Of a stretch of 64,000 nt of DNA, positions 1 to 64,000 are shown piece after piece. Where the stretch lies: the NCBI RefSeq assembly GCF_030646115.1, contig NZ_JAUSMX010000008.1, forward strand, positions 186,001-250,000, read 5' to 3'. This DNA is from Fluviicoccus sp. (GTDB lineage: Bacteria > Pseudomonadota > Gammaproteobacteria > Pseudomonadales > Moraxellaceae). The notes under the pieces are model-generated. The model was given only the letters and a program-made list of their open reading frames with translations. It was not told the DNA's origin and ran no database searches. The stretch's first letter is position 1; every line of letters begins with the position of its first letter. The translations under genes were made by a program, and so were the position numbers.

Positions 1-2
1 TG

Positions 3-857
3 CCACTTTTGCGCGGCGAGATCCGTTCCGCCTTCTGCATGACCGAACCGGGCGTGGCCTCCAGCGACGCCACCAACATGCAGGCCACGGCGGTCATTGA
101 CGGCGACGAAGTGGTCCTTAACGGCCGCAAGTGGTGGAGCACCGGCATCGGCCACCCGAACTGCCAAATCCTGATCTTCATGGGCCTCACCGACCCGGCT
201 GCCGACAAGCACCGCCAGCACTCCATGGTGCTGGTGCCGCTGGACACGCCCGGCGTCAAGGTCGAGCGCATGCTGACCGTCTTCAACACCTACGACGAGC
301 CGTCCGGCCATGGCGAAGTCTCTTTCACCAATGTGCGTGTGCCGCTGGCGAACATCATCGCCGGGCCGGGGCGTGGCTTTGAAATTGCTCAAGGCCGCCT
401 CGGGCCGGGCCGCATCCACCACTGCATGCGTGCCATCGGTGCGGCGGAGCGGGCGCTGGAGCTGCTGTGCCGCCGCGCCGGCACCCGCGTCGCCTTCGGC
501 AAGCCGCTGGCGAAACTGGGCGGCAATCCGGACATCGTCGCCAACAGCCGCATGGCTATTGAACAGGCGCGGCTGCTGACGCTGAAGGCGGCTTGGATGA
601 TGGACACCGTGGGCGTGAAGGGCGCGATGAGCGAGATTTCGCAGATCAAGGTGATTGCCCCGAACGTGGCGCAGCAGGTGATTGATGCGGCCATCCAGAT
701 TCACGGCGGTGCGGGACTCAGCGAAGACTTCCCGCTGGCCGCGCTTTACGGCTATGCTCGGGTGCTGCGGCTGGCGGACGGACCGGATGAGGTCCACCGC
801 ATGCTGATTGCCAAGCTCGAATACAAGAAACAAATGACGAAGCTGGGACTGAAATAA
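3..857 (+). CDS. Acyl-CoA dehydrogenase, ACAD10/11-like (5' end cut by window edge)
   Basis: FAD flavoenzyme that would oxidise or rearrange an acyl-CoA. The reading frame is open from base 3, so the TTG at 9 is not taken as the true start; about 285 C-terminal residues are present and roughly 120-150 N-terminal residues should lie outside the window. Visible family features are the [13 protein letters not shown] substrate/FAD loop near the left edge, the helical C-terminal domain with QIHGGAGL, and ADGPDEVH close to the end. ADGPDEVH, in place of the usual EGT-type motif, is what I associate with the ACAD10/11 branch. The stop lies one base before the ATG of an APH-like kinase, so the two are almost certainly co-translated. 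In human ACAD10/11 the kinase and dehydrogenase are fused. Family assignment is firm; the substrate (possibly a 4-hydroxyacyl-CoA) is inference. Confidence 0.9.
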
Positions 858-858
858 G

Positions 859-1932
859 ATGGAAGAGAATTTGCTCGACAAGGCCGTGGCGGTGCGCCAG
901 GGCGAAGAACTGGACTTGGCCCGCGTGGACGCCTTTCTCAAGGCAAAAATCCCCGGCCTGCAAGGGTCGCCGGAACTGGAACAGTTCCCCGGCGGCGCGT
1001 CCAACCTGACCTATCTGCTGCATTACGCCGACCGTGACCTGATTTTGCGGCGGCCGCCGTTCGGCCATCGCGCCAAATCCGCGCACGACATGCTGCGCGA
1101 GGCCAAGATCATGGCCGCGCTGAAGCCGGTCTATCCCTACGTGCCGGAAGTGCTGGCCATTTGCGACGACCCCGCCGTGATGGACGCCGACTTCTACGTG
1201 ATGCAGCGCATCCCCGGCATCATCCCGCGCAGCAACCTGCCCAAGGGCATGACCCTGACGCCGGAGGAAACCCGGGCGCTGTGCCTCAGCGTCATCGACA
1301 AGCTGATTGAACTGCATCTGGTGGACTACCAGGCGGCCGGGCTGGACACGCTGGGCAAGGGCGGCGGCTATGTGAAGCGCCAGATTGACGGCTGGAGCGA
1401 CCGCTACCGCAAGGCGCGCACCCCGGACGTCAACGACTTCGAAAGCGTAATGACCTGGCTGCAGGCGAAAATGCCCGCGCAGGATATCGCCACCACGCTG
1501 ATCCACAACGATTTCCGCTTCGACAACGTTATCCTGAACCCGGACAACCCGCAGCAAGTGATTGGCGTGCTGGACTGGGAGATGGCGACGCTGGGCGACC
1601 CGCTGATGGATCTGGGCAACACCCTGGCCTACTGGGCGCAGGCCGACGACGATGCCACCATGCAGCTGATGCGTCGCCAGCCGACGCACCTGCCGGGCAT
1701 GCTGACCCGCGACGAAGTGGTGGCCTATTACGGCGAAAAGACCGGCTTCAAGGTCGACAACTTCGATTTCTACACCATCTATGGCCTGTTCCGGCTGGCG
1801 GCGATTTTGCAGCAGATCTACTACCGCTTCTATCACGGCCAGACCAAGAATCCGGCGTTCGCGCCATTCGGGCAGATGGTGAATTATCTGGAAAGCCGGT
1901 GTTTGCGGCTGATGAAGGAATCGGTGCTGTAA
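859..1932 (+). CDS. APH-family phosphotransferase, ACAD10/11 kinase-like
   Basis: Predicted ATP-dependent small-molecule kinase of 357 residues with an aminoglycoside-phosphotransferase/choline-kinase fold. The catalytic loop reads HNDFRFDN and the metal-binding segment LDWEMATLGDP, both typical of the APH family. The N-terminal lobe contains FPGGASNLTYLL and a probable ATP lysine or arginine in LILRRPP. The ATG at 859 follows the dehydrogenase stop by one base, and the stop codon overlaps the next start (TAATG), so it sits inside a tight operon. In human ACAD10/11 and in the levulinate (Lva) pathway, a kinase of this type phosphorylates a 4-hydroxyacyl-CoA that an ACAD then processes. That role is inferred from family and neighbour; antibiotic resistance is unlikely in this context. 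Confidence 0.88.
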   Translation: MEENLLDKAVAVRQGEELDLARVDAFLKAKIPGLQGSPELEQFPGGASNLTYLLHYADRDLILRRPPFGHRAKSAHDMLREAKIMAALKPVYPYVPEVLAICDDPAVMDADFYVMQRIPGIIPRSNLPKGMTLTPEETRALCLSVIDKLIELHLVDYQAAGLDTLGKGGGYVKRQIDGWSDRYRKARTPDVNDFESVMTWLQAKMPAQDIATTLIHNDFRFDNVILNPDNPQQVIGVLDWEMATLGDPLMDLGNTLAYWAQADDDATMQLMRRQPTHLPGMLTRDEVVAYYGEKTGFKVDNFDFYTIYGLFRLAAILQQIYYRFYHGQTKNPAFAPFGQMVNYLESRCLRLMKESVL

Positions 1933-2627
1933 TGGGGGCTATTTATCTCGTCCGCCACGGCCAGGCCAGTTTCGGTGCGGAAAATTATGACCAGTTGTCG
2001 GCGCTGGGGATGGAACAGACGCGCCTGCTGGGACAGTGGCAGCGCGACTGCGAGCTGCCCTTGTCGAAGGTGGTGATCGGTCCGGCGCGCCGCCATGCGC
2101 AAAGCGCCGAACATTTCCAGAGCGGCAGCCAGAGCCGCCATGCCCCTCTACTGATCCCCGGCCTCAACGAATTCGACCATGAGCAGGTGCTGTACCGTTA
2201 CCGTCCTGAATTCCGTGACAAGGCGGCGATGGCGGCTTATCTCGCCACGACTTCCAACCCGCGCCGCGCCTTTCAGGATCTGTTTGCGGTGGCGGTGGAA
2301 CGCTGGCTGAGCGGTGAATTTGACGAGGAATATGCGGAAAGCTGGCCCACCTTCCAGCAGCGCTGCTGGAAAGGGCTGCACCAGATCATCGAGCAGGCCG
2401 GGCCGTCGCAGGACATCTGGGTCTTCACCTCCGGCGGACCCATTACCGCCATCGCCCAGCAACTGCTGACCATTCCCGACAGCCACATCTTCAACCTGAA
2501 CTGGTCGCTGGTGAATGCTGGCGTCACGCGGTTGCTTTACAGCGGCAATCGGCTCAGCCTCAGCTATCTTAATAACCACGCCCATCTGGAACACCACCGC
2601 CGGGCGGATCTCGTCACTTATCGTTAA
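1932..2627 (+). CDS. Histidine phosphatase (phosphoglycerate-mutase-like) family protein
   Basis: Protein of 231 residues of the branch-1 histidine phosphatase superfamily. The N-terminal MGAIYLVRHGQASFG carries the RHG motif with the phospho-accepting histidine; a second conserved histidine is likely in the VFTSGGPITAIAQ region, although the usual GH is replaced by GG. I start at the ATG at 1932 because it overlaps the kinase stop as TAATG and places the RHGQ motif at the expected distance; a start at 1899 would overlap the kinase by 34 bases. Its place after a kinase and dehydrogenase suggests removal of phosphate from a pathway intermediate or a by-product, but no substrate can be read from the sequence. 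Confidence 0.85.
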   Translation: MGAIYLVRHGQASFGAENYDQLSALGMEQTRLLGQWQRDCELPLSKVVIGPARRHAQSAEHFQSGSQSRHAPLLIPGLNEFDHEQVLYRYRPEFRDKAAMAAYLATTSNPRRAFQDLFAVAVERWLSGEFDEEYAESWPTFQQRCWKGLHQIIEQAGPSQDIWVFTSGGPITAIAQQLLTIPDSHIFNLNWSLVNAGVTRLLYSGNRLSLSYLNNHAHLEHHRRADLVTYR

Positions 2628-2638
2628 AGGAATTAGTC

Positions 2639-3409
2639 ATGAGCGTGAACAACCCGTTTGACCTGACCGGCAAGATTGCCCTGGTGACCGGCGCCAGTCG
2701 CGGCATTGGTGAAAGCATCGCCCAGATACTCGCCGCCAACGGCGCACACGTGATTGTCTCCAGTCGCAAGGTGGAAGCCTGCCAGATGGTGGTGGACGGC
2801 ATCAAGGCCGCCGGGGGTTCCGCCGAGGCGATGGCGCTGCACATCGGCGAGATGGAGCAGATTGAACATGTGTTCAAGGCCATCGAAGCCAAACACCAGC
2901 GTCTGGACATCCTGATCAACAACGCAGCCACCAACCCGCATTTCGGTCCCATTGTCGACACCGACCTGTCCGCTTTCCAGAAGACGGTGGATGTAAACAT
3001 TCGTGGCTACTTCTTCATGTCGGCGGCGGGTGCGAAGCTGATGGCCAGGCACGGCGGCGGCGCCATTGTGAACGTGGCCTCGGTCAACGGCGTCATTCCC
3101 GGCATGTATCAAGGCATCTACTCCATCACCAAGGCGGCCGTGATTTCCATGACCCAATGCTTTGCCAAGGAGTGCGCCAGCATGGGCGTTCGCGTCAACG
3201 CGCTGCTGCCCGGCTTCACCGACACCAAATTCGCCTCGGCGCTGGTGAAGAACCCGGTGATTGTGGAAAAGGTACTGGAGCACGTGCCGATGCGCCGCAT
3301 CGCCGAACCCGAAGAAATGGCCGGATCGGTGCTGTATCTGGTGTCACCGGCAGCGAGCTATACGACCGGCGTGGCGCTGAATGTGGATGGCGGCTATCTG
3401 ATCGGCTGA
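2639..3409 (+). CDS. SDR-family NAD(P)-dependent oxidoreductase
   Basis: Classical short-chain dehydrogenase/reductase of 256 residues. It shows the cofactor-binding TGASRGIGESIA near residue 15, the NNAAT motif, the catalytic serine in NVASVNG, the YSITKAA active-site Tyr-x-x-x-Lys, and a C-terminal TTGVALNVDGGYLIG typical of FabG-like enzymes. It starts 11 bases after the phosphatase with an AAAGGA ribosome-binding site, so it continues the operon. A role as 3-hydroxyacyl-CoA dehydrogenase in the same catabolic run is reasonable, but SDR substrate specificity cannot be predicted from motifs. Confidence 0.9.
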   Translation: MSVNNPFDLTGKIALVTGASRGIGESIAQILAANGAHVIVSSRKVEACQMVVDGIKAAGGSAEAMALHIGEMEQIEHVFKAIEAKHQRLDILINNAATNPHFGPIVDTDLSAFQKTVDVNIRGYFFMSAAGAKLMARHGGGAIVNVASVNGVIPGMYQGIYSITKAAVISMTQCFAKECASMGVRVNALLPGFTDTKFASALVKNPVIVEKVLEHVPMRRIAEPEEMAGSVLYLVSPAASYTTGVALNVDGGYLIG

Positions 3410-3415
3410 TGAGCT

Positions 3416-3536
3416 CCCTCTCCCCTTGTGGGAGAGGGCCGGGGAGAGGGGTACGGCAGTGGTGCTTGCACGGATGGTGTGTTCAGGCCGCTTTCCGCAC
3501 CCCTCTCCCTAACCCTCTCCCACAAGGGGAGAGGGG
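3416..3536. repeat. Intergenic inverted repeat (CCCTCTCCC family)
   Basis: Two arms rich in CTCTCCC/GGGAGAGG face each other: 3416-3451 and 3499-3536, with about 47 bases between them. Each arm is itself partly self-complementary, so RNA from here would form a large branched hairpin. The style is that of dispersed REP/MITE-like elements of GC-rich proteobacteria. It fills the whole gap between two SDR genes and could modulate mRNA stability or transcript read-through. No second copy of this family was seen in the window. Confidence 0.75.
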
Positions 3537-3566
3537 ACAGACCCTCATGTGAAGACAGGCAACTTT

Positions 3567-4409
3567 ATGCAAAACCTTTCCGGAAAAACCGCCGTCATCA
3601 CCGGCGCCGCCGAAGGCATCGGCAAAGCCATCGCCGAGCGCGCCGCCGCTGAAGGTATGAACCTGGTGCTGGCCGACATCAACGCCGACAAGCTGCAAGT
3701 CACCGTTGCCGAATTCGAGGCCCAGGGCGTGCCGGTGATCGGCCAACGCCTCGACGTCAGTGACGCCGCGCAAGTGAACGCGCTGGCCGACGCCGCCTTC
3801 ACCCGCTTTGGCAACGTCCACCTGCTGGTCAACAACGCCGGGGTCGCCATCTCCCGCCCGGTGTGGGAAACCACGCCCGAGGACTGGCAATGGGTGATGG
3901 GCGTCAACTTGTACGGCGTCACCAATGGGCTGCGAAGCTTCATCCCGCGCATGCTGGCCAACGACGAAGAGGGTTACATCATCAACACCGCCTCGGTGGC
4001 GGGGCTGTTCTCGCAACCCGGCTCGGCGGCCTACAACGCCAGCAAGCACGCGGTGGTGGCCATATCCGAAGGCCTGCACTTCGACCTGCAACTGCGCAAG
4101 GCCAAGCTGCACGTGGCGGTGCTGTGCCCGGCCTGGGTCAAGACCGGCATCGCCAATGCCGAACGCAACCGCACCGTCGGCGACAACATCGACTGGAGCA
4201 AGGCCGACCGCGTCAACCAGTACACGGCGAAGTTCATGCAGCAGTCGGTGGAGAACGGCATCCCGGTGGAGAAGGTGGCGGATGATGTGTTCAAGGCCAT
4301 TGCCGAGGACCGTTTCTACATTCTGACCCATCAGAAGATCAAGCCGCTGATCCACACCCGGATGGAAGACATTTTGCAGGAACGCCTGCCGACGCTGGCG
4401 GGTATGTAA
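3567..4409 (+). CDS. SDR-family oxidoreductase
   Basis: Second short-chain dehydrogenase of the cluster, 280 residues from the ATG at 3567. Motifs are TGAAEGIGKA for cofactor binding, NNAGVA, NTASVAG with the catalytic serine, and YNASKHA with the Tyr-Lys pair. The C-terminal part is longer than in FabG-like SDRs and ends HTRMEDILQERLPTLAGM, as seen in SDRs acting on bulky or lipid-like substrates. A GTG at 3549 would add six residues, but family members usually begin just before LSGKTAVITG, so 3567 is preferred. The upstream inverted repeat separates it from the previous SDR; both may still share a transcript. Confidence 0.88.
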   Translation: MQNLSGKTAVITGAAEGIGKAIAERAAAEGMNLVLADINADKLQVTVAEFEAQGVPVIGQRLDVSDAAQVNALADAAFTRFGNVHLLVNNAGVAISRPVWETTPEDWQWVMGVNLYGVTNGLRSFIPRMLANDEEGYIINTASVAGLFSQPGSAAYNASKHAVVAISEGLHFDLQLRKAKLHVAVLCPAWVKTGIANAERNRTVGDNIDWSKADRVNQYTAKFMQQSVENGIPVEKVADDVFKAIAEDRFYILTHQKIKPLIHTRMEDILQERLPTLAGM

Positions 4410-4435
4410 ACATCCGCTACGCTAACCATGCTTAT

Positions 4436-4504
4436 GTAGGTCGCGCTTCAGCCCGACAACGCTCTCCGGTCGAAGGATGGTTGGCGTGCTGAAGCCCGAC
4501 CTAC
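4436..4504. repeat. 69-bp inverted repeat (GTAGGTCGGGCTTCAGCCCGAC family), copy 1
   Basis: The left end, GTAGGTCGCGCTTCAGCCCGAC at 4436-4457, is mirrored by GCTGAAGCCCGACCTAC at 4488-4504. The left arm contains its own smaller palindrome around CTTCAG. A copy of exactly the same 69-bp overall length lies at 32847-32915 and a half copy at 50596-50617. Dispersed, intergenic and palindromic, it behaves like a REP/MITE-type element. Confidence 0.85.
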
Positions 4505-4530
4505 GAATAACAATAATCAGGAGAACAGCC

Positions 4531-5331
4531 ATGCCCCGCATGATGCTGAACGGCGCTGCCATTAACTATGAAGTCACCGGCGACGGCCCGGAAACGATCG
4601 TCTTTGGCCACGGCCTGCTGTGGAGCGGCCGCATGTTTGAGGCGCAGGTGGCGGCCCTCAGCAGGCGTTACCGCTGCATCACCCTCGACTTCCGGGGGCA
4701 GGGCCAGAGCGAAGCCACCCGCGACGGCTATGACATGGATACGCTGACCCAGGACGTGCTGTGCCTGATCCGCGAAGTGGCGGGCGGGCCGGTGCACTAT
4801 GCGGGTCTGTCCATGGGCGGCTTTGTCGGCATGCGTCTGGCCATCCGCCATCCGGAATGGTTGAAGTCGTTGACGTTGCTGGAAACCTCCGCCGACCCGG
4901 AGCCGGAAGAGAACATGTTCAAGTACCGCCTGCTGCCGCGCATTGCCCGCCTGCTGGGCATGAAGGTGGTGGCGCCGCAGGCGATGAAGATCATGTTCGG
5001 CAAGACCTTCCTCAAAGACCCGGCGCGCAAGGCCCAGCGCGATGAAATGCGCAACCGCCTGTTGCAGAACGATCCCTTTAACATCAGCAAGGCCATTACC
5101 GGCGTGTTTGACCGCGAGGGGGTTTACGAATTCCTGCCGTCCATTCAGTTGCCGACGTTGATCATTGTCGGCGACGAGGATGTGGCGACCATTCCCGCCA
5201 AGTCGCGGCGCATGCATGCCGCCATCCAGGGCAGCCAACTGGTAGTAATCCCCAACTCCGGACACACCTCGACGGTGGAGACACCGCAGGCGGTGATTGC
5301 GGCGATGGAAGAGTTCCTGGCTAAAGTGTAA
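4531..5331 (+). CDS. Alpha/beta-fold hydrolase
   Basis: Hydrolase of 266 residues starting at ATG 4531, behind a clear CAGGAG at 4518-4523. The oxyanion-hole HG motif appears as FGHGLLWSG; the nucleophile elbow is GLSMGGFVG (serine in G-x-S-x-G), the acid is probably in VGDEDVATIP, and the catalytic histidine lies in NSGHTSTVETP near the C terminus. The architecture matches carboxylesterase/dienelactone-hydrolase-like enzymes of about 270 residues. Its position after two SDRs suggests cleavage of an ester, lactone or C-C bond in the pathway; the substrate is unknown. Repeat elements flank the gene on both sides. Confidence 0.88.
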   Translation: MPRMMLNGAAINYEVTGDGPETIVFGHGLLWSGRMFEAQVAALSRRYRCITLDFRGQGQSEATRDGYDMDTLTQDVLCLIREVAGGPVHYAGLSMGGFVGMRLAIRHPEWLKSLTLLETSADPEPEENMFKYRLLPRIARLLGMKVVAPQAMKIMFGKTFLKDPARKAQRDEMRNRLLQNDPFNISKAITGVFDREGVYEFLPSIQLPTLIIVGDEDVATIPAKSRRMHAAIQGSQLVVIPNSGHTSTVETPQAVIAAMEEFLAKV

Positions 5332-5333
5332 AA

Positions 5334-5430
5334 CCCCCTTGGTCCCCCTTTCCAAGGGGGAAAATCTGATGATGCACTCCGTTGCTGCAATGATCCCCCT
5401 TGGAAAGGGGACGCCCGCAGGGCGGGATTT
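5334..5430. repeat. Intergenic palindromic repeat (CCCCCTTTCCAAGGGGG type)
   Basis: A hairpin-forming CCCCCTTTCCAAGGGGG at 5344-5360 is followed about 35 bases later by a second, inverted block (CCCCCTTGGAAAGGGG) at 5395-5410, and then by a small CCCGC/GCGGG hairpin. The element occupies the gap between the hydrolase and the MDR gene. It is a third repeat type in this gene run and probably a dispersed REP-like sequence. Confidence 0.7.
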
Positions 5431-5441
5431 TGGAGCCCACT

Positions 5442-6419
5442 ATGAAAGCCGTTCTCTGCAAACAACACGGATTACCCGAAACCCTGGTGCTGGAAGATGT
5501 TCCTTCGCCCACGCCCGGCCCCAAAGAAGTGGTGATCAGCGTCAAGGCATGCGGGGTGAATTTCCCCGACACGCTCATCATCCAGAACAAATACCAGTTC
5601 AAACCGGACTTGCCGTTTTCACCGGGCGGGGAAATTGCCGGGGTGGTGAAGGCGGTGGGTGAGGGCGTGAAGCATGTGAAGCCGGGCGATACGGTGATTG
5701 CCCTGACCGGCTGGGGCGGTTTTGCCGAAGAAGTGCTGACCGACGCCGCCAAGGTGTTTCCGGTGCCGCCAATGTTCGACTTCAAGGTGGCCGCCACTTT
5801 TGCCTATGCCTATGGCACTTCGTATTACGCACTGAAGGACCGGGCGCAGCTGAAGGCCGGGGAAACGCTGCTGGTGCTGGGGGCGTCCGGCGGGGTGGGG
5901 CTGGCGGCGGTGCAACTGGGCAAGGTGATGGGCGCGAAGGTGATTGCCGCCGCGTCCACGGCTGAAAAGCTGGAGGTATGCCGTCAGTCCGGCGCGGATG
6001 AGTTGGTGAATTACAACGATGCGGACTGGCGCGAACAGATCAAGGCGCTGACCGGCGGCAATGGCGTGGATGTGGTCTATGACGCGGTGGGCGGCGGCTA
6101 TGCCGAACCGGCGCTGCGCAGCATGGCCTGGTGCGGCCGCTATCTGGTGGTGGGTTTTGCCGCCGGCGATATCCCGAAGATTCCCCTCAATCTGACGCTG
6201 CTGAAGGGCTGCGCAATCGTCGGCGTGTTCTGGGGTGACTTTGCCCGCCGCCAGCCCAAGGACAACATGGGCAACATGATGCAGCTGTTCGCCTGGCTGG
6301 CGCAGGGGCAGTTGAAACCGCATATTTCCGCCGAATACCCGCTGGAGCAGGCGGCGCAGGCGCTGAACGACCTGTTGCAGCGCAGGGCGACCGGCAAGGT
6401 GGTGCTGGTGGTGGAATAG
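5442..6419 (+). CDS. NADPH:quinone-oxidoreductase-like MDR enzyme
   Basis: Zinc-independent medium-chain dehydrogenase/reductase of 325 residues, quinone oxidoreductase subfamily. The N-terminal GroES-like domain contains ACGVNFPDTLI and GGEIAGVV without the zinc-ligand set of alcohol dehydrogenases; the Rossmann domain has LVLGASGGVGLAAVQLGK for NAD(P)H and GNGVDVVYDAVGG. I start at ATG 5442 behind TTGGAG; upstream in-frame codons run through the repeat. It closes the catabolic run and is followed by a strong terminator. Likely reduces an enoyl/alkenal or quinone intermediate; electron transfer to quinone is only a family label. Confidence 0.9.
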   Translation: MKAVLCKQHGLPETLVLEDVPSPTPGPKEVVISVKACGVNFPDTLIIQNKYQFKPDLPFSPGGEIAGVVKAVGEGVKHVKPGDTVIALTGWGGFAEEVLTDAAKVFPVPPMFDFKVAATFAYAYGTSYYALKDRAQLKAGETLLVLGASGGVGLAAVQLGKVMGAKVIAAASTAEKLEVCRQSGADELVNYNDADWREQIKALTGGNGVDVVYDAVGGGYAEPALRSMAWCGRYLVVGFAAGDIPKIPLNLTLLKGCAIVGVFWGDFARRQPKDNMGNMMQLFAWLAQGQLKPHISAEYPLEQAAQALNDLLQRRATGKVVLVVE

Positions 6420-6433
6420 GGTCACGGTAATGA

Positions 6434-6467
6434 AAAAGGGCGGCCGGATTGCTCCGGTCGCCCTTTT
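6434..6467. terminator. Bidirectional rho-independent terminator
   Basis: A 14-bp stem (6434-6447 with 6454-6467, one G-U pair) and a 6-nt loop, with A-rich and T-rich ends on both sides. It ends the plus-strand catabolic run (stop at 6419) and the minus-strand lipoprotein gene (stop at 6488), so it can serve both directions. Confidence 0.9.
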
Positions 6468-6487
6468 CAAGCGTCCAATTGCAGTGG

Positions 6488-8149
6488 TTACTTCAGCGAA
6501 ATCTCGGTGATTTCCGGAGTCTTGTCCGGCGTGGCCGATGTCAGCCGCACCTTCAGTTTCAGGAAACGTCCCTTGATGCCAGCCATATTGGTGTCGTTCA
6601 GGACTTCGGTGTAGTCCTTGGCGCCCAGTTCGATCTCGCTGTTGGCGCTCTTGGCATAGGCCGAAACCGTGGTGCCTGCCGGCAGGGCTTGCTTCAGTTT
6701 CCACAACACCCGTTGCCAGACATAGTCGGGTTTGCCGCCGTCAAAGGTGGCTTCCCAAGTGCCCTGGCGATTGGTGATGGTGCGCACCACGCGGCCGGTC
6801 ATGTCGCTGTAGTTGTAGGGACGGCTGCCCACAGCAAAGGTGTCGATGACGGCATTGACCGGGTCGGCTGCCAGTTTGATGCGGGTGGCGTTGCTGGTGA
6901 CTTCATTGGCGGACCAGACATTGCCAAAGCCGTCCACGGCAACGCCGGTTGGTCCGGTGCCAACGATATAATTGGCAACAAAGGTCACACCCGTGAATGC
7001 CCCCTCCGTAAACACCTGTTTGTAGTGGCCCACATGATTGCTGTACAGGGAGCCGGCAATAAAGACATCGCCGTTATCGTCAGTGGTAATCCCTTGAGAT
7101 CTGCTGTAACCGGTTTGGGTAAAAACTTTTAGGGTGCCAGCCGGGTCAGCCGGATCGAAGGCGGAGAAGCGCCCTCCATTGAGTTCGGTCGACCAGATCT
7201 TGCCAAACTTGTCGATGCCGATGCCGTAACCATTGTGCCCTACATCAATCAAAGTGTTGGTGGTCATTTCCTTGTCGATTTTCTGCACCTTGCCTGAGCC
7301 GCTGCTCATGCTCCACAGATTGCCGTTCTTGTCGACCACGCCGCCATAATGAGGCTGTAGGGTGGCCATGGACTTGATGACGGCACCGGTGGTGCCGTTC
7401 ACCTTGAACAGGGAGTTCTGATAATAGCCGCCGACAAAGACGTTGTTATCGGGGTCAATGGCGACAGTACGGATGTCGGTAGGCGTGCTGATTACTACGG
7501 CTGGAGTGGGATCCTCAGCTTCATTCCCGATAAGCGCCACATGCAGCAGGATGCACTCATCGGCGGCATTGGTGATGCCCAAGCCGTCGCCGAACGCGCC
7601 GGTCCAGTCCTTGATATCGGGATTGAAGGCGGTTTCTGTTTCGGCGTTTGCCTGTACCGGGGTAGAGCTGTCAATGACACCGTTGCCATTACGATCAATA
7701 CACTGGCCGAATTCTTTCAGCCCGACCTTGGTAATGGTGTTGTTGTTGCGGTTTCCCACCCAGACGTTGCCGTCCTGATCGACCGTTGTGCGGGAAGGAT
7801 TGCCGTTACCCGGGCCGGTGCGATAGCGCCCCAGTTCCTTGCCGGTGGTGACATCCAGCTTGGAGATGGTGCCTTCGCCGGAGTTGGCGATCCAGATAAA
7901 GGGAAAGGTGGAGTCGGTGATTCCCAGCTTCAGGGTGCCGGCGCTGGTATCCATGCCGACCTTGAGCACACCGTACTTGCGTTCGGTTACGGGGTTGTTG
8001 AAAGTCTCGGCACCACCTCCGCCTCCGCCCAAGAAGGCCAACACATCAGGCACTGTCGGAACGACAACATTGGTGTTGTCGTTAAAAAAGCAACCGGATA
8101 ACGTGAGGCCGACCGCAGCCAAGCCCAATGACATTTTTGTCTTGTTCAT
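6488..8149 (-). CDS. Beta-propeller lipoprotein (NHL/streptogramin-lyase-like repeats)
   Basis: Probable outer-membrane or periplasmic lipoprotein of 553 residues. The N terminus is a short signal with lipobox LSGC, followed by an Asn/Val-rich linker and a six-glycine stretch. The body has repeats such as IWIANSGEGTISKLD, NVWVGNRNNNTITKV and NVWSANEVTSN, the pattern of Vgb/NHL beta-propellers; the last ~120 residues look like a separate beta-sandwich-like module ending TPEITEISLK. I chose ATG 8149 because GGAGG at 8156-8160 lies six bases upstream; the TTG at 8155 directly abuts it. The propeller may bind protein or sugar. No catalytic residue set could be assigned, so lyase activity should not be assumed. 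Confidence 0.8.
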   Translation of the reverse strand: MNKTKMSLGLAAVGLTLSGCFFNDNTNVVVPTVPDVLAFLGGGGGGAETFNNPVTERKYGVLKVGMDTSAGTLKLGITDSTFPFIWIANSGEGTISKLDVTTGKELGRYRTGPGNGNPSRTTVDQDGNVWVGNRNNNTITKVGLKEFGQCIDRNGNGVIDSSTPVQANAETETAFNPDIKDWTGAFGDGLGITNAADECILLHVALIGNEAEDPTPAVVISTPTDIRTVAIDPDNNVFVGGYYQNSLFKVNGTTGAVIKSMATLQPHYGGVVDKNGNLWSMSSGSGKVQKIDKEMTTNTLIDVGHNGYGIGIDKFGKIWSTELNGGRFSAFDPADPAGTLKVFTQTGYSRSQGITTDDNGDVFIAGSLYSNHVGHYKQVFTEGAFTGVTFVANYIVGTGPTGVAVDGFGNVWSANEVTSNATRIKLAADPVNAVIDTFAVGSRPYNYSDMTGRVVRTITNRQGTWEATFDGGKPDYVWQRVLWKLKQALPAGTTVSAYAKSANSEIELGAKDYTEVLNDTNMAGIKGRFLKLKVRLTSATPDKTPEITEISLK

Positions 8150-8293
8150 GATCAACCTCCGTCAATTATTATTAGAATTATAGCGTCTTTTGTGAGTAAT
8201 AGTCACATTTATATTGTGGGTATTGTCGCGATGGATTTGGGCGGGGAGTGCAGGTTAGCCGGCGCTATTCGGAGAAACTATTGATTTTCCGGT

Positions 8294-8674
8294 TCAGTTG
8301 CGGTCCCTGATAGCCCAGACCTGATCCGCCAGAGCCATTGGGTCGAAGGGCTTGGCGATGACTGCCGTTGCTCCCAGTGACTTGAAGTGGGCCACTTCCT
8401 GCGGCTGCACCTTGGCCGTGACAAAAGCGAAGCGCGCACCTGCCAGTTCGGGCATCAATTGCAGGTGTTGCAGAGTGGTGGGGCCGTCCATGCCGGGCAT
8501 CATCACGTCCAGCAGGACAATGTCCGGCAGGAATCGCAAGGCGGCTTCCAGTGCTTCGGCCCCGGAAGCGCAGATGCACAGCGACATGCCCGGCTCGTCT
8601 TCCAGGGCGAATTCAACAATGGTGCGGATATCCGGTTCATCATCAACATACATGACACGTACAGGTTCAGTCAT
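8294..8674 (-). CDS. Single-domain response regulator (CheY-like receiver)
   Basis: Stand-alone receiver of 126 residues. It shows the acidic pocket in VMYVDDEPD, the phospho-accepting Asp in IVLLDVMMPGMDG, the conserved Thr in AFVTAKV and the Lys in VIAKPFDP. No output domain follows, so it either relays phosphate or acts by protein contact. It lies 37 bases downstream of a hybrid histidine kinase gene on the same strand, so its natural partners are that kinase and the Hpt-containing protein encoded divergently from it. Confidence 0.9.
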   Translation of the reverse strand: MTEPVRVMYVDDEPDIRTIVEFALEDEPGMSLCICASGAEALEAALRFLPDIVLLDVMMPGMDGPTTLQHLQLMPELAGARFAFVTAKVQPQEVAHFKSLGATAVIAKPFDPMALADQVWAIRDRN

Positions 8675-8711
8675 CTACAGGCTCCAACAGGCGTTAAAGG
8701 GTTCAAGGGGC

Positions 8712-11027
8712 TCAGGCATGAATCAGCTTGCGTATGGTCGCCAGCAGTTCTTCATTACTGGTCTTGGACTTGGTAAGTGATTCGGCAACACGGTTGCTGA
8801 TGGCGCTGGAACTCTCCTTTCCTGAAAATACCAGCACCTGGCTGCGGGGATCAATCTGCTCCAGCAGCGACAGGCCGTTACCGTCGGGCAGGCCAAGGTC
8901 CAGCAGCACCAGATCGAAAAAACCGTTCTTGAGCGCCTGGCGGGCTTCCGCCAGACTGGCCGCCGGGGTGTAGTCGGCAATGTCCTCGACCAGCAATTGC
9001 GTAATCTGCAGGATGTCCTCCGCATCTTCCACATGCAGTATGCGCGGCTTGCCGCCGGCTTGCAGTACTTGCCTCAATGCCTGTTTCAGGCGTTCAGGGT
9101 CAACCGGTTTGTGCAGCCAGTCGCTAATGTTGAGGACATCGAATCCCGGCCCGGAAGTCGGATCGCCCTGATGGCCATTGATCATGATTACCGGCAGCTT
9201 GCGGTGCTCGGGATGCTCGCGCAAGTCCTGCAACAGCGTCATGCTGTCGCCCTCGGTCATGGCGATGTCCAGCAGCATGGCGTCATAGGTGTGCATCATC
9301 AACAGCGCCTTGACCTTGGCGATCGAAAAGGCGATATCGCAGGCAAAACCTTCCTCTTGCAGCAGTTCACTGAGCATGAGCGCGGTATCGGAATTGTTCT
9401 CGCAAATCAGCAGCCGGAACCGGGCTTCGACCGCTTCCCCGGCCGGGTTGCCGATTTCGGTGGCGGGGAGGGTGAAGAAGAATTCGGTGTCGCCCGGTGC
9501 GGACGTGTAATCAACGGCGCCTTCGTGTCGTTCGACAATGGCCTTGGTGATGCTGAGTCCCAACCCGGTGCCGCCCTTGTCGCGGGTGTCCGAGGCATCG
9601 GCCTGCGCGAAGCGCTGGAAGATGCGGGGGCGGAAAGCATCGGGGATGCCCTTGCCGTTGTCGTGAACGCTGACCCGCCAGTAATGGTACTGGCGGTCTA
9701 TGCAGATGGTGACGACTCCGCCGGGCGGTGAATACTTGACGGCGTTGGAAATCAGGTTGGCGAAGACCTGCAGCAGGCGGTGTTCGTCGCCGCTGATCAG
9801 CGCCTGTTCCGGTGCGCCGTCCAGGCGCAGGCTGACCTGATGCTGGCTGGCATAGCTTTCATTGGCGGAGATCGCCTGTCGGGTGACTGCGACCAGGTCC
9901 AGGGCGGTAAAGATAAATTCCAGCCTCCCGGATTCGATTTTTTCCAGATCAAGGATGTCATTGATCAGCAAGGTCAGCCGTTCGCTGTTGCGGGTGGCGG
10001 TTTCCAGCAACTGCTTCGCCTTGGGCGACAAGCCGTCGGAAGCCTTGCCCAGCACCAGCCCCAGCGCGCCGCGAATGGAAGTCAGCGGGGTGCGCAGTTC
10101 GTGACTGACGGTGGAAATGAATTCATTCTTCAGCCGCTCCATGTGCCGCCGTTCGCTGATATCCCGCATCACGACCGTGAACATGGTGCGGTCGGCCATC
10201 TGCATTGGGCTGATACCGGCTTCCAGTGGAAAGACAACGCCGTTCTTGCGTCTGCCTTCCAGGTTGCTGTCGAGGGCGCCGCCACTGCCGTCGGTGAGGT
10301 GCGGTTCCAGTGCCGGCACCAGCTCCCGCACCGGTTTTCCGGCCAGTTCATCAGCGGCATAATCAAACAGGCGCAAAGCAGCCGGGTTGAAGTTCTCGAT
10401 AAGGCCGTGCGTGTCCAGCGTGAAAATGGCATCGGCGACGCTTTCAAAAATGGCGTAGAGCAGGATGCGCTGCTCATTCAGCTCGCGCACCGCATCCACG
10501 GTTTGCTGCATGGATAACTGCTGCTCGACGGCATCGGCGATATCCCGCAATAATTCCAGTTGGCGCGAAGACAGGGTGCGCGGCTCGCAGTCCATGAGGC
10601 AAAGCGTGCCGACCCGTTGCCGCGTGGCCCCGGCATGCAGCGGCGCGCCCGCATAAAAGCGGACATGCGGGGCACCGGTCACTGCCTTGAAATGAGCAAA
10701 GCGCGTGTCCAGCCGGGCATCCGGCACCAGCAGGATGTCCTCACCCTTTATGGCGTAATGGCAGAAAGTGTCCTCGCGGGAGCGTGCTTCCTCGCAGGGC
10801 TCCATGCCGAAGCAGGATTTGGTCCACAGCCGGTCAGCGTCGACCAGGGTGATCATGACGATCGGGATGCCGAAGACTTCGCGGACAATGCGCGTCAGCC
10901 GGTCAAAGCGCTCCTCGGGCGGGGTGTCCAGGATTTGCAGGGCGTGCAGGGCATGCAGCCGCTCGTACTCCGCCGCCATGGTGCTGTGGAGTTCGGTCTT
11001 GCTGGATCCGGTCGCCGTGGTGGTCAT
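8712..11027 (-). CDS. Hybrid histidine kinase, GAF-PAS-HisKA-HATPase-REC-REC
   Basis: Cytoplasmic sensor kinase of 771 residues with no obvious membrane segment. Order: GAF domain (about residues 25-170), PAS domain (about 185-300), HisKA with the phospho-histidine in TVSHELRTPLTS, HATPase with NAVKYSP and GTGLGLSI, then two receivers. The first receiver is atypical: its pocket reads ICENNSD and the usual Thr/Ser position is Asn (VIMING), although the Asp (MLLDIAM) and Lys (LHKPVD) remain. The second is near canonical (HVEDAED, VLLDLGLPDG, VFSGKE). There is no Hpt domain, but the divergent neighbour supplies one. GAF and PAS point to a soluble ligand or redox cue. Operon with the downstream receiver. 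Confidence 0.9.
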   Translation of the reverse strand: MTTTATGSSKTELHSTMAAEYERLHALHALQILDTPPEERFDRLTRIVREVFGIPIVMITLVDADRLWTKSCFGMEPCEEARSREDTFCHYAIKGEDILLVPDARLDTRFAHFKAVTGAPHVRFYAGAPLHAGATRQRVGTLCLMDCEPRTLSSRQLELLRDIADAVEQQLSMQQTVDAVRELNEQRILLYAIFESVADAIFTLDTHGLIENFNPAALRLFDYAADELAGKPVRELVPALEPHLTDGSGGALDSNLEGRRKNGVVFPLEAGISPMQMADRTMFTVVMRDISERRHMERLKNEFISTVSHELRTPLTSIRGALGLVLGKASDGLSPKAKQLLETATRNSERLTLLINDILDLEKIESGRLEFIFTALDLVAVTRQAISANESYASQHQVSLRLDGAPEQALISGDEHRLLQVFANLISNAVKYSPPGGVVTICIDRQYHYWRVSVHDNGKGIPDAFRPRIFQRFAQADASDTRDKGGTGLGLSITKAIVERHEGAVDYTSAPGDTEFFFTLPATEIGNPAGEAVEARFRLLICENNSDTALMLSELLQEEGFACDIAFSIAKVKALLMMHTYDAMLLDIAMTEGDSMTLLQDLREHPEHRKLPVIMINGHQGDPTSGPGFDVLNISDWLHKPVDPERLKQALRQVLQAGGKPRILHVEDAEDILQITQLLVEDIADYTPAASLAEARQALKNGFFDLVLLDLGLPDGNGLSLLEQIDPRSQVLVFSGKESSSAISNRVAESLTKSKTSNEELLATIRKLIHA

Positions 11028-11142
11028 GGTGGCCCTCGGTGTGGCAGCCGCGTGCCGGGTATTGGCAGCGTGATGCGGAGTGCGGCTGGGAAATGGTGTG
11101 CTGCCCTGCGTTGGCAGTGTATGGTGGATTGTTGTCCTGTGT

Positions 11143-11177
11143 CACTATGGACAGCAGTCATGGCGGTTGCCATAGTG
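11143..11177. promoter_or_regulatory. Inverted repeat in divergent promoter region
   Basis: CACTATGG at 11143-11150 is mirrored by CCATAGTG at 11170-11177, a 27-bp centre-to-centre separation inside the 230-bp gap between the hybrid kinase and the Hpt-REC-REC gene. It could be an operator shared by both promoters. No matching regulator is identifiable; the rest of this gap holds nothing else I can support. Confidence 0.4.
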
Positions 11178-11257
11178 CAGCCCGTGTTTTTCAGGGGCGC
11201 CGGCCGCTTTGTTCAGGCCGAATCTGTCCCTACCCGATTATTCCGGAGTTCCGTGTC

Positions 11258-13696
11258 ATGGATCCACGCAAGGCATTGCTCGAAGCCCGCATCCGCAGCG
11301 TCAAGGCCGGTTTTGTCGCGGCCCTGCCCGAGAAGGGCGCGGCCATCGCAGGTCACTGGCGAACATTGCGCCACAACGGCTGGGACGACCAGGAGGGACT
11401 GGAGTTGCAGCGTCTGGCGCACAATCTGGCGGGCTCGGGCGGCACCTTCGGTTTTCCCGAGGTCAGCCGCACCGCCCGTGAGCTGGATATCTCGCTGGGC
11501 AAGATCCTGCGGGCGGAGTCTTCCACCCGCAATATCCGCCCTGAAACCATCCTCAAGCTGGAAGAACAGGTGGACAGCCTGCTGCTTGTCATCAAGGATG
11601 CCCTGGTTAACCAGGATTCCCCTGCGGATACGCCGGTGCTGACCCAGATTGTGGCCGGGCCGGGCAAGTCGGTGGTGGTGATTGATGATGATCCCTTCCT
11701 GCGTGAGCGCATGTCGGCACTGCTGGAGGCGGCGGGCTATCAGGTGACAGCCTTCGAAACACCGGCCAAGGCCATTCCCTATTTTCAGGAGCACCAGCCC
11801 GCCATGGTGTTGCTGGACCTGATGTTTCCCGGCCGTCGCGGCCCCGCCTTCGAGGTGATTGCCCACCTGCGTGGCGAAACCGGCCAGCGCACACCGGTGG
11901 CGGTGATCAGCGGTCATGCCGACTTCCGCTCCCGCATGGAAGCCACCCGCGCTGGCGCGGACGCCTATCTGGCCAAGCCGCTGGAGGAATCCCGGCTGCT
12001 GGAAGTGGCGGCGCAGTTGACCGACCGCCGGCTGGATGACGGCTGGCGCTGCCTGGTGATTGACGATGATGAGGCCATGGCCCGGCAAGTCGCCGCCTGG
12101 CTGTGCCATGCCGGCCTGACCGCCGAGTGGGTGACCAGCCCCGCCGACAGCTGGCTGAAAGTGCGCGAGTTCCATCCCGATGTCATCGTCATGGATGTCA
12201 ACATGCCGGAATACAACGGCATTGAGCTGGCGACCATGCTGCGCCAGGATGCCGAAACCACCTTCATTCCTATTGTCTTCCTGACGTCCGATACTGATAC
12301 CCGCGTCCGCCGCCAGGCGATGGCCGTGGGTGCGGACGACTATCTGCTGAAACCCGTTGACCGGCTGCCGCTGGTGCAGGCCGTGCTGGCGCAGGCCCGC
12401 CTCGGCAAGCGTGTTCAGGGGCGGGTGTCGCGGCTGTCGCGTCAAGCCGGTGGCGGCGGGCTGTCGCGGCACTTCTTCTTCAACCGCCTGGAATGGGCGC
12501 TGGATGAGGCCGGGGAGGGCATGGTGCGCCCGGCGCTGGTGTTGCTGGCGCTGGTTGAAGCGCCAAAGGTGCTGGAGACGCACGGCGTGCTGGGCATGGC
12601 GGCCCTGCAACAGCTGTGGCAGGAAAGGCTGGAAGGTCTGGAGGAAGATGTCTGGACGCTGCTGGGAGAAAATATTGTCGGCCTGTTGCTGCCGCGTGAC
12701 ACGCCTTCGGGCCACCGCATGCGGGTGAGCGCCATCCTCAGCCGTCTTGCCGTGGCCCCGTACAGCATCAACGGGCAGGAGATTGCCTCGTCGGCCTGTG
12801 CGGCCATCCTCAACCTGCGTCAGGGCAAGGCCCCGGCGGCGGTGCTGTTGCAGGCGGAGCAAGCGCTGGGCCTGGCGCTGGACGGCGAGCCGGGCACGGT
12901 CATCGAAGCGTATGTCGGCGATGCCGGCCCGATAGAGACGAGCGGCACTTTGCCGACGGACCGGCTGCGGGTGGTGTATCAGGCGATTGCCACCCTGGAT
13001 GAGGAAGGCGAGGGGAATTGCGATCCGGTAAAGTCGGTGCTGGTGCGCCTGGCCGACGCCGACGGCCAACTGCTGCCGGCCGGCAGCTTGCTGGCGGACC
13101 TGGAAAAAAGCGGCCTGCTCCCGGAACTGGATGCCTGGCTGCTCCGTCAGGCGCACCGCATCCTGACTTCGCAAATTGATGCCGCACAGGGGCTGACGCT
13201 GGTAGTGAGCGCCTCCCCGCAAAGCCTTGGCAGCGCGGTTTATCTGGAAACCTTGCGGGCGCTGATCGCGATGTCCCCGATGCGCAACCCCCGCCAGCGT
13301 CTGGTGGTCGCCATCAGCGAGGCCTCCGCCATCACGCACCGCTCACAGGTGGAGCGACTGGCGGCGCTGTTGCAGGAGCTGGGTCTGGGACTGATGGTGA
13401 ACGGCTATGGCGGCTCCATCAATGCCGCCGCCATTCTGGAGCAGTTGCGGCCGCTGTATGCCCGGCTGGATGAGGGACTGGGCCGCCGTCTGGAAAAAAC
13501 CGGCGAGTATCTGGCGGACGACCGCGCCCTGCTGGAAACAGCCGAGGCTCTGGGCGTCACGGTGGTGGCCGGCGGCATCGAGCGTGCGGCAAGCCTGTCC
13601 GGGCTGTGGGCAAAGGGTATCCGCTGGTTCCAGGGCTATTACATCCATGAGCCGGAATCGGCGCCGGTATCGGTGGCGGAAACTGTAACGGCGTGA
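11258..13696 (+). CDS. Hpt-REC-REC protein with degenerate GGDEF and EAL-like domains
   Basis: Multidomain signalling protein of 812 residues. An N-terminal Hpt domain has the transfer histidine at about residue 55 (AHNLAGSGGTFGF). Two receivers follow (about 135-255 and 260-375), each with an intact acidic pair, Asp (VLLDLMFPG; VIVMDVNMPEYNG) and Lys (LAKPLEE; LLKPVDR). The region 395-540 has GGDEF-like layout but no GGDEF signature (GENIVGLLLPR at the equivalent place). The last ~250 residues align in style with EAL domains, ending in VAGGIER and FQGYYIHEP, yet lack the EAL triad and the metal-binding set. It is therefore probably an effector or scaffold rather than a c-di-GMP enzyme. ATG 11258 places the Hpt domain directly at the N terminus; earlier in-frame codons are low-complexity. 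Confidence 0.85.
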   Translation: MDPRKALLEARIRSVKAGFVAALPEKGAAIAGHWRTLRHNGWDDQEGLELQRLAHNLAGSGGTFGFPEVSRTARELDISLGKILRAESSTRNIRPETILKLEEQVDSLLLVIKDALVNQDSPADTPVLTQIVAGPGKSVVVIDDDPFLRERMSALLEAAGYQVTAFETPAKAIPYFQEHQPAMVLLDLMFPGRRGPAFEVIAHLRGETGQRTPVAVISGHADFRSRMEATRAGADAYLAKPLEESRLLEVAAQLTDRRLDDGWRCLVIDDDEAMARQVAAWLCHAGLTAEWVTSPADSWLKVREFHPDVIVMDVNMPEYNGIELATMLRQDAETTFIPIVFLTSDTDTRVRRQAMAVGADDYLLKPVDRLPLVQAVLAQARLGKRVQGRVSRLSRQAGGGGLSRHFFFNRLEWALDEAGEGMVRPALVLLALVEAPKVLETHGVLGMAALQQLWQERLEGLEEDVWTLLGENIVGLLLPRDTPSGHRMRVSAILSRLAVAPYSINGQEIASSACAAILNLRQGKAPAAVLLQAEQALGLALDGEPGTVIEAYVGDAGPIETSGTLPTDRLRVVYQAIATLDEEGEGNCDPVKSVLVRLADADGQLLPAGSLLADLEKSGLLPELDAWLLRQAHRILTSQIDAAQGLTLVVSASPQSLGSAVYLETLRALIAMSPMRNPRQRLVVAISEASAITHRSQVERLAALLQELGLGLMVNGYGGSINAAAILEQLRPLYARLDEGLGRRLEKTGEYLADDRALLETAEALGVTVVAGGIERAASLSGLWAKGIRWFQGYYIHEPESAPVSVAETVTA

Positions 13697-13713
13697 GCTG
13701 CCGCGATGCCGCC

Positions 13714-13741
13714 CCCGGCCGCCACCCGGCGGGCGGCCGGG
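13714..13741 (+). terminator. GC-rich hairpin after the Hpt-REC-REC gene
   Basis: A perfect 10-bp stem (CCCGGCCGCC at 13714-13723 with its complement at 13732-13741) and an 8-nt loop, 17 bases after the stop codon. There is no T-run, so it may be an atypical terminator or a 3'-end stabilising structure. Confidence 0.5.
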
Positions 13742-13815
13742 CGCCTCCCGAGCCGGGATTTACCATATACAAGTGTATAATTCAAAAAGAGTTTTACCAT
13801 CTGCGCCATTTGCTG

Positions 13816-13853
13816 AAGCTTGTCCTGAATTCCCAATAAGCTTGTCGGGAATT
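13816..13853. promoter_or_regulatory. Tandem 16-bp repeats upstream of the GH35 gene
   Basis: AAGCTTGTCCTGAATT (13816-13831) recurs as AAGCTTGTCGGGAATT (13838-13853), 14 of 16 identical, spaced by 22 bases, close to two helical turns. An inverted AATTCCC/GGGAATT pair is nested in them. About 35 bases before, TATAC-AAGT-GTATA (13766-13779) is another small palindrome. The site is 108 bases before the GH35 start and is a candidate operator for sugar-dependent regulation. Confidence 0.45.
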
Positions 13854-13960
13854 ATCAATCGTTTAAAAATCACCCTGCTATATTGTCCGACAATCCGGTC
13901 GGTTGGTGGCTGGATTCTTTGAGAGGCATTTTCCTCTGTCCAGTTTTGGGTGACATCACA

Positions 13961-16900
13961 ATGAACAAACTGTTGCTTGCCGCCGGCATCGCGCTGGCTT
14001 CCGCCTCCGGGCTGGCAAACGCGGGGTTATCGAATGGCCTGCCGTATTCCGTGAGTGTGGATGCCAAGGGCTACCTGATTGACGGTCAGTACAAGCTGCT
14101 GCGCGGCGGCACCGTGCAATGGTTCCGCATTCCGCAAAGTGAATGGCGTGACCGCCTGCAGCGCTTCAAGGCCGCCGGGTTCAACACCGTTGACCTGTAT
14201 GTGGCCTGGAACTCCGTGGAGCCGCGCAACAACCAGTTCAACTTCCAGAACCTGCGCAGCTTCGTGCAGCTGTGCAAGGACATGGGGCTGTATGTCTACC
14301 TGCGTCCCGGCCCGTACATCACCAATGAAATGGACGGCGGCGGCATACCCGGCTGGCTGTCGGCCATGTCCACCAAGAAGGACATCGCCGCGGACGGCAA
14401 GCCCAACCTGCGCACGCATGACCCGGACTACCTGAACTATGCGGGCCGTTACCTGCGCCGCCTGAACACCGAAGTCCGCGATTTCTTTGCCGATCGCGGC
14501 GGCCCCATCATCCTTTATTCGCTGGAAAACGAGTACAACTGGTTCCAGCCTTTTCATGAAGCCGACAAGCTGTTTGGGTATGAAGGCGGTCCCGAGCGCG
14601 GGCTGTGGCAGACCTATAACCCGACGGCCTATTTCAGCGCGCTGCGCGACATAGTCCGCAACGACGGCATCACCGTGCCGCTGACCACTTGCCCCGGTGA
14701 CGGCAAGGCCTCGGCCACCGGCGATGTTTCCGGCATCATTCCCATGCCCAACATCTATAACGGCCTGGGCGGCGACCTGCCCGAAAAAACCGCTGTCGAT
14801 TTGCTGACCGACATGCACAACCCCGCCAATCATGGCGGCGCGTATGTGAATATGCCCAGCGGCACCACGGAAACGGACCGTGACCCGGTGAAGATCAAGC
14901 GTTTACTGCTGGGTGGCCTCGACGGGGCATTTGCCTTCAACGCGGTGGGGATGATGACGCCTGGCTACCGCAACGCCATCGTGCTCAACACCCGCAGCGT
15001 CGACAACGCCTTCGACTTCAGCACCATCAACAACATCATGAACGGCTTCGTCTCGCCGCAGATTTCCTACTTTCACGGCGTGGTGGACTACTACGGCCCG
15101 ATTTCGCCGTCCGGCATCCTGCGTCCGTCGTTCCACGGTTTCCGCCGCGACAACCTGTTCTTCGACAGCGTGGAGCCGTATTTCGCCCCGGCCGGTATTG
15201 CCTCGAAAACGGGATACAGCATTGCCAACACCAACCTCGGTTCGGTGGAAAGCAACGCCAAGGTCAATTACTGGCTGCAAGGCGCGCAGGGTGTGCGTTT
15301 CCTGAACGTGGTCAACCCGTCGGGCAGCGCCCAGACGGTGGGCTTGAACGGCATCAGCCTGAATGGGCAGACCCTGCCGAAATATGTGCCGATGACCGTT
15401 CCGGTGAACCCGGACGCGCCACCCAGCCAGTTCGGCACCGCCTCCAACGAATACGCGATGATCCTGGTGCAAGACCTGCCCATCCCCAATGCCGGCAAGC
15501 TGGCGTGGACCACCAGCGAACTGCTGACCCTGCGTGACTACAACGGCGACGCGCTGCTGATTGTGCACGGCGCCGCCAACGGCCAGGGCGAGCTGGTGCT
15601 GGACGGCCTGGGCGCCGGGGCGCAAATCCTGGCGCGTGACAGCGGAGTCAATATTGCCGAGTTCAGCAATGGCAAGCTGGCCGTCACCTACACCCACAGC
15701 CCGCATCTGGAGCTGGTGGTGCAGTCCGCCACTGGCCGCAAGGTGCGGGTGCTGGTGACCACCTCCGAGGAAGCCGGGCGCTTCTGGTTCCCGAAAGCCA
15801 ACGGCCAGCAGCTGGTCGTCGCCGGTCTGGATTATCTGGATGAAAGCGCCACCGTCACCAATTACCGCTTCTCTACCGGCGCAGAATATGACAGTAAGAC
15901 CCGTCCGTTATTCGTGATGTCGCCGCGTCAGGTGATGGTGAACGGCCTGGCGGTGTTGTCGGCCTGGGATGCGGCCACGCAAAGCACCACCTACACCAAG
16001 CCGACGTCCATTCCCGCGTTGACGCCGCTGCCCAGCCTGATGACCGGCAAGGCCGCCAGCGACATGAGCGAAGCCAACCCGTCTTATGACACCACCGCCT
16101 GGACGAAGTGGACCGGTCAGCCGCAGTCGCTGGAAAGCAAGGGCATCTACACCGGTCACGCCTGGTATCGCGCCGAGATCAACTTTGACCATGCCCCGTA
16201 CTGGTATGAAGACGCCTCGCTGTATGTGGAACATGCCTCGGACATCGTCGGCATCTATGTCAACGGCACCTACCTCAGCACACAACTGCCGCTGGGCACC
16301 GAGCTGGATTCCGATTCGTGGAACGCCAACTACCAGTTCCCGTCGCTGAAGCCTTACCTGAAGGCGGGCAAGAACGTGATTGCCTTCCGTACTGAAATCT
16401 GGGGCCATGGCAGCTTCATGTGGCCGCGCGGCACCCTGGCCGCCACCAACATGAAGATGCCGGCCTTGGGTTTTGACAGCCAGAAAGGCTTGCTGGGCAC
16501 AGCGCGCATTGGCGGCAACAACCTGACCAATTGGTCGGTGCGGGCTGATCTGGGCGGCGAACGCACGGGCCTGATGAACACCTCTTACAATGACAGCGGC
16601 TGGGCGAACTACAGCCTGCCGATGACGCTGGCCAAGGGTGAAGTGCGCTGGTACCGCACCAAGTTCGACGCCTCGCAACTGCCGAGCCTGCTGAACCAGT
16701 ATGCGCCGCTGTCGGTGCGCTTCAATGGCGAGCGGGTGAAGGCGACGATCTGGCTGAATGGCCAGCTGGTGGGTCGCTGGATGAGCGGTGACGGCTGGAT
16801 TGGTCGCGGCTTCTGGGGCCGGGCGCTGCGCGACATGTGGATGAACACCGATCCGGATTACTACCCGATCAGTCGCAGCGGTCTGAACCCGGCCGGGACG

Positions 16901-17077
16901 CCGAATACGCTGGCAGTGGCTTTTGAGGATGTGTCCGGGGGCGGTGATGCGGCGGGCAAGGTGACGGAAGTGGCGTTGGCTTACAGTCCGGAAATCCGGG
17001 GTGAGCTGAACGGGGCGACGGTGTTGTTGCCGCAGGCTCGGGGGAGGACGCAGGTGGTGCTGGATTTCCTGGAGTAA
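13961..17077 (+). CDS. Secreted glycoside hydrolase family 35 (beta-galactosidase-like)
   Basis: Large exported enzyme of 1038 residues from ATG 13961. A signal peptide (LLLAAGIALASASGLANA, cleavage after about residue 21) precedes a TIM-barrel domain. GH35 traits are the substrate-recognition start with GGTVQWFRIPQSEWRDRL, FNTVDLYVAWNSVEP, VYLRPGPYITNEMDGGGIPGWL, and the acid/base region LENEYNWF with Glu at about residue 191. The second catalytic glutamate is usually in an E-(F/Y)-W-x-G-W-F segment, which I could not find; the equivalent stretch around YVNMPSGTTETDRD is divergent. C-terminal jelly-roll modules contain two galactose-binding-like repeats. Likely acts on beta-galactosides in polysaccharide outside the cytoplasm. 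It is monocistronic, followed by a terminator. Confidence 0.85.
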   Translation: MNKLLLAAGIALASASGLANAGLSNGLPYSVSVDAKGYLIDGQYKLLRGGTVQWFRIPQSEWRDRLQRFKAAGFNTVDLYVAWNSVEPRNNQFNFQNLRSFVQLCKDMGLYVYLRPGPYITNEMDGGGIPGWLSAMSTKKDIAADGKPNLRTHDPDYLNYAGRYLRRLNTEVRDFFADRGGPIILYSLENEYNWFQPFHEADKLFGYEGGPERGLWQTYNPTAYFSALRDIVRNDGITVPLTTCPGDGKASATGDVSGIIPMPNIYNGLGGDLPEKTAVDLLTDMHNPANHGGAYVNMPSGTTETDRDPVKIKRLLLGGLDGAFAFNAVGMMTPGYRNAIVLNTRSVDNAFDFSTINNIMNGFVSPQISYFHGVVDYYGPISPSGILRPSFHGFRRDNLFFDSVEPYFAPAGIASKTGYSIANTNLGSVESNAKVNYWLQGAQGVRFLNVVNPSGSAQTVGLNGISLNGQTLPKYVPMTVPVNPDAPPSQFGTASNEYAMILVQDLPIPNAGKLAWTTSELLTLRDYNGDALLIVHGAANGQGELVLDGLGAGAQILARDSGVNIAEFSNGKLAVTYTHSPHLELVVQSATGRKVRVLVTTSEEAGRFWFPKANGQQLVVAGLDYLDESATVTNYRFSTGAEYDSKTRPLFVMSPRQVMVNGLAVLSAWDAATQSTTYTKPTSIPALTPLPSLMTGKAASDMSEANPSYDTTAWTKWTGQPQSLESKGIYTGHAWYRAEINFDHAPYWYEDASLYVEHASDIVGIYVNGTYLSTQLPLGTELDSDSWNANYQFPSLKPYLKAGKNVIAFRTEIWGHGSFMWPRGTLAATNMKMPALGFDSQKGLLGTARIGGNNLTNWSVRADLGGERTGLMNTSYNDSGWANYSLPMTLAKGEVRWYRTKFDASQLPSLLNQYAPLSVRFNGERVKATIWLNGQLVGRWMSGDGWIGRGFWGRALRDMWMNTDPDYYPISRSGLNPAGTPNTLAVAFEDVSGGGDAAGKVTEVALAYSPEIRGELNGATVLLPQARGRTQVVLDFLE

Positions 17078-17099
17078 TGTTTCAGGGAAGGTGAAGGGA

Positions 17100-17127
17100 G
17101 GGGCGGCCGGGAGGTCGCCCCTTTTTT
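17100..17127 (+). terminator. Rho-independent terminator after GH35 gene
   Basis: GGGGCG at 17100-17105 pairs with CGCCCC at 17116-17121, with further GC pairing inside, followed by six T residues (17122-17127). It lies 23 bases after the GH35 stop. Confidence 0.9.
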
Positions 17128-17218
17128 CGTTTATGCTGGAGTGAGCTCCATACACGCTAGCCCTTACTGGCATAGAATGGCAAATGGAAGCGAGATAGAT
17201 AATCGGAGGAGAAAAATC

Positions 17219-17617
17219 ATGAAAGAATTGATAGAGCAAACCTTTAAGTCCCCCTTTATCTGGTGGTCAGTTTTGTTGGTGGCAATTTCACTTCCCTTGA
17301 CGGTTAGTCATGGCATCATCCTTCTGGGAGGATATTTTGCCGATTATATGGATCTGAATGCTTACCGGCTTATAGTCTTAATCGTATGCTGGGCGGGACT
17401 ATTATTTGCAGTCTGGCTTCTCTGCCTCCCGCAGCGTTTCCCCAGACTTCGCATCGCCGCAATGATTGTTCTATCTATCTTTCTGGTCATGATATCGTTT
17501 GCTCCGATTACCTCATTGTGCGAGCCCGAGTATGTTGAACTGACCCGTCTGGGGGAGTTGACCCCCGCTCAACTGGCAGACAGACCGGTCGGCGAAACAG
17601 AAGATTCATGTGGCTGA
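17219..17617 (+). CDS. Small multi-pass membrane protein, unknown function
   Basis: Protein of 132 residues with three predicted transmembrane segments: about 16-38 (WWSVLLVAISLPLTV), 50-72 (LIVLIVCWAGLLFAVWLL) and 82-100 (AAMIVLSIFLVMISF). The ATG at 17219 has an excellent CGGAGGA eight bases upstream, so the earlier in-frame start at 17141 is rejected. The soluble C-terminal tail contains ELTRLGELTPAQLADRP. I do not recognise the family. The gene is visibly more A+T-rich than its neighbours, as expected for an accessory gene. It is followed within 80 bases by the PD-(D/E)XK-like gene in the same direction. Confidence 0.75.
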   Translation: MKELIEQTFKSPFIWWSVLLVAISLPLTVSHGIILLGGYFADYMDLNAYRLIVLIVCWAGLLFAVWLLCLPQRFPRLRIAAMIVLSIFLVMISFAPITSLCEPEYVELTRLGELTPAQLADRPVGETEDSCG

Positions 17618-17692
17618 TTTTCCTAACCAAATCGGATGACAATGCAGGATGATGAACATCCCAAAGGCTCGTGTTCCGGAACCCTCATCACT

Positions 17693-18292
17693 ATGGCGAC
17701 CAAAGAAGACATACTCGAACAGCTTGTTGAAGAATACCTGCTGCATCAGGGCTATTTTGTCCGTCATAACCTGAAGTTCCTGCCCCGGCGCGACCATCCG
17801 GATTTTGTGTCGGCCCAGGATTCAAACCATAGCGATATTGATGTCATCGGCTATCACCCGTTGCGTTCCGGCGCAGACCGGGTTCTGGTCGTCAGTTGCA
17901 AAAGCTGGCAGAGCGGTTTCGATCCGGCGGCTGAAATCAGGCATATCGAGCAGCAGAAAGTGGTTCGCGGTCGTGAGGCGTGGCGCAGTTTTCGGGAATT
18001 GGTCATCCCCAAATGGTCTGAGGCATTCTTGTCTACCGTGGAGTCCGCAACAGGACAACGGGAGTTCACTTATGTGCTGGCCGTCACCAAGGTTAACGGC
18101 GACAGGCAACTTTGGGAAACGAAGGCGTCTTTTCGGGAAGCCATTGGCGGAAACCCGATCAAGGTTCTTGATCTGCGGCAGATGCTGGACACCATTGCCC
18201 CGGCATTGAGTACCACACTTGCCGGAACGGAGGTCGGTCGTATGCTGCAATTATTCAAGGCGGCCGGCTTCAGACTGGGGGCTGACAACTAA
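17693..18292 (+). CDS. Restriction-endonuclease-fold-like protein, unknown function
   Basis: Protein of 199 residues. The segment SDIDVIGYHP (Asp48/Asp50) followed about 18 residues later by VLVVSCKSW resembles the D-x(n)-(D/E)-x-K core of PD-(D/E)XK nucleases, but the middle acidic residue is Ser/Cys here, so activity is uncertain. The N terminus MATKEDILEQLVEEYLLHQG reads like a true family start, so I prefer ATG 17693 over ATG 17636. No methyltransferase or helicase partner is nearby, which argues against a conventional restriction system. It may be a nuclease-fold DNA-binding or repair protein. The small membrane protein upstream may be co-transcribed. Confidence 0.65.
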   Translation: MATKEDILEQLVEEYLLHQGYFVRHNLKFLPRRDHPDFVSAQDSNHSDIDVIGYHPLRSGADRVLVVSCKSWQSGFDPAAEIRHIEQQKVVRGREAWRSFRELVIPKWSEAFLSTVESATGQREFTYVLAVTKVNGDRQLWETKASFREAIGGNPIKVLDLRQMLDTIAPALSTTLAGTEVGRMLQLFKAAGFRLGADN

Positions 18293-18303
18293 ATACACCC
18301 ACC

Positions 18304-18318
18304 GTAGGGGCGCACTGC
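18304..18318. repeat. Partial GTAGGGGCGCACTGC repeat
   Basis: The 15-mer GTAGGGGCGCACTGC matches the left end of the element at 27327-27429 exactly. The right side is lost or diverged. The rest of the gap up to the alcohol dehydrogenase start holds only its ribosome-binding site (CAGGAG, 18431-18436) as a supported feature. Confidence 0.55.
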
Positions 18319-18443
18319 CGAACACCCCACTCATTCCCATATATCCTGTTTGGCCGAAAGGCCGCGTGCCATGTGCTGCCAAAGCCATTCGAACATCGCC
18401 TCGAATAGGGTACGATCCCCTCAGCCCCCACAGGAGTTCCCCC

Positions 18444-19610
18444 ATGAAAGCCGTCGTCTGCAAGGACAAGATCCTCACCGTCGTAGACCGCCCCGACCCC
18501 GTTCCCGCCAAAGGCCAACTGCTGGTCCGGGTCATCCGCTGCGGCATCTGCGGCAGCGACCTGCACGTCCGCCAGCACTGCGACCACTGGGGAAAATTGA
18601 TGGTGCGCAGCGGCTACACCGCCTTGCAAAGCTCCTCGCAGGAAGTCGTCTTCGGCCACGAATTCAGCGCCGAAGTCCTCGACAGCGGCCCACGCACCCG
18701 CACCTCGCTCAAACCCGGCACGCCCATTGTGGCGGTGCCGATGCTGCGGCGCGGCAAGGAAATCGACCTGGTCGGCCTGTCCACCTACACCCCGGGCGCA
18801 TACGCCGAACGGACGCTGGTGGAAGCCTCGCTGGCGATGGCCATTCCCAACGGCTTGTCTCCCGAGACTGCAGCGCTCACCGAACCGCTGGCGGTGGGCT
18901 GGCACGCGGTGTTGCGCGGCGAAGTGAAGGCCAGTGATGTGGCGATTGTGATCGGCTGCGGCCCGGTCGGGCTGGCGATCATCTGCCTGCTCAAGGCCAA
19001 GGGCGTGCGCAAGATCGTTGCCAGTGACTTCTCACCCGCCCGGCGCGCCATGGCCCAGCGTTGCGGTGCAACGAAAGTGATCGATCCGGCTCAAGGTTCG
19101 CCATTTGAAAGCCATCCCAAGTCCGGCTTCATCCACGAAGCGCAGGACCTGTTCGAGCTGGCCGTCGGCACCAAGGAAAAGCTGGACATGCTGCCGGTGC
19201 CTTGGTGGCCGCTGTGGGCGGCAGGGGAGCGGATTGTGGGGCGCAAGCATCCGGTGGTGTTTGAATGCGTGGGTGCGCCAGGCGTGTTGCAGTCAATCTT
19301 CAGCGGCGTGCCGATGTTTACGCGCATCGTGGTGGTCGGGGTGTGCATGCAGCCGGACCAGATTGAACCGGCCGTCGGCATCAACAAGGAACTGGATATC
19401 CGTTTTGCGGTGGGCTATACGCCGCTGGAATTCCGGCAGGCGCTGCACATGCTGGCGGAGGGGGAGGTGGATGCAGCGCCGCTGATTACCGGTACTGTCG
19501 GGCTGGGCGGGGTGGATGAAGCCTTCACGGCGCTGGCCGGGGCGGGGCATCATGCCAAGATTCTGATTGATCCGGCGTCGGCGGTGAGTAAGCTTGAGGC
19601 GGGGCGTTAA
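18444..19610 (+). CDS. Zinc-dependent alcohol dehydrogenase family protein (MDR)
   Basis: Medium-chain dehydrogenase of 388 residues starting at ATG 18444 behind CAGGAG. The N-terminal catalytic domain begins MKAVVCKDKILTVVDRPD and shows RCGICGSDLHVRQH (catalytic zinc Cys) and FGHEFSAEVL (zinc His-Glu). The Rossmann domain has VIGCGPVGLAIICLLKAKG and ASDFSPARR. A typical structural-zinc four-cysteine loop is not visible; that region is replaced by PMLRRGKEIDLVG. Enzymes of this type oxidise alcohols or threonine-like substrates with NAD+. It appears transcriptionally independent. Confidence 0.88.
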   Translation: MKAVVCKDKILTVVDRPDPVPAKGQLLVRVIRCGICGSDLHVRQHCDHWGKLMVRSGYTALQSSSQEVVFGHEFSAEVLDSGPRTRTSLKPGTPIVAVPMLRRGKEIDLVGLSTYTPGAYAERTLVEASLAMAIPNGLSPETAALTEPLAVGWHAVLRGEVKASDVAIVIGCGPVGLAIICLLKAKGVRKIVASDFSPARRAMAQRCGATKVIDPAQGSPFESHPKSGFIHEAQDLFELAVGTKEKLDMLPVPWWPLWAAGERIVGRKHPVVFECVGAPGVLQSIFSGVPMFTRIVVVGVCMQPDQIEPAVGINKELDIRFAVGYTPLEFRQALHMLAEGEVDAAPLITGTVGLGGVDEAFTALAGAGHHAKILIDPASAVSKLEAGR

Positions 19611-19621
19611 TCGCACCCTCA

Positions 19622-20173
19622 ATGGCTGGTGCAATTCTGGAAAGAATGATGAAAATCTTGAAGTTTGGGTATCAGCGTTGGCTCGAAGAAGGAAACAGGC
19701 TTTACTGTCCAGGGGATATGTTGACGCTACTGATATCCCTCTGCTTTTCGGCGACGTTTACCGTGACGACGATGATTGTCAGGCATGAATATTCAGCGTT
19801 GGCTCCAGCAGGAGCAATTGCCTTCCTGATTGCGGCTTGGCTGTGTTGGGAGTTATACCGTAATGGTTTGAAGGGGAAGCCCAGAGTGGTGATAACGGAG
19901 GATCTTGTCTGGGTCGACAAGCGCCTCTATCAGGGGCCGGGTGGTGGCCATTTGGAAGTGAAGCTATTACCGGGGGATCAGGTGCATGTGGTCGGGCCTG
20001 AAAAAGCAAGATTCATCCGGTTGGAGCATCCTACAGGCAAACGGGAGATACGGTTGTACGGGCTCTATCAGCAACGAGCCATGGCATTTATCCTGGGATT
20101 GTTGCGTCAGCGCTTCTCGGTAATTGAACATGAACCGCCGGGCTTCATGTCAGAGGTACGTGGGGATTATTAG
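19622..20173 (+). CDS. Two-TM membrane protein with cytoplasmic tail, unknown function
   Basis: Protein of up to 183 residues; the start is uncertain (ATG at 19622, or 19646/19649 behind GGAAAG). Two hydrophobic segments, about residues 33-52 (LTLLISLCFSATFTVTTMIV) and 62-80 (AGAIAFLIAAWLCWELY), are followed by a soluble region of about 100 residues with beta-rich character (VVITEDLVWVDKRLY, EIRLYGLY). The layout resembles bacterial PH-domain/photosystem-assembly-like membrane proteins, but this is only shape similarity. It begins 12 bases after the alcohol dehydrogenase and may be co-transcribed. Confidence 0.65.
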   Translation: MAGAILERMMKILKFGYQRWLEEGNRLYCPGDMLTLLISLCFSATFTVTTMIVRHEYSALAPAGAIAFLIAAWLCWELYRNGLKGKPRVVITEDLVWVDKRLYQGPGGGHLEVKLLPGDQVHVVGPEKARFIRLEHPTGKREIRLYGLYQQRAMAFILGLLRQRFSVIEHEPPGFMSEVRGDY

Positions 20174-20178
20174 TCCAC

Positions 20179-20217
20179 GTAGGGCGCAATGGAATTGCGC
20201 CGGATTTCTCCATCCGG
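20179..20217. repeat. Two-hairpin intergenic repeat
   Basis: GGCGCAATGGAATTGCGCC (20183-20201) is a near-perfect hairpin, and CCGGATTTCTCCATCCGG (20200-20217) is a second one touching it. It begins with GTAGGGCGCA, similar to the GTAGGGGCGCA start of the elements at 18304 and 27327. It lies between convergent genes and may help to end transcription. Confidence 0.65.
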
Positions 20218-20295
20218 AGGAAATCAGGGTCAGTTCACAATAAAACGCCTTAAGAAAGATAAGAGAGAAGGGGCAGCCTCCAGGCCGCCTTTTTC

Positions 20296-20808
20296 TCACT
20301 TCTCCTGCTGAGCGCGCACCAATCGCACCGCATAGTGATCGTTCTTTTTGTCAAAGTAGCCGTTACCGTAGCTGAAATACATGTTCCAGGCATGGGTGCT
20401 GCGATTCTTGGCTGAGGACGATGACCAGAACCCCGCGTTTGGCGTATTGGGGAACATGGTCACGTTGATTGCCGGATTGTTGCAACCGCGCTCCACCAGC
20501 GTGCGAAGCGCGTGGGAGTCCGGCAGTGTCCAGCCACCGGTAGCAACCTTGGCGGCTTCCATGGCCTGCTGCCAGGTGTAATGGGATGCCGTGCCGGAAC
20601 AAGTGCTGCCGTCCCAGACTTGACCCAGGCTGCAACGCTGCCAGACCAGTTTGGTTTTGTGGTCCAGCACTTCAGAACCCTCGTTCAGCAGTTCATAACG
20701 GGAGTCCGGCGTGGTGAGCTTGACGTTCTTGGGACAGACTTGGGCCTGCGCGGTTCCGTTCAGAAGCAGAGCGGCCAGTACCAGGGCAGGGGCAGTGTAA
20801 CGGATCAT
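20296..20808 (-). CDS. Secreted DUF1566 (Lcl C-terminal domain) protein
   Basis: Exported protein of 170 residues. A signal peptide (ALVLAALLLNGTAQA) is followed by a DUF1566 domain: DHKTKLVWQRCSLG, the WQQAMEAA helix, GGWTLPDSHALRTLV and GFWSSSSAK, ending DHYAVRLVRAQQ. The domain is common in extracellular or cell-surface proteins with a C-type-lectin-like fold. Four cysteines outside the signal peptide could form disulfides. It is an isolated gene, convergent with the upstream plus-strand gene and divergent from the next. Confidence 0.85.
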   Translation of the reverse strand: MIRYTAPALVLAALLLNGTAQAQVCPKNVKLTTPDSRYELLNEGSEVLDHKTKLVWQRCSLGQVWDGSTCSGTASHYTWQQAMEAAKVATGGWTLPDSHALRTLVERGCNNPAINVTMFPNTPNAGFWSSSSAKNRSTHAWNMYFSYGNGYFDKKNDHYAVRLVRAQQEK

Positions 20809-21020
20809 TTTTATCTCCCGGAGGCGTTTGGAAAAGGGTATTTCCTTACAATACGTGTGGCAGCTTAAGTGAGTATTAAAAACTCACGCCGACAAACAAA
20901 TACCGGGTGAAGGGTGCAAGCGACGTCGGGGAGACGGCAGTGCCGGCCGGATTTGCCGCCGATGCCGGAATAAGGGATTATCCCCGGAAGCAACCCGCTG
21001 AAGCCGCCAAGGAGACATGC

Positions 21021-21719
21021 GTGCCAACCCCCCGCTTTCTGGCCCGCCGCTATCTGGCAGGGCTTGTGCAAGCCAGACTGGAGGCGGAGTCCTTTCCGCG
21101 TCTGCAAATGACCTTGTTGGTGGTGCTGACCGGTGGGGCTGGGCTGCTGGCATCCTTTGTGCTGCTGCGTCTGGGTGTGGACAGCATGGCCGTGCGATAC
21201 CCCTTGGCCGTGACCGTTGCCTATGGTGTTTTCCTGCTGCTGTTGTGGCTATGGTTGCGGACCAAGGCCGAAGACTACAGCGAAGTGGAGCTGCCAGAAC
21301 CCTCCGGCGACGGCCTTGGCGGGGCCAAAGGGGCGTTTGACGCTCCGGGTGATGCGGCAGAGTCGTCGGCCATTGGTGATGCGGCTTCTGCCTTGTCGGG
21401 GGCCGACGAACTGACGATGCCTCTCTTTATTGTCACCGCCCTTGCCGCCATGGCGGTGGCGTCGTTCTATGTGGTGTACATTGCTCCGACGCTGTTCGCC
21501 GAGCTGTTGGTAGACGGGGCTTTGTCCTATGTCCTGTACCGGCGACTGCGGCAAGCCGAAAGACAGCACTGGCTTTCTACCGCCGTCAAGCATACCGCCT
21601 GGCCGTTTGCGGTGGCGGCGATCCTGCTGGCGCTGATCGGTTTAGCCCTGTCATCCGCAGCGCCGGGCGCGCATACGCTGGGGGAGGTCCTGCATCCGCA
21701 GGCGTCGGCAGACCGCTAG
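21021..21719 (+). CDS. Multi-pass membrane protein, unknown function
   Basis: Protein of 232 residues starting at GTG 21021 behind AAGGAG at 21009-21014; the ATG at 21017 is in another frame, and longer in-frame starts lack a ribosome-binding site. It has about five hydrophobic segments: LLVVLTGGAGLLASFVLL, VTVAYGVFLLLLWLW, MPLFIVTALAAMAVASFYVVY, an amphipathic region, and WPFAVAAILLALIGLALSSAA. An acidic loop rich in Gly/Ala/Asp separates segments two and three. I do not recognise a family. The end lies 24 bases from the convergent GST gene. Confidence 0.75.
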   Translation: MPTPRFLARRYLAGLVQARLEAESFPRLQMTLLVVLTGGAGLLASFVLLRLGVDSMAVRYPLAVTVAYGVFLLLLWLWLRTKAEDYSEVELPEPSGDGLGGAKGAFDAPGDAAESSAIGDAASALSGADELTMPLFIVTALAAMAVASFYVVYIAPTLFAELLVDGALSYVLYRRLRQAERQHWLSTAVKHTAWPFAVAAILLALIGLALSSAAPGAHTLGEVLHPQASADR

Positions 21720-21743
21720 CGGGTGAGGGCTTGCAAGCCCACT

Positions 21744-22442
21744 TCATGCCTTGTTGCTGGCCACTTCGACACGCGCCATCCACGCCCTGACCCCGGCATG
21801 GCGTTGCAGCAGATCCTGCCCTTCCAGCGCCCCGGCGATGCAGAACAGCTGCGCATATACCGCCAGATCGGCCAGCGTCAGGCGGTCACCCACCAGCCAT
21901 TCCCGTCCGTCCAGCCATTGTTCCAGCATTTGCAGGTGGCGGTCCAGGTCGTGCAGCAGCGTCGCCAGCGGCTTGCGGCCGGTGCCCTGGGCCTCGGTGG
22001 TCTTGCGCATGGTGATGGGCACCGCCACCTTGGCGATGTTCTGGATGATCAGGTTGTCGTGGGCGGTCACTTCCGCCACCCAGCGCTTGGCGTTGTGCGG
22101 CAGGGTGAAGCGCAGGTGCATTTCGTGGAAATACAACGACTCGTCGGCCCAGTCTTCCAGGAAGTGCACCAGCGCCTGTTCCTTGGCATTGGCGGGAATC
22201 AGCCGGGGTTCGGGATAGCGCGTTTCCAGCCAGTGGATGATGTCGGTGGAGTCGGACAGTGTTTCGCCGTCGATCACCAGCACCGGCAGCTTGGCGGCCG
22301 GGGACAGTTTTTTCAGGCGTCCGCGCAGGGTGTCCAGCACGTTGACCTCTTCGGTGCGGTAAGCAATGCCTTTCAGGTTGAGGGCGCGGCGCACCTTGTC
22401 ACAGAAGGGGGAGAGTTCGTATTGGTAAAGAATGGCCGTCAT
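21744..22442 (-). CDS. Glutathione S-transferase family protein
   Basis: Cytosolic GST-like protein of 232 residues. The N-terminal thioredoxin fold reads YQYELSPFCDKVRRAL, with the cis-Pro segment KLPVLVIDG and the DSTDIIHWLE helix; the C-terminal all-helical domain carries WLVGDRLTLADLAVYAQL, the standard GST N-capping region. ATG 22442 has CGGAG upstream and yields the expected length; the longer frame overlaps selD. It may conjugate or reduce electrophiles with glutathione. The gene lies 22 bases downstream of selD on the same strand, so co-transcription with selenium metabolism is possible. Confidence 0.9.
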   Translation of the reverse strand: MTAILYQYELSPFCDKVRRALNLKGIAYRTEEVNVLDTLRGRLKKLSPAAKLPVLVIDGETLSDSTDIIHWLETRYPEPRLIPANAKEQALVHFLEDWADESLYFHEMHLRFTLPHNAKRWVAEVTAHDNLIIQNIAKVAVPITMRKTTEAQGTGRKPLATLLHDLDRHLQMLEQWLDGREWLVGDRLTLADLAVYAQLFCIAGALEGQDLLQRHAGVRAWMARVEVASNKA

Positions 22443-22464
22443 GGCAGGCTCCGGTAATGGGGGG

Positions 22465-23523
22465 TCAGAGAGTAATGTTAATGACAGGGTCGCCTGCGCT
22501 GAGGCGGCCCACGATTCTGGCAGAGGCATAGCCCTGCATCTGCATCACGGCCAGCACCGCAGTGACCGCTTCCGGAGCACAGGCCACCAGCAGGCCGCCG
22601 CTGGTTTGCGGGTCCAGCATCAGCCGCACCTGCCAGTCAGGCACCTCCGCCGCGACGTTGACGGATTCGCCGAAGCTGGTCCAGTTGCGCTCAATGGCGC
22701 CCGGGCCGTAACCGGCTTTGGCAAAGGGCAGGGCGTGTTCCAGCACCGGCAGGCTGTCGGCCTGCAAGGTGGCGGTCAGCCCCGCGCCGCGACACATTTC
22801 CAGCGTGTGTCCCAGCAGGCCGAAGCCGGTGACATCGGTGATGGCGTGGATGCCGGGCATGGTCGCCAGCGTGGCTCCTACCGAATTCAGTTGTGTGGTG
22901 GTGGCGATCATCTCGGCATAACCGTCGTCGGACAATTCGCCTTTCTTCAGCGCCGCCGACAGGATGCCCACACCCAGCGCCTTGCCCAGGATCAGCACAT
23001 CACCGGCCTGGGCGTCGCGGTTGCGCTTGACCTTGTCCGGATGCACCAGGCCCAGCGCCACCAGCCCGTAGATGGGTTCCGGCGAGTCGATGGAGTGCCC
23101 GCCGGCAATGGGAATGCCCGCCGCCTGGCAGACCGCCGCGCCGCCCGCGAGGATCTGCTGCATGGTGGCCACCGGCAGCTTGTTGATGGGCATGCCGACA
23201 ATGGCCAGCGCCAGGATGGGTGTGCCGCCCATGGCGTAGACGTCGGAAATGGCGTTGGTGGCGGCGATGCGGCCGAAGTCGAAGGCATCGTCGACGATGG
23301 GCATGAAGAAGTCGGTGGTGGCGACCAGCGCCTGCTGGTCGTTGAGGCGGTAGACAGCGGCATCGTCGCTGGTCTCGACACCCACCAGCAGGTTGGGGAA
23401 CAGGCCGTTGACCCCGGAGGTCGCCAGCAGTTCCGACAACAGTTTGGGCGCAATTTTGCAGCCGCAGCCGCCGCCATGCGAGAATCGGGTTAACTTGATT
23501 GTTTCCTGAGCCTGAGAATCCAC
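22465..23523 (-). CDS. selD: Selenide, water dikinase
   Basis: Makes selenophosphate from selenide and ATP. Protein of 352 residues. The glycine-rich N-terminal loop HGGGCGCK holds the catalytic Cys (about residue 20) and Lys (about 23); this is the Cys form, not selenocysteine. Other landmarks are VATTDFFMPIVDD, GGHSIDSPEP and DVTGFGLLGH. The start GTG at 23523 has GGAGGA upstream. It is head-to-head with mnmH, whose product uses selenophosphate to make 2-selenouridine in tRNA. No selA, selB or selC is visible in the window, so tRNA selenation is the clear local use. Confidence 0.95.
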   Translation of the reverse strand: MDSQAQETIKLTRFSHGGGCGCKIAPKLLSELLATSGVNGLFPNLLVGVETSDDAAVYRLNDQQALVATTDFFMPIVDDAFDFGRIAATNAISDVYAMGGTPILALAIVGMPINKLPVATMQQILAGGAAVCQAAGIPIAGGHSIDSPEPIYGLVALGLVHPDKVKRNRDAQAGDVLILGKALGVGILSAALKKGELSDDGYAEMIATTTQLNSVGATLATMPGIHAITDVTGFGLLGHTLEMCRGAGLTATLQADSLPVLEHALPFAKAGYGPGAIERNWTSFGESVNVAAEVPDWQVRLMLDPQTSGGLLVACAPEAVTAVLAVMQMQGYASARIVGRLSAGDPVINITL

Positions 23524-23526
23524 GTG
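23521..23526. other. Back-to-back GTG starts of selD and mnmH (CACGTG)
   Basis: The palindrome CACGTG contains the GTG of selD on the minus strand (23523-23521) and a GTG of mnmH on the plus strand (23524-23526). There is no intergenic base between them if both starts are used. The selD ribosome-binding site (GGAGGA) then lies inside the mnmH coding region. Confidence 0.6.
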
Positions 23527-24573
23527 AGTCCTCCCGGAATGCCGTTTGCCGCGACGCTAGCACAGCGCCTTGAATTTGACGAGGTCATCGACGTGCGTTC
23601 ACCCGCCGAATATGCCGATGACCACCTTCCCGGCGCCATCAACTGTCCGGTGCTGGATGATGCGGAACGGGCGCGCGTCGGCACCATTTACAAGCAGGTG
23701 TCACCCTTTGAGGCGCGCAAGGTCGGCGGGGCGCTGGTGTCGCGCAATATCGCCCGGCATCTGGAGGAGCGGTTTCACGACCGGCCGAAGTCGTGGAGGC
23801 CGCTGGTCTATTGCTGGCGCGGCGGCCAGCGCAGCGGGGCCATGACGCTGGTGTTGCAGCAGGTGGGTTGGGCGGCACGGCGATTGGAGGGCGGCTACAA
23901 GGCCTACCGGCGCGAAGTGGTCCGGCTGCTGGAAACCCCGCCGGACCTTCGCCTGCGCCTGCTGTGCGGCCCCACCGGCAGCGGCAAGACGGCGTTGTTG
24001 CACGCCATTGCGGCGCAGGGCGGCCAGGTGCTGGATCTGGAGGGCTTGGCGCGGCACAAGGGCTCGGCGCTGGGCGTGCTGCCGGGGGAGGCGCAGCCGT
24101 CGCAAAAGGCGTTTGAAAGCGCGCTGGCGGCGAAACTGGCCTCATTCGATGCCGCCCGGCCGGTGTACGCCGAGTCGGAAAGCAAGACGGTGGGCAGCCT
24201 GCGGCTGCCGCCGGTATTGTTTCAGGCGATGGGAGCGGCGGAACGGCTGTGGCTGGACGCGCCCTTCGAGGCGCGGGTGGATTTCCTGCTGCGGGATTAC
24301 GATTACTTCCTGCAGGCTCCCGAGTGGCTGGGCCAGCGGCTGGACCGGCTGGTGGAATTGCACGGCAAGGAAACGGTGGCGCGCTGGCGGGCGCTGGCGG
24401 CGGCGGGCGAGTGGCGCGAACTGGTGGCGGGCCTGTTGCGCGAGCATTACGACCCGGCCTACCACAAGGCGTCGCGCCGGGAATTTGCCCGGTTGCAGGA
24501 CGCCCCCCGGCTGGAACTTGCCGCCATTGTCCCGGCCTGTCTGGAGGAGCGAGCGGCGCAATTGCTGTCCTGA
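23524..24573 (+). CDS. mnmH: tRNA 2-selenouridine synthase
   Basis: Also called SelU/YbbB. Replaces sulfur by selenium at wobble 2-thiouridine of certain tRNAs through a geranylated intermediate. Protein of 349 residues: N-terminal rhodanese domain (DVRSPAEYADDHLPGAIN) with the essential Cys at about residue 97 in VYCWRGGQRSG, then a P-loop domain with GPTGSGKT at 149-156. The GTG at 23524 gives the full family-like N terminus; ATG 23539 is an alternative five residues later. It converges with the FAD oxidoreductase gene with a single base between the stop codons, so no separate terminator exists there. Confidence 0.93.
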   Translation: MSPPGMPFAATLAQRLEFDEVIDVRSPAEYADDHLPGAINCPVLDDAERARVGTIYKQVSPFEARKVGGALVSRNIARHLEERFHDRPKSWRPLVYCWRGGQRSGAMTLVLQQVGWAARRLEGGYKAYRREVVRLLETPPDLRLRLLCGPTGSGKTALLHAIAAQGGQVLDLEGLARHKGSALGVLPGEAQPSQKAFESALAAKLASFDAARPVYAESESKTVGSLRLPPVLFQAMGAAERLWLDAPFEARVDFLLRDYDYFLQAPEWLGQRLDRLVELHGKETVARWRALAAAGEWRELVAGLLREHYDPAYHKASRREFARLQDAPRLELAAIVPACLEERAAQLLS

Positions 24574-24574
24574 G

Positions 24575-25927
24575 TCACGGCCCCGGCTGAATCCGCCCCA
24601 TCCACGCCTGAAACCGTCCCTCCGGATCGTACTTGTCCCGAATCCGGTCCAGCTTCGCCAGTTTCTCATCGCGCATGAACCGCGCCGGACGCCTGCCCAG
24701 ATTCTCGTCCGCCAGCTGGATGCCCTCCGAATGCGCCGCCATCCCGCCCATGCACCCGGTCGCCCAGTTTTCATATTTGGCATCGTCCGCCGCCCGTTTC
24801 CATTCCCCGTACACCGCAAAATAGCGGTTCGCCTCCATCGAGAACGCCATGTCCGGTCGTTCGGCGGGCGGTTGCCAGTTCAGCCACAGCGCATGGCTGG
24901 GCGCGGGCGGCAGCGTGTCGGCGACATGGCGCAGGCCCGGCAGCAGGTCTTCAATCGGGGCGTTGGTCCACATGTTGTCGGCGCACCAGCGCATGCGGTC
25001 GGGGAAATGGGTGAGCGATGCTCCGTAGGACATCAGCACCGTCGACATTGGCAGCAGCGGCAGGGTGAAACTGGCCTTGGGCCGCAAGCGGCTGTCGCGG
25101 ATGAACGACACCGCCTCCCGCGCTTCCTCCCAGCTGTCGGCCAGCACCGGCGCTATCACCTCGATGCCCGGCGAGAAAATCCCCAGCGCCTTCGGCGTCA
25201 GCAGCATCTGGAATTCCACCGAACGCGGCACGTTCGGCCCCACCTCGTCGGCCCAGCGGAACACCTCCTCCAGATGCGTCATGCGGAAAACCTGGAACAT
25301 CAGCGCCGTGACCTTGGGATGCGGATAGAGCCGCAAGTGGTAAGCCACCACCACCCCGAAAAAGCCCGGCCCCGCGCCCCGCGCCGCCCAATACAGGTCG
25401 GCGTGTTGTTGCGCGTTCGCATGCACCAGCGAGCCGTCGGCCAGCACCACGTCAATGCCGGTCACGCTTTCACAGGCCAGCCCCAACTGGCGGCCGTTCC
25501 AGCCGAAACCGCCCTGCAGCAGGAAGCCGCCCAGACAGACATCCGGGGCATGCGCCACCGGGAAGAACAGGCCGCGCTTCTTCAGCGCGATGTCCAGATC
25601 CACGCTCCAGCAGCCGGGGCCGACGCGCGCGGTCATTGCTGCTTCGTCAATCTCAATCTGGTGCAGGCGCGACAGATCGATCAGCAGCCCGCCCTCGCGC
25701 AGGTGGTTCTGCGCCCAGCTGTGGCCGCCGGACACCAGGCTGATCTTCAGGTTTTCCCGCTGCGCACGCTGCACGGCGGCGATGACATCGTCAGCATGGT
25801 TGGCCTGTAGATAGACCTTCGGCCGCACGCCGGGGTCGCGGCCGCTGAAGCTGGTGGCCAGCACGGCGGCGTCGAAGCCGGGGGTGGCGCGTTCCCAGAC
25901 GGTGCCCTGATCACGTTTACGTTTCAT
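24575..25927 (-). CDS. FAD-linked oxidoreductase (VAO/berberine-bridge-enzyme-like)
   Basis: Flavoenzyme of 450 residues. The PP-loop/FAD domain contains ISLVSGGHSWAQNHL, where the His of GGHS is the usual covalent FAD attachment site in this family; the GGFLLQGGFGWNGR segment follows. The second attachment cysteine of berberine bridge enzymes is not at its usual place. The C-terminal BBE motif appears as KYDPEGRFQAW. ATG 25927 is preceded by GAGGAGAACC. It lies 11 bases after the DAPG-hydrolase-like gene and is almost certainly in the same operon, suggesting oxidation of an aromatic or phenolic product of that hydrolase. No signal peptide is seen. Confidence 0.88.
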   Translation of the reverse strand: MKRKRDQGTVWERATPGFDAAVLATSFSGRDPGVRPKVYLQANHADDVIAAVQRAQRENLKISLVSGGHSWAQNHLREGGLLIDLSRLHQIEIDEAAMTARVGPGCWSVDLDIALKKRGLFFPVAHAPDVCLGGFLLQGGFGWNGRQLGLACESVTGIDVVLADGSLVHANAQQHADLYWAARGAGPGFFGVVVAYHLRLYPHPKVTALMFQVFRMTHLEEVFRWADEVGPNVPRSVEFQMLLTPKALGIFSPGIEVIAPVLADSWEEAREAVSFIRDSRLRPKASFTLPLLPMSTVLMSYGASLTHFPDRMRWCADNMWTNAPIEDLLPGLRHVADTLPPAPSHALWLNWQPPAERPDMAFSMEANRYFAVYGEWKRAADDAKYENWATGCMGGMAAHSEGIQLADENLGRRPARFMRDEKLAKLDRIRDKYDPEGRFQAWMGRIQPGP

Positions 25928-25938
25928 GGTGGTTCTCC

Positions 25939-26754
25939 TCAGCGTCCGGGGCCGAATTCGGCGTAAAGGGCGGGCAGGCGCGCGGCGAGATGGTTCATCT
26001 CCTCGGCGCAATGGATCAGCAGGGCCTCGGCGTCGGCCTTGCCGGGAGCGGCGAGCCAGCCCAGCGCCCGCGCCGCCAGTTGACCGGGTTTGCCCGGCAG
26101 CCAGGGCAGCGACAGGTTGTGTCCGGCAATCCAGAAGCGGGAGCGCATTTCGCAACCGGCCGGCACCGGCCTCAATTGGTGAATCATCCAGCTGGCATCC
26201 ACCGGCAGGCCGGTGAGTCCGGCGCGTGCGCAGATCGCCACCTCGCCCTGCGCCGCAAGCCGGGCTTCGTCCAGACCGGCTTCCGACGGTGGAATGAAGC
26301 GGATCGAGAAGCGGCGGCGTTTCGTGCCGATGTACTCCACCACGTTCGAGGTGCGGCCGAGGTAGCGGTCTTCATCGGGGAGGCCGTCGGCCCAGCTGAC
26401 ATGGACATGCGCCTGCGGGTGCCACAGTTGGTAGCGTTGCGGGTCGTTGCCATGCCAGCCGAACCACCAGTCCCACATGGCGGGGGTGACGCCGGGCATG
26501 GTGGTCAGTACATACACATGCGCAGAGCCATCCGCGCCCAGGCTGTAGCCGGTTTCGGCGCGACCGTAGCCCGGCTCCAGCAGGGAGGGGGCGCTGTCGC
26601 AGCCGGGCAGCCGGTCATGCGGCAGCGGTCCGGCGGCCAGGGCTTCGCGGACGTGGGCGGGCAAGGGGGCCATGACCGGGTCGTGGAAGCGGGCATAGCG
26701 GTTGGGGGTGGAGTTGTCCGAGGGGTAGTTGGTCGGGGTGGAGAGGGCGGTCAT
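25939..26754 (-). CDS. 2,4-diacetylphloroglucinol-hydrolase-like (PhlG family) protein
   Basis: Predicted zinc hydrolase of 271 residues of the PhlG/phloretin-hydrolase family, which cleaves C-C bonds of acylated phenols. Landmarks are WWFGWHG, RYQLWHPQAH, VVEYIG and IHCAEEMNH. The zinc ligands of PhlG (two His, two Glu) have plausible equivalents at H112, E140, H248 and E252; the H-x3-E pair and overall spacing agree with PhlG. It is the first gene of a two-gene operon behind tandem operator-like palindromes. In Pseudomonas, phlG is repressed by the TetR protein PhlH; a TetR gene also lies nearby here (27472-28128). There are no phl biosynthesis genes in the window, so the role may be degradation of a related compound. 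Confidence 0.82.
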   Translation of the reverse strand: MTALSTPTNYPSDNSTPNRYARFHDPVMAPLPAHVREALAAGPLPHDRLPGCDSAPSLLEPGYGRAETGYSLGADGSAHVYVLTTMPGVTPAMWDWWFGWHGNDPQRYQLWHPQAHVHVSWADGLPDEDRYLGRTSNVVEYIGTKRRRFSIRFIPPSEAGLDEARLAAQGEVAICARAGLTGLPVDASWMIHQLRPVPAGCEMRSRFWIAGHNLSLPWLPGKPGQLAARALGWLAAPGKADAEALLIHCAEEMNHLAARLPALYAEFGPGR

Positions 26755-26772
26755 GGTGGTGTCTCGCTTAAT

Positions 26773-26811
26773 TAGATCAGTTGGTATAATTAAATTATAT
26801 CAGGCGGTCTA
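26773..26811. promoter_or_regulatory. Tandem TetR-type operators over the hydrolase promoter
   Basis: TAGATCAGTTGGTATA (26773-26788) and TATATCAGGCGGTCTA (26796-26811) both resemble the TAGACC-N4-GGTCTA pattern of NemR-like TetR operators and lie 23 bases apart. The pair also forms a 43-bp dyad (26771-26813) centred on a perfect TATAATT-A-AATTATA. On the minus strand TTAGAC and TTATAC, 17 bases apart, could be the promoter of the DAPG-hydrolase-like operon, so a bound repressor would block it. Confidence 0.6.
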
Positions 26812-26862
26812 ATTTGTCACGGGGGAGGGGTGACCGTTTGTCGGAAAGGGAGGGAAGTTGTC

Positions 26863-26880
26863 GGGAGGGTCGGGGTGGGG
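26863..26880 (+). other. G-quadruplex-prone G-run cluster
   Basis: GGGAGGGTCGGGGTGGGG has four G-runs with loops of 1-2 bases, the ideal pattern for a compact quadruplex. Further G-runs continue to about 26906. It lies between the tandem operators and the small gene at 26989, on the strand that would be the leader of that gene. Confidence 0.55.
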
Positions 26881-26988
26881 TAGGCTGGGAGGGTTGGGGC
26901 GTGGGGATTTCGGGAATGCTGGAAGGGCGATCCTCTGTCAGGGAAATTCAGATACGCAGTCGTTTATCACGAGCAAAGTTGAAAGTTT

Positions 26989-27306
26989 ATGCTTAAGCCA
27001 ACATGCGAACATTGCAGGGATGTCTTTCAATACTTTCGGATATCCAGCCCGCGAGAACTAGAAACATCTATTCGAGTTGTTGCAGCCAATATAGCCGACG
27101 GAACGATTCGAGAAAGTGGCTATTGGCCGAAGGGTGTACTTAACTGTTGTGACAGCGGATCTTTTGGTGCGCTTGCAAGCGGCGGTGTTTGGGGTGATTT
27201 TGTTGACTATTACTTTGAGTGCACTAAGTGCAATCAGCTCTTCCACCTAACTGCTGAAACTTATCACGGTAGCGGCGGGTATTGGCGACCAGAAGATAGG
27301 AATTAA
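26989..27306 (+). CDS. Small cysteine-containing protein, unknown function
   Basis: Protein of 105 residues with CEHC near residue 6 and ECTKC near residue 77, plus a CC pair at about 53, suggesting a zinc-binding fold. The segment FHLTAETYHGSGGYW near the C terminus looks like a conserved family motif. I do not recognise a characterised family; similar short proteins are known as accessory or immunity-like hypotheticals, which is only an impression. The gene is visibly A+T-rich compared with its surroundings. The ribosome-binding site is weak (AAAG), so the start is moderately certain. Confidence 0.6.
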   Translation: MLKPTCEHCRDVFQYFRISSPRELETSIRVVAANIADGTIRESGYWPKGVLNCCDSGSFGALASGGVWGDFVDYYFECTKCNQLFHLTAETYHGSGGYWRPEDRN

Positions 27307-27326
27307 CGGTAAGAAAATTATTTTTT

Positions 27327-27429
27327 GTAGGGGCGCACTGCGTGCGCCCTCTCAACCGAACATGCCGCCGTCAACCCTGACAACCGTCGTGTCCTGCAAC
27401 CAAGGGCGCAGGCACTGCGCCCCCTGCGC
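27327..27429. repeat. GTAGGGGCGCACTGC inverted repeat element
   Basis: The left part GTAGGGGCGCACTGCGTGCGCCC (27327-27349) is itself a hairpin, and the right part from 27403 (AGGGCGCAGGCACTGCGCCC) is its imperfect complement. The element fills the gap between convergent genes. Its first 15 bases recur at 18304-18318. Confidence 0.65.
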
Positions 27430-27471
27430 ATCATCGACTGGCGATCCCGTGAATCTGACGGCCAAGCCCCC

Positions 27472-28128
27472 TCAAACCAACGCCCTCATCACCCTGAACA
27501 AAACCTCCCCCTGCTCCCGCAAATACCCCTCCGACTGCACCTCCACCCCGAACGCCTCCCGGATCACCTGCGTTTCCAGAAACGGGAAATTCATCATCCC
27601 CAGCATCAGCGGAATCACATGCGCCGCCGTGGGAACCGCCTGCGGCTGCGCGCTCACCGCCCGGAAGCCCTCGATAGCCAGCTCCGCCAACCGGTAGGCG
27701 GGCAGCAGATAGGTCTGCAGCAACCACTGCCAGCGTTCGCCACCGTCACCGCTTTCCTGAATCACAATCCGCGTCAGTTCCGGGTAACGCGCCCCATAGC
27801 GCACCAACTGGTGCGCCAGCATCCGCAAGGTTTCCGGACCGGCCCCGGCGCCGAGCGTGACGCGGAAGGCGGCCAGCTCGCGCTGCAAGGCCTCGAAGCC
27901 TTCGCTGATGGCGGCTTCCCACAGGGCGTCCTTCGATTCGAAGTGATAATGGATCAGCGGCTTGGCCACCCCGGCGGCGGCGGCAATGTCGGCGATGCTG
28001 ACTCCGGCAAAACCGGCGCGGGCGAATTCACGCAGGGCGGCGCTGCGGATCAGGGCGATGGCAGCGCCTTCCTCGTGGGAGGGGCGGCCGCGACGGCGTT
28101 TGGGCGAGGGGGTATCGGGTGAAGTCAT
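27472..28128 (-). CDS. TetR/AcrR family transcriptional regulator
   Basis: Repressor-type protein of 218 residues. The N-terminal helix-turn-helix reads AALREFARAGFAGVSIADIAAAAGV, followed by AKPLIHYHFESKDALW, the classical TetR signature (PxLYxHFxSK). The C-terminal ligand domain (about residues 75-218) resembles CerR-like TetR proteins. ATG 28128 is chosen over upstream codons that lack family similarity. It may control the DAPG-hydrolase-like operon, whose tandem operators lie 0.7 kb away, and its own gene through the inverted repeat upstream. Both links are inference. Confidence 0.9.
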   Translation of the reverse strand: MTSPDTPSPKRRRGRPSHEEGAAIALIRSAALREFARAGFAGVSIADIAAAAGVAKPLIHYHFESKDALWEAAISEGFEALQRELAAFRVTLGAGAGPETLRMLAHQLVRYGARYPELTRIVIQESGDGGERWQWLLQTYLLPAYRLAELAIEGFRAVSAQPQAVPTAAHVIPLMLGMMNFPFLETQVIREAFGVEVQSEGYLREQGEVLFRVMRALV

Positions 28129-28139
28129 GGTGAGAACGA

Positions 28140-28170
28140 ACAATGGGTGCGGGTGCGCAGGCCCCATTGT
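28140..28170. promoter_or_regulatory. Inverted repeat upstream of the tetR-like gene
   Basis: ACAATGGG (28140-28147) is mirrored by CCCATTGT (28163-28170), a perfect 8-bp dyad with a 15-base spacer located 12 bases before the regulator's start. It is a plausible autoregulatory operator; it does not resemble the tandem sites at 26773-26811. Confidence 0.5.
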
Positions 28171-28199
28171 CCGCCCGGACGGCAGTCCGCTGTCAAGCC

Positions 28200-28664
28200 T
28201 TACATCTGGCTCTGGCAATAGTTCTGGATGCCCACCTTGCCGATCAGTTCAACCTGCGTTTCGATCCAGTCGATGTGTTCTTCCTCGCTGGCCAGGATGG
28301 CGGCGAACAGGTCGCGGGAAATGTAGTCGCCGACCTTCTCGGCATGGGCGATGCCATCCTTGAGGTCGGGAACGGCCTTCAGCTCCAGCTTCAGGTCGCA
28401 TTGCAGGATTTCTTCCACATTCTCGCCGATCAGCAGCTTGTCCATGTGTTGCAGGTTGGGCAGGCCTTCCAGGAACAGGATGCGGTCAATCAGCTTGTCG
28501 GCGTGCTTCATTTCGTCGATGGATTCGTGGTACTCGTGTTCACCAATCTTGGTCAGCCCCCAGCTTTTCAGCATGCGCGCATGCAGGAAATACTGGTTGA
28601 TGGCGGTAAGTTCGTTGCTGAGCGCCTTGTTGAGGAGGGCAATAACCTGACTGTCGCCTTTCAT
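28200..28664 (-). CDS. bfr: Bacterioferritin
   Basis: Haem-containing iron-storage protein of 154 residues that forms a 24-mer. All ferroxidase ligands are at canonical positions: E18, E51, H54, E94, E127 and H130; the haem-axial Met is M52. The length is that of the family. The gene lies downstream of bfd on the same strand with a 107-base gap, and they likely act together: Bfd reduces the core to release iron. Sequence evidence is essentially complete for this assignment. Confidence 0.97.
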
Positions 28665-28771
28665 GGCGGTATCTCCGGAGTGGTCGGGGTAAGTGTTTGG
28701 CTAATCATAGACGTTCATGCCGGGCTGGCAACCCGGTCATGGTGGAGGGAGTGTTGCGAAGGGGGAGGGTG

Positions 28772-28966
28772 TCAGGCGACGCGGGCGATATCCGCGCCCA
28801 GTTCGGCCAGAGTGTCACTAATGACTTCGCGGGCGACGGGTACGCAGCGGCCGCAGGTCTTGCCGACGTTCAGGCACTGGCTGACTTCACGTAATGAACA
28901 GCATCCGTCTTCCACAGCATGCTTGATCTGTTTGTCGGTGACGGCGTGGCAGAGGCAGACATACAT
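28772..28966 (-). CDS. bfd: Bacterioferritin-associated ferredoxin
   Basis: [2Fe-2S] protein of 64 residues that donates electrons to bacterioferritin for iron release. The cluster ligands appear as CLC (residues 4 and 6) and CGRC (about 38 and 41), the typical C-x-C...C-x-x-C spacing of Bfd. A Fur box lies 25 bases upstream, consistent with induction under iron limitation. It precedes bfr on the same strand. Confidence 0.95.
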   Translation of the reverse strand: MYVCLCHAVTDKQIKHAVEDGCCSLREVSQCLNVGKTCGRCVPVAREVISDTLAELGADIARVA

Positions 28967-28990
28967 GGCGTAATTACCCGCTAATAGTAA

Positions 28991-29005
28991 TGCGAATAAT
29001 TATCA
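28991..29005. promoter_or_regulatory. Fur box upstream of bfd
   Basis: TGCGAATAATTATCA matches the 7-1-7 Fur consensus TGATAATNATTATCA at 12 of 14 defined positions. It lies 25 bases before the bfd start in an A+T-rich promoter region. Confidence 0.75.
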
Positions 29006-29023
29006 ATAATAACTCGGCGGTCG

Positions 29024-29662
29024 TCAAGCCTTCAAGAAAAGCGCAGCACCTCCCGCCAGCGCCACCACCACAGCTATCAGCCATACCGCCCATTTCGGCA
29101 TCCCCAGCGCCGGGTCGCCCAGATCACCGGTTTCCAGATCGTGGAAGCCGGGGTTGATGATCACCTTCTTTTCCTTCACCTTTGGCGGCTTCGCCACCTT
29201 GGCGGACAAGTCCAGATGCACGGTCTGTCCGGCCATCTTCTTGCGCGCATCCTTGGCAATGTCCGCCTCGCGGGAATAGCGCGTGGCGTCCCACAGCACC
29301 AGATAGGCGGGTTCCAGCTGTGCCAGCAGCGACGCCACCACCAACTGCGGCCCCTTGCCGATCATCTCGTCAGTCGCGCCCAGCAGCAGCAGGAAATGCT
29401 TCACCGGCCGAGAGCTGCTGTCGCAACGTTCCGGGTCGAAGAAGGCCAGCGCCAGCGCCGGGCTGCCTTCATGGAACACGGCGGCGGCCTTGACGATGCC
29501 GCTCCGGCCAATCTCCAGGCCGGGAAAGGCCGACTCCAGGATGTCCAGCCAGGAGGCCTTGCTGTTGGAGGGGGAGAGCAAAATCTGGTAACCGGCGTCA
29601 CAGCCGCAGGTCATCCAGACCAGTTGGCGATCAACGTCTATCGGGAACTCAGGGCGAGGCAT
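29024..29662 (-). CDS. C-terminally membrane-anchored protein paired with GTPase, unknown function
   Basis: Protein of 212 residues. An alpha/beta-looking domain of about 140 residues (GLEIGRSGIVKAAAVFHEG, FFDPERCDSSSRPVKHFLLLLG, LEPAYLVLWDATRYSREAD) is followed by a lysine-rich linker (KPPKVKEKK) and a single C-terminal TM helix (AVWLIAVVVALAGGAALFL), so the domain should face the cytoplasm. I recognise no family. Its start overlaps the stop of the upstream GTPase gene by 14 bases, implying translational coupling and a functional partnership, perhaps as a membrane recruiter or GTPase-associated partner. Confidence 0.7.
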   Translation of the reverse strand: MPRPEFPIDVDRQLVWMTCGCDAGYQILLSPSNSKASWLDILESAFPGLEIGRSGIVKAAAVFHEGSPALALAFFDPERCDSSSRPVKHFLLLLGATDEMIGKGPQLVVASLLAQLEPAYLVLWDATRYSREADIAKDARKKMAGQTVHLDLSAKVAKPPKVKEKKVIINPGFHDLETGDLGDPALGMPKWAVWLIAVVVALAGGAALFLKA

Positions 29663-30944
29663 TCTGGTGTACTCGTGACAGGGGGGTGTAATAGAAACGG
29701 CGGTTTTCCTGCTTGCCCAGCGCCAGCTTCAGCAGCGCGTCGGCGGCTTTCAGGCTGTTGCCCTGATGGCGCTGGCTGTCCAGTTCCTTTTGCAGTTCCT
29801 CGGCGCGGCCGCTCATCCACGTTTCCACGCGGGCAAACATCAGGTCGGCCAGTTCGCGGGTGGGGCGGTCGGGCCATTTGGCCAGCCATTGCCGCGCCAC
29901 GCCGAACAGGGCTTGCAAGGCACCGCGATCGGCACTGCCGGCAAAAATGCGTTTCAGCAGACCGGAACGTTCAAAGTGCTGCAGCTCTTTTTCCAGCAGC
30001 GAGCGCATCGCCAGCGGTGCAATCAGGTCCAGGCCGATGGTCTTGTTGATGTCCAGGATTTTCTGGCCGGTGCCCAGCACCGAGGAGAACAGCAGGTAAT
30101 TCATGCCGAAGGACGGCCGCCCGGCTTCTTCCAGGCGCTGGCGCAGGGTGTCCAGCTGGTCATGGGCGTAACGGTTGACGAAGTCGGAGAAGTCGGACGC
30201 GCTCAGGTTGTTGTCAAAGAGGTCGGCCTTGCTCAGCGCCATCACCCACACCACATCGCGCAGCTGGTGGCCCTTCTTGCGGCGACGACGGCTGTCGGCT
30301 TCGCGCAGCAGGTTGGAAATCTCGTTGGTCATGTGCGCCAGATGGGCGCGCAGGTATTTCTCACCGTTGCGGCGCAGTTCAGCACCGTCAATCACCAGGA
30401 AGCAGACCTGGCTGTGCACCATGTTGCGCAACGATTCGTCCCGCAGCTTGCGCTCCTTGGCGTCCATGGGTTCGCGCTCCCACCACTCGCCGGGATAGTC
30501 CAGCCACTGGATTTCCAGCGGCACGCCGTCGCAGTCCTGCACATGCATGTGGAAACGGAAAGCCTTGGCCTGCTTGATGGTGGCTTCGGGAAACTGGCCG
30601 CCCACCAGCCCCTGGAACAGGGCGTTGAGGCGCTTGGAGTCGGAAGGATCGGGCGCGCTCAGGTAATACTGGTGTTCCTTTTGCCAGCGGCTGCTGGCCA
30701 TGTGCCCCAGATAACTGGCCATGAGCGTGGTTTTGCCGCTGCCCCGGCCGCCCAGAAAGGCCACTTTCAGGGTTTGCTGGGGTTTGTTGTTTTTGGCCAT
30801 GTGCGAAAAACCCGGAGGTGAAAGAGCGTTTGCCTTGCAGTACGGGCATTCAGGCCGGTCCGCAAGCCGGTTAATGTGCCGTTTTTGGCGGCGGGTGACA
30901 AGGGGCGCAGGGGACATCCACCTTCGTCTACTTGGATTATTCAT
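29649..30944 (-). CDS. P-loop GTPase-like protein with N-terminal CPYC motif
   Basis: Protein of 431 residues. Walker A is GGRGSGKTT (65-73), the DxxG element is DYPG (149-152) and a guanine-specificity-like SKAD occurs in VMALSKADLF, which together indicate a TRAFAC-type GTPase. The N terminus has ECPYCK at 32-37, possibly half a zinc site. The C-terminal ~130 residues are helical and charged. I use ATG 30944 because GGAGGAAG precedes it; ATG 30800 has no ribosome-binding site. The family is unfamiliar; similar large GTPases occur in bacterial conflict systems, but that link is only suggestive. Coupled to the membrane-anchored partner downstream and divergent from chrA. Confidence 0.75.
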   Translation of the reverse strand: MNNPSRRRWMSPAPLVTRRQKRHINRLADRPECPYCKANALSPPGFSHMAKNNKPQQTLKVAFLGGRGSGKTTLMASYLGHMASSRWQKEHQYYLSAPDPSDSKRLNALFQGLVGGQFPEATIKQAKAFRFHMHVQDCDGVPLEIQWLDYPGEWWEREPMDAKERKLRDESLRNMVHSQVCFLVIDGAELRRNGEKYLRAHLAHMTNEISNLLREADSRRRRKKGHQLRDVVWVMALSKADLFDNNLSASDFSDFVNRYAHDQLDTLRQRLEEAGRPSFGMNYLLFSSVLGTGQKILDINKTIGLDLIAPLAMRSLLEKELQHFERSGLLKRIFAGSADRGALQALFGVARQWLAKWPDRPTRELADLMFARVETWMSGRAEELQKELDSQRHQGNSLKAADALLKLALGKQENRRFYYTPLSRVHQNASP

Positions 30945-30993
30945 CTTCCTCCGTTAAGGTCAGGTTGATAATCCCCGTTGCAGGATGCCCGCC

Positions 30994-32349
30994 ATGACCT
31001 TTTCCAGCCCTGAAGTTGATCCAACCGCCCCTATCGTGACGCGTGCGGAAGCCTTCCGCTTCTGGTTGAAGCTGGGCTTCATCAGTTTTGGCGGCCCGGC
31101 CGGACAGATCGCCATCATGCACACCGAACTGGTGGAGCGCCGCCGCTGGATCAGTGAAAAGCGCTTCCTGCATGCCCTCAACTACTGCATGGTGCTGCCG
31201 GGGCCGGAGGCGCAGCAGTTGGCCACCTATATCGGCTGGTTGATGCACCGCACCTGGGGCGGGGTGGTGGCGGGCGTGCTGTTCGTGCTGCCGTCGTTGT
31301 TCATTCTCATCGCCTTGTCGTGGGTGTATATCGCCTTCGGGCACCTGCCGTTGGTGGAGGGCCTGTTCTACGGCATCAAGCCCGCTGTGACGGCCATTGT
31401 GTTGCAGGCGGCGCACCGCATCGGCTCGCGGGCGCTGAAGAACGGGGTGCTGTGGGCGATTGCCGGGGCGGCGTTCGTGGCCATTTTCGCCTTGCACCTG
31501 CCGTTTCCGCTGATTGTGGCCGGGGCGGCGTTGACGGGCTATGTCGGCGGCAAGCTGGCCCCGGACAAGTTCCGGGCAGGCGGCGGCCATGGCGCGGCGG
31601 ACAAGCATTTCGGTCCGGCGGTGATTGATGACCACACCCCCGCACCGGAGCATGCCCGTTTCAGCCGGGCCAGAGTGGCGTGGCTGATGCTGGCGGGGCT
31701 GGTGTTGTGGGAAACGCCGATGCTGGTGCTGTGGTCGATTTACGGTTGGGAAGGCACCCTGACGCAGATGGGCTGGTTCTTTACCAAGGCGGCGCTACTG
31801 ACCTTCGGCGGGGCCTATGCGGTGTTGCCGTATGTGTATCAGGGGGCGGTGGGGCATTACGGCTGGCTGACGCCAACGCAGATGATTGACGGGCTGGCGC
31901 TGGGGGAAACCACGCCGGGTCCGTTGATCATGGTTGTGGCGTTTGTGGGCTTTGTCGGCGGTTATGTGACGCAGGTGTTCGGGCCGGAGCAGCAGTTCCT
32001 GGCCGGGGCCGTGGCGGCGACGCTGGTGACCTGGTTCACCTTCCTGCCGTCGTTCCTGTTCATCCTGATTGGCGGGCCGCTGGTGGAAGCGACGCACAAC
32101 GACCTGAAATTTACAGCGCCGCTGACGGCGATTACGGCGGCGGTGGTGGGGGTTATCCTCAACCTGGCGCTGTTTTTTGGCTATCACGTGCTGTGGCCGA
32201 AGGGGTTTGGCGGGGCGTTTGAAGTCGCGTCGGCCGTGATTGCAGTGGCGGCGGCGCTGGCGTTGTTCCGGTTCAAGCGGGGGGTGATGGAAGTGATCGC
32301 GGTGAGTGCGGTGACGGGGTTGGGGGTGAAGCTGCTGGCAGGCTTGTAA
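30994..32349 (+). CDS. chrA: Chromate transporter, long-chain CHR family
   Basis: Inner-membrane efflux protein of 451 residues, the two-domain (duplicated) ChrA form. The first half has FWLKLGFISFGGPAGQIAIMH and LPGPEAQQLATYIGW; the second half repeats the pattern with FTKAALLTFGGAYAVLPYV and GLALGETTPGPLIM. Multiple hydrophobic segments span the length. ATG 30994 has AGGA at a good distance; ATG 30985 would add three residues without a ribosome-binding site. Family members export chromate or take up sulfate-like oxyanions. It is divergent from the GTPase gene with only 49 bases between starts. Confidence 0.92.
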   Translation: MTFSSPEVDPTAPIVTRAEAFRFWLKLGFISFGGPAGQIAIMHTELVERRRWISEKRFLHALNYCMVLPGPEAQQLATYIGWLMHRTWGGVVAGVLFVLPSLFILIALSWVYIAFGHLPLVEGLFYGIKPAVTAIVLQAAHRIGSRALKNGVLWAIAGAAFVAIFALHLPFPLIVAGAALTGYVGGKLAPDKFRAGGGHGAADKHFGPAVIDDHTPAPEHARFSRARVAWLMLAGLVLWETPMLVLWSIYGWEGTLTQMGWFFTKAALLTFGGAYAVLPYVYQGAVGHYGWLTPTQMIDGLALGETTPGPLIMVVAFVGFVGGYVTQVFGPEQQFLAGAVAATLVTWFTFLPSFLFILIGGPLVEATHNDLKFTAPLTAITAAVVGVILNLALFFGYHVLWPKGFGGAFEVASAVIAVAAALALFRFKRGVMEVIAVSAVTGLGVKLLAGL

Positions 32350-32437
32350 AGCCTCTCACTGTCATGCATGCTTTTTCCGGTGAGGGCGGGGCGAAGCATC
32401 CCGCCACACGACTGTCGCCAAATCCAAGGAGAGTTTC

Positions 32438-32833
32438 ATGAGCGATAACATAAATCCGTACAACCCGCCAAAATCGGTGGTGCGGCCGGGGGCCGAGCAG
32501 GTCAATACCTCCGGCATGGGCAAGGACTACCCGATTCCGGAAGGTGTCAGTGGCTGGTCCTGGGGCGCTTTTTGCTGGAACTGGATATGGGGTTTGGGCA
32601 ACAAGACTTACATCGCCCTGTTGGCGATGTTTCCGTATATCGGTTTTCTTGTGGCGCTCTGGATGGGCTTCAAGGGCCGTGAAATGGCCTGGCAAAACAA
32701 GCGCTGGGACAGTGTGGAGCATTTCAACCAGAGTCAGCGCAAGTGGTCGATGTGGGCGGCGATTCTGTTCGGTGGCGGGCTGTTGTTCGGTATTCTGGCA
32801 GCGGTCCTGGTGCCGCTCTTTTCAAAACATTGA
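32438..32833 (+). CDS. Small membrane protein with W-rich repeat motif
   Basis: Protein of 131 residues with about three hydrophobic stretches: WSWGAFCWNWIWGLG, TYIALLAMFPYIGFLVALW and MWAAILFGGGLLFGILAAVLV. The WGAFCWNWIWG...GFKGREMAWQNKRWDSVEHF pattern recurs in a family of uncharacterised proteins often mislabelled ribonuclease G or DUF2628-like. The N terminus is Asn/Pro-rich (NINPYNPPKS). An AAGGAGA ribosome-binding site precedes ATG 32438. Function unknown; an inserted 69-bp repeat follows the stop. Confidence 0.8.
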   Translation: MSDNINPYNPPKSVVRPGAEQVNTSGMGKDYPIPEGVSGWSWGAFCWNWIWGLGNKTYIALLAMFPYIGFLVALWMGFKGREMAWQNKRWDSVEHFNQSQRKWSMWAAILFGGGLLFGILAAVLVPLFSKH

Positions 32834-32846
32834 TCAAAGCCGTAGT

Positions 32847-32915
32847 GTAGGTCGGGCTTCAGCCCGACAATATCCTCTGAACGGGGGAGTGTTGTCGGGC
32901 TGAAGCCCGACCTAC
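32847..32915. repeat. 69-bp inverted repeat (GTAGGTCGGGCTTCAGCCCGAC family), copy 2
   Basis: Perfect-looking arms: 32847-32868 and its complement at 32894-32915, with a 25-base centre. It has the same total length as the copy at 4436-4504 and lies between convergent genes (membrane protein and pdxH). The centre sequences of the two copies differ. Confidence 0.9.
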
Positions 32916-32924
32916 AACGGGAGC

Positions 32925-33563
32925 TTACGGAGCCAGCCGCTCCACCTTCCACCCCTCACTCTCACGAACATACACCAGCCGGTCATGCAAGCGGCTGGGC
33001 CGTCCCTGCCAGAACTCCACTTTCTCGGGAATCACCCGGTAGCCGCCCCAATGCGCCGGACGCGGCGGGGTGTCGCCAAACTGCTCCTGCACCGCCTTCA
33101 GCGTCTCTTCCAGCACTTCGCGACCGGCAATCACCCGGCTTTGCGGTGAGGCATGCGCGCCCCAACGGCTGCCCAGCGGCCGTTGCAGGAAATAGGCATC
33201 CGACTCTTCCGCCGACACCTTCTCAACACGGCCTTCAATCCGCACCTGCCGTTGCAACTCCAGCCACATGAACAGCATGCAGGCCTGCGGGTTTTCCGCC
33301 AGTTCCAGGCCCTTGCGGGATTCGTAGTTGGTGAAGAAGACAAAACCCTGATCGTCGTATTCCTTTAGCAGCAGGGTGCGGGCGCATGGCCGTCCCTGTG
33401 CATCGGCGGTGGACAGGATCATAGCGTTCGGTTCGGGAATTTCGGCCAGGCGCGCTTCTTCAAACCAGCGATGGAACTGGTCGAGGGGGCCGGGCTGCAT
33501 ATCCTGTTCGTCCAGACGCTCTTTCATGTAGTCCTGACGAAGGTGGGCGATGTTGCTTTTCAT
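32925..33563 (-). CDS. pdxH: Pyridoxamine 5'-phosphate oxidase
   Basis: FMN enzyme of 212 residues that oxidises PNP/PMP to pyridoxal 5'-phosphate in vitamin B6 synthesis and salvage. Key segments are [26 protein letters not shown] and [13 protein letters not shown] for FMN binding, HASPQSRVI and [12 protein letters not shown] near the C terminus, matching the family in order and length. It is monocistronic and divergent from a histidine kinase gene. Confidence 0.95.
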
Positions 33564-33705
33564 GAAGGGAAGTCCTTGGAGGGTATCCGGTCATTCTAGC
33601 GCTGCAGGCTGGCGGCTCCAATGGTACGGCGGAATTTGTTTCTTTCCGTTTGTACGGGTTCCGGCTACGCTAAGGTCATAAGAAAAATGAACGGATTGCG
33701 GAAAC

Positions 33706-36627
33706 ATGCATGGCCTGTGCAGGTTGAGGTTCTGGGTGACATTCTGTCTGCTGGCGCTGCTGCACGGCGTGGCGGTGGCGGTGCCTGCCCATGAGGTGTC
33801 CGATCCGCGTCTGCGATTGGGTCACGGCCTGCTGGTTTTCGAGGACAAATCGGCGCAACTGGATTGGCAACACCTGCCGTCAGCGGGGCAATGGCAGACC
33901 ATTGACCGAGAAATTCCCCATTTCGGTTATTCCAACAGCGCGTTCTGGGTGCAGGCGTCGTTGCGAAACGGAAGCGCGGCCCCGGTGGAGCGGATGCTGG
34001 AAATAGCCTATCCCTTGCTGGATGACATCACCGTGCTGCTGGTGGACGCCGGCGGGCAGGCGGTGCGTCAGTACCATAGCGGTGACGGAGGCTCCTTCAG
34101 TCAGCGCCCGGTGCAGCACCGGCTGTTCCTGTTTCCCTTAAGCCTGCAACCCGGTCAGGACTACCGCCTGCTGGTGCGGGTGGAAAGCACCAGTGGTCTG
34201 CAGATTCCGCTGACACTGTGGGAGCCGAACGCCTTCCTGAACCATGACACCAGCCGCCAGGCGGCGCTGGGATTCTTCTATGGCGCGTTGCTGGTGATGG
34301 TCTGCTACAACCTGTTCATCTGGCTGTCCATCCGCGAAAAAAGTTACTTTTATTACGTCATTTTCGTGATCTGCTTCTGCACTCTGCTGGCAACGCTGGA
34401 TGGTTTCACCTACCAGTACCTGTGGCCGGACGCGGTGTGGTGGAACGGCCGTTCGGTAGTAGTGGTGCTTTGTCTGGCGTTGGGTTTCAGCATGGTGTTC
34501 AGCAAGCATTTCCTGCACACCCGGCGCTATAACCCGCTGATGAACCGTCTGCTGTCGGGCTATGCGGTGGTGATGGGGCTGATGGCGTTGGGCGGGCTTG
34601 TTTTCCCTTATCGCATCATGATCGTGATCACGCTGGTGCTGTCGATGGGGGTGTCGCTGACGGTTATTTCCACCGGCATCCTCAACTGGCGGGCGGGTAA
34701 CCGGGCGGCGCGCTATTTCGTGCTGGCTTGGGCCTGCCTGGCGTTCATGGTGGTGCTCTATGATCTCAGCCAGCTCGGTTTCATCCCCAAAACCAACCTC
34801 ACGAATATCGGTATCCAGATTGGCGAGTTGTGTGAAGTGCTGCTGCTGTCCTTTGCGCTGGCCGACCGCATCAACATTGCCCGGCAGGACCGCATGGACG
34901 CGCAGGACAAGGCGCTGAGCGAAGAGCGGCGGGCCAACGCCGAGCGCGAGGAACACTTGCGCACCAAGCTGAAGGCGCGCGAGGAGGAAATCCGGGCGCG
35001 GCAGGCGGTGTATCAGGCGCAGTCGGAAAGCCGGGCCAAAAGCCTGTTTCTGGCCACCATGAGCCACGAAATCCGCACGCCCATGAATGGGGTGCTGGGC
35101 ATGACCGAGTTGTTGCAGAATACCGAGCTGACGCCGCAGCAGCAGCAGTTTGTGCAGGTCATCAGCGGTTCAGGCAAAGCCCTGCTGAACATCATCAATG
35201 ACATCCTTGATTATTCCAAGATCGAGGCGGGCAAGATGGACATCGAGCAGATCGACATGGATCTCGACAACCTGGTGCTGGAATGCGCCTCGGTGTTCTC
35301 GCTGACGGCGGAGCAGAAGCGACTGGAATTCCTGGCGTTCATTGACCCTGATGTGCCGGTATTCATCAATTCCGACCCCACCCGTATCCGCCAGATTTTG
35401 CTGAACTTGCTGGGCAATGCTTTCAAATTCACCCAGAAGGGGCAGGTCAGCCTGCGAGTACACTTGTTGCCGGAAAGCCGGGGTGCACAGCCTGTACTGC
35501 GCTTTGAGGTGGCCGATACCGGTGTCGGCATGGATACAGAACATCAGCTGCGGCTGTTTCACCCTTTTGAACAAGGTGACAGCTCCATGACCCGGCGCTT
35601 TGGCGGCACCGGCCTGGGGCTCAGCATCTGTCATCATCTGGTGGGCTTGCTGGGCGGCAGCATCGGCGTCAACAGCCAGGCCGGGCAGGGCTCAAAGTTC
35701 TGGTTTACGCTGCCGGTAGTGGCCGCCAGCCCCGGTTTCGTGAATGACCATCTGGTGCCGCTGACGGCGCTGCACCAACTGCGCATCCTGTTTGTGGATG
35801 ACTCGCCCGACTTCGCCAACATGATGATGGAACAGGCCACCGCCTGGGGCATGCAGCCGGATTTCGCCCACAGCGGTGAAGACGCACTGATGAAAATGCA
35901 GGCAGCGGCCGGGCGGGGTGAACCTTATGACATCGTAACCCTCGACATGCGCATGCCCGGCATGAGCGGCATGGAGCTTGCGCTGTGGATGACCACCGAT
36001 CCGATGCTGATGGCCACCCGGCGTATCCTGCTGACGGCAATGCGGGTCTATCCTTCCAGGGAAGAGCTGGCGCGGGCAGGGCTGAGTCTGGTGATCCAGA
36101 AACCGACCTCGGCTTCGGTGCTGCGCGATGCCCTGCTGAAGCTGCTGGGACGGCAGGAGGAGTTCCGCTCCGAGACCGACCGGCGCAGCGATCCCGGACG
36201 TTTCCGCGAGTGGCTGACCGGCAAGCATGTGCTGGTGGCGGAGGACAATGCCGTCAACCAGATGGTGATTGTAGGCATGTTGCGCAAGCTGGGGCTCACC
36301 AGTGATGTCGCCAACAACGGCCGCGAAGCGCTGGGGCTGTACCGGTCCAGACCGGCCAGTTACGACCTGATCCTGATGGACTGCGAAATGCCGGAGATGG
36401 ACGGTTATCAGACGACCGAGGAAATCCGGCGGCTGGAGCAGGAGGCGGCCATCCCGGCGTCGCTGATCGTGGCACTGACAGCGCATGCCTTGCGCGAGCA
36501 GCAGCAGCAATGCCTGCAATCCGGCATGGATGATTTCCTCACCAAACCGCTGGAGCTGGAACGGCTGAAGCAGTTATTGTTGCGGCTGTTCTGGAAGGAG
36601 CCGGTTGCGCCCCCTTCCGATATCTAG
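33706..36627 (+). CDS. 7TM hybrid histidine kinase, 7TMR-DISM-HisKA-HATPase-REC-REC
   Basis: Membrane sensor of 973 residues. A signal peptide is followed by a periplasmic DISM extracellular domain (about 30-175; [17 protein letters not shown]), then seven TM helices (about 185-385; [18 protein letters not shown]), a charged coiled coil (about 390-440), HisKA with His at about 454 in [15 protein letters not shown], HATPase with [14 protein letters not shown], and two receivers. Receiver 1 ([15 protein letters not shown]) and receiver 2 ([24 protein letters not shown]) keep their key residues. DISM domains are thought to bind carbohydrates or small ligands. No Hpt is fused. gloA follows closely. 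Confidence 0.93.
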
Positions 36628-36646
36628 TTCACCGGAGGGTTTTTCC

Positions 36647-37030
36647 ATGCGTCTGCTTCATACCATGCTGCGGGTCGGCGACCTGTCGCGTTCCCTGGCT
36701 TTCTACACGCAAGTACTGGGCATGCGCCTGCTGCGCCAACAGGATTATCCGGAAGGCCGTTTCACACTGGCCTTTGTCGGTTATGGCGAAGAACATGACA
36801 GTACCGTGCTGGAGCTGACCCATAACTGGGATACATCCAGCTACGACCTGGGGGCGGGTTATGGCCATATCGCCATTGGCGTGGATGATGTCTATGCGGC
36901 CTGCGAGAAGATCCGGTCGGCGGGCGGCAGGATTGTGCGCGAGCCGGGGCCGATGAAACACGGTTCCACCATCCTGGCCTTTGTGGAAGATCCGGACGGC
37001 TACCGCATCGAGTTGCTGGGCCTGAAGTGA
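36647..37030 (+). CDS. gloA: Lactoylglutathione lyase (glyoxalase I)
   Basis: Detoxifies methylglyoxal by isomerising its glutathione hemithioacetal. Protein of 127 residues from ATG 36647 behind GGAGGG. Metal ligands align exactly with E. coli GloA: H5, E56, H74 and E122, the Ni/Co-type enzyme without the extra loops of Zn enzymes. It starts 20 bases after the kinase stop, so it may be read through from it. The end is only 3 bases from the convergent LuxR gene. Confidence 0.97.
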
Positions 37031-37033
37031 GTT

Positions 37034-39538
37034 TCAGGCCAAGTCCACTTTCAATAGCGCTTCAATGGCCTGCAGCCGCCGGTTGACGCCCAGCTTGGCG
37101 TAGATGTTGCGGGTGTGGGTCTTGATGGTGCTGAGCGAGACGTAGAGCCGTTCCGCAATTTCCGGGCTGGTGGCGCCCCGGATCAGGTGGCGTGCCACCT
37201 GCTTCTCCTTGCGGCTGAGCAGGAAGGGGAAGGGTTCTACCGGACTGTTGCGGCGGGCGGGGGCGACAATCATTCCGGCTAGCTCCGGCCGACTTTCCCG
37301 ATGCAGGGCTTCTTCCCGCAATTGCCGTATTTCGGCCATTGCCTGACGTTGCCCGCTGTTTTCCAGCCATGGAAGCAAGCGGTCCAGCAGCGCCAGCGTC
37401 TTCCTTGTTTCCCCTCGCGTTAGCCATACCTTGGCCAATGCCCGGTACTCCGCCTCCCGCTCCGTCTTCAAGTCACCCTGTAGCTGCACATCGATATCCT
37501 CCAGCCAGTCATCCACCCGGTCCACCCGGCCCTGACTCAGCCATAAGCGCACCAGACAGGCGGACAACGGCGGAATTTCCACTACGAAGCGTCCCGAGTA
37601 GCGAGCCAGCATGCTGTCCTGGCCCGGAGTCAGGCCGCCGTCCGCCTGACCGCCCAGCACCTTCACCTGCGCCAGCAGCACCTGCCCCCAGGCATGCACA
37701 TATTGCATGCAAGCGGCGGCGGTCATTTCCACACCCTTGGCCAGCAACCGCCCGGCTTCGGGCAGGTCACCGGCTTCCAGCGCCAGTTCGCCCAATCCCA
37801 GATACAACATGCCCACGGCGGGCAGTTCGTGCCAGCCCTGCGCCTCACAATCCGCCAGCGTCTGAGTGTAGACCCGCCGCGCCAGATGCGCATGACCCTC
37901 ACGAAAATGGGTGCGGCCCAGTCCCAGCGCCGCCAGCACCGGCATCATCAGGTTGCCCCGGGCCTCGGGCAGGCCGGTGCAGCGGGCAAACAACGGCCGC
38001 GCCAGCGCCAGATTACCCCGGACGTAATGGCAGAAAGCCTGGCAGACCATGGCGGCGCTGTGCAGCACCCGCCCCGGTTGCAGCGCATCCAGTGCTTCCT
38101 GCACCGAACGGGCGGCGCCTTCCAGATCTCCCGCCAGACAGCACTGGCAACTGCGGATCAGCGCCAGTTGCCCCCACAGCGTGCGTTCGCGGCTGCCGAC
38201 GGGGCTGTTTTTGAAGGGTAACAGGCAAGCAGTGGCGGCGCGGACATGGCGTTCGGTTTCCGGCAGGTTGTCCATAGCCAGGCTACCCCAGGCGCAGGTC
38301 ATCGACAGCCGTGGGTGGCTGGCCAGCAACTCCGGCGGTAAGCGCCAGGCCCAGCCCAGCGCGGTGACAAAGCGGCCCAGCGCGAAGAGTTCGCCGCTGT
38401 GTTCCTCCATCAGTGCGGCGGCGGTTTCGAAGGCCCCGGCGGCAATGGCGTGGTGGATGGCTTCGTGAAAATGCCCTTCGGCGGCATACCATTGCGCGGC
38501 GCGGCGATGCAGTTCCGGTTCCAGCGCCGGGTGTTCCCGATGCAGGCGACTCTGCAGCAGTGAGGCAAACAGATGGTGATAACGGTACCACTGGCGACGA
38601 TGATCCAGACTGACCAGAAACAGGTTGCTGCGCTCCATCCCGTCCAGTCGGCTGCGGCAATCGGCATGCCCGGTCACGGCTGCACACAGCCCATCGGTAA
38701 AGCGTTCCAGGATGGAGGTTTGCAGCAGGAACTCCTGGATCTCCGGTGGACGGCTGCGCAGCACTTCTTCCATCAGGAAATCGGTAATGTGGCGGTCGTC
38801 CCCGGCAAACTGGCGGATGAAACCGGCCTTGTCCGGGTTGTTGTGCAGCGACAGCGCGGCCAGTTGCAGCCCCACGATCCAGCCTTCGGTGCGGCTTTCC
38901 AGCATGGCCAGCTGCGGTTGCGGCAAGTTCAGTTGCATGATGCCGTTACAGAAGTTTGCGGCTTCTTCCGGGGTAAAGCGCAAGTCGTCGAGGCGGATCT
39001 CGTGCAACTGCCGTTGTCCGCGCAGGCGGGCCAGTGAAAACGGCGGCTCGCTGCGGCTTGACAGCATCAGGTGCAGTTGTGGTGGACGATGCTCCAGCAG
39101 CGCCGCCAGCGCATCGTGGATGGTGGCCTCCCGGATCATGTGCAGGTCATCCAGCACCAGACATAGCTGTTCCGACAACAGGCATAAGGGGTTGATCAGC
39201 GTCCGCATCAGCCCTGCCACTGACGGCGGCTGGGTGTGGCTCAGCGCCTCGACGGTGGTCTGCCCGAAACCGGGAAAGCCTCTCTGGATGGCGGTGATGA
39301 AATGCAGCATGAAGCGCAGCGGGTCGTTGTCGCCGTCATCCAGTGATAGCCAGGCGGTCTTGACGTGGTGGTGTCGGGTCCAGTCGGCCAGCAGCGTGGT
39401 CTTGCCGTAGCCGGCGGGTGCGCAGACCAGGGTTACGCGCGGCAGTTCTGCTGGTAACTGCAGTCGGGGCCGGTCCAGCATCAGCGCCGGACTGTCGGGG
39501 ATAGCGGTTTGGGTGGAAAGGATGTCTTCCATAGCCAT
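37034..39538 (-). CDS. MalT-like LuxR-family ATP-dependent transcriptional activator
   Basis: Large regulator of 834 residues. The N-terminal STAND-type ATPase has CAPAGYGKTTLLADW (Walker A) and CLVLDDLHMI (Walker B); a helical-repeat arm (about 340-760) would be the inducer-sensing part; the C-terminal LuxR HTH reads LSRKEKQVARHLIRGATSPEIAERLYVS and TIKTHTRNIYAKL. Possible starts are GTG 39541, ATG 39538 and ATG 39532; none has a strong ribosome-binding site. Proteins of this class (MalT, AlkS) respond to small ligands. The secreted lipase gene lies just upstream on the same strand, so lipase or hydrocarbon metabolism is a possible target, by inference only. Confidence 0.92.
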   Translation of the reverse strand: MAMEDILSTQTAIPDSPALMLDRPRLQLPAELPRVTLVCAPAGYGKTTLLADWTRHHHVKTAWLSLDDGDNDPLRFMLHFITAIQRGFPGFGQTTVEALSHTQPPSVAGLMRTLINPLCLLSEQLCLVLDDLHMIREATIHDALAALLEHRPPQLHLMLSSRSEPPFSLARLRGQRQLHEIRLDDLRFTPEEAANFCNGIMQLNLPQPQLAMLESRTEGWIVGLQLAALSLHNNPDKAGFIRQFAGDDRHITDFLMEEVLRSRPPEIQEFLLQTSILERFTDGLCAAVTGHADCRSRLDGMERSNLFLVSLDHRRQWYRYHHLFASLLQSRLHREHPALEPELHRRAAQWYAAEGHFHEAIHHAIAAGAFETAAALMEEHSGELFALGRFVTALGWAWRLPPELLASHPRLSMTCAWGSLAMDNLPETERHVRAATACLLPFKNSPVGSRERTLWGQLALIRSCQCCLAGDLEGAARSVQEALDALQPGRVLHSAAMVCQAFCHYVRGNLALARPLFARCTGLPEARGNLMMPVLAALGLGRTHFREGHAHLARRVYTQTLADCEAQGWHELPAVGMLYLGLGELALEAGDLPEAGRLLAKGVEMTAAACMQYVHAWGQVLLAQVKVLGGQADGGLTPGQDSMLARYSGRFVVEIPPLSACLVRLWLSQGRVDRVDDWLEDIDVQLQGDLKTEREAEYRALAKVWLTRGETRKTLALLDRLLPWLENSGQRQAMAEIRQLREEALHRESRPELAGMIVAPARRNSPVEPFPFLLSRKEKQVARHLIRGATSPEIAERLYVSLSTIKTHTRNIYAKLGVNRRLQAIEALLKVDLA

Positions 39539-39797
39539 CACTGTTTTATTGTGGCCGGTTCACGGTCCGGTCCGCGGGCGGAGGGGAAGGGGCCGGCAGG
39601 GTTTATTGTTGTTATGGGGGTGTCAGTGGCTGACCGCGCCTGTATATCACTCAAAAGCCCTGTCTGATTGTGAAAAAGCGTCAAGTGTTGGCGTGATTAA
39701 TTCCTGAAAATTGCTTGGTCTTTGTACAGCAAGGGGTGCGCCGTAGCGGACCGTGCAGCGGAGAATTGATGGACGATTGTCTGTTATTCCGGTTGCC
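39539..39797. other. Gap upstream of the LuxR gene, no gene seen
   Basis: About 330 bases separate the lipase stop from the LuxR start; the part next to the lipase holds its terminator. The remainder should contain the luxR-type promoter; a local palindromic CACGGTCCGGTCCGCGGGCG stretch and an A+T-rich segment near 39660-39720 are visible, but I cannot assign a defined site. Confidence 0.4.
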
Positions 39798-39833
39798 AAA
39801 AAAGCAGGCCGCCTTCTGCCGGAGCCAGCCTGC
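39798..39833 (-). terminator. Rho-independent terminator of the lipase gene
   Basis: On the minus strand GCAGGC and its complement GCCTGC (39804-39809 with 39828-39833) enclose a further GC-rich stem, followed by six T residues (39803-39798). It lies about 40 bases after the lipase stop. Confidence 0.85.
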
Positions 39834-39872
39834 ATGAAAGGGAGGAACAGGCGTTGCCCCCATGGAGTTGAT

Positions 39873-40805
39873 TCAGATTCCGGCCGCCTGCAGGCGGTTG
39901 GCATGGGCGCGATAGACCGATTTCGGATTGGTTTCGAAGAGGTTGACGATGCCGAAATAACCGTTCACGGCGTCCAGGTGGTTCATGCCGTAGTCGGCGC
40001 GGATTACCTTGCCCAACCGTTGCGAGCAGGTGCTGACCAGACCGTCGTTGGCTTCACCGCTAAAGGCAAAGGCGACAGACAGCAGGCCAATGCCGGCGTC
40101 CAGCGGGTCCAGCACATTGGTCAGCGACTTGGCGCCACCCCAGGAATAGTACTTCACGCCATTGACGGAATAAGCGCCTTCACCACAACCGCTGGGCACA
40201 CCGGCCGGGTATTTGGCGTTGAATTTGCTAAGCCCGGTGGTAGTCAGGCTGTCCAGCGCGGCCACAGTGCTCTGGCTGAGGCTGCTGCTGCCGGTGGCGA
40301 AACTGAGCAGGCTGGAGAAGGCGTTGCCGACGGTGGCAGCCACGGCTTCCGTCACCGTTCCGGCAGGAGCCACCTTGCGCACGATATCCGCCACGCGTGA
40401 GCCCTTGTTGACGCCGTCCACGCTGGTGACCGAGGCGACCAAGTCCGGACGCACGGCCGCGACATATCGGGAGGTGGGGCTGCCCTGGCTGTGGCCGATC
40501 AGGTTGAACTTGGCCGCACCGGAAATGGCCTTGTAGCTGAGCACTTGCTGCAGCAGTTGTTCGCCCCGGACTTCATTGCTGTTACCTGCCGCCACGGTCG
40601 AGACAAAGACCTTCGCGCCCTCGTTACGCAGAGTGCCAGGGATCTGGTAGAAGTAATCTGCACCCAGGAAATTGTTGAAGCCGAAAATGCCGTGCACCAG
40701 AACAATCGGGTACTTGGTGGTGGTGTATCCGGCGTTGGCGGCGGGGCTGACGAGGGCGGAGGCGGCCAGCGCCAGGGCGCAGGCGAATTTCAGCGAGCTG
40801 TTCAT
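39873..40805 (-). CDS. Secreted triacylglycerol lipase, class I
   Basis: Extracellular lipase of 310 residues. A signal peptide (KFACALALAASALVSPAANA) precedes the mature start YTTTKYPIVLVHGIFG, with the oxyanion HG. The nucleophile elbow is IGHSQGSPTSRY; Asp in GEANDGLVSTCSQR and His in NHLDAVNGYFG complete the triad. Two cysteines (PSGCGEG and STCSQR) match the disulfide of class I.1/I.2 lipases. Such lipases normally need a membrane foldase (Lif) encoded next to them; none is adjacent here, so it may be elsewhere or the enzyme may be independent. ATG 40805 is the start that begins the signal peptide. Confidence 0.92.
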   Translation of the reverse strand: MNSSLKFACALALAASALVSPAANAGYTTTKYPIVLVHGIFGFNNFLGADYFYQIPGTLRNEGAKVFVSTVAAGNSNEVRGEQLLQQVLSYKAISGAAKFNLIGHSQGSPTSRYVAAVRPDLVASVTSVDGVNKGSRVADIVRKVAPAGTVTEAVAATVGNAFSSLLSFATGSSSLSQSTVAALDSLTTTGLSKFNAKYPAGVPSGCGEGAYSVNGVKYYSWGGAKSLTNVLDPLDAGIGLLSVAFAFSGEANDGLVSTCSQRLGKVIRADYGMNHLDAVNGYFGIVNLFETNPKSVYRAHANRLQAAGI

Positions 40806-40994
40806 GGTTATATCCCGTGTTTTGGTTGTTTTTATGACGGGCGCGGCAGGCTGTCGCTGCAACAGGCGGCCTGCATCGGGCTCCCGGCGGTGGCTACTTT
40901 CGGGCAAAACAGGGGGAGGGCGGTATCCACCGCCGGGATGAAAACAGGGATGAGAAAAAGGATGAATTCGGGAAAGGGTGAAAACTCGTCGGGT

Positions 40995-43064
40995 TCAGAC
41001 TGCGCTGTACCTCGGCGCTTGCGGCAGCCAGCGCCGCACCAGCGCCTCGGCCTGTTCTGGCGCCTGCTGCTCCAGTTGACGAGCCAGTTTCTGCGCGGCA
41101 GGCAGCATGGCCCCGTCCCGCACCAGATCGGCCACCCGGAAGCCCACCAGACCGGTCTGACGGGTGCCCAGCACTTCACCGGGGCCGCGCAGCTCCAGAT
41201 CCTTTTCGGCAATCAGGAAACCGTCGGTGGTGCTGCGCATGATGGTCAGCCGTTCCTGGCCCATGGCCGACAACGGCGGCTTGTACAGCAGCACGCAATA
41301 GCTGACCGTGCTGCCGCGACCCACCCGGCCGCGCAACTGGTGCAGTTGCGACAACCCCAGCCGCTCGGCGTTTTCAATGATCATCAGCGAGGCGTTGGGC
41401 ACATCCACGCCCACTTCAATGACGGTGGTCGCCACCAGCAGGTCCAGCTTGCCTTCCTTGAACTCCAGCATCACCGCCTGTTTTTCGGCGGGCTTCAAAC
41501 GGCCATGCACCAGCCCCAGCCTTTGCTGCGGCAACCGTTCCTGCAACTCGAGAAATGTAGCTTCGGCGGCTTGCGCTTCCAGCACTTCCGACTCGTCAAT
41601 CAGGGTGCAGACCCAATAGGCCTGCCGTCCCTGCTCGCAGTTCGCCCGCACCCGCTCCACCACTTCCTCGCGGCGGGTATTGGCCAGCGCCACGGTGGTC
41701 ACCGGCGTGCGGTTGGGGGGCAGTTCATCAATGATCGAGGTGTCGAGATCGCCGTAGGCGCTCATCGCCAGCGTGCGTGGAATGGGGGTGGCGGTCATCA
41801 CCAGCTGGTGCGGGCTCAGGCCGGTGGCCAGCCCCTTTTCACGCAGGGCGAGGCGTTGGTCCACGCCAAAGCGGTGCTGTTCGTCAATGATCACCAGCCC
41901 CAGCCGCTCAAACTGCACGCTTTCCTGAAACAAGGCATGGGTGCCGACCACAATCCGCGCCTCGCCGGACTGCACTTTTTCCAGCGACTGCCGCCGGTCC
42001 TTGACGCCCTGCTTGCCGCTCAGCCAGGCCACGGCAATGCCCAGTGATTCAAACCAGCGCTTGAAGTTCAGGAAGTGTTGTTCCGCAAGGATTTCGGTGG
42101 GGGCCATCAGCGCCGTCTGCCAGCCGCCGCTGACGGCATGGCAGGCCGCAAGCGCCGCCACCACGGTTTTGCCGGCGCCGACATCGCCCTGCACCAGCCG
42201 CAGCATCGGCCGGGTCTTGGCCAGATCGTCGGCCACTTCGTCCCACACCCGTTGCTGGGCGCCGGTCAGGCTGAACGGCAAGCCCTGAAGGAACGGAGCG
42301 GCCAGCGGCGTTTGGCGCGGCAGCGCCGGGGCCTGCTGTGAGCGGATATGGTGACGGCGCTGCGCCAGGCTGACCTGATGCGCGGCCAGTTCCTCGAAGG
42401 CCAGCCGCTGTTGGGCCGGGTGCAGGCCCATCAATAGCGGCTCGCGCGGGGTGTCGGCAGGCGGGCGATGCACCATTTGCAGCGCGTCCAGCAGACTGAA
42501 GCGCGGGCTGACGCCGGGAGGCAGCAGCTCCGGCAGCGATTGCGGCGTCACCAGCGCCAGCGCCTGGCTTACCAGTTGCCGAATCTTCGGTTGCTGCAGG
42601 CCGTCGGTGGCGGGGTAGAGCGGTGTCAGCGTCGCCTCGGGCAGGGGCTCGCCGGGGCGGGTGATCTTGTACTCCGGGTGATACATCTCCACCCCGGACG
42701 AACCCAGCCGCACCTCGCCGAACACCCGCAGCCGCTGCCCGGCCGGAAAATGCGCTTTCTGCTGCGGATAGAAATGGTAGAAGCGCAAGGTGAGGCCGCG
42801 ATTGCCCTCGGTCAGGCGCACCGCCAACGAAGGCCGTCGCCCGCGCACTTCCTCGCAGGAGTGCACAATGCCTTCCACCAGCACGCTGCGCCCCACTTCC
42901 AGCCGGTCCAGCGGGGTCAGGCGGCTGCGGTCCTCATAGTCACGCGGCAGGTGGAAGAGCAGGTCCTGTACCGTGCGGATGCCCAGGCGTTCCAGCTTTT
43001 CGGCCAGGGCGGCGCCCACGCCCTTCAGGTTCATTACCGAAGTCTGCGCCAGCACTTGCATCAT
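40995..43064 (-). CDS. recG: ATP-dependent DNA helicase RecG
   Basis: Branch-migration helicase that remodels stalled forks and Holliday junctions, 689 residues. The N-terminal wedge/OB domain begins near LKGVGAALAEKLERLGI; helicase motifs include Walker A GDVGAGKT, DEQH box in VIIDEQHRFGV, and TATPIPRT; motif VI lies in LHQLRGRVGRG. ATG 43064 overlaps the oxyR stop as ATGA, so translation is coupled. The oxyR-recG pair is a known gammaproteobacterial arrangement. Confidence 0.97.
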   Translation of the reverse strand: MMQVLAQTSVMNLKGVGAALAEKLERLGIRTVQDLLFHLPRDYEDRSRLTPLDRLEVGRSVLVEGIVHSCEEVRGRRPSLAVRLTEGNRGLTLRFYHFYPQQKAHFPAGQRLRVFGEVRLGSSGVEMYHPEYKITRPGEPLPEATLTPLYPATDGLQQPKIRQLVSQALALVTPQSLPELLPPGVSPRFSLLDALQMVHRPPADTPREPLLMGLHPAQQRLAFEELAAHQVSLAQRRHHIRSQQAPALPRQTPLAAPFLQGLPFSLTGAQQRVWDEVADDLAKTRPMLRLVQGDVGAGKTVVAALAACHAVSGGWQTALMAPTEILAEQHFLNFKRWFESLGIAVAWLSGKQGVKDRRQSLEKVQSGEARIVVGTHALFQESVQFERLGLVIIDEQHRFGVDQRLALREKGLATGLSPHQLVMTATPIPRTLAMSAYGDLDTSIIDELPPNRTPVTTVALANTRREEVVERVRANCEQGRQAYWVCTLIDESEVLEAQAAEATFLELQERLPQQRLGLVHGRLKPAEKQAVMLEFKEGKLDLLVATTVIEVGVDVPNASLMIIENAERLGLSQLHQLRGRVGRGSTVSYCVLLYKPPLSAMGQERLTIMRSTTDGFLIAEKDLELRGPGEVLGTRQTGLVGFRVADLVRDGAMLPAAQKLARQLEQQAPEQAEALVRRWLPQAPRYSAV

Positions 43065-43948
43065 GGCGGCAGGCTGCCCGGCACGGGAACCGACTGCAGG
43101 GTGTCCAGCAGCGCGCGAATGGCCTTCGGCCGGGGAAAGCGCCGCCGCCACACCGCAATGATGCGTCGGTGCGGGGCGGGTTCCACGCGGACGGCTGTGA
43201 GGCTGTCGTTGAGCAGGAAGGGTTCGCCAATGGCCGGAATCAGCGTCAGGCCCAGGCCGTTGGCCACCATGTAACGCAGGGTTTCCAGCGAATTGCCGTT
43301 GGACAGCCGTGCATGGCTGACCGGGCACACGGCCAGTATCTGGTCGCGGAAGCAGTGGCCTTCGCCCAGCATCAGCATCGGGGCCTCGTTCAGTTCGGCA
43401 GCGTTGACACAGTCGCGCCCGGCCCAGGCGTGATCACGCGGCAGCAACAGCCGGAACTCTTCGTTGAACAGCGGCTGCACCTGGGTTTCCGGAAGATCGA
43501 ACGGCTCTGCCACCAGGATCACATCCAGTTCACCGTTGGCCAGTTTTTCAGTCAGCACATGGGTGTAGTTTTCTTCCAGATACAGCAGCAGCGAGGGGGC
43601 GTTGCGATGCAGCGCCGGCACCAGCGCCGGGAAGATATAAGGGGCGACGGTGAAAATGGCCCCCAGCCGCAGCGGTTGGGCGAACTCATCCCGCTCCGCC
43701 CGCGCCATGTCCTTCAACAAGTCGGCTTCCTGCAGCACACGCCGCGCCTGTTCCACCAGCCGCTCACCGGCCGGTGTCACCAGCACTTCGTGGCGATGAC
43801 GTTCAAACAGCGCCGCCCCGAATTCGTCTTCCAGTTTGCGGATGGCAATACTGAGCGTGGGCTGGGAAACAAAGCACACCCCGGCGGCGCGGGCAAAGTG
43901 TTTTACTTCCGCCAGCGTGACGAGATAGCGCAAATCGGTTAGCGTCAT
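43061..43948 (-). CDS. oxyR: Hydrogen-peroxide regulator OxyR (LysR family)
   Basis: LysR-type regulator of 295 residues. The N-terminal winged HTH reads LRYLVTLAEVKHFARAAGVC and SQPTLSIAIRKLED. The redox cysteine pair is in GEGHCFRDQILAVC, nine residues apart as in E. coli C199/C208, so peroxide sensing is well supported. Activated OxyR induces antioxidant genes. Its stop overlaps the recG start; it is divergent from an epimerase gene, with 61 bases for both promoters. Confidence 0.96.
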   Translation of the reverse strand: MTLTDLRYLVTLAEVKHFARAAGVCFVSQPTLSIAIRKLEDEFGAALFERHRHEVLVTPAGERLVEQARRVLQEADLLKDMARAERDEFAQPLRLGAIFTVAPYIFPALVPALHRNAPSLLLYLEENYTHVLTEKLANGELDVILVAEPFDLPETQVQPLFNEEFRLLLPRDHAWAGRDCVNAAELNEAPMLMLGEGHCFRDQILAVCPVSHARLSNGNSLETLRYMVANGLGLTLIPAIGEPFLLNDSLTAVRVEPAPHRRIIAVWRRRFPRPKAIRALLDTLQSVPVPGSLPP

Positions 43949-44009
43949 GGCAGGTTCATCGGCCGCCGTTGAGATGGCGCAACTTTAACATACGGATTTC
44001 ATTCCCTTT

Positions 44010-44828
44010 ATGGCAAATGTCCTGATTATCGGCTGTGGCGACACAGGCAGTCGCCTGGCGCAAATACTGGCGCAGGCCGGTCATGCCGTGACCGGTGTCC
44101 GCCGTTCCCGTGCGGCGATTCCCGGTGTGGCGATGGCACAGGCCGACATTATCCGCCCGTTTCGCCTGGATATTAGCGCGCCGGACTACGTCTTCATTCT
44201 GCTCAGCCCGGACGAGTCCTCGCGGGAGGGTTATGAGCGGACCTTCCTCACCGGTCTGGAAAACATCCGGACGGCGCTGGAGTCATGGAGTCCGAAACGG
44301 GTATTTTTCGTCTCTTCCACCAGTGTTTATGGTGAAGAGAATGGCGAGTGGGTGGATGAGGAGACCCCGCCCCGGCCCAAAGGCTTTAATGGCGCAGTGT
44401 TGTTGCAGGCCGAGGCGCTGGCCTGCCGGTTCTGGCTGACGACTGTGGTGCGTTTTGCCGGGATTTACGGGGAAGGGCGCTTGCGGTTGCTGAAGTGGGT
44501 GGAGAGCGGGCGGCCGGTCAACCCGGCGCTGTGGAGCAACCGCATCCATGTGGCGGATGCGGCGCGGTTATTGGTATTCCTGATGGAACAGCACCTTCAG
44601 GGGCGGGAGTTGGCGGAAATATATCTGGGGGTGGATGATTGCCCGGTGTTGCAGGCGGAAGTGCTGGACTGGCTGGCGGGGCGGATGGGGCTGCCTGCCG
44701 TGCCCCGCGTCGCGGCGGACGAAGCGGGTGCGAATCGCCGCATCCGGAACAGCCGCATCCGTCATTTGGGATTTGACCCGCTCTACCCGGACTATCGGAC
44801 CGGTTATCTGTCCTTGGGCTACAGATAA
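44010..44828 (+). CDS. NAD-dependent epimerase/dehydratase-like SDR (YeeZ-like)
   Basis: Extended-SDR-like protein of 272 residues. The dinucleotide motif is NVLIIGCGDTGSRLAQIL; the catalytic-like serine segment VFFVSSTSVYGEENG and WVDEETPPRP follow, and RFAGIYGEGRL and IHVADAARLLVFLM are typical of the family. The usual Tyr-x-x-x-Lys pair is incomplete (VYGEE instead of YxxxK), so catalytic activity is uncertain, as in YeeZ. Substrate unknown. A homologue is often found near oxyR/recG in related bacteria. Confidence 0.85.
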   Translation: MANVLIIGCGDTGSRLAQILAQAGHAVTGVRRSRAAIPGVAMAQADIIRPFRLDISAPDYVFILLSPDESSREGYERTFLTGLENIRTALESWSPKRVFFVSSTSVYGEENGEWVDEETPPRPKGFNGAVLLQAEALACRFWLTTVVRFAGIYGEGRLRLLKWVESGRPVNPALWSNRIHVADAARLLVFLMEQHLQGRELAEIYLGVDDCPVLQAEVLDWLAGRMGLPAVPRVAADEAGANRRIRNSRIRHLGFDPLYPDYRTGYLSLGYR

Positions 44829-44863
44829 CCGGCCGCCCCTACCTTTCAGGCAGTAGTAAAACG

Positions 44864-45244
44864 TTATTCCGTCACCATCACCCCATCCATCTCCACCAGC
44901 GCCGCGCGCGGCAGTGACGCCACACCCACCGCCGCCCGCGCCGGATACGGCTGCACGAAATAACGCGCCATGATCTCGTTCACCAGCGCAAAATGCCCCA
45001 GATCGGTCAGGAAGATATTCAGCTTGACGATGTCTTTCAGTCCACCACCGGCAGCCTCACAGACCGCTTTCAGGTTGTCAAACACCTGAACGATTTGCGC
45101 TTCAATGCCTTCCTTCAGCACCATGGTTTGCGGGTCCAGGGCAATCTGCCCGGACAGGTAGACGGTATCCCCGGCGCGAACAGCCTGGGAGTAGGTGCCG
45201 ATGGCGGCGGGGGCATGCGGCGTGTTGATAATAGTGCGGCTCAT
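44864..45244 (-). CDS. ridA: RidA/YjgF family deaminase (reactive intermediate deaminase)
   Basis: Hydrolyses enamine/imine intermediates released by PLP enzymes. Protein of 126 residues with [30 protein letters not shown], the catalytic Arg region [21 protein letters not shown], and the conserved length. In Pseudomonas and E. coli relatives, ridA lies close to spoT/recG; here the pel operon intervenes, and pelG ends 38 bases before the ridA start on the same strand. Confidence 0.95.
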
Positions 45245-45282
45245 AACGTGTCCTCGGGTCAGGCAGTGAAATCAGGCCGCCA

Positions 45283-46653
45283 TTATTGCAGCATGAACGT
45301 CTTGTATTCCAGTGACTCCAGCACCCGGTCCAGAAAACGGAAGCCGATCATGATGGTGATGGTCAGCGCCGCTGCAATGCCGTAACCGTAGAATTCCGGA
45401 CCCATCCACAAAGTGACGGCAGTGAAAGCGGCATTCAGCGCCACGAACAGGCCTGTGAGAAACAGCACAATCCAGCGGTTGTCGAGGTAGAAGAAGACAT
45501 TGATGACCCCCAGTAGCACCACCTGCAAACCCGCCGAAATAAGGTTGATGAACAGCAGCGGCAGGTAAAGCGGCGAGATATGCAGCGACTCCAGAATCCA
45601 CGGCCCGGCAATGAACAGCCCGAGCGCGGCAATGGTCTGGATCTTGATGATCTGGTAAATGCCCTGACGGACCGTGAACACCATTTCATTACGCATGTCT
45701 TCAATGAATTCCAGCGACCCGCCGGAACGCACAGCGTCAAAGAATTTGTCGTAATACTCCACGAAGTCCGTTTCCATTTTCACCAGGAATACCGCCATGC
45801 CGGGAATGATGGACAGGTAAGCCAGGAATACCGGGATGTCGTAGATGACCGAGGCGCGCAGCGGGCCGATCACGGCATGGCTGGTCGGGTCATAGAACCA
45901 GAACATGAATTTGTCCAGCCAGACGCCCAGATTGTAGAAAAAGCCCACGCCCACCAGCGTCGGGTACAGGTAGCGTTTTTCGAAGAAACGGAACTCCATA
46001 AAGTGGTCGGCGGGATAGTTGCGCAAAATCAGGATCACCATGCCGGTCAGCAGCACGAACTGGCCCAGTAAAAAGCCACCCAACAGTCCTTCCAGCCCGA
46101 AAGGCCGCAGCAGCAGGGCCATGGCCACCGTGGTGGTGTAGCCGATGCCGAACAGGCTGACAATGGCCTTGTAGTGCTTCATGCCGGACAGGAAGATAGT
46201 GGCGATCCAGATGTCGCACATTACCACGAACCCGGCCAGCATCAGCAGCCGGTACATCAGCGATTGCCCCGGAAACAGGAACACCACCGCCAGTGTCGCC
46301 AGCGAACCGGACACCAGAGTTACCCACAACAGCAAACCATTGAAGTTGGGCAGGATGACGTCGGCCTTCTTCTCGAACAAGCGGTCGGCGGTGAAGCGGG
46401 TGAAGGCCAGTTGCACAAAGCCGGTGAGGATCAGGCTGAGCGAAATCAGGTAAGTGACACTGACCTGAAACTGGGTGATCAGGAAGTCGGGCACTACCAC
46501 TGACAGGCTCATCACGCCAATGACCAGGATGCCGAGAATCGACAGCACCCAGGGCCCGGAGCTGATGATGCCGGCGTAGGTGTAGGCCTGCATGACGCCC
46601 AGCAGGCTGTCGCGCTTTAGCAGCTTGCGCAGTTCAAAACCGATACCGGCCAT
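45283..46653 (-). CDS. pelG: Pel exopolysaccharide inner-membrane transporter PelG
   Basis: Polytopic inner-membrane protein of 456 residues with about 12 TM helices, of the MOP-flippase-like PelG family. Landmarks: MAGIGFELRKLLKRDSLLG at the N terminus, MCDIWIATIFLSGMKHYKAI and VYEYYDKFFDAV-like loop around residues 300-310 (ETDFVEYYDKFF). It works with PelD and PelE and PelF to move Pel polymer across the inner membrane. The start overlaps the pelF stop (TGATG), the last gene of the pel operon. Confidence 0.95.
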   Translation of the reverse strand: MAGIGFELRKLLKRDSLLGVMQAYTYAGIISSGPWVLSILGILVIGVMSLSVVVPDFLITQFQVSVTYLISLSLILTGFVQLAFTRFTADRLFEKKADVILPNFNGLLLWVTLVSGSLATLAVVFLFPGQSLMYRLLMLAGFVVMCDIWIATIFLSGMKHYKAIVSLFGIGYTTTVAMALLLRPFGLEGLLGGFLLGQFVLLTGMVILILRNYPADHFMEFRFFEKRYLYPTLVGVGFFYNLGVWLDKFMFWFYDPTSHAVIGPLRASVIYDIPVFLAYLSIIPGMAVFLVKMETDFVEYYDKFFDAVRSGGSLEFIEDMRNEMVFTVRQGIYQIIKIQTIAALGLFIAGPWILESLHISPLYLPLLFINLISAGLQVVLLGVINVFFYLDNRWIVLFLTGLFVALNAAFTAVTLWMGPEFYGYGIAAALTITIMIGFRFLDRVLESLEYKTFMLQ

Positions 46654-48200
46654 CAGCCTTTCTCCGCAGCAGGGGGCAGGGCGTTGGATTCGGCCAGCGC
46701 GCTGTGATAAACCTCCCGGTAGCGACTGAACATTTGCTCCTGGGTGTAATAACGCTCCACGCGGGCGATACCCGCCGCTTGCGCCTGCCGCCAGGCATCG
46801 TCGTCATCCAGCAGGCGGATGATGGCGTTGGCCAGCGCCTGCGGGTCGGCAATGCCAACCACGATCCCGGAGGGGCCCATCGCCTTGTCATCGGCATCCA
46901 GCCCTTCCACCAGCTGGCGGCAGGAGCCGACATCGGTGGCGACGCAGGGCACCCCGGCGGCATAACCCTCCAGGATCACCAGCGGCAGGGCTTCCGAGAT
47001 GGAGCTGAGCGCCAGCAGTCCCACTTTTGGCAGCAGTTCGTCGATTTTCTGGAAACCCAGGAATTTGACGGTGTCGGCCAGCCCCAGCCCGGTGGCCAGG
47101 GTGCGGCAGTCCCGGGCATAGGCCGGGTCTTCATCTTCCGGCCCGGCTATCCAGGCCTGCACATCCGGCAGGCGGTTGGCGACGGTGCGCATGGCGCGGA
47201 TGAAGGTCTTGATGTCCTTGATGGGCACCACCCGGCCGATCAGGCACACCGTCCGGGGAGTGCGGGCCGGGCGGTTGGCGCGCAACTTCTGCAATGCGGG
47301 CAGATTGATGCCGTTGGGGATGTTCTCGGTGCGTTCGGCCGGGGCGCCGTCCTGCACCTGCCGCAGGCGGTTGGCTTCATACAGGCTGATGATGCGGCTG
47401 GCGTTGGCGTAACACTCGCGGCCCAGAGCTTCAAAGAACCGCACCCACAGGTGGCGGAAGTAGGCCACTTCTGAAGTGTCTTTTTCCAGCACGCCGCGAT
47501 TGTCGCGAATCCATTCCGCCTGGAAGAGGTCGATCTTGCGTTCCTTGGTATAGATGCCATGCTCGGACAGCAGCAAGGGCCGCTTGGTCATCACCTTCAG
47601 CATGGCGCCCAGGAAACCGGCGTAACCGGTGGAAATGGTGTGGAAGGCGCGCACCGGGATGAAGTTTTCAGCCACTTCCATCAACCGCCACAGCGGCGCG
47701 TGCATGATGCGCACCGTCCAGAAGTAATCGACAAACGAGGGGTCGGTGCAGTGCGCCCGGTATTGTTCGGCAATGAAATTCCAGGATTCGCGGCTGTAGA
47801 GAAAGTCTTCTTCCCGGTACATGCCGCCGGCCCGGTGCTGGAGAATGTTGCCGATCAGCGACGGGCAGCCGCCGCGGGCGGCCGGGTTGCGGAACTGCTC
47901 GTGCAGGTTGCGGACTTCCTTGAACACCGCCGGGTCGCCGCGATGGCTGATGACGGGCGGCTTTTCACGGCCGTCATGCAGATAATGGGTTTCCAGATGC
48001 ACCACGTTGTCGGGTAGCGCATAGCGCATATCACCATAGTCTTCGGGGCGGCTGCCGATAAAGCACAGCGCAAAGGTGTATTCCGGAAAACCCCGGATGA
48101 TCTGGTTGACCCAGCTGGAAACGCCGCCGCTGACATAGGGGAATGTGCCTTCCAGCAGCAGACCGATATCGGCGCGGGTTCCCTGACGGATGATGCTCAT
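46653..48200 (-). CDS. pelF: Pel glycosyltransferase PelF
   Basis: Cytoplasmic GT4 glycosyltransferase of 515 residues that polymerises Pel from UDP-activated amino sugars. The N-terminal part has LLLEGTFPYVSGGVSSWVNQII and LSEHGIYTKERKI; the C-terminal nucleotide-binding part has CLIGRVVPIKDIKTFI and SISEALPLVILEGYAAGVPCVATDVG with the E-x7-E motif of GT4. ATG 48200 is preceded by GGAGGAAA and its start overlaps pelE stop as ATGA. Coupled to pelG downstream. Confidence 0.96.
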   Translation of the reverse strand: MSIIRQGTRADIGLLLEGTFPYVSGGVSSWVNQIIRGFPEYTFALCFIGSRPEDYGDMRYALPDNVVHLETHYLHDGREKPPVISHRGDPAVFKEVRNLHEQFRNPAARGGCPSLIGNILQHRAGGMYREEDFLYSRESWNFIAEQYRAHCTDPSFVDYFWTVRIMHAPLWRLMEVAENFIPVRAFHTISTGYAGFLGAMLKVMTKRPLLLSEHGIYTKERKIDLFQAEWIRDNRGVLEKDTSEVAYFRHLWVRFFEALGRECYANASRIISLYEANRLRQVQDGAPAERTENIPNGINLPALQKLRANRPARTPRTVCLIGRVVPIKDIKTFIRAMRTVANRLPDVQAWIAGPEDEDPAYARDCRTLATGLGLADTVKFLGFQKIDELLPKVGLLALSSISEALPLVILEGYAAGVPCVATDVGSCRQLVEGLDADDKAMGPSGIVVGIADPQALANAIIRLLDDDDAWRQAQAAGIARVERYYTQEQMFSRYREVYHSALAESNALPPAAEKG

Positions 48201-49213
48201 GCGGATTTTCCTCCCTGTCCCCAAAAAGCGGCGGACAATTGCAGCGGACGGGAGCGTCCCTCGGTGCGCAGGCCCTGCATCAACTGCCGGGTGGTGTCAA
48301 AGTCACCGCGCATGAAGGCCAGCTCCGCCAGATAGGGTTCGGCGCGTACCTTCGGGAAGCCCTGGCGGATGGCGGTGGCGAAGGATCCGGTGGCGCCGTT
48401 GTAGTCGCCGGTCAGCAGCCGCATGCGTCCGGAAATGACCCAGAGGCCGGTGTCCTTGACCTTCCAGGCCAGCGCTTCGTTGCAGTAAAGCTTCACCTGC
48501 GCCAGCGCGTAGCTGCGCATGTCGCCCTGCACCAGTTCTTGATAGACCATTTCCCAATACAGCTCGGCCAGTTCGCGGGCGGCCAGATAGCGGGCTTCGT
48601 CATCCCGGCCGGCCGTTTGATGGCGTTGCAGGGCGTGTTCAATGCGGTGGGTCAGTTGCTGTTCGCGGGCGTCCAGCATGCCATATGCCAGCAGCCGCAG
48701 GTCGTCGGTGCTGTCGGCCAGCGCCTCGCGCAGGATGCCGGACGATTGGCGGGTGGGGACGTCCTGTAACGCCAGCAGCGCTTTCATCCGCAGTTCAAGC
48801 GGGGCAGAGGTGTCGGCAATCTGCTGGCGGACACGGCCGGAACGCCAGCCGCTGACCGGCGTGGTCTTGGGCAGTTCGTAATGCGGGGTGGCGACGGCGT
48901 CGAAATCCTCGCGCTTGGGCAGGCGCGGCAGCCAGGCGGCGACCATGGCTCCGATGGCGAAGCCGAACAGGCCCAGCACCGGGATGAAGAAACAGAGGCT
49001 GTACAGCAGCACCAGCACCCAGCGCCGGGGCTGCTGGTAGTTGGCGGGCATCAGTGACCAGGCCAGCGGCGTGATGCAGGCGCAGGCCAGGGCATGCATC
49101 AGGAAATACTCACTGAGTACGTGCAGTTCGCGGCTGCTGGTCAGCACCAGGGCGACGGCGCCCAGCTCCAGGGTGACTGCAGCGGCGCCCAGTTTGACGT
49201 TGGTGCTAGCCAT
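48197..49213 (-). CDS. pelE: Pel inner-membrane protein PelE
   Basis: Inner-membrane protein of 338 residues. Two or three N-terminal TM segments (AAAVTLELGAVALVLTS; ALACACITPLAWSLM; LVLLYSLCFFIPVLGLFGFAIGAMVAAW) precede a cytoplasmic helical domain with TPR-like repeats (LELRMKALLALQD, DLRLLAYGMLDARE). This matches PelE, which forms the inner-membrane complex with PelD, PelF and PelG. ATG 49213 overlaps the pelD stop by 8 bases; an upstream ATG would overlap pelD further. Confidence 0.9.
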   Translation of the reverse strand: MASTNVKLGAAAVTLELGAVALVLTSSRELHVLSEYFLMHALACACITPLAWSLMPANYQQPRRWVLVLLYSLCFFIPVLGLFGFAIGAMVAAWLPRLPKREDFDAVATPHYELPKTTPVSGWRSGRVRQQIADTSAPLELRMKALLALQDVPTRQSSGILREALADSTDDLRLLAYGMLDAREQQLTHRIEHALQRHQTAGRDDEARYLAARELAELYWEMVYQELVQGDMRSYALAQVKLYCNEALAWKVKDTGLWVISGRMRLLTGDYNGATGSFATAIRQGFPKVRAEPYLAELAFMRGDFDTTRQLMQGLRTEGRSRPLQLSAAFWGQGGKSA

Positions 49214-50579
49214 GGGAACCGGTCTCCAACTGGCAGCGATCCAGCAAGGCGTGCAGCAACTCGGCCGGTTGCAGTTCGCCAATGCGTTTGGAGTGCGCCA
49301 GTACGCCGGATTCCGCCAGCGTCTTGAAGCCGAACAGGTCCTTCAGCCACTTTTCAGTGCGCAGGAAATAGCCGGTGACGGCGGCTTCGCCATCCAGCGG
49401 CATTACCGTCAGCAGGATGTCGCGGTCCGGCAGGTGCAGGTCCCAGATCACGTCCATCTGCCGGCGCTGGCGGCGGGCTTCGGCGGCCAGGTCAAAACGC
49501 AGGGCCGAGTGCGGAATCACCAGCGCGGCGACGCTCGAGTTGAGTCCGCTGATACGGAACAGGTGATCCAGACGCAGCAGTTCCGCGCCGAATTCCACCG
49601 GGCATTCCTGACCCAGCAACAATTGCAGCACTTCGAAACTGGCCTCGGGCACCCCGATGCTGTCGCTGTAGTAGCCCAGGATGACGCCCATGAACTGCAG
49701 GGTTTCCGGGTTCAACGACAGGAAGGGCAGACGCTCCACCACCAGAATGCCGAAACAGCGTCCGTCGGCCGCCAGCAGCGGGGCGGCCACCAGATAAGCA
49801 GTTCGGGCCTTTTGCAGCGAGTCGGTCTGGATATGGCACAGCTCCTTGCCGTCCAATGCATAGGTTATCAGTGGGTCGCTGGCGTTGAGCGGGCTGACTT
49901 CCCCCAGCGAAGCTACCGGCCGGATGCTGACCCGGCCGTCGGTGACGCTGTGCAGGCTGGCGACTTCCAGCTGGCAGTTCTGGCTGAGCAGGTTGAGCAA
50001 GGTGGCGGCTTGAGGCAGATCGTGCGGGTTGCGGACCGGCTCATTGGCCAGGCCGCGCCGCAGCGCCATCAGCGAGTCGCGCAGGGTCAGCGGCTTCACC
50101 AGCAGATCCTGTTCCAGCCGTTCGTGCGAGAGTTTCAGCAGGTAATGCCGCCGCGTCAGCGATTCCAGACGTTCATTCAGGTAGACGTTGGCTTCGCGCA
50201 CCCGCTGCAAGCGCGAGGTCCAGATGTCGGAAAATTCCCCGGCAATCAGGCTCAGCACCAGCCCGCCCATGAAGTACTCGGACGGGAAGGCTGACGGGGT
50301 GGCGGCGATGGCCTGCTGCAGCACCCAGCCGCCGGCCATCAGGCCGATGGAGCCGAAGGCCGCCAGCGTGCCGTAACGCAGCGCCAGCACCGTACACACC
50401 AGCCACAGCCAGGGAAAGGCCAGCTGGATCAGCAACGGGTCCTGCGGGTGCGTCCAGGCCGCCAGCGCCATGCTGCCCAGGGTAAAGAGCAGCACTTCAT
50501 AAACCGCCTGGCGGCTGTACTGTTTGGGCGCAAACCAGATGGCCAGGCGGCTCGGGGTCAGGGTGGGCATACCAATCAT
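49206..50579 (-). CDS. pelD: c-di-GMP receptor PelD
   Basis: Inner-membrane protein of 457 residues that switches on Pel synthesis when it binds c-di-GMP. Four TM helices (about 25-115) are followed by a short helix, a GAF domain (about 165-310) and a degenerate GGDEF domain. The inhibitory-type c-di-GMP site RxxD is R373-Q-M-D376 in QRRQMDVIW, close to R367/D370 of P. aeruginosa PelD; the GGDEF active-site motif is absent. The start at 50579 has AGGA a few bases upstream. Confidence 0.93.
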   Translation of the reverse strand: MIGMPTLTPSRLAIWFAPKQYSRQAVYEVLLFTLGSMALAAWTHPQDPLLIQLAFPWLWLVCTVLALRYGTLAAFGSIGLMAGGWVLQQAIAATPSAFPSEYFMGGLVLSLIAGEFSDIWTSRLQRVREANVYLNERLESLTRRHYLLKLSHERLEQDLLVKPLTLRDSLMALRRGLANEPVRNPHDLPQAATLLNLLSQNCQLEVASLHSVTDGRVSIRPVASLGEVSPLNASDPLITYALDGKELCHIQTDSLQKARTAYLVAAPLLAADGRCFGILVVERLPFLSLNPETLQFMGVILGYYSDSIGVPEASFEVLQLLLGQECPVEFGAELLRLDHLFRISGLNSSVAALVIPHSALRFDLAAEARRQRRQMDVIWDLHLPDRDILLTVMPLDGEAAVTGYFLRTEKWLKDLFGFKTLAESGVLAHSKRIGELQPAELLHALLDRCQLETGSHG

Positions 50580-50595
50580 CTATCCTGCATCAAAT

Positions 50596-50617
50596 GTAGG
50601 TCGGGCTTCAGCCCGAC
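50596..50617. repeat. Half copy of the GTAGGTCGGGCTTCAGCCCGAC repeat
   Basis: Identical to the left arm of the element at 32847-32868. The right arm is missing and is replaced by a small palindrome built on CCGGCCGG. It lies between pelC and pelD, inside the pel operon. Confidence 0.8.
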
Positions 50618-50669
50618 ATCTTCCGGCCGGAGAAGATCTCCGTCGGAGGCAACACCGGACTGCCGAGTC

Positions 50670-51209
50670 TCAGCGTGCCGGAACCAGCGCTTCATCCAAC
50701 AACTGGTTGACGACCTTCTGCGCCACGCCGCTGACGGCTTCACGGCTCCAGCCGGTGCGGGCGGCGCTGCCGCTCCAGATCACCTGGCCGCTGCTGAGGT
50801 CGGTGATGCTAAGGGTGATACCGGCGGCCGGTTCCCCGTCCAGGCCCACCTTGTAACGCCATTCATCCACGCTGCCGGAAACGGCATAACGCGCCTGTTG
50901 TTCCTTGGCCCACACCATCGCCTTTTCCTGACCGGCGCGGTCGGCCTGCTCCAGCAGCGCATCGCCGGAGCGGGCTGCCGGCCAGACGCTCAGGTTCTGC
51001 ACGCCATGCACGCGCAGCAGGCTGGCCGTCAGGCTGTCGAGGCGGGCGCCGGCCTGCGGGGTTTCGGTGTTGTTTACGGCAGGCAGCAGTACCCAGGCGG
51101 CCTTCAGGTCCACGCCCGGCGCGCGGGTGGCGGACAGCGTCGAGCAACCGGCTGCGCCAAGCAGGCTGCCGGCAAGCAGGGTGGTGACAAACAGTTTTGC
51201 AGTGTTCAT
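50670..51209 (-). CDS. pelC: Pel outer-membrane lipoprotein PelC
   Basis: Lipoprotein of 179 residues with lipobox LGAAGC (Cys22), which in P. aeruginosa forms a 12-mer ring under the outer membrane that guides the polymer to PelB. The rest has an alpha/beta layout with ITLSITDLSSGQVIWSGSAARTGW near the C terminus. ATG 51209 has GAGGA eight bases upstream; ATG 51215 is too close to it. It lies between pelB and pelD in the operon. Confidence 0.93.
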   Translation of the reverse strand: MNTAKLFVTTLLAGSLLGAAGCSTLSATRAPGVDLKAAWVLLPAVNNTETPQAGARLDSLTASLLRVHGVQNLSVWPAARSGDALLEQADRAGQEKAMVWAKEQQARYAVSGSVDEWRYKVGLDGEPAAGITLSITDLSSGQVIWSGSAARTGWSREAVSGVAQKVVNQLLDEALVPAR

Positions 51210-51237
51210 GGGCATATCCTCGGGTGAATCGGTGTTG

Positions 51238-54048
51238 TCAGTAAAAAATCCGGTAATCCAGACGCAGTTCGCCGGTGCTGTTGCCCTGGCTCTGTCCGGA
51301 ACGCCCGGCCTGCAGTTGCAGGCGCAGGCGGTCGCCCCCCAGCAGCGGGCCTTGCACCCCCAGCAGCGACTGGTAACCGGCGCCGCCATTATCGGAGTAA
51401 TTGGCGCCCAGCTCGCCGAAGCCGCGCCAGCCGCGAACGGGCTGCTCCTCGGGAATCTGCCCGAAGGCCCAGGCCAGGGCAAGCTGGCGATAGTCCTGCG
51501 GGATGAAGAAGCGGCTGTCGGCCGCCGCCCCGGCGGGAACCAGGGTGGCGAGCGCCGGGGAAAGCGGCGTGGCGGCGGCGCTGAACCGCCCCTCGCCCAA
51601 TTGCATTTTCAGCATGTGGTCGCTCTGACCGGCAAACAGCCGGTGCCCGGCTTCCAGCAGCAGGGTGCGGCCGCTGCCCAGGCTTTCCCCGGTTTGCGCC
51701 TGGTAATCGTGCTGCTCCAAGCGCAGGTTCAGGTGGTGGCGTCCGTCCGGGGTCCAGTTGAAACCGGTGGCCAGCTTGTCATCCAGACCAGCCACGCGTA
51801 GCGGCAGGCTGTCGGCGGTCAGGGCCCCGGTATGCAGGGCCCAGTCCAGGCGCAGGCGGCTGTCGACTGTATAGGTCTGCGCCAGCAGCAGGCCGGTGTT
51901 ACGGGCCAGGCCCTCCGACTGCTGCAGTCCCGCCAGCCACAGGCTGCGCGCGGACGGGTGCGACAGTTGCAGCGACAGCAGGCGGCGGTTGTCCGGATCA
52001 CGGCCCAGGGCAGCGGCATCTTTCCGGCTCGGATTTTCCTGATGCAGGGTCAGCGCCAGCCGGTTGCCATCGCCCAGAGGTGCTTCCCATTGCAGGGCGG
52101 TTCCAGCGTAATCAAGGCCCCCTTGGCGGGCATCCAGCGCCTGCACGCTCAGCCGGTGGCCGTGCGCGCCGCCCAGGCGCACAAAGCGCCGATGCAGTTC
52201 ATCATCGTCCGGAGCCTCGGTTTCCAGGGTGCGGAAGGCCAGATCCACCGCAAGGTCATGGCGTCCCAGACGTTCTGCCGCTTCAAGACGGTCATAGATC
52301 GGCAGTTCTTCCAGCCGCTGGTTGATCAGCTTGTCCATGGCCGGCCGGTCTTCCACCGGCAAGGCAAAGCCCAGCGCCGCCCAGCCGGGCAGGCGCAGGT
52401 CCGGCGTTCGGGCTGCCAGGTTGAGGGCGGCATCGGCGGCGTCATGGTTCAACAGCCAGCTTAAGCTGAGGTCGCGGCTGAAAGAGTCGGGTTTGCCGCC
52501 GCCCAGCCGGTCCAGCAACAGGCGGCGGCCGGGGCCGGGCCGGGCCTGTTGCAGCTTCAACGCCAGCAGGGCGTCTTCCAGCTGGCGGCGGCGCTCGGGC
52601 CGTTCGGCATCCAGATGCGCCCCGGCGCGGGCCAGGACTGCCTGCCGCAGTTGCCGTGCCTGTGCCAGCTGTCCTTGGGCATCCAGCGTGTCGGCCAGCG
52701 CCAGGGCGGCCAGGGCATCTTCAGGATGGCGGCGCTGCCAGGCCAATTGATAAGGCAGCGCGCGCGATAACTGCCGCAGTCTTTGCCAGCCGGACGCCCA
52801 GGCCGGCCACAACGGCTCATGCCGCCGCGCCAGTCCTTCGCGGGTTTCCAACAAGTAACGCAAGGCCAGCGTGTCATCCTGTTCCAGCAGCACTCCGGCC
52901 AGTCCCTGCACCAGCCGAACCGAGTCCGGGGCCAGTTGCAGTCCCCGGACGTAGTCGCGGCGGGCATCCGCCAGCCGACCGCGCACCCAGGCCAACCGCG
53001 CCCGCTGTTCCAGGAAACCGCCATTTGCTTCAAGCCGGGTGACGGCTTCCGGGGTCAGCGAGGCGAGGAAGGCGTCGGCGGCGCTCCAGGCCCTCGCCAC
53101 CTGCCACAGCGACAGCGCGTTGATGGCTCCGTTGTCGCGCGCAAAGCGCCGGAACAGCAACTCCTGCAGGCCGGCGGCGGCCAAGGGGTCCTGTTCCTGG
53201 ATCAGGGCGGCGTAATTCCACAAATCGCCTTCGCTGTAAGTATTCCCGTCCATCAGCACTTGATAGGCGCGCTGTGCGGTTTCGGTCAGGTTCAACAGCC
53301 GCGAAAGTTCGGCATAGGTCTGCCAGTAACCGGTCGCCGCTGACGGCATCTGCTTTTCGACGGCGGCCAGCCCGGCCTGGGCGCGGGGTAGATCACCGCG
53401 CCGGTATTGCAGGGCGGCCCGGCGTAACAGCCAAGCCTCCTTTGGCTTGGGTACGGCCAGCAAACGATCCAGTGCGGTTATGGCCTCGGCATCCTGGCCG
53501 CTGCGCTCGGCCAGCAGCGCTTCCACTTCCAGCACCGCTGCACGTGACTTGCCGTTCTCCAGACCCTTCAGGAAGCGCAGGCCGTCCTGCGGGCGTCCCA
53601 GCCGTTCATAGATTTCCGCCAGCTTCAGCAGCGTCGGCAAATCAGCGGGGCGCTGCGTGGCCAGCCGCTGCTGATAGGCCAACAGGGCTTCGTCATCCAG
53701 CAGCATCGGCGCCAGCCGCGCCACGGCGTTCCAGCTTTCATCGGCGCCGGTCAACCGGGCATGGCGCAGCCAGGCGGACAGGGCTTCGGCGGGTTCGCCC
53801 ACCCATTCCGAAACCTGGGCATACCGTTTCAGCCAGGCCGCATCTTCCGGCTTGAGGCTCACGGCTTTCCGCGCCACCTGCCAGGCGGCGGGCAGGTTGC
53901 GTCCGGCGACATAAATATCAAAGCCGAGGGTATAGCGGGTATCGTCAAACGGGGCTTGCGGAATGCCGGCTTTTTCATCCAGCAGGGAAATTTCCGCCAT
54001 GGCGAAGCCGGAAAATGTCAGCAGCAGCACGGCCGGGATAAGCTTCAT
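51238..54048 (-). CDS. pelB: PelB C-terminal part: periplasmic TPR and outer-membrane barrel
   Basis: Protein of 936 residues. A signal peptide (LIPAVLLLTFSGFAMA) precedes a long helical TPR region (to about 590; repeated ALxW/LLxA-type helices), then a C-terminal beta-barrel domain of about 300 residues ending GELRLDYRIFY, with a terminal aromatic residue for BAM recognition. In P. aeruginosa one PelB polypeptide of about 1190 residues carries both the TPR and barrel. Here an N-terminal piece is encoded separately upstream and the start overlaps its stop (ATGA). The signal peptide is convincing, so this is a genuine separate protein rather than a frameshift remnant. Confidence 0.88.
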   Translation of the reverse strand: MKLIPAVLLLTFSGFAMAEISLLDEKAGIPQAPFDDTRYTLGFDIYVAGRNLPAAWQVARKAVSLKPEDAAWLKRYAQVSEWVGEPAEALSAWLRHARLTGADESWNAVARLAPMLLDDEALLAYQQRLATQRPADLPTLLKLAEIYERLGRPQDGLRFLKGLENGKSRAAVLEVEALLAERSGQDAEAITALDRLLAVPKPKEAWLLRRAALQYRRGDLPRAQAGLAAVEKQMPSAATGYWQTYAELSRLLNLTETAQRAYQVLMDGNTYSEGDLWNYAALIQEQDPLAAAGLQELLFRRFARDNGAINALSLWQVARAWSAADAFLASLTPEAVTRLEANGGFLEQRARLAWVRGRLADARRDYVRGLQLAPDSVRLVQGLAGVLLEQDDTLALRYLLETREGLARRHEPLWPAWASGWQRLRQLSRALPYQLAWQRRHPEDALAALALADTLDAQGQLAQARQLRQAVLARAGAHLDAERPERRRQLEDALLALKLQQARPGPGRRLLLDRLGGGKPDSFSRDLSLSWLLNHDAADAALNLAARTPDLRLPGWAALGFALPVEDRPAMDKLINQRLEELPIYDRLEAAERLGRHDLAVDLAFRTLETEAPDDDELHRRFVRLGGAHGHRLSVQALDARQGGLDYAGTALQWEAPLGDGNRLALTLHQENPSRKDAAALGRDPDNRRLLSLQLSHPSARSLWLAGLQQSEGLARNTGLLLAQTYTVDSRLRLDWALHTGALTADSLPLRVAGLDDKLATGFNWTPDGRHHLNLRLEQHDYQAQTGESLGSGRTLLLEAGHRLFAGQSDHMLKMQLGEGRFSAAATPLSPALATLVPAGAAADSRFFIPQDYRQLALAWAFGQIPEEQPVRGWRGFGELGANYSDNGGAGYQSLLGVQGPLLGGDRLRLQLQAGRSGQSQGNSTGELRLDYRIFY

Positions 54049-54959
54049 GGTTGGCGTCCGGGAGTCTGGATGCGTTGCTTCAGTAACAACGACACGTAAT
54101 ATTCAGCAATATCGGGGCGGTTGGCGGCCAGCGCCAGCCGGGCCAGCGCCTCCAGCGTGACCGGATCGTTCGCCAGTGAGCCGAGGCGGAGGCGGGCGGC
54201 GTTCAGCGCTTCTTCCAGCCGGTTGGCGGCCTGGAAATGACGCATGGCCTCCAGGAACAGGATACGGCGCTGCTCCGGTGTCGGCGTCAGATCCAGCCCC
54301 AGCAGCAGGATGCGTCCGGCCATGGCGGGTTGGTTGTCGGCCAGCGCCAGCACGGCAATCTGCCGGTACCAGTTCAGATTACGCGGGCGGTCACTGGTGA
54401 TCAGCCGCAAATACAGATTTCTGGCGAGGTGGATTTCCCCCATGGCGTAGGCCTTGGCGGCAAAGTGTTCCAGGCGGTCGTCAAACCGGGGCGACCGGCT
54501 CAGGATGCGCAACTGTTCAATGAACTCTTTCTGGCGGCGCATGAAAATGGCGGAGTCGGCTCTTTCCGCCCACAGCAGCTTCTCCAGCAGGTTCAAGTGC
54601 AGCAATTCCGCCCGGTAACGGTCCTGCTCATCCAGTGCGGGTGAGGCCAGCACCGGTTGCAAGGTGGTCCAGGCGCGGAAGACCTGTCCGGTCTCGTGCT
54701 GGTGCAGCGCCAGTTGCAGGCGTAGATGATGGTCGTCCGGCTTGGCGCGCAACCAGGCCATCAGGTAGGCGATGGTCAGTGAGTCGCTGGCGGCCGATTG
54801 CTCCAGGCGGCGTTGCAGTATCTGCCCCGGAAACATCATCAACAGGATCAGCGCCACCGTCAGCCCGAAGATCAGGGTCTGACCGCTGCTGGAGAAGCGC
54901 AGCCGCACCGGCTCAGCGGTGGCAGACGATCTGGAGCGCAGCGAGATCATGGCGGACAT
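54045..54959 (-). CDS. PelB N-terminal part: membrane-anchored TPR protein
   Basis: Protein of 304 residues. One N-terminal TM helix (about 29-48, LIFGLTVALILLMMFPG) is followed by TPR-like helices (AYLMAWLRAKPDDHHLRLQL; LARNLYLRLITSD; RPDIAEYYVSLLLKQR). It corresponds to the inner-membrane-anchored N-terminal section of full-length PelB. The start overlaps the end of pelA by 47 bases (ATG 54959; ATG 54950 would reduce this to 38), and the stop overlaps the next start. Together with the following gene it gives about 1240 residues, close to one complete PelB. Confidence 0.8.
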   Translation of the reverse strand: MSAMISLRSRSSATAEPVRLRFSSSGQTLIFGLTVALILLMMFPGQILQRRLEQSAASDSLTIAYLMAWLRAKPDDHHLRLQLALHQHETGQVFRAWTTLQPVLASPALDEQDRYRAELLHLNLLEKLLWAERADSAIFMRRQKEFIEQLRILSRSPRFDDRLEHFAAKAYAMGEIHLARNLYLRLITSDRPRNLNWYRQIAVLALADNQPAMAGRILLLGLDLTPTPEQRRILFLEAMRHFQAANRLEEALNAARLRLGSLANDPVTLEALARLALAANRPDIAEYYVSLLLKQRIQTPGRQP

Positions 54960-57687
54960 TCTCGATAATCAGACGGGAACCTTGCCGGGTAAAGGGCAGG
55001 GGGCGGTTTTTGATTTGCGCCCGACAGGCGGCAGCGTTGGCGAATACCAGGCGTAACGGCTGATAACCGCGCACATCCAGGGTCAGGTTGCCGCTGACAT
55101 CCCGCTTGAAGCCGGTAATCCGGGCGTTGGCGGACTCCAGATACGGGGAGGCATCCGGCTCGGCAGTCAGGTTCAGCAGGGCGTCGTCACCGGTCAGGTG
55201 CACATAACGCGCCTGCGGACCCGGAGCCATGCCCGCCACAGCCAAGCTATGCGCCAGGTCCGGAGCCGGACCGGTCAACGGCAGGCGCATGGTGCGCAAG
55301 TCGCCGTTGCCGCGCAGGCGCAGCCCGTCGGGAGTGCGCGCCACGACAAAGTCATTGAAGTCCAGCACCTTGCGGATGTATTCCGATGCAAATACCGGAT
55401 GCAGCGGTTTCGACAGCGCCCAGCGGTACACCTCGTGCAAAGCCTGCAGCGAGGCCGTCTTGGAGGCGGCATAGGTATGGTAATAAATGTCCACCGGCTT
55501 GAAGCGAAGGGGGGTTTCGGTCAGTTCGAAGGTTTCGATGACGCGCCGGAATCCGTAAAAGGGGCCGGTCCAGAGATTCGTGTAGACATTCTCGTTCTGG
55601 TTAGGGGCAAACACCTGATAATAACCGTTGCGCGGCCTTCCCGGCCCGGCAATCTGTGTCCAGGAGTTGCGGCTGCGGGTAATCACGGTGTCGCCGCCAT
55701 TCATGTTCAACAACCCGGCCTTGTCAGCCGCAGCCAAGGCCTCTTCAGTGGCGACACAGTTGCCGGTCCACAGGAAGACCTTGGCCGGTTTGTCCTTGGG
55801 CGTCAGCCTACTGTTGATATAGTCCAGCGAACCGCCGATTTCCCGATTGACGTTATAGGTATATTCCGGGATGGCGAGGTGATAGCTTTCGCCGTTATCC
55901 AGATTGGACTCTGCCTTGCCCCAATGGAAGGGATGGGAGTAGGAGTGGCTGGCCGCTTCCACCCAGGGCAGGGCGAAAATGTCGCGGGCAATGCCTTCCA
56001 GTTGTGCGGATTTGGCCGGATACAGGCCGTTCGCGCCTATTTCGCCCTCAATCACTGACATGGTGGTGGGCAGCGGGTATTTCTTCAGCAGTTCGTCGCG
56101 CAGCACCTGACCGCTGGGCGGTGCGCCGAAGCGTTCGGCGCCGCTGGCGAAGCCGTCGCCGTCAATGTGCACCAGCAGCAACCGCCGGCCGTTCTCCGTG
56201 GTGATGTCCGGCACCGGAATGGAAGGATCAAGTTTCAGCGCCTGGCTCAGGAAGGTCAGGGGGTTGATATACCAGCGCTCGCCGTTGTCCTGCCCCGGCA
56301 ATTGGCCGACGGTATAAGGCGCCAGGGCATAGCCGCCCCAGGCGGTCAAGGCGGCGGGGTGGAAGATCTGGCCCGCCGAGGAGTAGATGGTCAGCAGCGG
56401 TTGCCCTTCACCGCTCAGTCGTAACGGATACAATTCGCCCTGACGCGGCGTCACCGGCAGTTCAAAGCCGGTCATGGTATGCCGGGCGGTCACTTTCAGC
56501 AGGGCGGACTTGTCGGCCTCGAAAGATTGCACCCCCAGTTTGCGCAGCAGCGGGTTGTCGTAGGCCATGCCGAAACGGCTGAACACCGCCAGCGGCACCC
56601 CGACATCGACCTGCCGCTCCAGCCAGGCAGCATAACGTCCGCCATCCGCCACTTCATCGCTGTTGATCCAGCTGACAATACCTGCATATCGACCGGTCAG
56701 CGGATAGTCCGGCAAGGGGCCATTGACCGGCACATAGTCGGGCGCCAGTCCCAGCCTAGCCATGGGCATACCCAGAAAACGCAGGGGATCAGAGTAATGG
56801 AGATCCGGACTCTCCGCCGGGTTGTAGAGTACCAGCACCCTGCGCGGCAGGACTTCCACAGAACCCACGCCCAACTGGTCCAGCGCCGGTGCCGACACCC
56901 ACGGAATGAAGCCGTCTTCGCGCAGCCGGTGCGCGGTTTCACGCGCCAGCGTGCGGTCGCCGGGGGGTACGTAATCAATGACCAGCACCGGCTTGCCATA
57001 ATCGGCCTGCACTGACTTCAGTTTCGCCGACAACCATTGCCGGTCTTTTGCCGGTACTTCCGCAAAACGCCTGGCAGCGGCGTCCCACCCCCGGTACAGT
57101 GACTCCGCCGCCACCATCCAGACATCGTTGTGGATTTGCGGCAGAATCTCAAAACCCCGGTTCACGATCAGCCGTGCTGCGGGCCATCGAGCCTTCAGGG
57201 CGTGAATGGTGCGGCGCATGCCCGCTTCCTGGAGGGCGCGGCTTTCGGGTGTCTTGGCCACCAACTGATAACTGTCCAGGGTATCCAGGAAAAAGCCGCG
57301 ATATCCGGCCTGCCACAACGGCGCAATGACCTGGTCCAGGAAAAAATCCGTCCATGCCGCTGCGGACTGGTCCACGACACGGCTGCCCCAGGCGCGGTTG
57401 CTGCCGGTCAGCAGCGACGGGGGAATTTGCTTGAACCAGGACCGGCCGGGATGCACTTCGCCGAGGCTGACGTAGGCGAACAGTTCACTGCCGGGATGCT
57501 TGAAACGGTTGGGGGAGGCGACATGATCCGGGTCCACGACGGCGACATCGAAGGCGCGCAATTCCGCAAGGGGCGGGTTGGCCCCGTAATAGAGGGCCAC
57601 GCTGGGAAGGGGCGCCGCTTGCACGCCTGTCCCAGGTATCAGGGACAGCAAAGCCAGCAGGGAGCACAGGAGTGACCTCAGCACCAT
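54913..57687 (-). CDS. pelA: Pel hydrolase/deacetylase PelA
   Basis: Periplasmic bifunctional enzyme of 924 residues that trims and deacetylates Pel. A signal peptide (LLCSLLALLSLIPGTGVQA) precedes the GH166 hydrolase domain, with a probable catalytic Glu195 in VAAESLYRGW. The deacetylase domain has HIDGDGF (D509/D511) and ASHSYSHPF (H581/H585), spaced as D528/D530 and H600/H604 of P. aeruginosa PelA. A C-terminal beta-rich domain completes the protein. First gene of the operon; a perfect palindrome lies about 115 bases upstream. The product makes Pel cationic and able to bind extracellular DNA. Confidence 0.96.
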   Translation of the reverse strand: MVLRSLLCSLLALLSLIPGTGVQAAPLPSVALYYGANPPLAELRAFDVAVVDPDHVASPNRFKHPGSELFAYVSLGEVHPGRSWFKQIPPSLLTGSNRAWGSRVVDQSAAAWTDFFLDQVIAPLWQAGYRGFFLDTLDSYQLVAKTPESRALQEAGMRRTIHALKARWPAARLIVNRGFEILPQIHNDVWMVAAESLYRGWDAAARRFAEVPAKDRQWLSAKLKSVQADYGKPVLVIDYVPPGDRTLARETAHRLREDGFIPWVSAPALDQLGVGSVEVLPRRVLVLYNPAESPDLHYSDPLRFLGMPMARLGLAPDYVPVNGPLPDYPLTGRYAGIVSWINSDEVADGGRYAAWLERQVDVGVPLAVFSRFGMAYDNPLLRKLGVQSFEADKSALLKVTARHTMTGFELPVTPRQGELYPLRLSGEGQPLLTIYSSAGQIFHPAALTAWGGYALAPYTVGQLPGQDNGERWYINPLTFLSQALKLDPSIPVPDITTENGRRLLLVHIDGDGFASGAERFGAPPSGQVLRDELLKKYPLPTTMSVIEGEIGANGLYPAKSAQLEGIARDIFALPWVEAASHSYSHPFHWGKAESNLDNGESYHLAIPEYTYNVNREIGGSLDYINSRLTPKDKPAKVFLWTGNCVATEEALAAADKAGLLNMNGGDTVITRSRNSWTQIAGPGRPRNGYYQVFAPNQNENVYTNLWTGPFYGFRRVIETFELTETPLRFKPVDIYYHTYAASKTASLQALHEVYRWALSKPLHPVFASEYIRKVLDFNDFVVARTPDGLRLRGNGDLRTMRLPLTGPAPDLAHSLAVAGMAPGPQARYVHLTGDDALLNLTAEPDASPYLESANARITGFKRDVSGNLTLDVRGYQPLRLVFANAAACRAQIKNRPLPFTRQGSRLIIENVRHDLAALQIVCHR

Positions 57688-57801
57688 AGGGAAACAGCCT
57701 TCGGGGGTCTATGTCTGGAAAATATACCGGGATCAGCCCCGGTGTCGGCGGGAAAGTGCCAACTGAATCTCATTTTAGGTGATTGGTTGTTAATTTGTCA
57801 T

Positions 57802-57819
57802 TTACCCGAGATCGGGTAA
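57802..57819. promoter_or_regulatory. Perfect palindrome upstream of pelA
   Basis: TTACCCGA-GA-TCGGGTAA, an 8-2-8 perfect dyad about 115 bases before the pelA start and 40 bases after the spoT stop, in a short A+T-rich gap. The two-base centre rules out an RNA terminator loop, so a protein-binding operator is more likely. It does not match the FleQ pattern known for pel of P. aeruginosa. Confidence 0.55.
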
Positions 57820-57858
57820 TTATTGTACGAAGGGCCAACTTGGCCGTGGTGATCCCTG

Positions 57859-59964
57859 TCAAGCGCGGACGCGGGTGACCTTTTCCACGCCGTTGAGAAT
57901 GCGGATGCGCTTGATGATGCGGGCCAGATGCACACGGTCGCGTACGGACAAATTCAGGCTGATGACGGCGTGTTGCGGGCCCTTTTCCTGCATGCTGATG
58001 TTTTCGATATTGGCGTCGTTGGCGGTGACTTCGCGTGCGATTTCCGCCAGCATGCCGCGCTGGTTGGTCAGCTCGATGCGCAATTCACTGGGGAATTCGC
58101 GTTCAATGGTTTCCGACCATTGCAGGGGCATGCACTTGTCGGGGTTGTCGCGCAGTTCCGCCACCAGGTTGTTGCAGATGTCGCGATGAATGACGATGCC
58201 ACGCCCGGCGCTGAGGTGGCCGATAATGCTGTCGCCGGGCAGGGGTCGGCAGCAGCGGGCGTAGGACACCAGCAGGCCCTCGGTGCCATGGATGGCCATA
58301 TGCCGGGAGGCGGGACGGTTTTGCTCGCGGGACCCTTCCGGCGCCAGCCGTCGCGCCACCAGTTGCGGCGCACGGTTGCCCAGACCGATGTCTTCAAGCA
58401 GGCTGTCCAGATTGTCGAAGCCCAACTCGCCCAGCACCTGGGTCAGCAGGGAGGAGGGCACGGCGGCCACTTTCAGGGCATAGGCAGACAAGGCCTTGTC
58501 CAGCAGGCGGCGGCCGAGATCCACCGACTGGGACTGCTGCTGGTCCTTGAGGTAGCTGCGGATATTGGCGCGCGCCTTGCTGGTGATGACGAAATTCAGC
58601 CAGTGCGGATTGGGCATGGCGCCCGGTGCGCTGATCACTTCCACAGTTTGTCCGGTCAGCAGCGGCAGGCTGAGCGGGGCCAGACGGCCGTCCACACGGG
58701 CAGCGACGCAGCTGTTGCCGACATCGCTATGAACGGCATAGGCGAAATCGACCGGTGTGGAGCCCTTGGGCAGCGTCAGGATGGTGCCCTTCGGTGTAAA
58801 GACGTAGACCTCGTCCGGGAACAGATCAATCTTGACGTTTTCAATGAATTCCAGCGAATTGCCGGCGCTCTTCTGCAATTCCAGCAGCGACTTCATCCAT
58901 TCCCGGGCGCGGGCCTGCGAGGTGTTGCCGGTGTCCTTGTACAGCCAGTGCGCGGCCACGCCGTTGTTGGCCATGGACTCCATGGCTTCGGTGCGGATCT
59001 GGATTTCAATGGGCACGCCGCGCTGACCTTTCAGCACGGTATGCAACGACTGGTAGCCGTTGGCCTTGGGAATGGCGATGTAGTCCTTGAACTTGCCGGG
59101 GATGGGCTTGTACAGGTTGTGCATGATGCCTAGCGCGCGATAACAGGCATCTACCGACTCCACCACTACCCGGAAGCCGTAAACATCCATGATTTCGGAG
59201 AATGACTTCTGTTTCTCCTTCATTTTCATGTAGATGCTGTACATGTGCTTCTCACGGCCCAGCACCCGCGATGCCAGTCCTTCCTGGCGCAGGCGCTGTT
59301 CCAGCGTCTGGCGGATGGTTTCCAGCATGTCCTTGCGGTTGCCGCGCGCCACGCGTACCGCCTTGCGGATCAGCGGCGCCCGCATCGGGAACAGGGCTTC
59401 GAAACAGAGATCTTCCAGTTCAATGCGCACCTGGTTCATGCCCAGGCGGTTGGCCAGCGGGGCGTAGATGTCCAGGGTTTCCTGGGCAATGCGGCGGCGT
59501 TTTTCGGGAGCCAGCACATCCAGCGTGCGCATGTTGTGCAGGCGGTCAGCCAGCTTGACAATGATCACCCGGATATCCTGGGTCATCGCCAGCATCATCT
59601 TGCGCAGGTTTTCGGCCTGGGCTTCGGCTTTGGTCTGGGTGCGCACCTTGGCCAGCTTGGTGACGCCGTCCACCAGGTCAGCCACGTCGACACCGAAATG
59701 CTTGCCCAGTTCCTCCTTGGAAACGCCGGTGTCCTCAATCACGTCATGCAGCAGCGCGGCCATCAGGCTTTGATGGTCCATGTGCATGTGGGCGAGGATG
59801 TCGGCGACGGCCAGGGGGTGGGTGATGTACGGGTCGCCGTTGCGGCGGAACTGCCCTTCGTGGGCGATCCTGGAAAAAACGTATGCGGATTCGACCTCGG
59901 CAATCTGCTCCGGCTTGAGGTAGGTGGCGAGGTATTCGCTGAAACCAGCGAGTCCGGCACTCAT
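57859..59964 (-). CDS. spoT: Bifunctional (p)ppGpp synthetase/hydrolase SpoT
   Basis: Controls the stringent-response alarmone. Protein of 701 residues: HD hydrolase domain (AALLHDVIEDTGV), synthetase domain with YKPIPGKFKDYIAIPKANGYQSLHT, TGS domain (YVFTPKGTILTLPKGSTPVDFAYAVHSDVG) and C-terminal ACT domain (IENISMQEKGPQ). The catalytic HD motif is intact, as in true SpoT. It follows rpoZ on the same strand, the conserved rpoZ-spoT order. Confidence 0.97.
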   Translation of the reverse strand: MSAGLAGFSEYLATYLKPEQIAEVESAYVFSRIAHEGQFRRNGDPYITHPLAVADILAHMHMDHQSLMAALLHDVIEDTGVSKEELGKHFGVDVADLVDGVTKLAKVRTQTKAEAQAENLRKMMLAMTQDIRVIIVKLADRLHNMRTLDVLAPEKRRRIAQETLDIYAPLANRLGMNQVRIELEDLCFEALFPMRAPLIRKAVRVARGNRKDMLETIRQTLEQRLRQEGLASRVLGREKHMYSIYMKMKEKQKSFSEIMDVYGFRVVVESVDACYRALGIMHNLYKPIPGKFKDYIAIPKANGYQSLHTVLKGQRGVPIEIQIRTEAMESMANNGVAAHWLYKDTGNTSQARAREWMKSLLELQKSAGNSLEFIENVKIDLFPDEVYVFTPKGTILTLPKGSTPVDFAYAVHSDVGNSCVAARVDGRLAPLSLPLLTGQTVEVISAPGAMPNPHWLNFVITSKARANIRSYLKDQQQSQSVDLGRRLLDKALSAYALKVAAVPSSLLTQVLGELGFDNLDSLLEDIGLGNRAPQLVARRLAPEGSREQNRPASRHMAIHGTEGLLVSYARCCRPLPGDSIIGHLSAGRGIVIHRDICNNLVAELRDNPDKCMPLQWSETIEREFPSELRIELTNQRGMLAEIAREVTANDANIENISMQEKGPQHAVISLNLSVRDRVHLARIIKRIRILNGVEKVTRVRA

Positions 59965-59987
59965 CGGAGTTTCCGGTGGGGAGGCGG

Positions 59988-60009
59988 GGGCGGCCGCAGA
60001 CGGCCGCCC
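59988..60009. other. GC-rich hairpin between rpoZ and spoT
   Basis: GGGCGGCCG (59988-59996) and CGGCCGCCC (60001-60009) form a 9-bp perfect stem with a 4-base loop, in the 51-base gap between rpoZ and spoT. There is no T-run. It could adjust the ratio of the two products by processing or partial termination. Confidence 0.6.
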
Positions 60010-60015
60010 GGCGGC

Positions 60016-60300
60016 TCAGAAGCCGGGAATGTCCATGCCCATGCCAAGACCCATGCCCAGGCTGATGTCCAGGGCGACATCATCCACCGGATCTTCATCC
60101 TTGGCGTGCAGGATGGAACGGTCCACGAGACCGGCGGCGATTTCGCGCAGCGCCATCACGGTTGGTTTGTCATTGTCCCAGGGCAGCAGGGCTTCCTTGT
60201 TTCCCGAAGCCAATTGGCGGGCGCGGCGGGAGGCGACCAGAACCAGTTCAAAGCGGTTTTCGACTGCACCCAGGCAATCATCGACGGTAACGCGAGCCAT
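60016..60300 (-). CDS. rpoZ: RNA polymerase omega subunit
   Basis: Small polymerase subunit of 94 residues that stabilises beta'. It begins [22 protein letters not shown] and has [11 protein letters not shown], the conserved family core; the C terminus is glycine/methionine-rich ([14 protein letters not shown]). ATG 60300 is the family start. Located between gmk and spoT as usual. Confidence 0.97.
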
Positions 60301-60346
60301 TTCGAATCTCAACAGCAACAGGGAAAACCTTGAATATACGCAATTC

Positions 60347-60970
<624 letters not shown>

Positions 60971-61047
60971 TCACTATCGGGTGGGTGGAGGGCGGGTCGG
61001 TCGCCGGGCTGCTATTCAAGCATACCGGCGCCCCATCCGGCAGGGGG

Positions 61048-61914
61048 TTATTCGATGTTCTGCACCTGCTCGCGCATTTGCTCAATCAGGACTTTCAGTT
61101 CCACCGAGGATTGTGAACTGTCGGCGCTGACCGATTTGGCGCCCAGGGTGTTGGCTTCGCGGTTTAATTCCTGCAGCAGGAAGTCGAGCTTGCGCCCCAC
61201 CATGCCGCCCGCCGCCAGCACGCGGCGGACTTCGGCGGCGTGGGTGGCCAGCCGGTCCAGTTCTTCGGCGACATCAATCTTCTGCGCAAAAAACACCAGT
61301 TCCTGTTCCAGGCGCTCGTGGTTCAGCTCGCCCTTGAGTTCCGACAGGCGGTCCTGCAGCCGCTGCCGGTAATGCTGGATGATGCCGGGCAACCGTTCTG
61401 CCGCCTTGGCGCACTCCACCCCGACGGCATCCAGGCGCGCCGCAATCAGGGCGGCGAGCGCATCGCCTTCCCGGCGGCGGGACGCGCCAAAGTCGGTGAG
61501 GGTGGTGTCGAACAAGGCGAGGGCGGCGGTAGCGAGTGCTTCAGCGTCCGGTGTCGGCGGAACCATGACGCCGGGCAGGCGCAGGATGTCCACGGCATTC
61601 AGCGGGGCGGTGTGGCGGGCCAGCTTGTCAATTTCGGCAGCGGCAGCGACCAGTTTGGCGGCCAGCTCCAGGTTGATGCGCACCTGTGTGGCGGATGTTT
61701 CTGCCGGTTCATGGCGAATCCAGACCTCCACCTTGCCCCGTCCCAGTTGCTGCCGCAGACGTTCACGCAGCGCCGGTTCAAGGCCGTGCAGGCTGTCGCC
61801 CAGACGCAGCGCCATTTCCAGGTGACGGTGGTTCACCGACCGAATTTCGCAGGCCAGCAGGCCGAAATCACCGCGTATTTCCTGCCGGGCGAAGGCTGTC
61901 ATGCTGCAAATCAT
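61048..61914 (-). CDS. yicC: YicC family endoribonuclease
   Basis: Conserved ribonuclease of 288 residues, linked in E. coli to sRNA/mRNA turnover. It begins MICSMTAFARQE, with the family segments EIRSVNHRHLEM, RGKVEVWIRH and RLEQELVFFAQKIDVAEELDRL. The C-terminal ALLQELNREANTLGAKS-like motif (FLLQELNREANTLGAKS) is the family signature. ATG 61914 has CGGAG seven bases upstream. It is divergent from rph with 102 bases between them, a conserved pairing. Confidence 0.95.
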   Translation of the reverse strand: MICSMTAFARQEIRGDFGLLACEIRSVNHRHLEMALRLGDSLHGLEPALRERLRQQLGRGKVEVWIRHEPAETSATQVRINLELAAKLVAAAAEIDKLARHTAPLNAVDILRLPGVMVPPTPDAEALATAALALFDTTLTDFGASRRREGDALAALIAARLDAVGVECAKAAERLPGIIQHYRQRLQDRLSELKGELNHERLEQELVFFAQKIDVAEELDRLATHAAEVRRVLAAGGMVGRKLDFLLQELNREANTLGAKSVSADSSQSSVELKVLIEQMREQVQNIE

Positions 61915-61966
61915 GCAAACTCCGTCAGAATGTTGGATGTCAGCGTCGATTGTAGCCGCTAGACGC

Positions 61967-61972
61967 TATAAT
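61967..61972 (+). promoter_or_regulatory. Candidate -10 box of rph
   Basis: A perfect TATAAT lies 45 bases before the rph start in the yicC/rph divergent gap. The -35 region about 16-17 bases upstream (GTCGAT) is poor, so the promoter is tentative. Confidence 0.4.
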
Positions 61973-62016
61973 TGCCTGCTTTGCCGCTTTTCATCTAAAC
62001 GTACCGAGGATGCACC

Positions 62017-62784
<768 letters not shown>

Positions 62785-62789
62785 TCCGT

Positions 62790-62827
62790 GATGACGGACG
62801 TTCGTCGGAAGGTGAGCGCTCGTCATC
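62790..62827 (+). terminator. Possible terminator hairpin after rph
   Basis: GATGACG (62790-62796) pairs with CGTCATC (62821-62827), with an inner GACG/CGTC hairpin, then TTATTATG. The loop is long and the T-tract poor, so termination is uncertain. Confidence 0.35.
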
Positions 62828-62920
62828 TTATTATGCTGCTTTGTCGGGCAGTTGGCGTTGAAAGTTAAAAATGAGCTTGCTATGTGTCAAAATGTTAGGT
62901 AACTGTAAAGTCCGATAAAA

Positions 62921-62937
62921 ACACTATGACTTAGTGT
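62921..62937. promoter_or_regulatory. Palindrome upstream of the Hpt gene
   Basis: ACACTA-TGACT-TAGTGT, a perfect 6-bp dyad with a 5-base centre, 32 bases before the start of the Hpt gene, in an A+T-rich promoter-like gap. Candidate operator; the regulator is not identifiable. Confidence 0.45.
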
Positions 62938-62968
62938 ATGGCTTCTTATTGATTACATTGGTGCCGGG

Positions 62969-63427
62969 ATGGGTTGGGAGACGCTTGAAGTGAACAGGGA
63001 TGAGCAGGCCGGGACATCAATGATGCATGACAATAACAAGACCGGCGCCCCGGAGGCGCTGGATGTCAGGGTGCTAACAAGCATAGGGGGAAACTCGGGG
63101 TTAGCATCACCCCTGGTGAGGCGTCTTTTGGGACTGTTTCGCCAGGAAGCTTCCAAACTGGTTCACGGGATTGAATACGCACTGGCCGCTCAGGATCAGG
63201 AGGCGTTGCTGCGTCACTCACATACGCTGAAGTCTTCTTCGGCGTCGATTGGCGCACAGGCCCTCTCACAGGTAGCCAGAGATATCGAACAATTTGCCCG
63301 ACAGTCGGAGTTGGCGGAAGCCGGCGCCTTGACCGGTGCGTTGCTCGCAGAATCGGCTCGCTTGATGGCGGCCCTGAATGCGCTGGAACCACAGTTGATG
63401 TCAGTACCTGCGGAGATACAGGACTGA
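62969..63427 (+). CDS. Hpt domain phosphotransfer protein
   Basis: Protein of 152 residues with one Hpt domain: the transfer histidine lies in LLRHSHTLKSSSASIGAQ (about residue 85), in a four-helix bundle from about 45 to 135. The N-terminal ~35 residues are unlike an Hpt domain, and an internal ATG at 63020 is a possible shorter start. Its stop overlaps the start of the REC-PAS gene (TGATG), so the two are translated together and likely exchange phosphate. Confidence 0.88.
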   Translation: MGWETLEVNRDEQAGTSMMHDNNKTGAPEALDVRVLTSIGGNSGLASPLVRRLLGLFRQEASKLVHGIEYALAAQDQEALLRHSHTLKSSSASIGAQALSQVARDIEQFARQSELAEAGALTGALLAESARLMAALNALEPQLMSVPAEIQD

Positions 63428-64000
63428 TGTCAGGATCGGCAATCTGGAACCCTGTAATGACCACCAAAATCCTGATTATTGATGACGACCCCATAACGCG
63501 CCTGCTGGCGGCTGAAAAGCTGGCGGAAGAAAACTTCCGCGTTTTTGAAGCGGCCAACGGGCAGCAGGGGCTGGCCATGATCAAGCAGATCAAGCCCGAT
63601 CTGGTGCTGCTGGACGTGATCATGCCGGATATTGACGGCTATGACGTCTGCAAGGAGATCCGGCGCAACCCCGAACTGGCCAGCCTGCCGGTGATCATGC
63701 TCACCGGTCTGGAGGACAACGCCTCCATTGTGCGCGCTTATGATTATGGCGCCACCGACTTCGTCACCAAGCCCATCAACTGGACGCTGCTGGTCTATCG
63801 CATTCACTACATCCTGCGCGCCAGCCGTATTCACGACCAGCTGGCCCACAGCGAATCCAGCCTGGCCAACGCCCAGCGTCTGGCGCATCTGGGCAGTTGG
63901 GAATGGTGGCCCGAGCACGACACCACCCGCCGCACCACCGAGTATTACCGCATTCTCGGCGTGCGCCGCGACAACCTGGAAACTTCCATGTACGCCATGC
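63427..64000 (+). CDS. Response regulator REC-PAS (3' end cut by window edge)
   Basis: At least 191 residues, open to the right edge. The receiver (about 12-130) has IIDDDPITR, VLLDVIMPDIDG (phospho-Asp), IMLTGLED and the Lys in FVTKPINW. After a short coiled linker (HDQLAHSESSLANAQRLAHLG) a PAS domain begins (GSWEWWPEHDTTR, YRILGVRRDNLE). REC-PAS proteins of this length commonly continue into GGDEF/EAL or histidine-kinase domains, but that lies outside the window. An in-frame ATG at 63457 is an alternative start; 63427 couples to the Hpt stop. Confidence 0.88.
   Translation, partial: MSGSAIWNPVMTTKILIIDDDPITRLLAAEKLAEENFRVFEAANGQQGLAMIKQIKPDLVLLDVIMPDIDGYDVCKEIRRNPELASLPVIMLTGLEDNASIVRAYDYGATDFVTKPINWTLLVYRIHYILRASRIHDQLAHSESSLANAQRLAHLGSWEWWPEHDTTRRTTEYYRILGVRRDNLETSMYAM

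Follow-up and report, generated by a model that had tools for sequence, protein, structure and literature searches.

The exporter PelB of Pseudomonas aeruginosa is a single polypeptide, as the first-pass annotation of the DNA studied here had stated and as two papers on the protein confirm (PMC12022489; PMC12141448). According to a 2025 structural paper, this one chain may physically bridge both membranes, and its TPR scaffold has been proposed as the passage for Pel (PMC12141448). Residues 332–436 form a PelA-binding TPR fragment (PMC12141448; PMC12022489), and PelA localisation and biofilm are reported to depend on TPRs 9–14 (PMC12022489). A figure legend elsewhere mentions "pelB fission ... 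in aquatic thermophilic species" (PLoS Comput Biol 2020, Fig. 5(iii) legend; PMC7112194); a literature search for the names pelB1 and pelB2 found no paper. In alginate export the TPR scaffold AlgK and the barrel AlgE are separate proteins that work together (PMC9734138; PMC9384988), and a helix between the TPR modules of BcsC has been described as a possible hinge (PMC9384988).

Anatomy of a two-gene pelB

The window (the whole 64,000-nucleotide stretch of DNA analysed here) holds a pel operon in the order pelA-B1-B2-C-D-E-F-G, in which pelB consists of two minus-strand ORFs between pelA and pelC, encoding proteins of 304 (B1) and 936 (B2) amino acids. Both ORFs lie where the first-pass annotation had placed two overlapping pelB genes: pelB1 at 54045..54959 and pelB2 at 51238..54048, each with an ATG start (a second in-frame ATG lies three codons inside pelB1), the stop of the former and the start of the latter sharing an ATGA at 54045..54048. 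The other pel genes are likewise on the minus strand. The start of pelB1 is overlapped by 47 nt by pelA (54913..57687; 924 aa, hydrolase and deacetylase; PF03537, E 4e-23), and beyond pelB2 lie pelC (50670..51209; 179 aa, with a lipoprotein-like start), pelD (49206..50579; PF16963, E 5.9e-27), pelE (48197..49282), pelF (46653..48224; NF038011, E 1.6e-245) and pelG (45283..46653; PF16933, E 1.5e-157). pelC and pelE were recognised from where they lie, how they start and profiles built from the proteins of the window itself (that for pelE matches other loci, and pelC has a weak LpoB-type match below cut-off).

B1 carries the predicted counterpart of the N-terminal inner-membrane helix of PelB at residues 25–42 (54834..54887, minus strand; 19-residue hydropathy 2.17), which the AlphaFold2 model (mean pLDDT 90.9) follows with 14 more helices up to residue 298 in a TPR-like array. 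PF14561 matches B1 just above its cut-off, and general TPR proteins were among the 50 matches listed for the model by Foldseek. B2 opens with an 18-residue signal-peptide-like segment (53995..54048, minus strand), recognised as such from its hydropathy, its charge and a loose A-X-A motif; its N-terminus, MKLIPAVLLLTFSGFAMA, is more hydrophobic than every sampled window of the B2 body. A TPR array (PF13429 at residues 203–474, E 2.8e-36) precedes the PelB_C β-barrel at residues 629–935 (51244..52164, minus strand; PF24604, E 5.9e-58, 197.3 bits against a cut-off of 31). The earlier description of a membrane-anchored TPR protein followed by a protein with its own signal peptide, TPRs and barrel is thus borne out by these predictions and matches.

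Taken together, the two proteins align co-linearly with PelB of P. aeruginosa. Residues 4–278 of that protein (PDB 9h80_M) are matched by a profile of the B1 family with E 3.5e-39 (the single B1 sequence reaches E 0.24 only), so that pelB1 as a whole (54045..54959) is the counterpart of about residues 4–280, and B2 matches residues 297–1056 (E 1.6e-14), placing the join at about residues 280–297. By approximate alignment, the stretch matching the PelA-binding fragment (53500..53805, minus strand) falls wholly within B2. Domain and homology matches hence agree that the split separates inner-membrane-anchored TPRs from the TPRs and outer-membrane barrel. The window shares with P. aeruginosa the operon order and the sequence of inner-membrane helix, TPRs and barrel; it differs in making two polypeptides rather than one, with a signal peptide added.

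Recurrence of the split and rival explanations

Comparison of the junction over many pel operons found, in 26 of 29 candidate loci (window included, and counting a few near-copies of one another), a B1 gene at its expected site and an overlap between its stop and the start of B2, always of 4 nt (NTGA) or 1 nt (TAATG). Besides the window, 25 loci have both the overlap and a signal-peptide-like B2 start. When the B2 start in 25 loci was fixed from the overlap alone and hydropathy and charge were then measured, the first ten residues were net positive and the start hydrophobic in 25/25; of 1725 windows taken from the B2 bodies, only 31 reached the hydrophobicity of their own protein's start. These signal peptides were judged by the same three features as that of the window, with no dedicated predictor. 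Two-gene loci occur in several families, including named Alcanivorax and Alloalcanivorax isolates. Within the family to which the window belongs, 16 genomes bear PelB_C; 11 of them share the split and 2 have a single chain, and close relatives are hence not uniformly single-gene. In a sample of the phylum, examined through PelB_C matches above the barrel cut-off, the single chain is by far the commoner form (15/17). A plasmid search matched three Cupriavidus records, with no annotated gene beneath the match.

Both halves are under purifying selection: in related pairs replacement changes occur at a far lower rate than silent ones. For the two closest pairs dN/dS was 0.015/0.241 and 0.026/0.445 in B1 and 0.020/0.187 and 0.015/0.191 in B2, and the last 40 codons of B1 likewise show mostly silent changes; seven pairs were measured in all, with dS partly saturated in the five distant ones.

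It is scarcely credible, on these data, that the two genes reflect a sequencing error or a recent frameshift in a single-chain pelB. A –1 frame overlap does resemble the result of a 1-nt shift, and a truly broken pelB exists in Accumulibacter (L164), where the frame is broken inside B1-homologous sequence and no signal-peptide-like start follows the break. However, the same site and overlap class recur across several families, the split genes carry an added signal-peptide-like segment missing from single chains aligned beside them, and changes in both genes are mostly silent, which together exclude such an error for the arrangement in general. A programmed –1 frameshift at the overlap, additionally yielding a fused B1-B2 protein, is very improbable: relative to B1, B2 is read in the –1 frame at the measured loci, and two of 25 (L085 and L074) have an X XXY YYZ heptamer close to the B1 end, but 23 of 25, window included, have none, leaving no slippery heptamer common to the 25 loci. 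Fusion would moreover put the signal-peptide core inside a periplasmic chain, and 16 of 25 loci provide a Shine-Dalgarno-like motif for B2. In the other nine, which include the window, no such motif was found, and there translation of B2 may depend wholly on coupling.

A third alternative, that B1 is a dispensable remnant and B2 exports alone in the manner of BcsC or PgaA, which are not known to have an inner-membrane-anchored TPR half, has more in its favour and is still unlikely. B2 does contain the barrel, the part that contacts PelC and the TPRs that bind PelA, and TPRs 9–14 are the ones reported as required in P. aeruginosa (PMC12022489). Wherever the contig of a two-gene locus covered the interval from pelA to B2, a separate B1 is nonetheless present, and its predominantly silent changes extend to its last 40 codons in the two closest pairs. 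We consider it likely, from comparative sequence evidence, that pelB is here genuinely two genes forming a two-part exporter, with B1 in the inner membrane and B2 exported separately.

Junction variation and the history of the split

The junction is also the most length-variable place in single-chain PelBs. Across 73 of them (a set excluding L095, with or without which the junction ranks first), the standard deviation was 66.6 residues per 20-column window, against 23.3 for the next, and linkers at the junction reach about +400 residues. In the one single chain modelled (L115, first 560 residues), pLDDT fell below 50 at residues 1–12 and 35–37 of the N-terminus and at 314–341, so that the junction is predicted to be disordered there. 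The two ends of long-linker chains may likewise act as separate bodies. Pseudomonas-type PelB has no linker at this point, its TPRs continuing across the junction, and these species may use a rigid continuous scaffold.

Trees were built from 108 rows after 13 of 121 stretches were dropped (four duplicates, nine incomplete), then from 70 (38 near-copies, long or unknown rows removed) and 45 (25 more removed). Frame length alone was rejected as a test for single chains: L095 has a 1339-aa open frame and yet two genes. In the other pelB-holding rows called single, the B1 profile and the barrel match within one reading frame (L103 by partial match only), and five rows with no pelB in the fetched stretch (L105, L108, L125, L171 and L174) were not counted as single. 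Six loci (L087, L092, L130, L122, L076 and L208) were left unassigned, and genome G1114 lay outside the fetched set. Split pelBs fall in at least three groups of the unrooted tree, lying apart among single-chain Betaproteobacteria, and a single group for all splits was rejected by an AU test on groups chosen after the trees were seen (p 8e-4). The tree requires four changes with L095 scored as two genes, and a PelB tree (68 rows, L095 left out) five; the PelD+F+G tree groups Alcanivoracaceae with Moraxellaceae, whereas the PelB tree does not. The trees point to more than one gain or loss of the split.

The direction of change is not given by these trees, because they are unrooted. That the split is ancestral, with single chains produced by repeated fusion rather than repeated fission, strikes us as possible and somewhat doubtful. 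At least one fusion seems real: the single-chain L078 and L079 are placed among split Moraxellaceae in both the PelD+F+G and PelB trees and lack just the tail and signal-peptide segment of their split neighbours, which we read as re-fusion, and the deepest rows by midpoint are mostly split. Against an ancestral split stand the separation of the split groups among single-chain Betaproteobacteria and the rejection of one group for all, and the unrooted trees themselves show neither direction.

Division goes further in an order that is probably Acidithiobacillales, where PelB is mostly encoded by three genes: an inner-membrane TPR protein, a periplasmic TPR protein and a barrel. Rusticyanin and PelB_C occur together in four genomes of this order, that of G614 (G1103, G1106, G1113 and G1124); papers on Acidithiobacillus describe pel solely from species that do not oxidise iron.

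A probable two-part exporter compared with known systems

For the two-part exporter that we favour, we infer the following coupling, export route, division of labour and end-to-end contact, with both proteins needed for Pel. The overlapping pelB1 and pelB2 would probably be translationally coupled. B1 would be anchored in the inner membrane through its N-terminal helix, with about seven TPR-like helix pairs in the periplasm, and would receive Pel from the PelDEFG synthase, and B2, exported on its own via its own signal peptide, would bring PelA-binding TPRs (as in P. aeruginosa) and a barrel working with the PelC ring. Together with PelA and PelC, B1 and B2 would export Pel. The two solenoids may meet end to end in the periplasm non-covalently, or hand the polymer across, so that no continuous polypeptide between the membranes would be needed; PelB would then be a modular relay in which covalent continuity is dispensable. 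We regard as an even proposition the broader view that PelB is a relay built from as many as three separable modules with optional covalent joining (an inner-membrane TPR receiver, a periplasmic TPR/PelA platform and an outer-membrane barrel), cut and re-joined at two hinges, the B1/B2 junction and a second at the TPR end used by three-gene PelB.

That PelB is made as one, two or three proteins makes a continuous chain between the membranes appear optional, and natural two- and three-gene forms suggest that an unbroken covalent chain is not required in general. Split PelBs are also ready-made parts whose halves can be separately deleted, tagged and localised, which a single chain does not allow, and they mark the points at which a single-chain PelB could be divided or fused.

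Division of pelB into more than one gene was already noted for thermophiles (PMC7112194); the junction site, the overlap, the B2 signal peptide, the spread in Pseudomonadota and the three-gene form are not described in the available text of that paper and are what we add. BcsC and PgaA resemble PelB as TPR-plus-barrel exporters and differ from split PelB in being described as single chains (PMC9384988). AlgK and AlgE, as scaffold and barrel made separately, follow the plan of three-gene PelB; however, AlgK is an outer-membrane lipoprotein, whereas the parts of split PelB begin with ordinary signal-peptide-like segments and are homologous to PelB (PMC9734138; PMC9384988). The names AlgK and AlgE were absent among the PDB sequence matches and the 50 fold matches listed, and the likeness is one of plan only. 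At that level, two- and three-gene PelBs suggest that the plans of Pel and alginate export differ less than has been thought.

The pelB junction in the window and in other pel loci

The window carries a complete pel operon on the minus strand, comprising pelA (54913-57687), pelB1 (54045-54959), pelB2 (51238-54048), pelC (50670-51209), pelD (49206-50579), pelE (48197-49282), pelF (46653-48224) and pelG (45283-46653). The first-pass annotation had described two pelB genes overlapping by ATGA, and this is borne out: these four bases are common to the end of pelB1 and the start of pelB2. A profile of B1 relatives matches residues 4-278 of P. aeruginosa PelB (E 3.5e-39), and B2, in which the TPRs and the PelB_C barrel were found, matches residues 297-1056 and is the one B2 match in the genome. 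The last helix of the B1 model stops at residue 298, six residues from the end of the protein.

The two-gene pelB is not an error. When the check proposed at first pass was extended to many pel operons, 26 of 29 junction candidates had a B2 start that shares 4 nt (NTGA) or 1 nt (TAATG) with the B1 stop, together with a signal-peptide-like start. The exceptions are one locus with runs of N at the junction (L070), one in which the signal-peptide-like start is out of frame with the remainder of B2 (L081) and a broken single chain from Accumulibacter (L164). In the last (2822-7040), the pelB frame is broken at several places, possibly through assembly error, and in contrast to the true splits it has no signal-peptide-like start at the first break. 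The B2 start was set from the overlap alone in 25 of the 26 loci and then measured: the first ten residues are net positive in all 25, and 31 of 1725 B2-body windows reach the hydrophobicity found at their own protein's start. The recurrence of positive, hydrophobic starts in 25/25 loci upholds the earlier argument for a signal peptide against a mere frameshift. A hydrophobic segment lies close to the N-terminus in every one of the 25 B1 proteins, and a Shine-Dalgarno-like motif precedes B2 in 16 of these loci and is absent before the B2 of the window. Both genes show many more silent changes than replacements in the two closest pairs; the signal-peptide codons of B2 are less constrained in distant pairs, and signal peptides are usually free to vary.

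Distribution of split and single-chain PelB

Single-gene PelB in all close relatives had been named as an observation that would count against the split; among genomes of the window's family with a PelB_C barrel (16 of 348), 11 are split (nine cleanly, G368 with internal N runs and G030 fragmented), two are single-chain (G005, G020), two are barrel-only (G004, G231) and in one (G003) the barrel frame begins at a contig end. The barrel-only proteins (G004, L080, reverse strand 6962-8116; G231, L075, 355-1581) have signal-peptide-like starts, no other pel gene was matched in the stretch surrounding either, and they are putative orphan barrels.

Among the best 80 of 566 named pel loci gathered through PelF, 58 are single-chain, 14 split (two being the same records as family genomes) and eight undecided, with pelB absent or cut in seven and the frame broken in L164. 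The split loci include isolates of Alcanivorax jadensis, A. nanhaiticus, A. profundi, Alloalcanivorax marinus and A. xenomutans, as well as MAGs called Rhodoferax and Curvibacter. The barrel cut-off was passed by 16 of 370 genomes in an even sample of the class (eight split, counting the window's genome and G599, which has an additional frame break within B2; seven single; one cut by a contig end) and by 17 of 397 in a phylum sample (15 with single-chain-length frames, 11 of which were checked for an in-frame B1; the window's genome; and G1023, an ambiguous case). The split is therefore frequent in some parts of the class, and in the phylum as a whole it is the rarer arrangement.

G1023 carries a divergent pel-like operon (L087, reverse strand 6507-10928), in which PelA is matched over its hydrolase region alone, the PelB-like protein has no counterpart of B1 and a PelC match was sought and not found. 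The stretch around L174 (Burkholderia stagnalis) holds pelD-G and a PelA-like frame on the opposite strand, with no PelB or PelC match.

Gain or loss of the split, an apparent re-fusion and a third gene

On a 70-row PelD+PelF+PelG tree (25 split, 44 single, one unknown), the split/single label requires four changes, each forced by well-supported branches; four are also required on a 108-row tree, and three (three to four in bootstrap trees) on a 45-row tree built carefully and with long rows omitted. The Moraxellaceae and Alcanivoracaceae splits group together (95, well supported, in the quick tree; 90/88, below that level, in the careful tree), those of Rhodoferax/Curvibacter form a group at 100, also well supported, and several further split rows lie deep in the trees. 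Tests reject a single group that takes in all splits along with L078 and L076 (p 8e-4), and also the narrower joining of only Rhodoferax/Curvibacter with Moraxellaceae/Alcanivoracaceae (p 0.008). The PelB tree gives the same picture for Rhodoferax/Curvibacter and for L078, but sets Alcanivoracaceae away from Moraxellaceae. The trees have no outgroup, and each change may be a gain or a loss of the split. The single chains of L078/L079 (Moraxellaceae) lie beside the split L071 in both trees, and a topology that excludes L078 from the split group is rejected (p 1.4e-4); because this chain lacks the B1 tail, the signal peptide and the B2 leader, it reads as a re-fusion.

PelB is encoded by three genes in L086 (G614, reverse strand 5167-9211): B1 with the inner-membrane TPR part, a 547-residue periplasmic TPR protein and a 504-residue alpha-rich and barrel protein, the latter two with signal-peptide-like starts and each gene overlapping the preceding one by 4 nt. 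The barrel occurs in 19 of the 31 genomes of this order; 18 were examined, yielding 13 complete three-gene sets (L086, L204, L205, L207, L209-L216 and L219, the second and third genes having their own signal-peptide-like starts; the first gene of L215 and L219 was named from its place and hydrophobic start, without a profile match), three partial sets consistent with three genes but truncated at contig ends or interrupted by N runs, one two-gene locus (L217) and one uninformative locus (L208). Most of these loci have a B2/B3 overlap of 4 nt; in L207, L209 and L210 it is 8 nt, and in L204 it is ambiguous. The second cut falls between profile columns ~725-733 and 763-812, around residue 716-774 of a Pseudomonas-type chain, where length variation among single chains ranks second and third, and near the TPR end given in PMC12022489 (726). 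L217 (G1103, reverse strand 5565-8528) adjoins the three-gene L218/L219 in the tree and encodes B2 and B3 as one joined gene, from which the B3 signal peptide and linker are absent; L095, from another family yet placed inside the three-gene group, has the same join and perhaps keeps a decayed signal peptide there, which is suggestive only.

This order is probably Acidithiobacillales, since rusticyanin is above cut-off in 8 of the 31 genomes and the gene after pelG in L086 belongs to the NAD-dependent sugar epimerase/dehydratase family (PF01370, E 1.8e-63; the best NCBIfam matches all lie under their cut-offs), such a gene being described after pelG in At. thiooxidans and At. caldus (PMC5852609). 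Against this name, four genomes have both rusticyanin and PelB, whereas Acidithiobacillus papers report pel for sulphur-only species alone. Should the name be right, the three-gene PelB is part of a pel operon in which deleting pelD alters the biofilm, according to PMC5852609; a divided pelB is not mentioned in passages from three papers on Acidithiobacillus.

The junction as a possible hinge and comparison with known PelB

Profiles of B1 and of the mature B2 start were located on 73 single-chain PelBs; their spacing runs between about -19 residues in the Pseudomonas type and about +400 in Burkholderiaceae, with an outlier at -60 (L103) where the B1 match is partial. This is the largest length variation anywhere in PelB, and the site is a putative hinge. 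Single-chain linkers are enriched in Ala and Pro relative to whole PelB, and the modelled first 560 residues of an Oxalobacteraceae chain have low confidence at 1-12 and 35-37 (N-terminus) and at 314-341 (junction). The linker of Burkholderia sp. 8Y (L156) exceeds 300 residues, mostly N-A-V-N-like repeats; that of a Burkholderiaceae MAG (L172) holds a duplicated TPR block of ~420 residues.

Most likely, PelB would act as a relay whose modules are exported individually and touch one another. The data show the anatomy, the spread and the selection on both genes; from them we infer the coupling, export and contact of the parts and the need for both genes. The name 'pelB fission' appears for aquatic thermophiles in a 2020 PLoS Comput Biol article (PMC7112194), and a limited look at partial texts found PelB described nowhere else as the product of two or three genes. 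In P. aeruginosa PelB, TPRs 1-19 span residues 69-726 and TPRs 9-14 are reported as needed for PelA (PMC12022489); by our arithmetic on that numbering the cut falls at about TPR 6/7, and TPRs 9-14 therefore lie wholly on B2.
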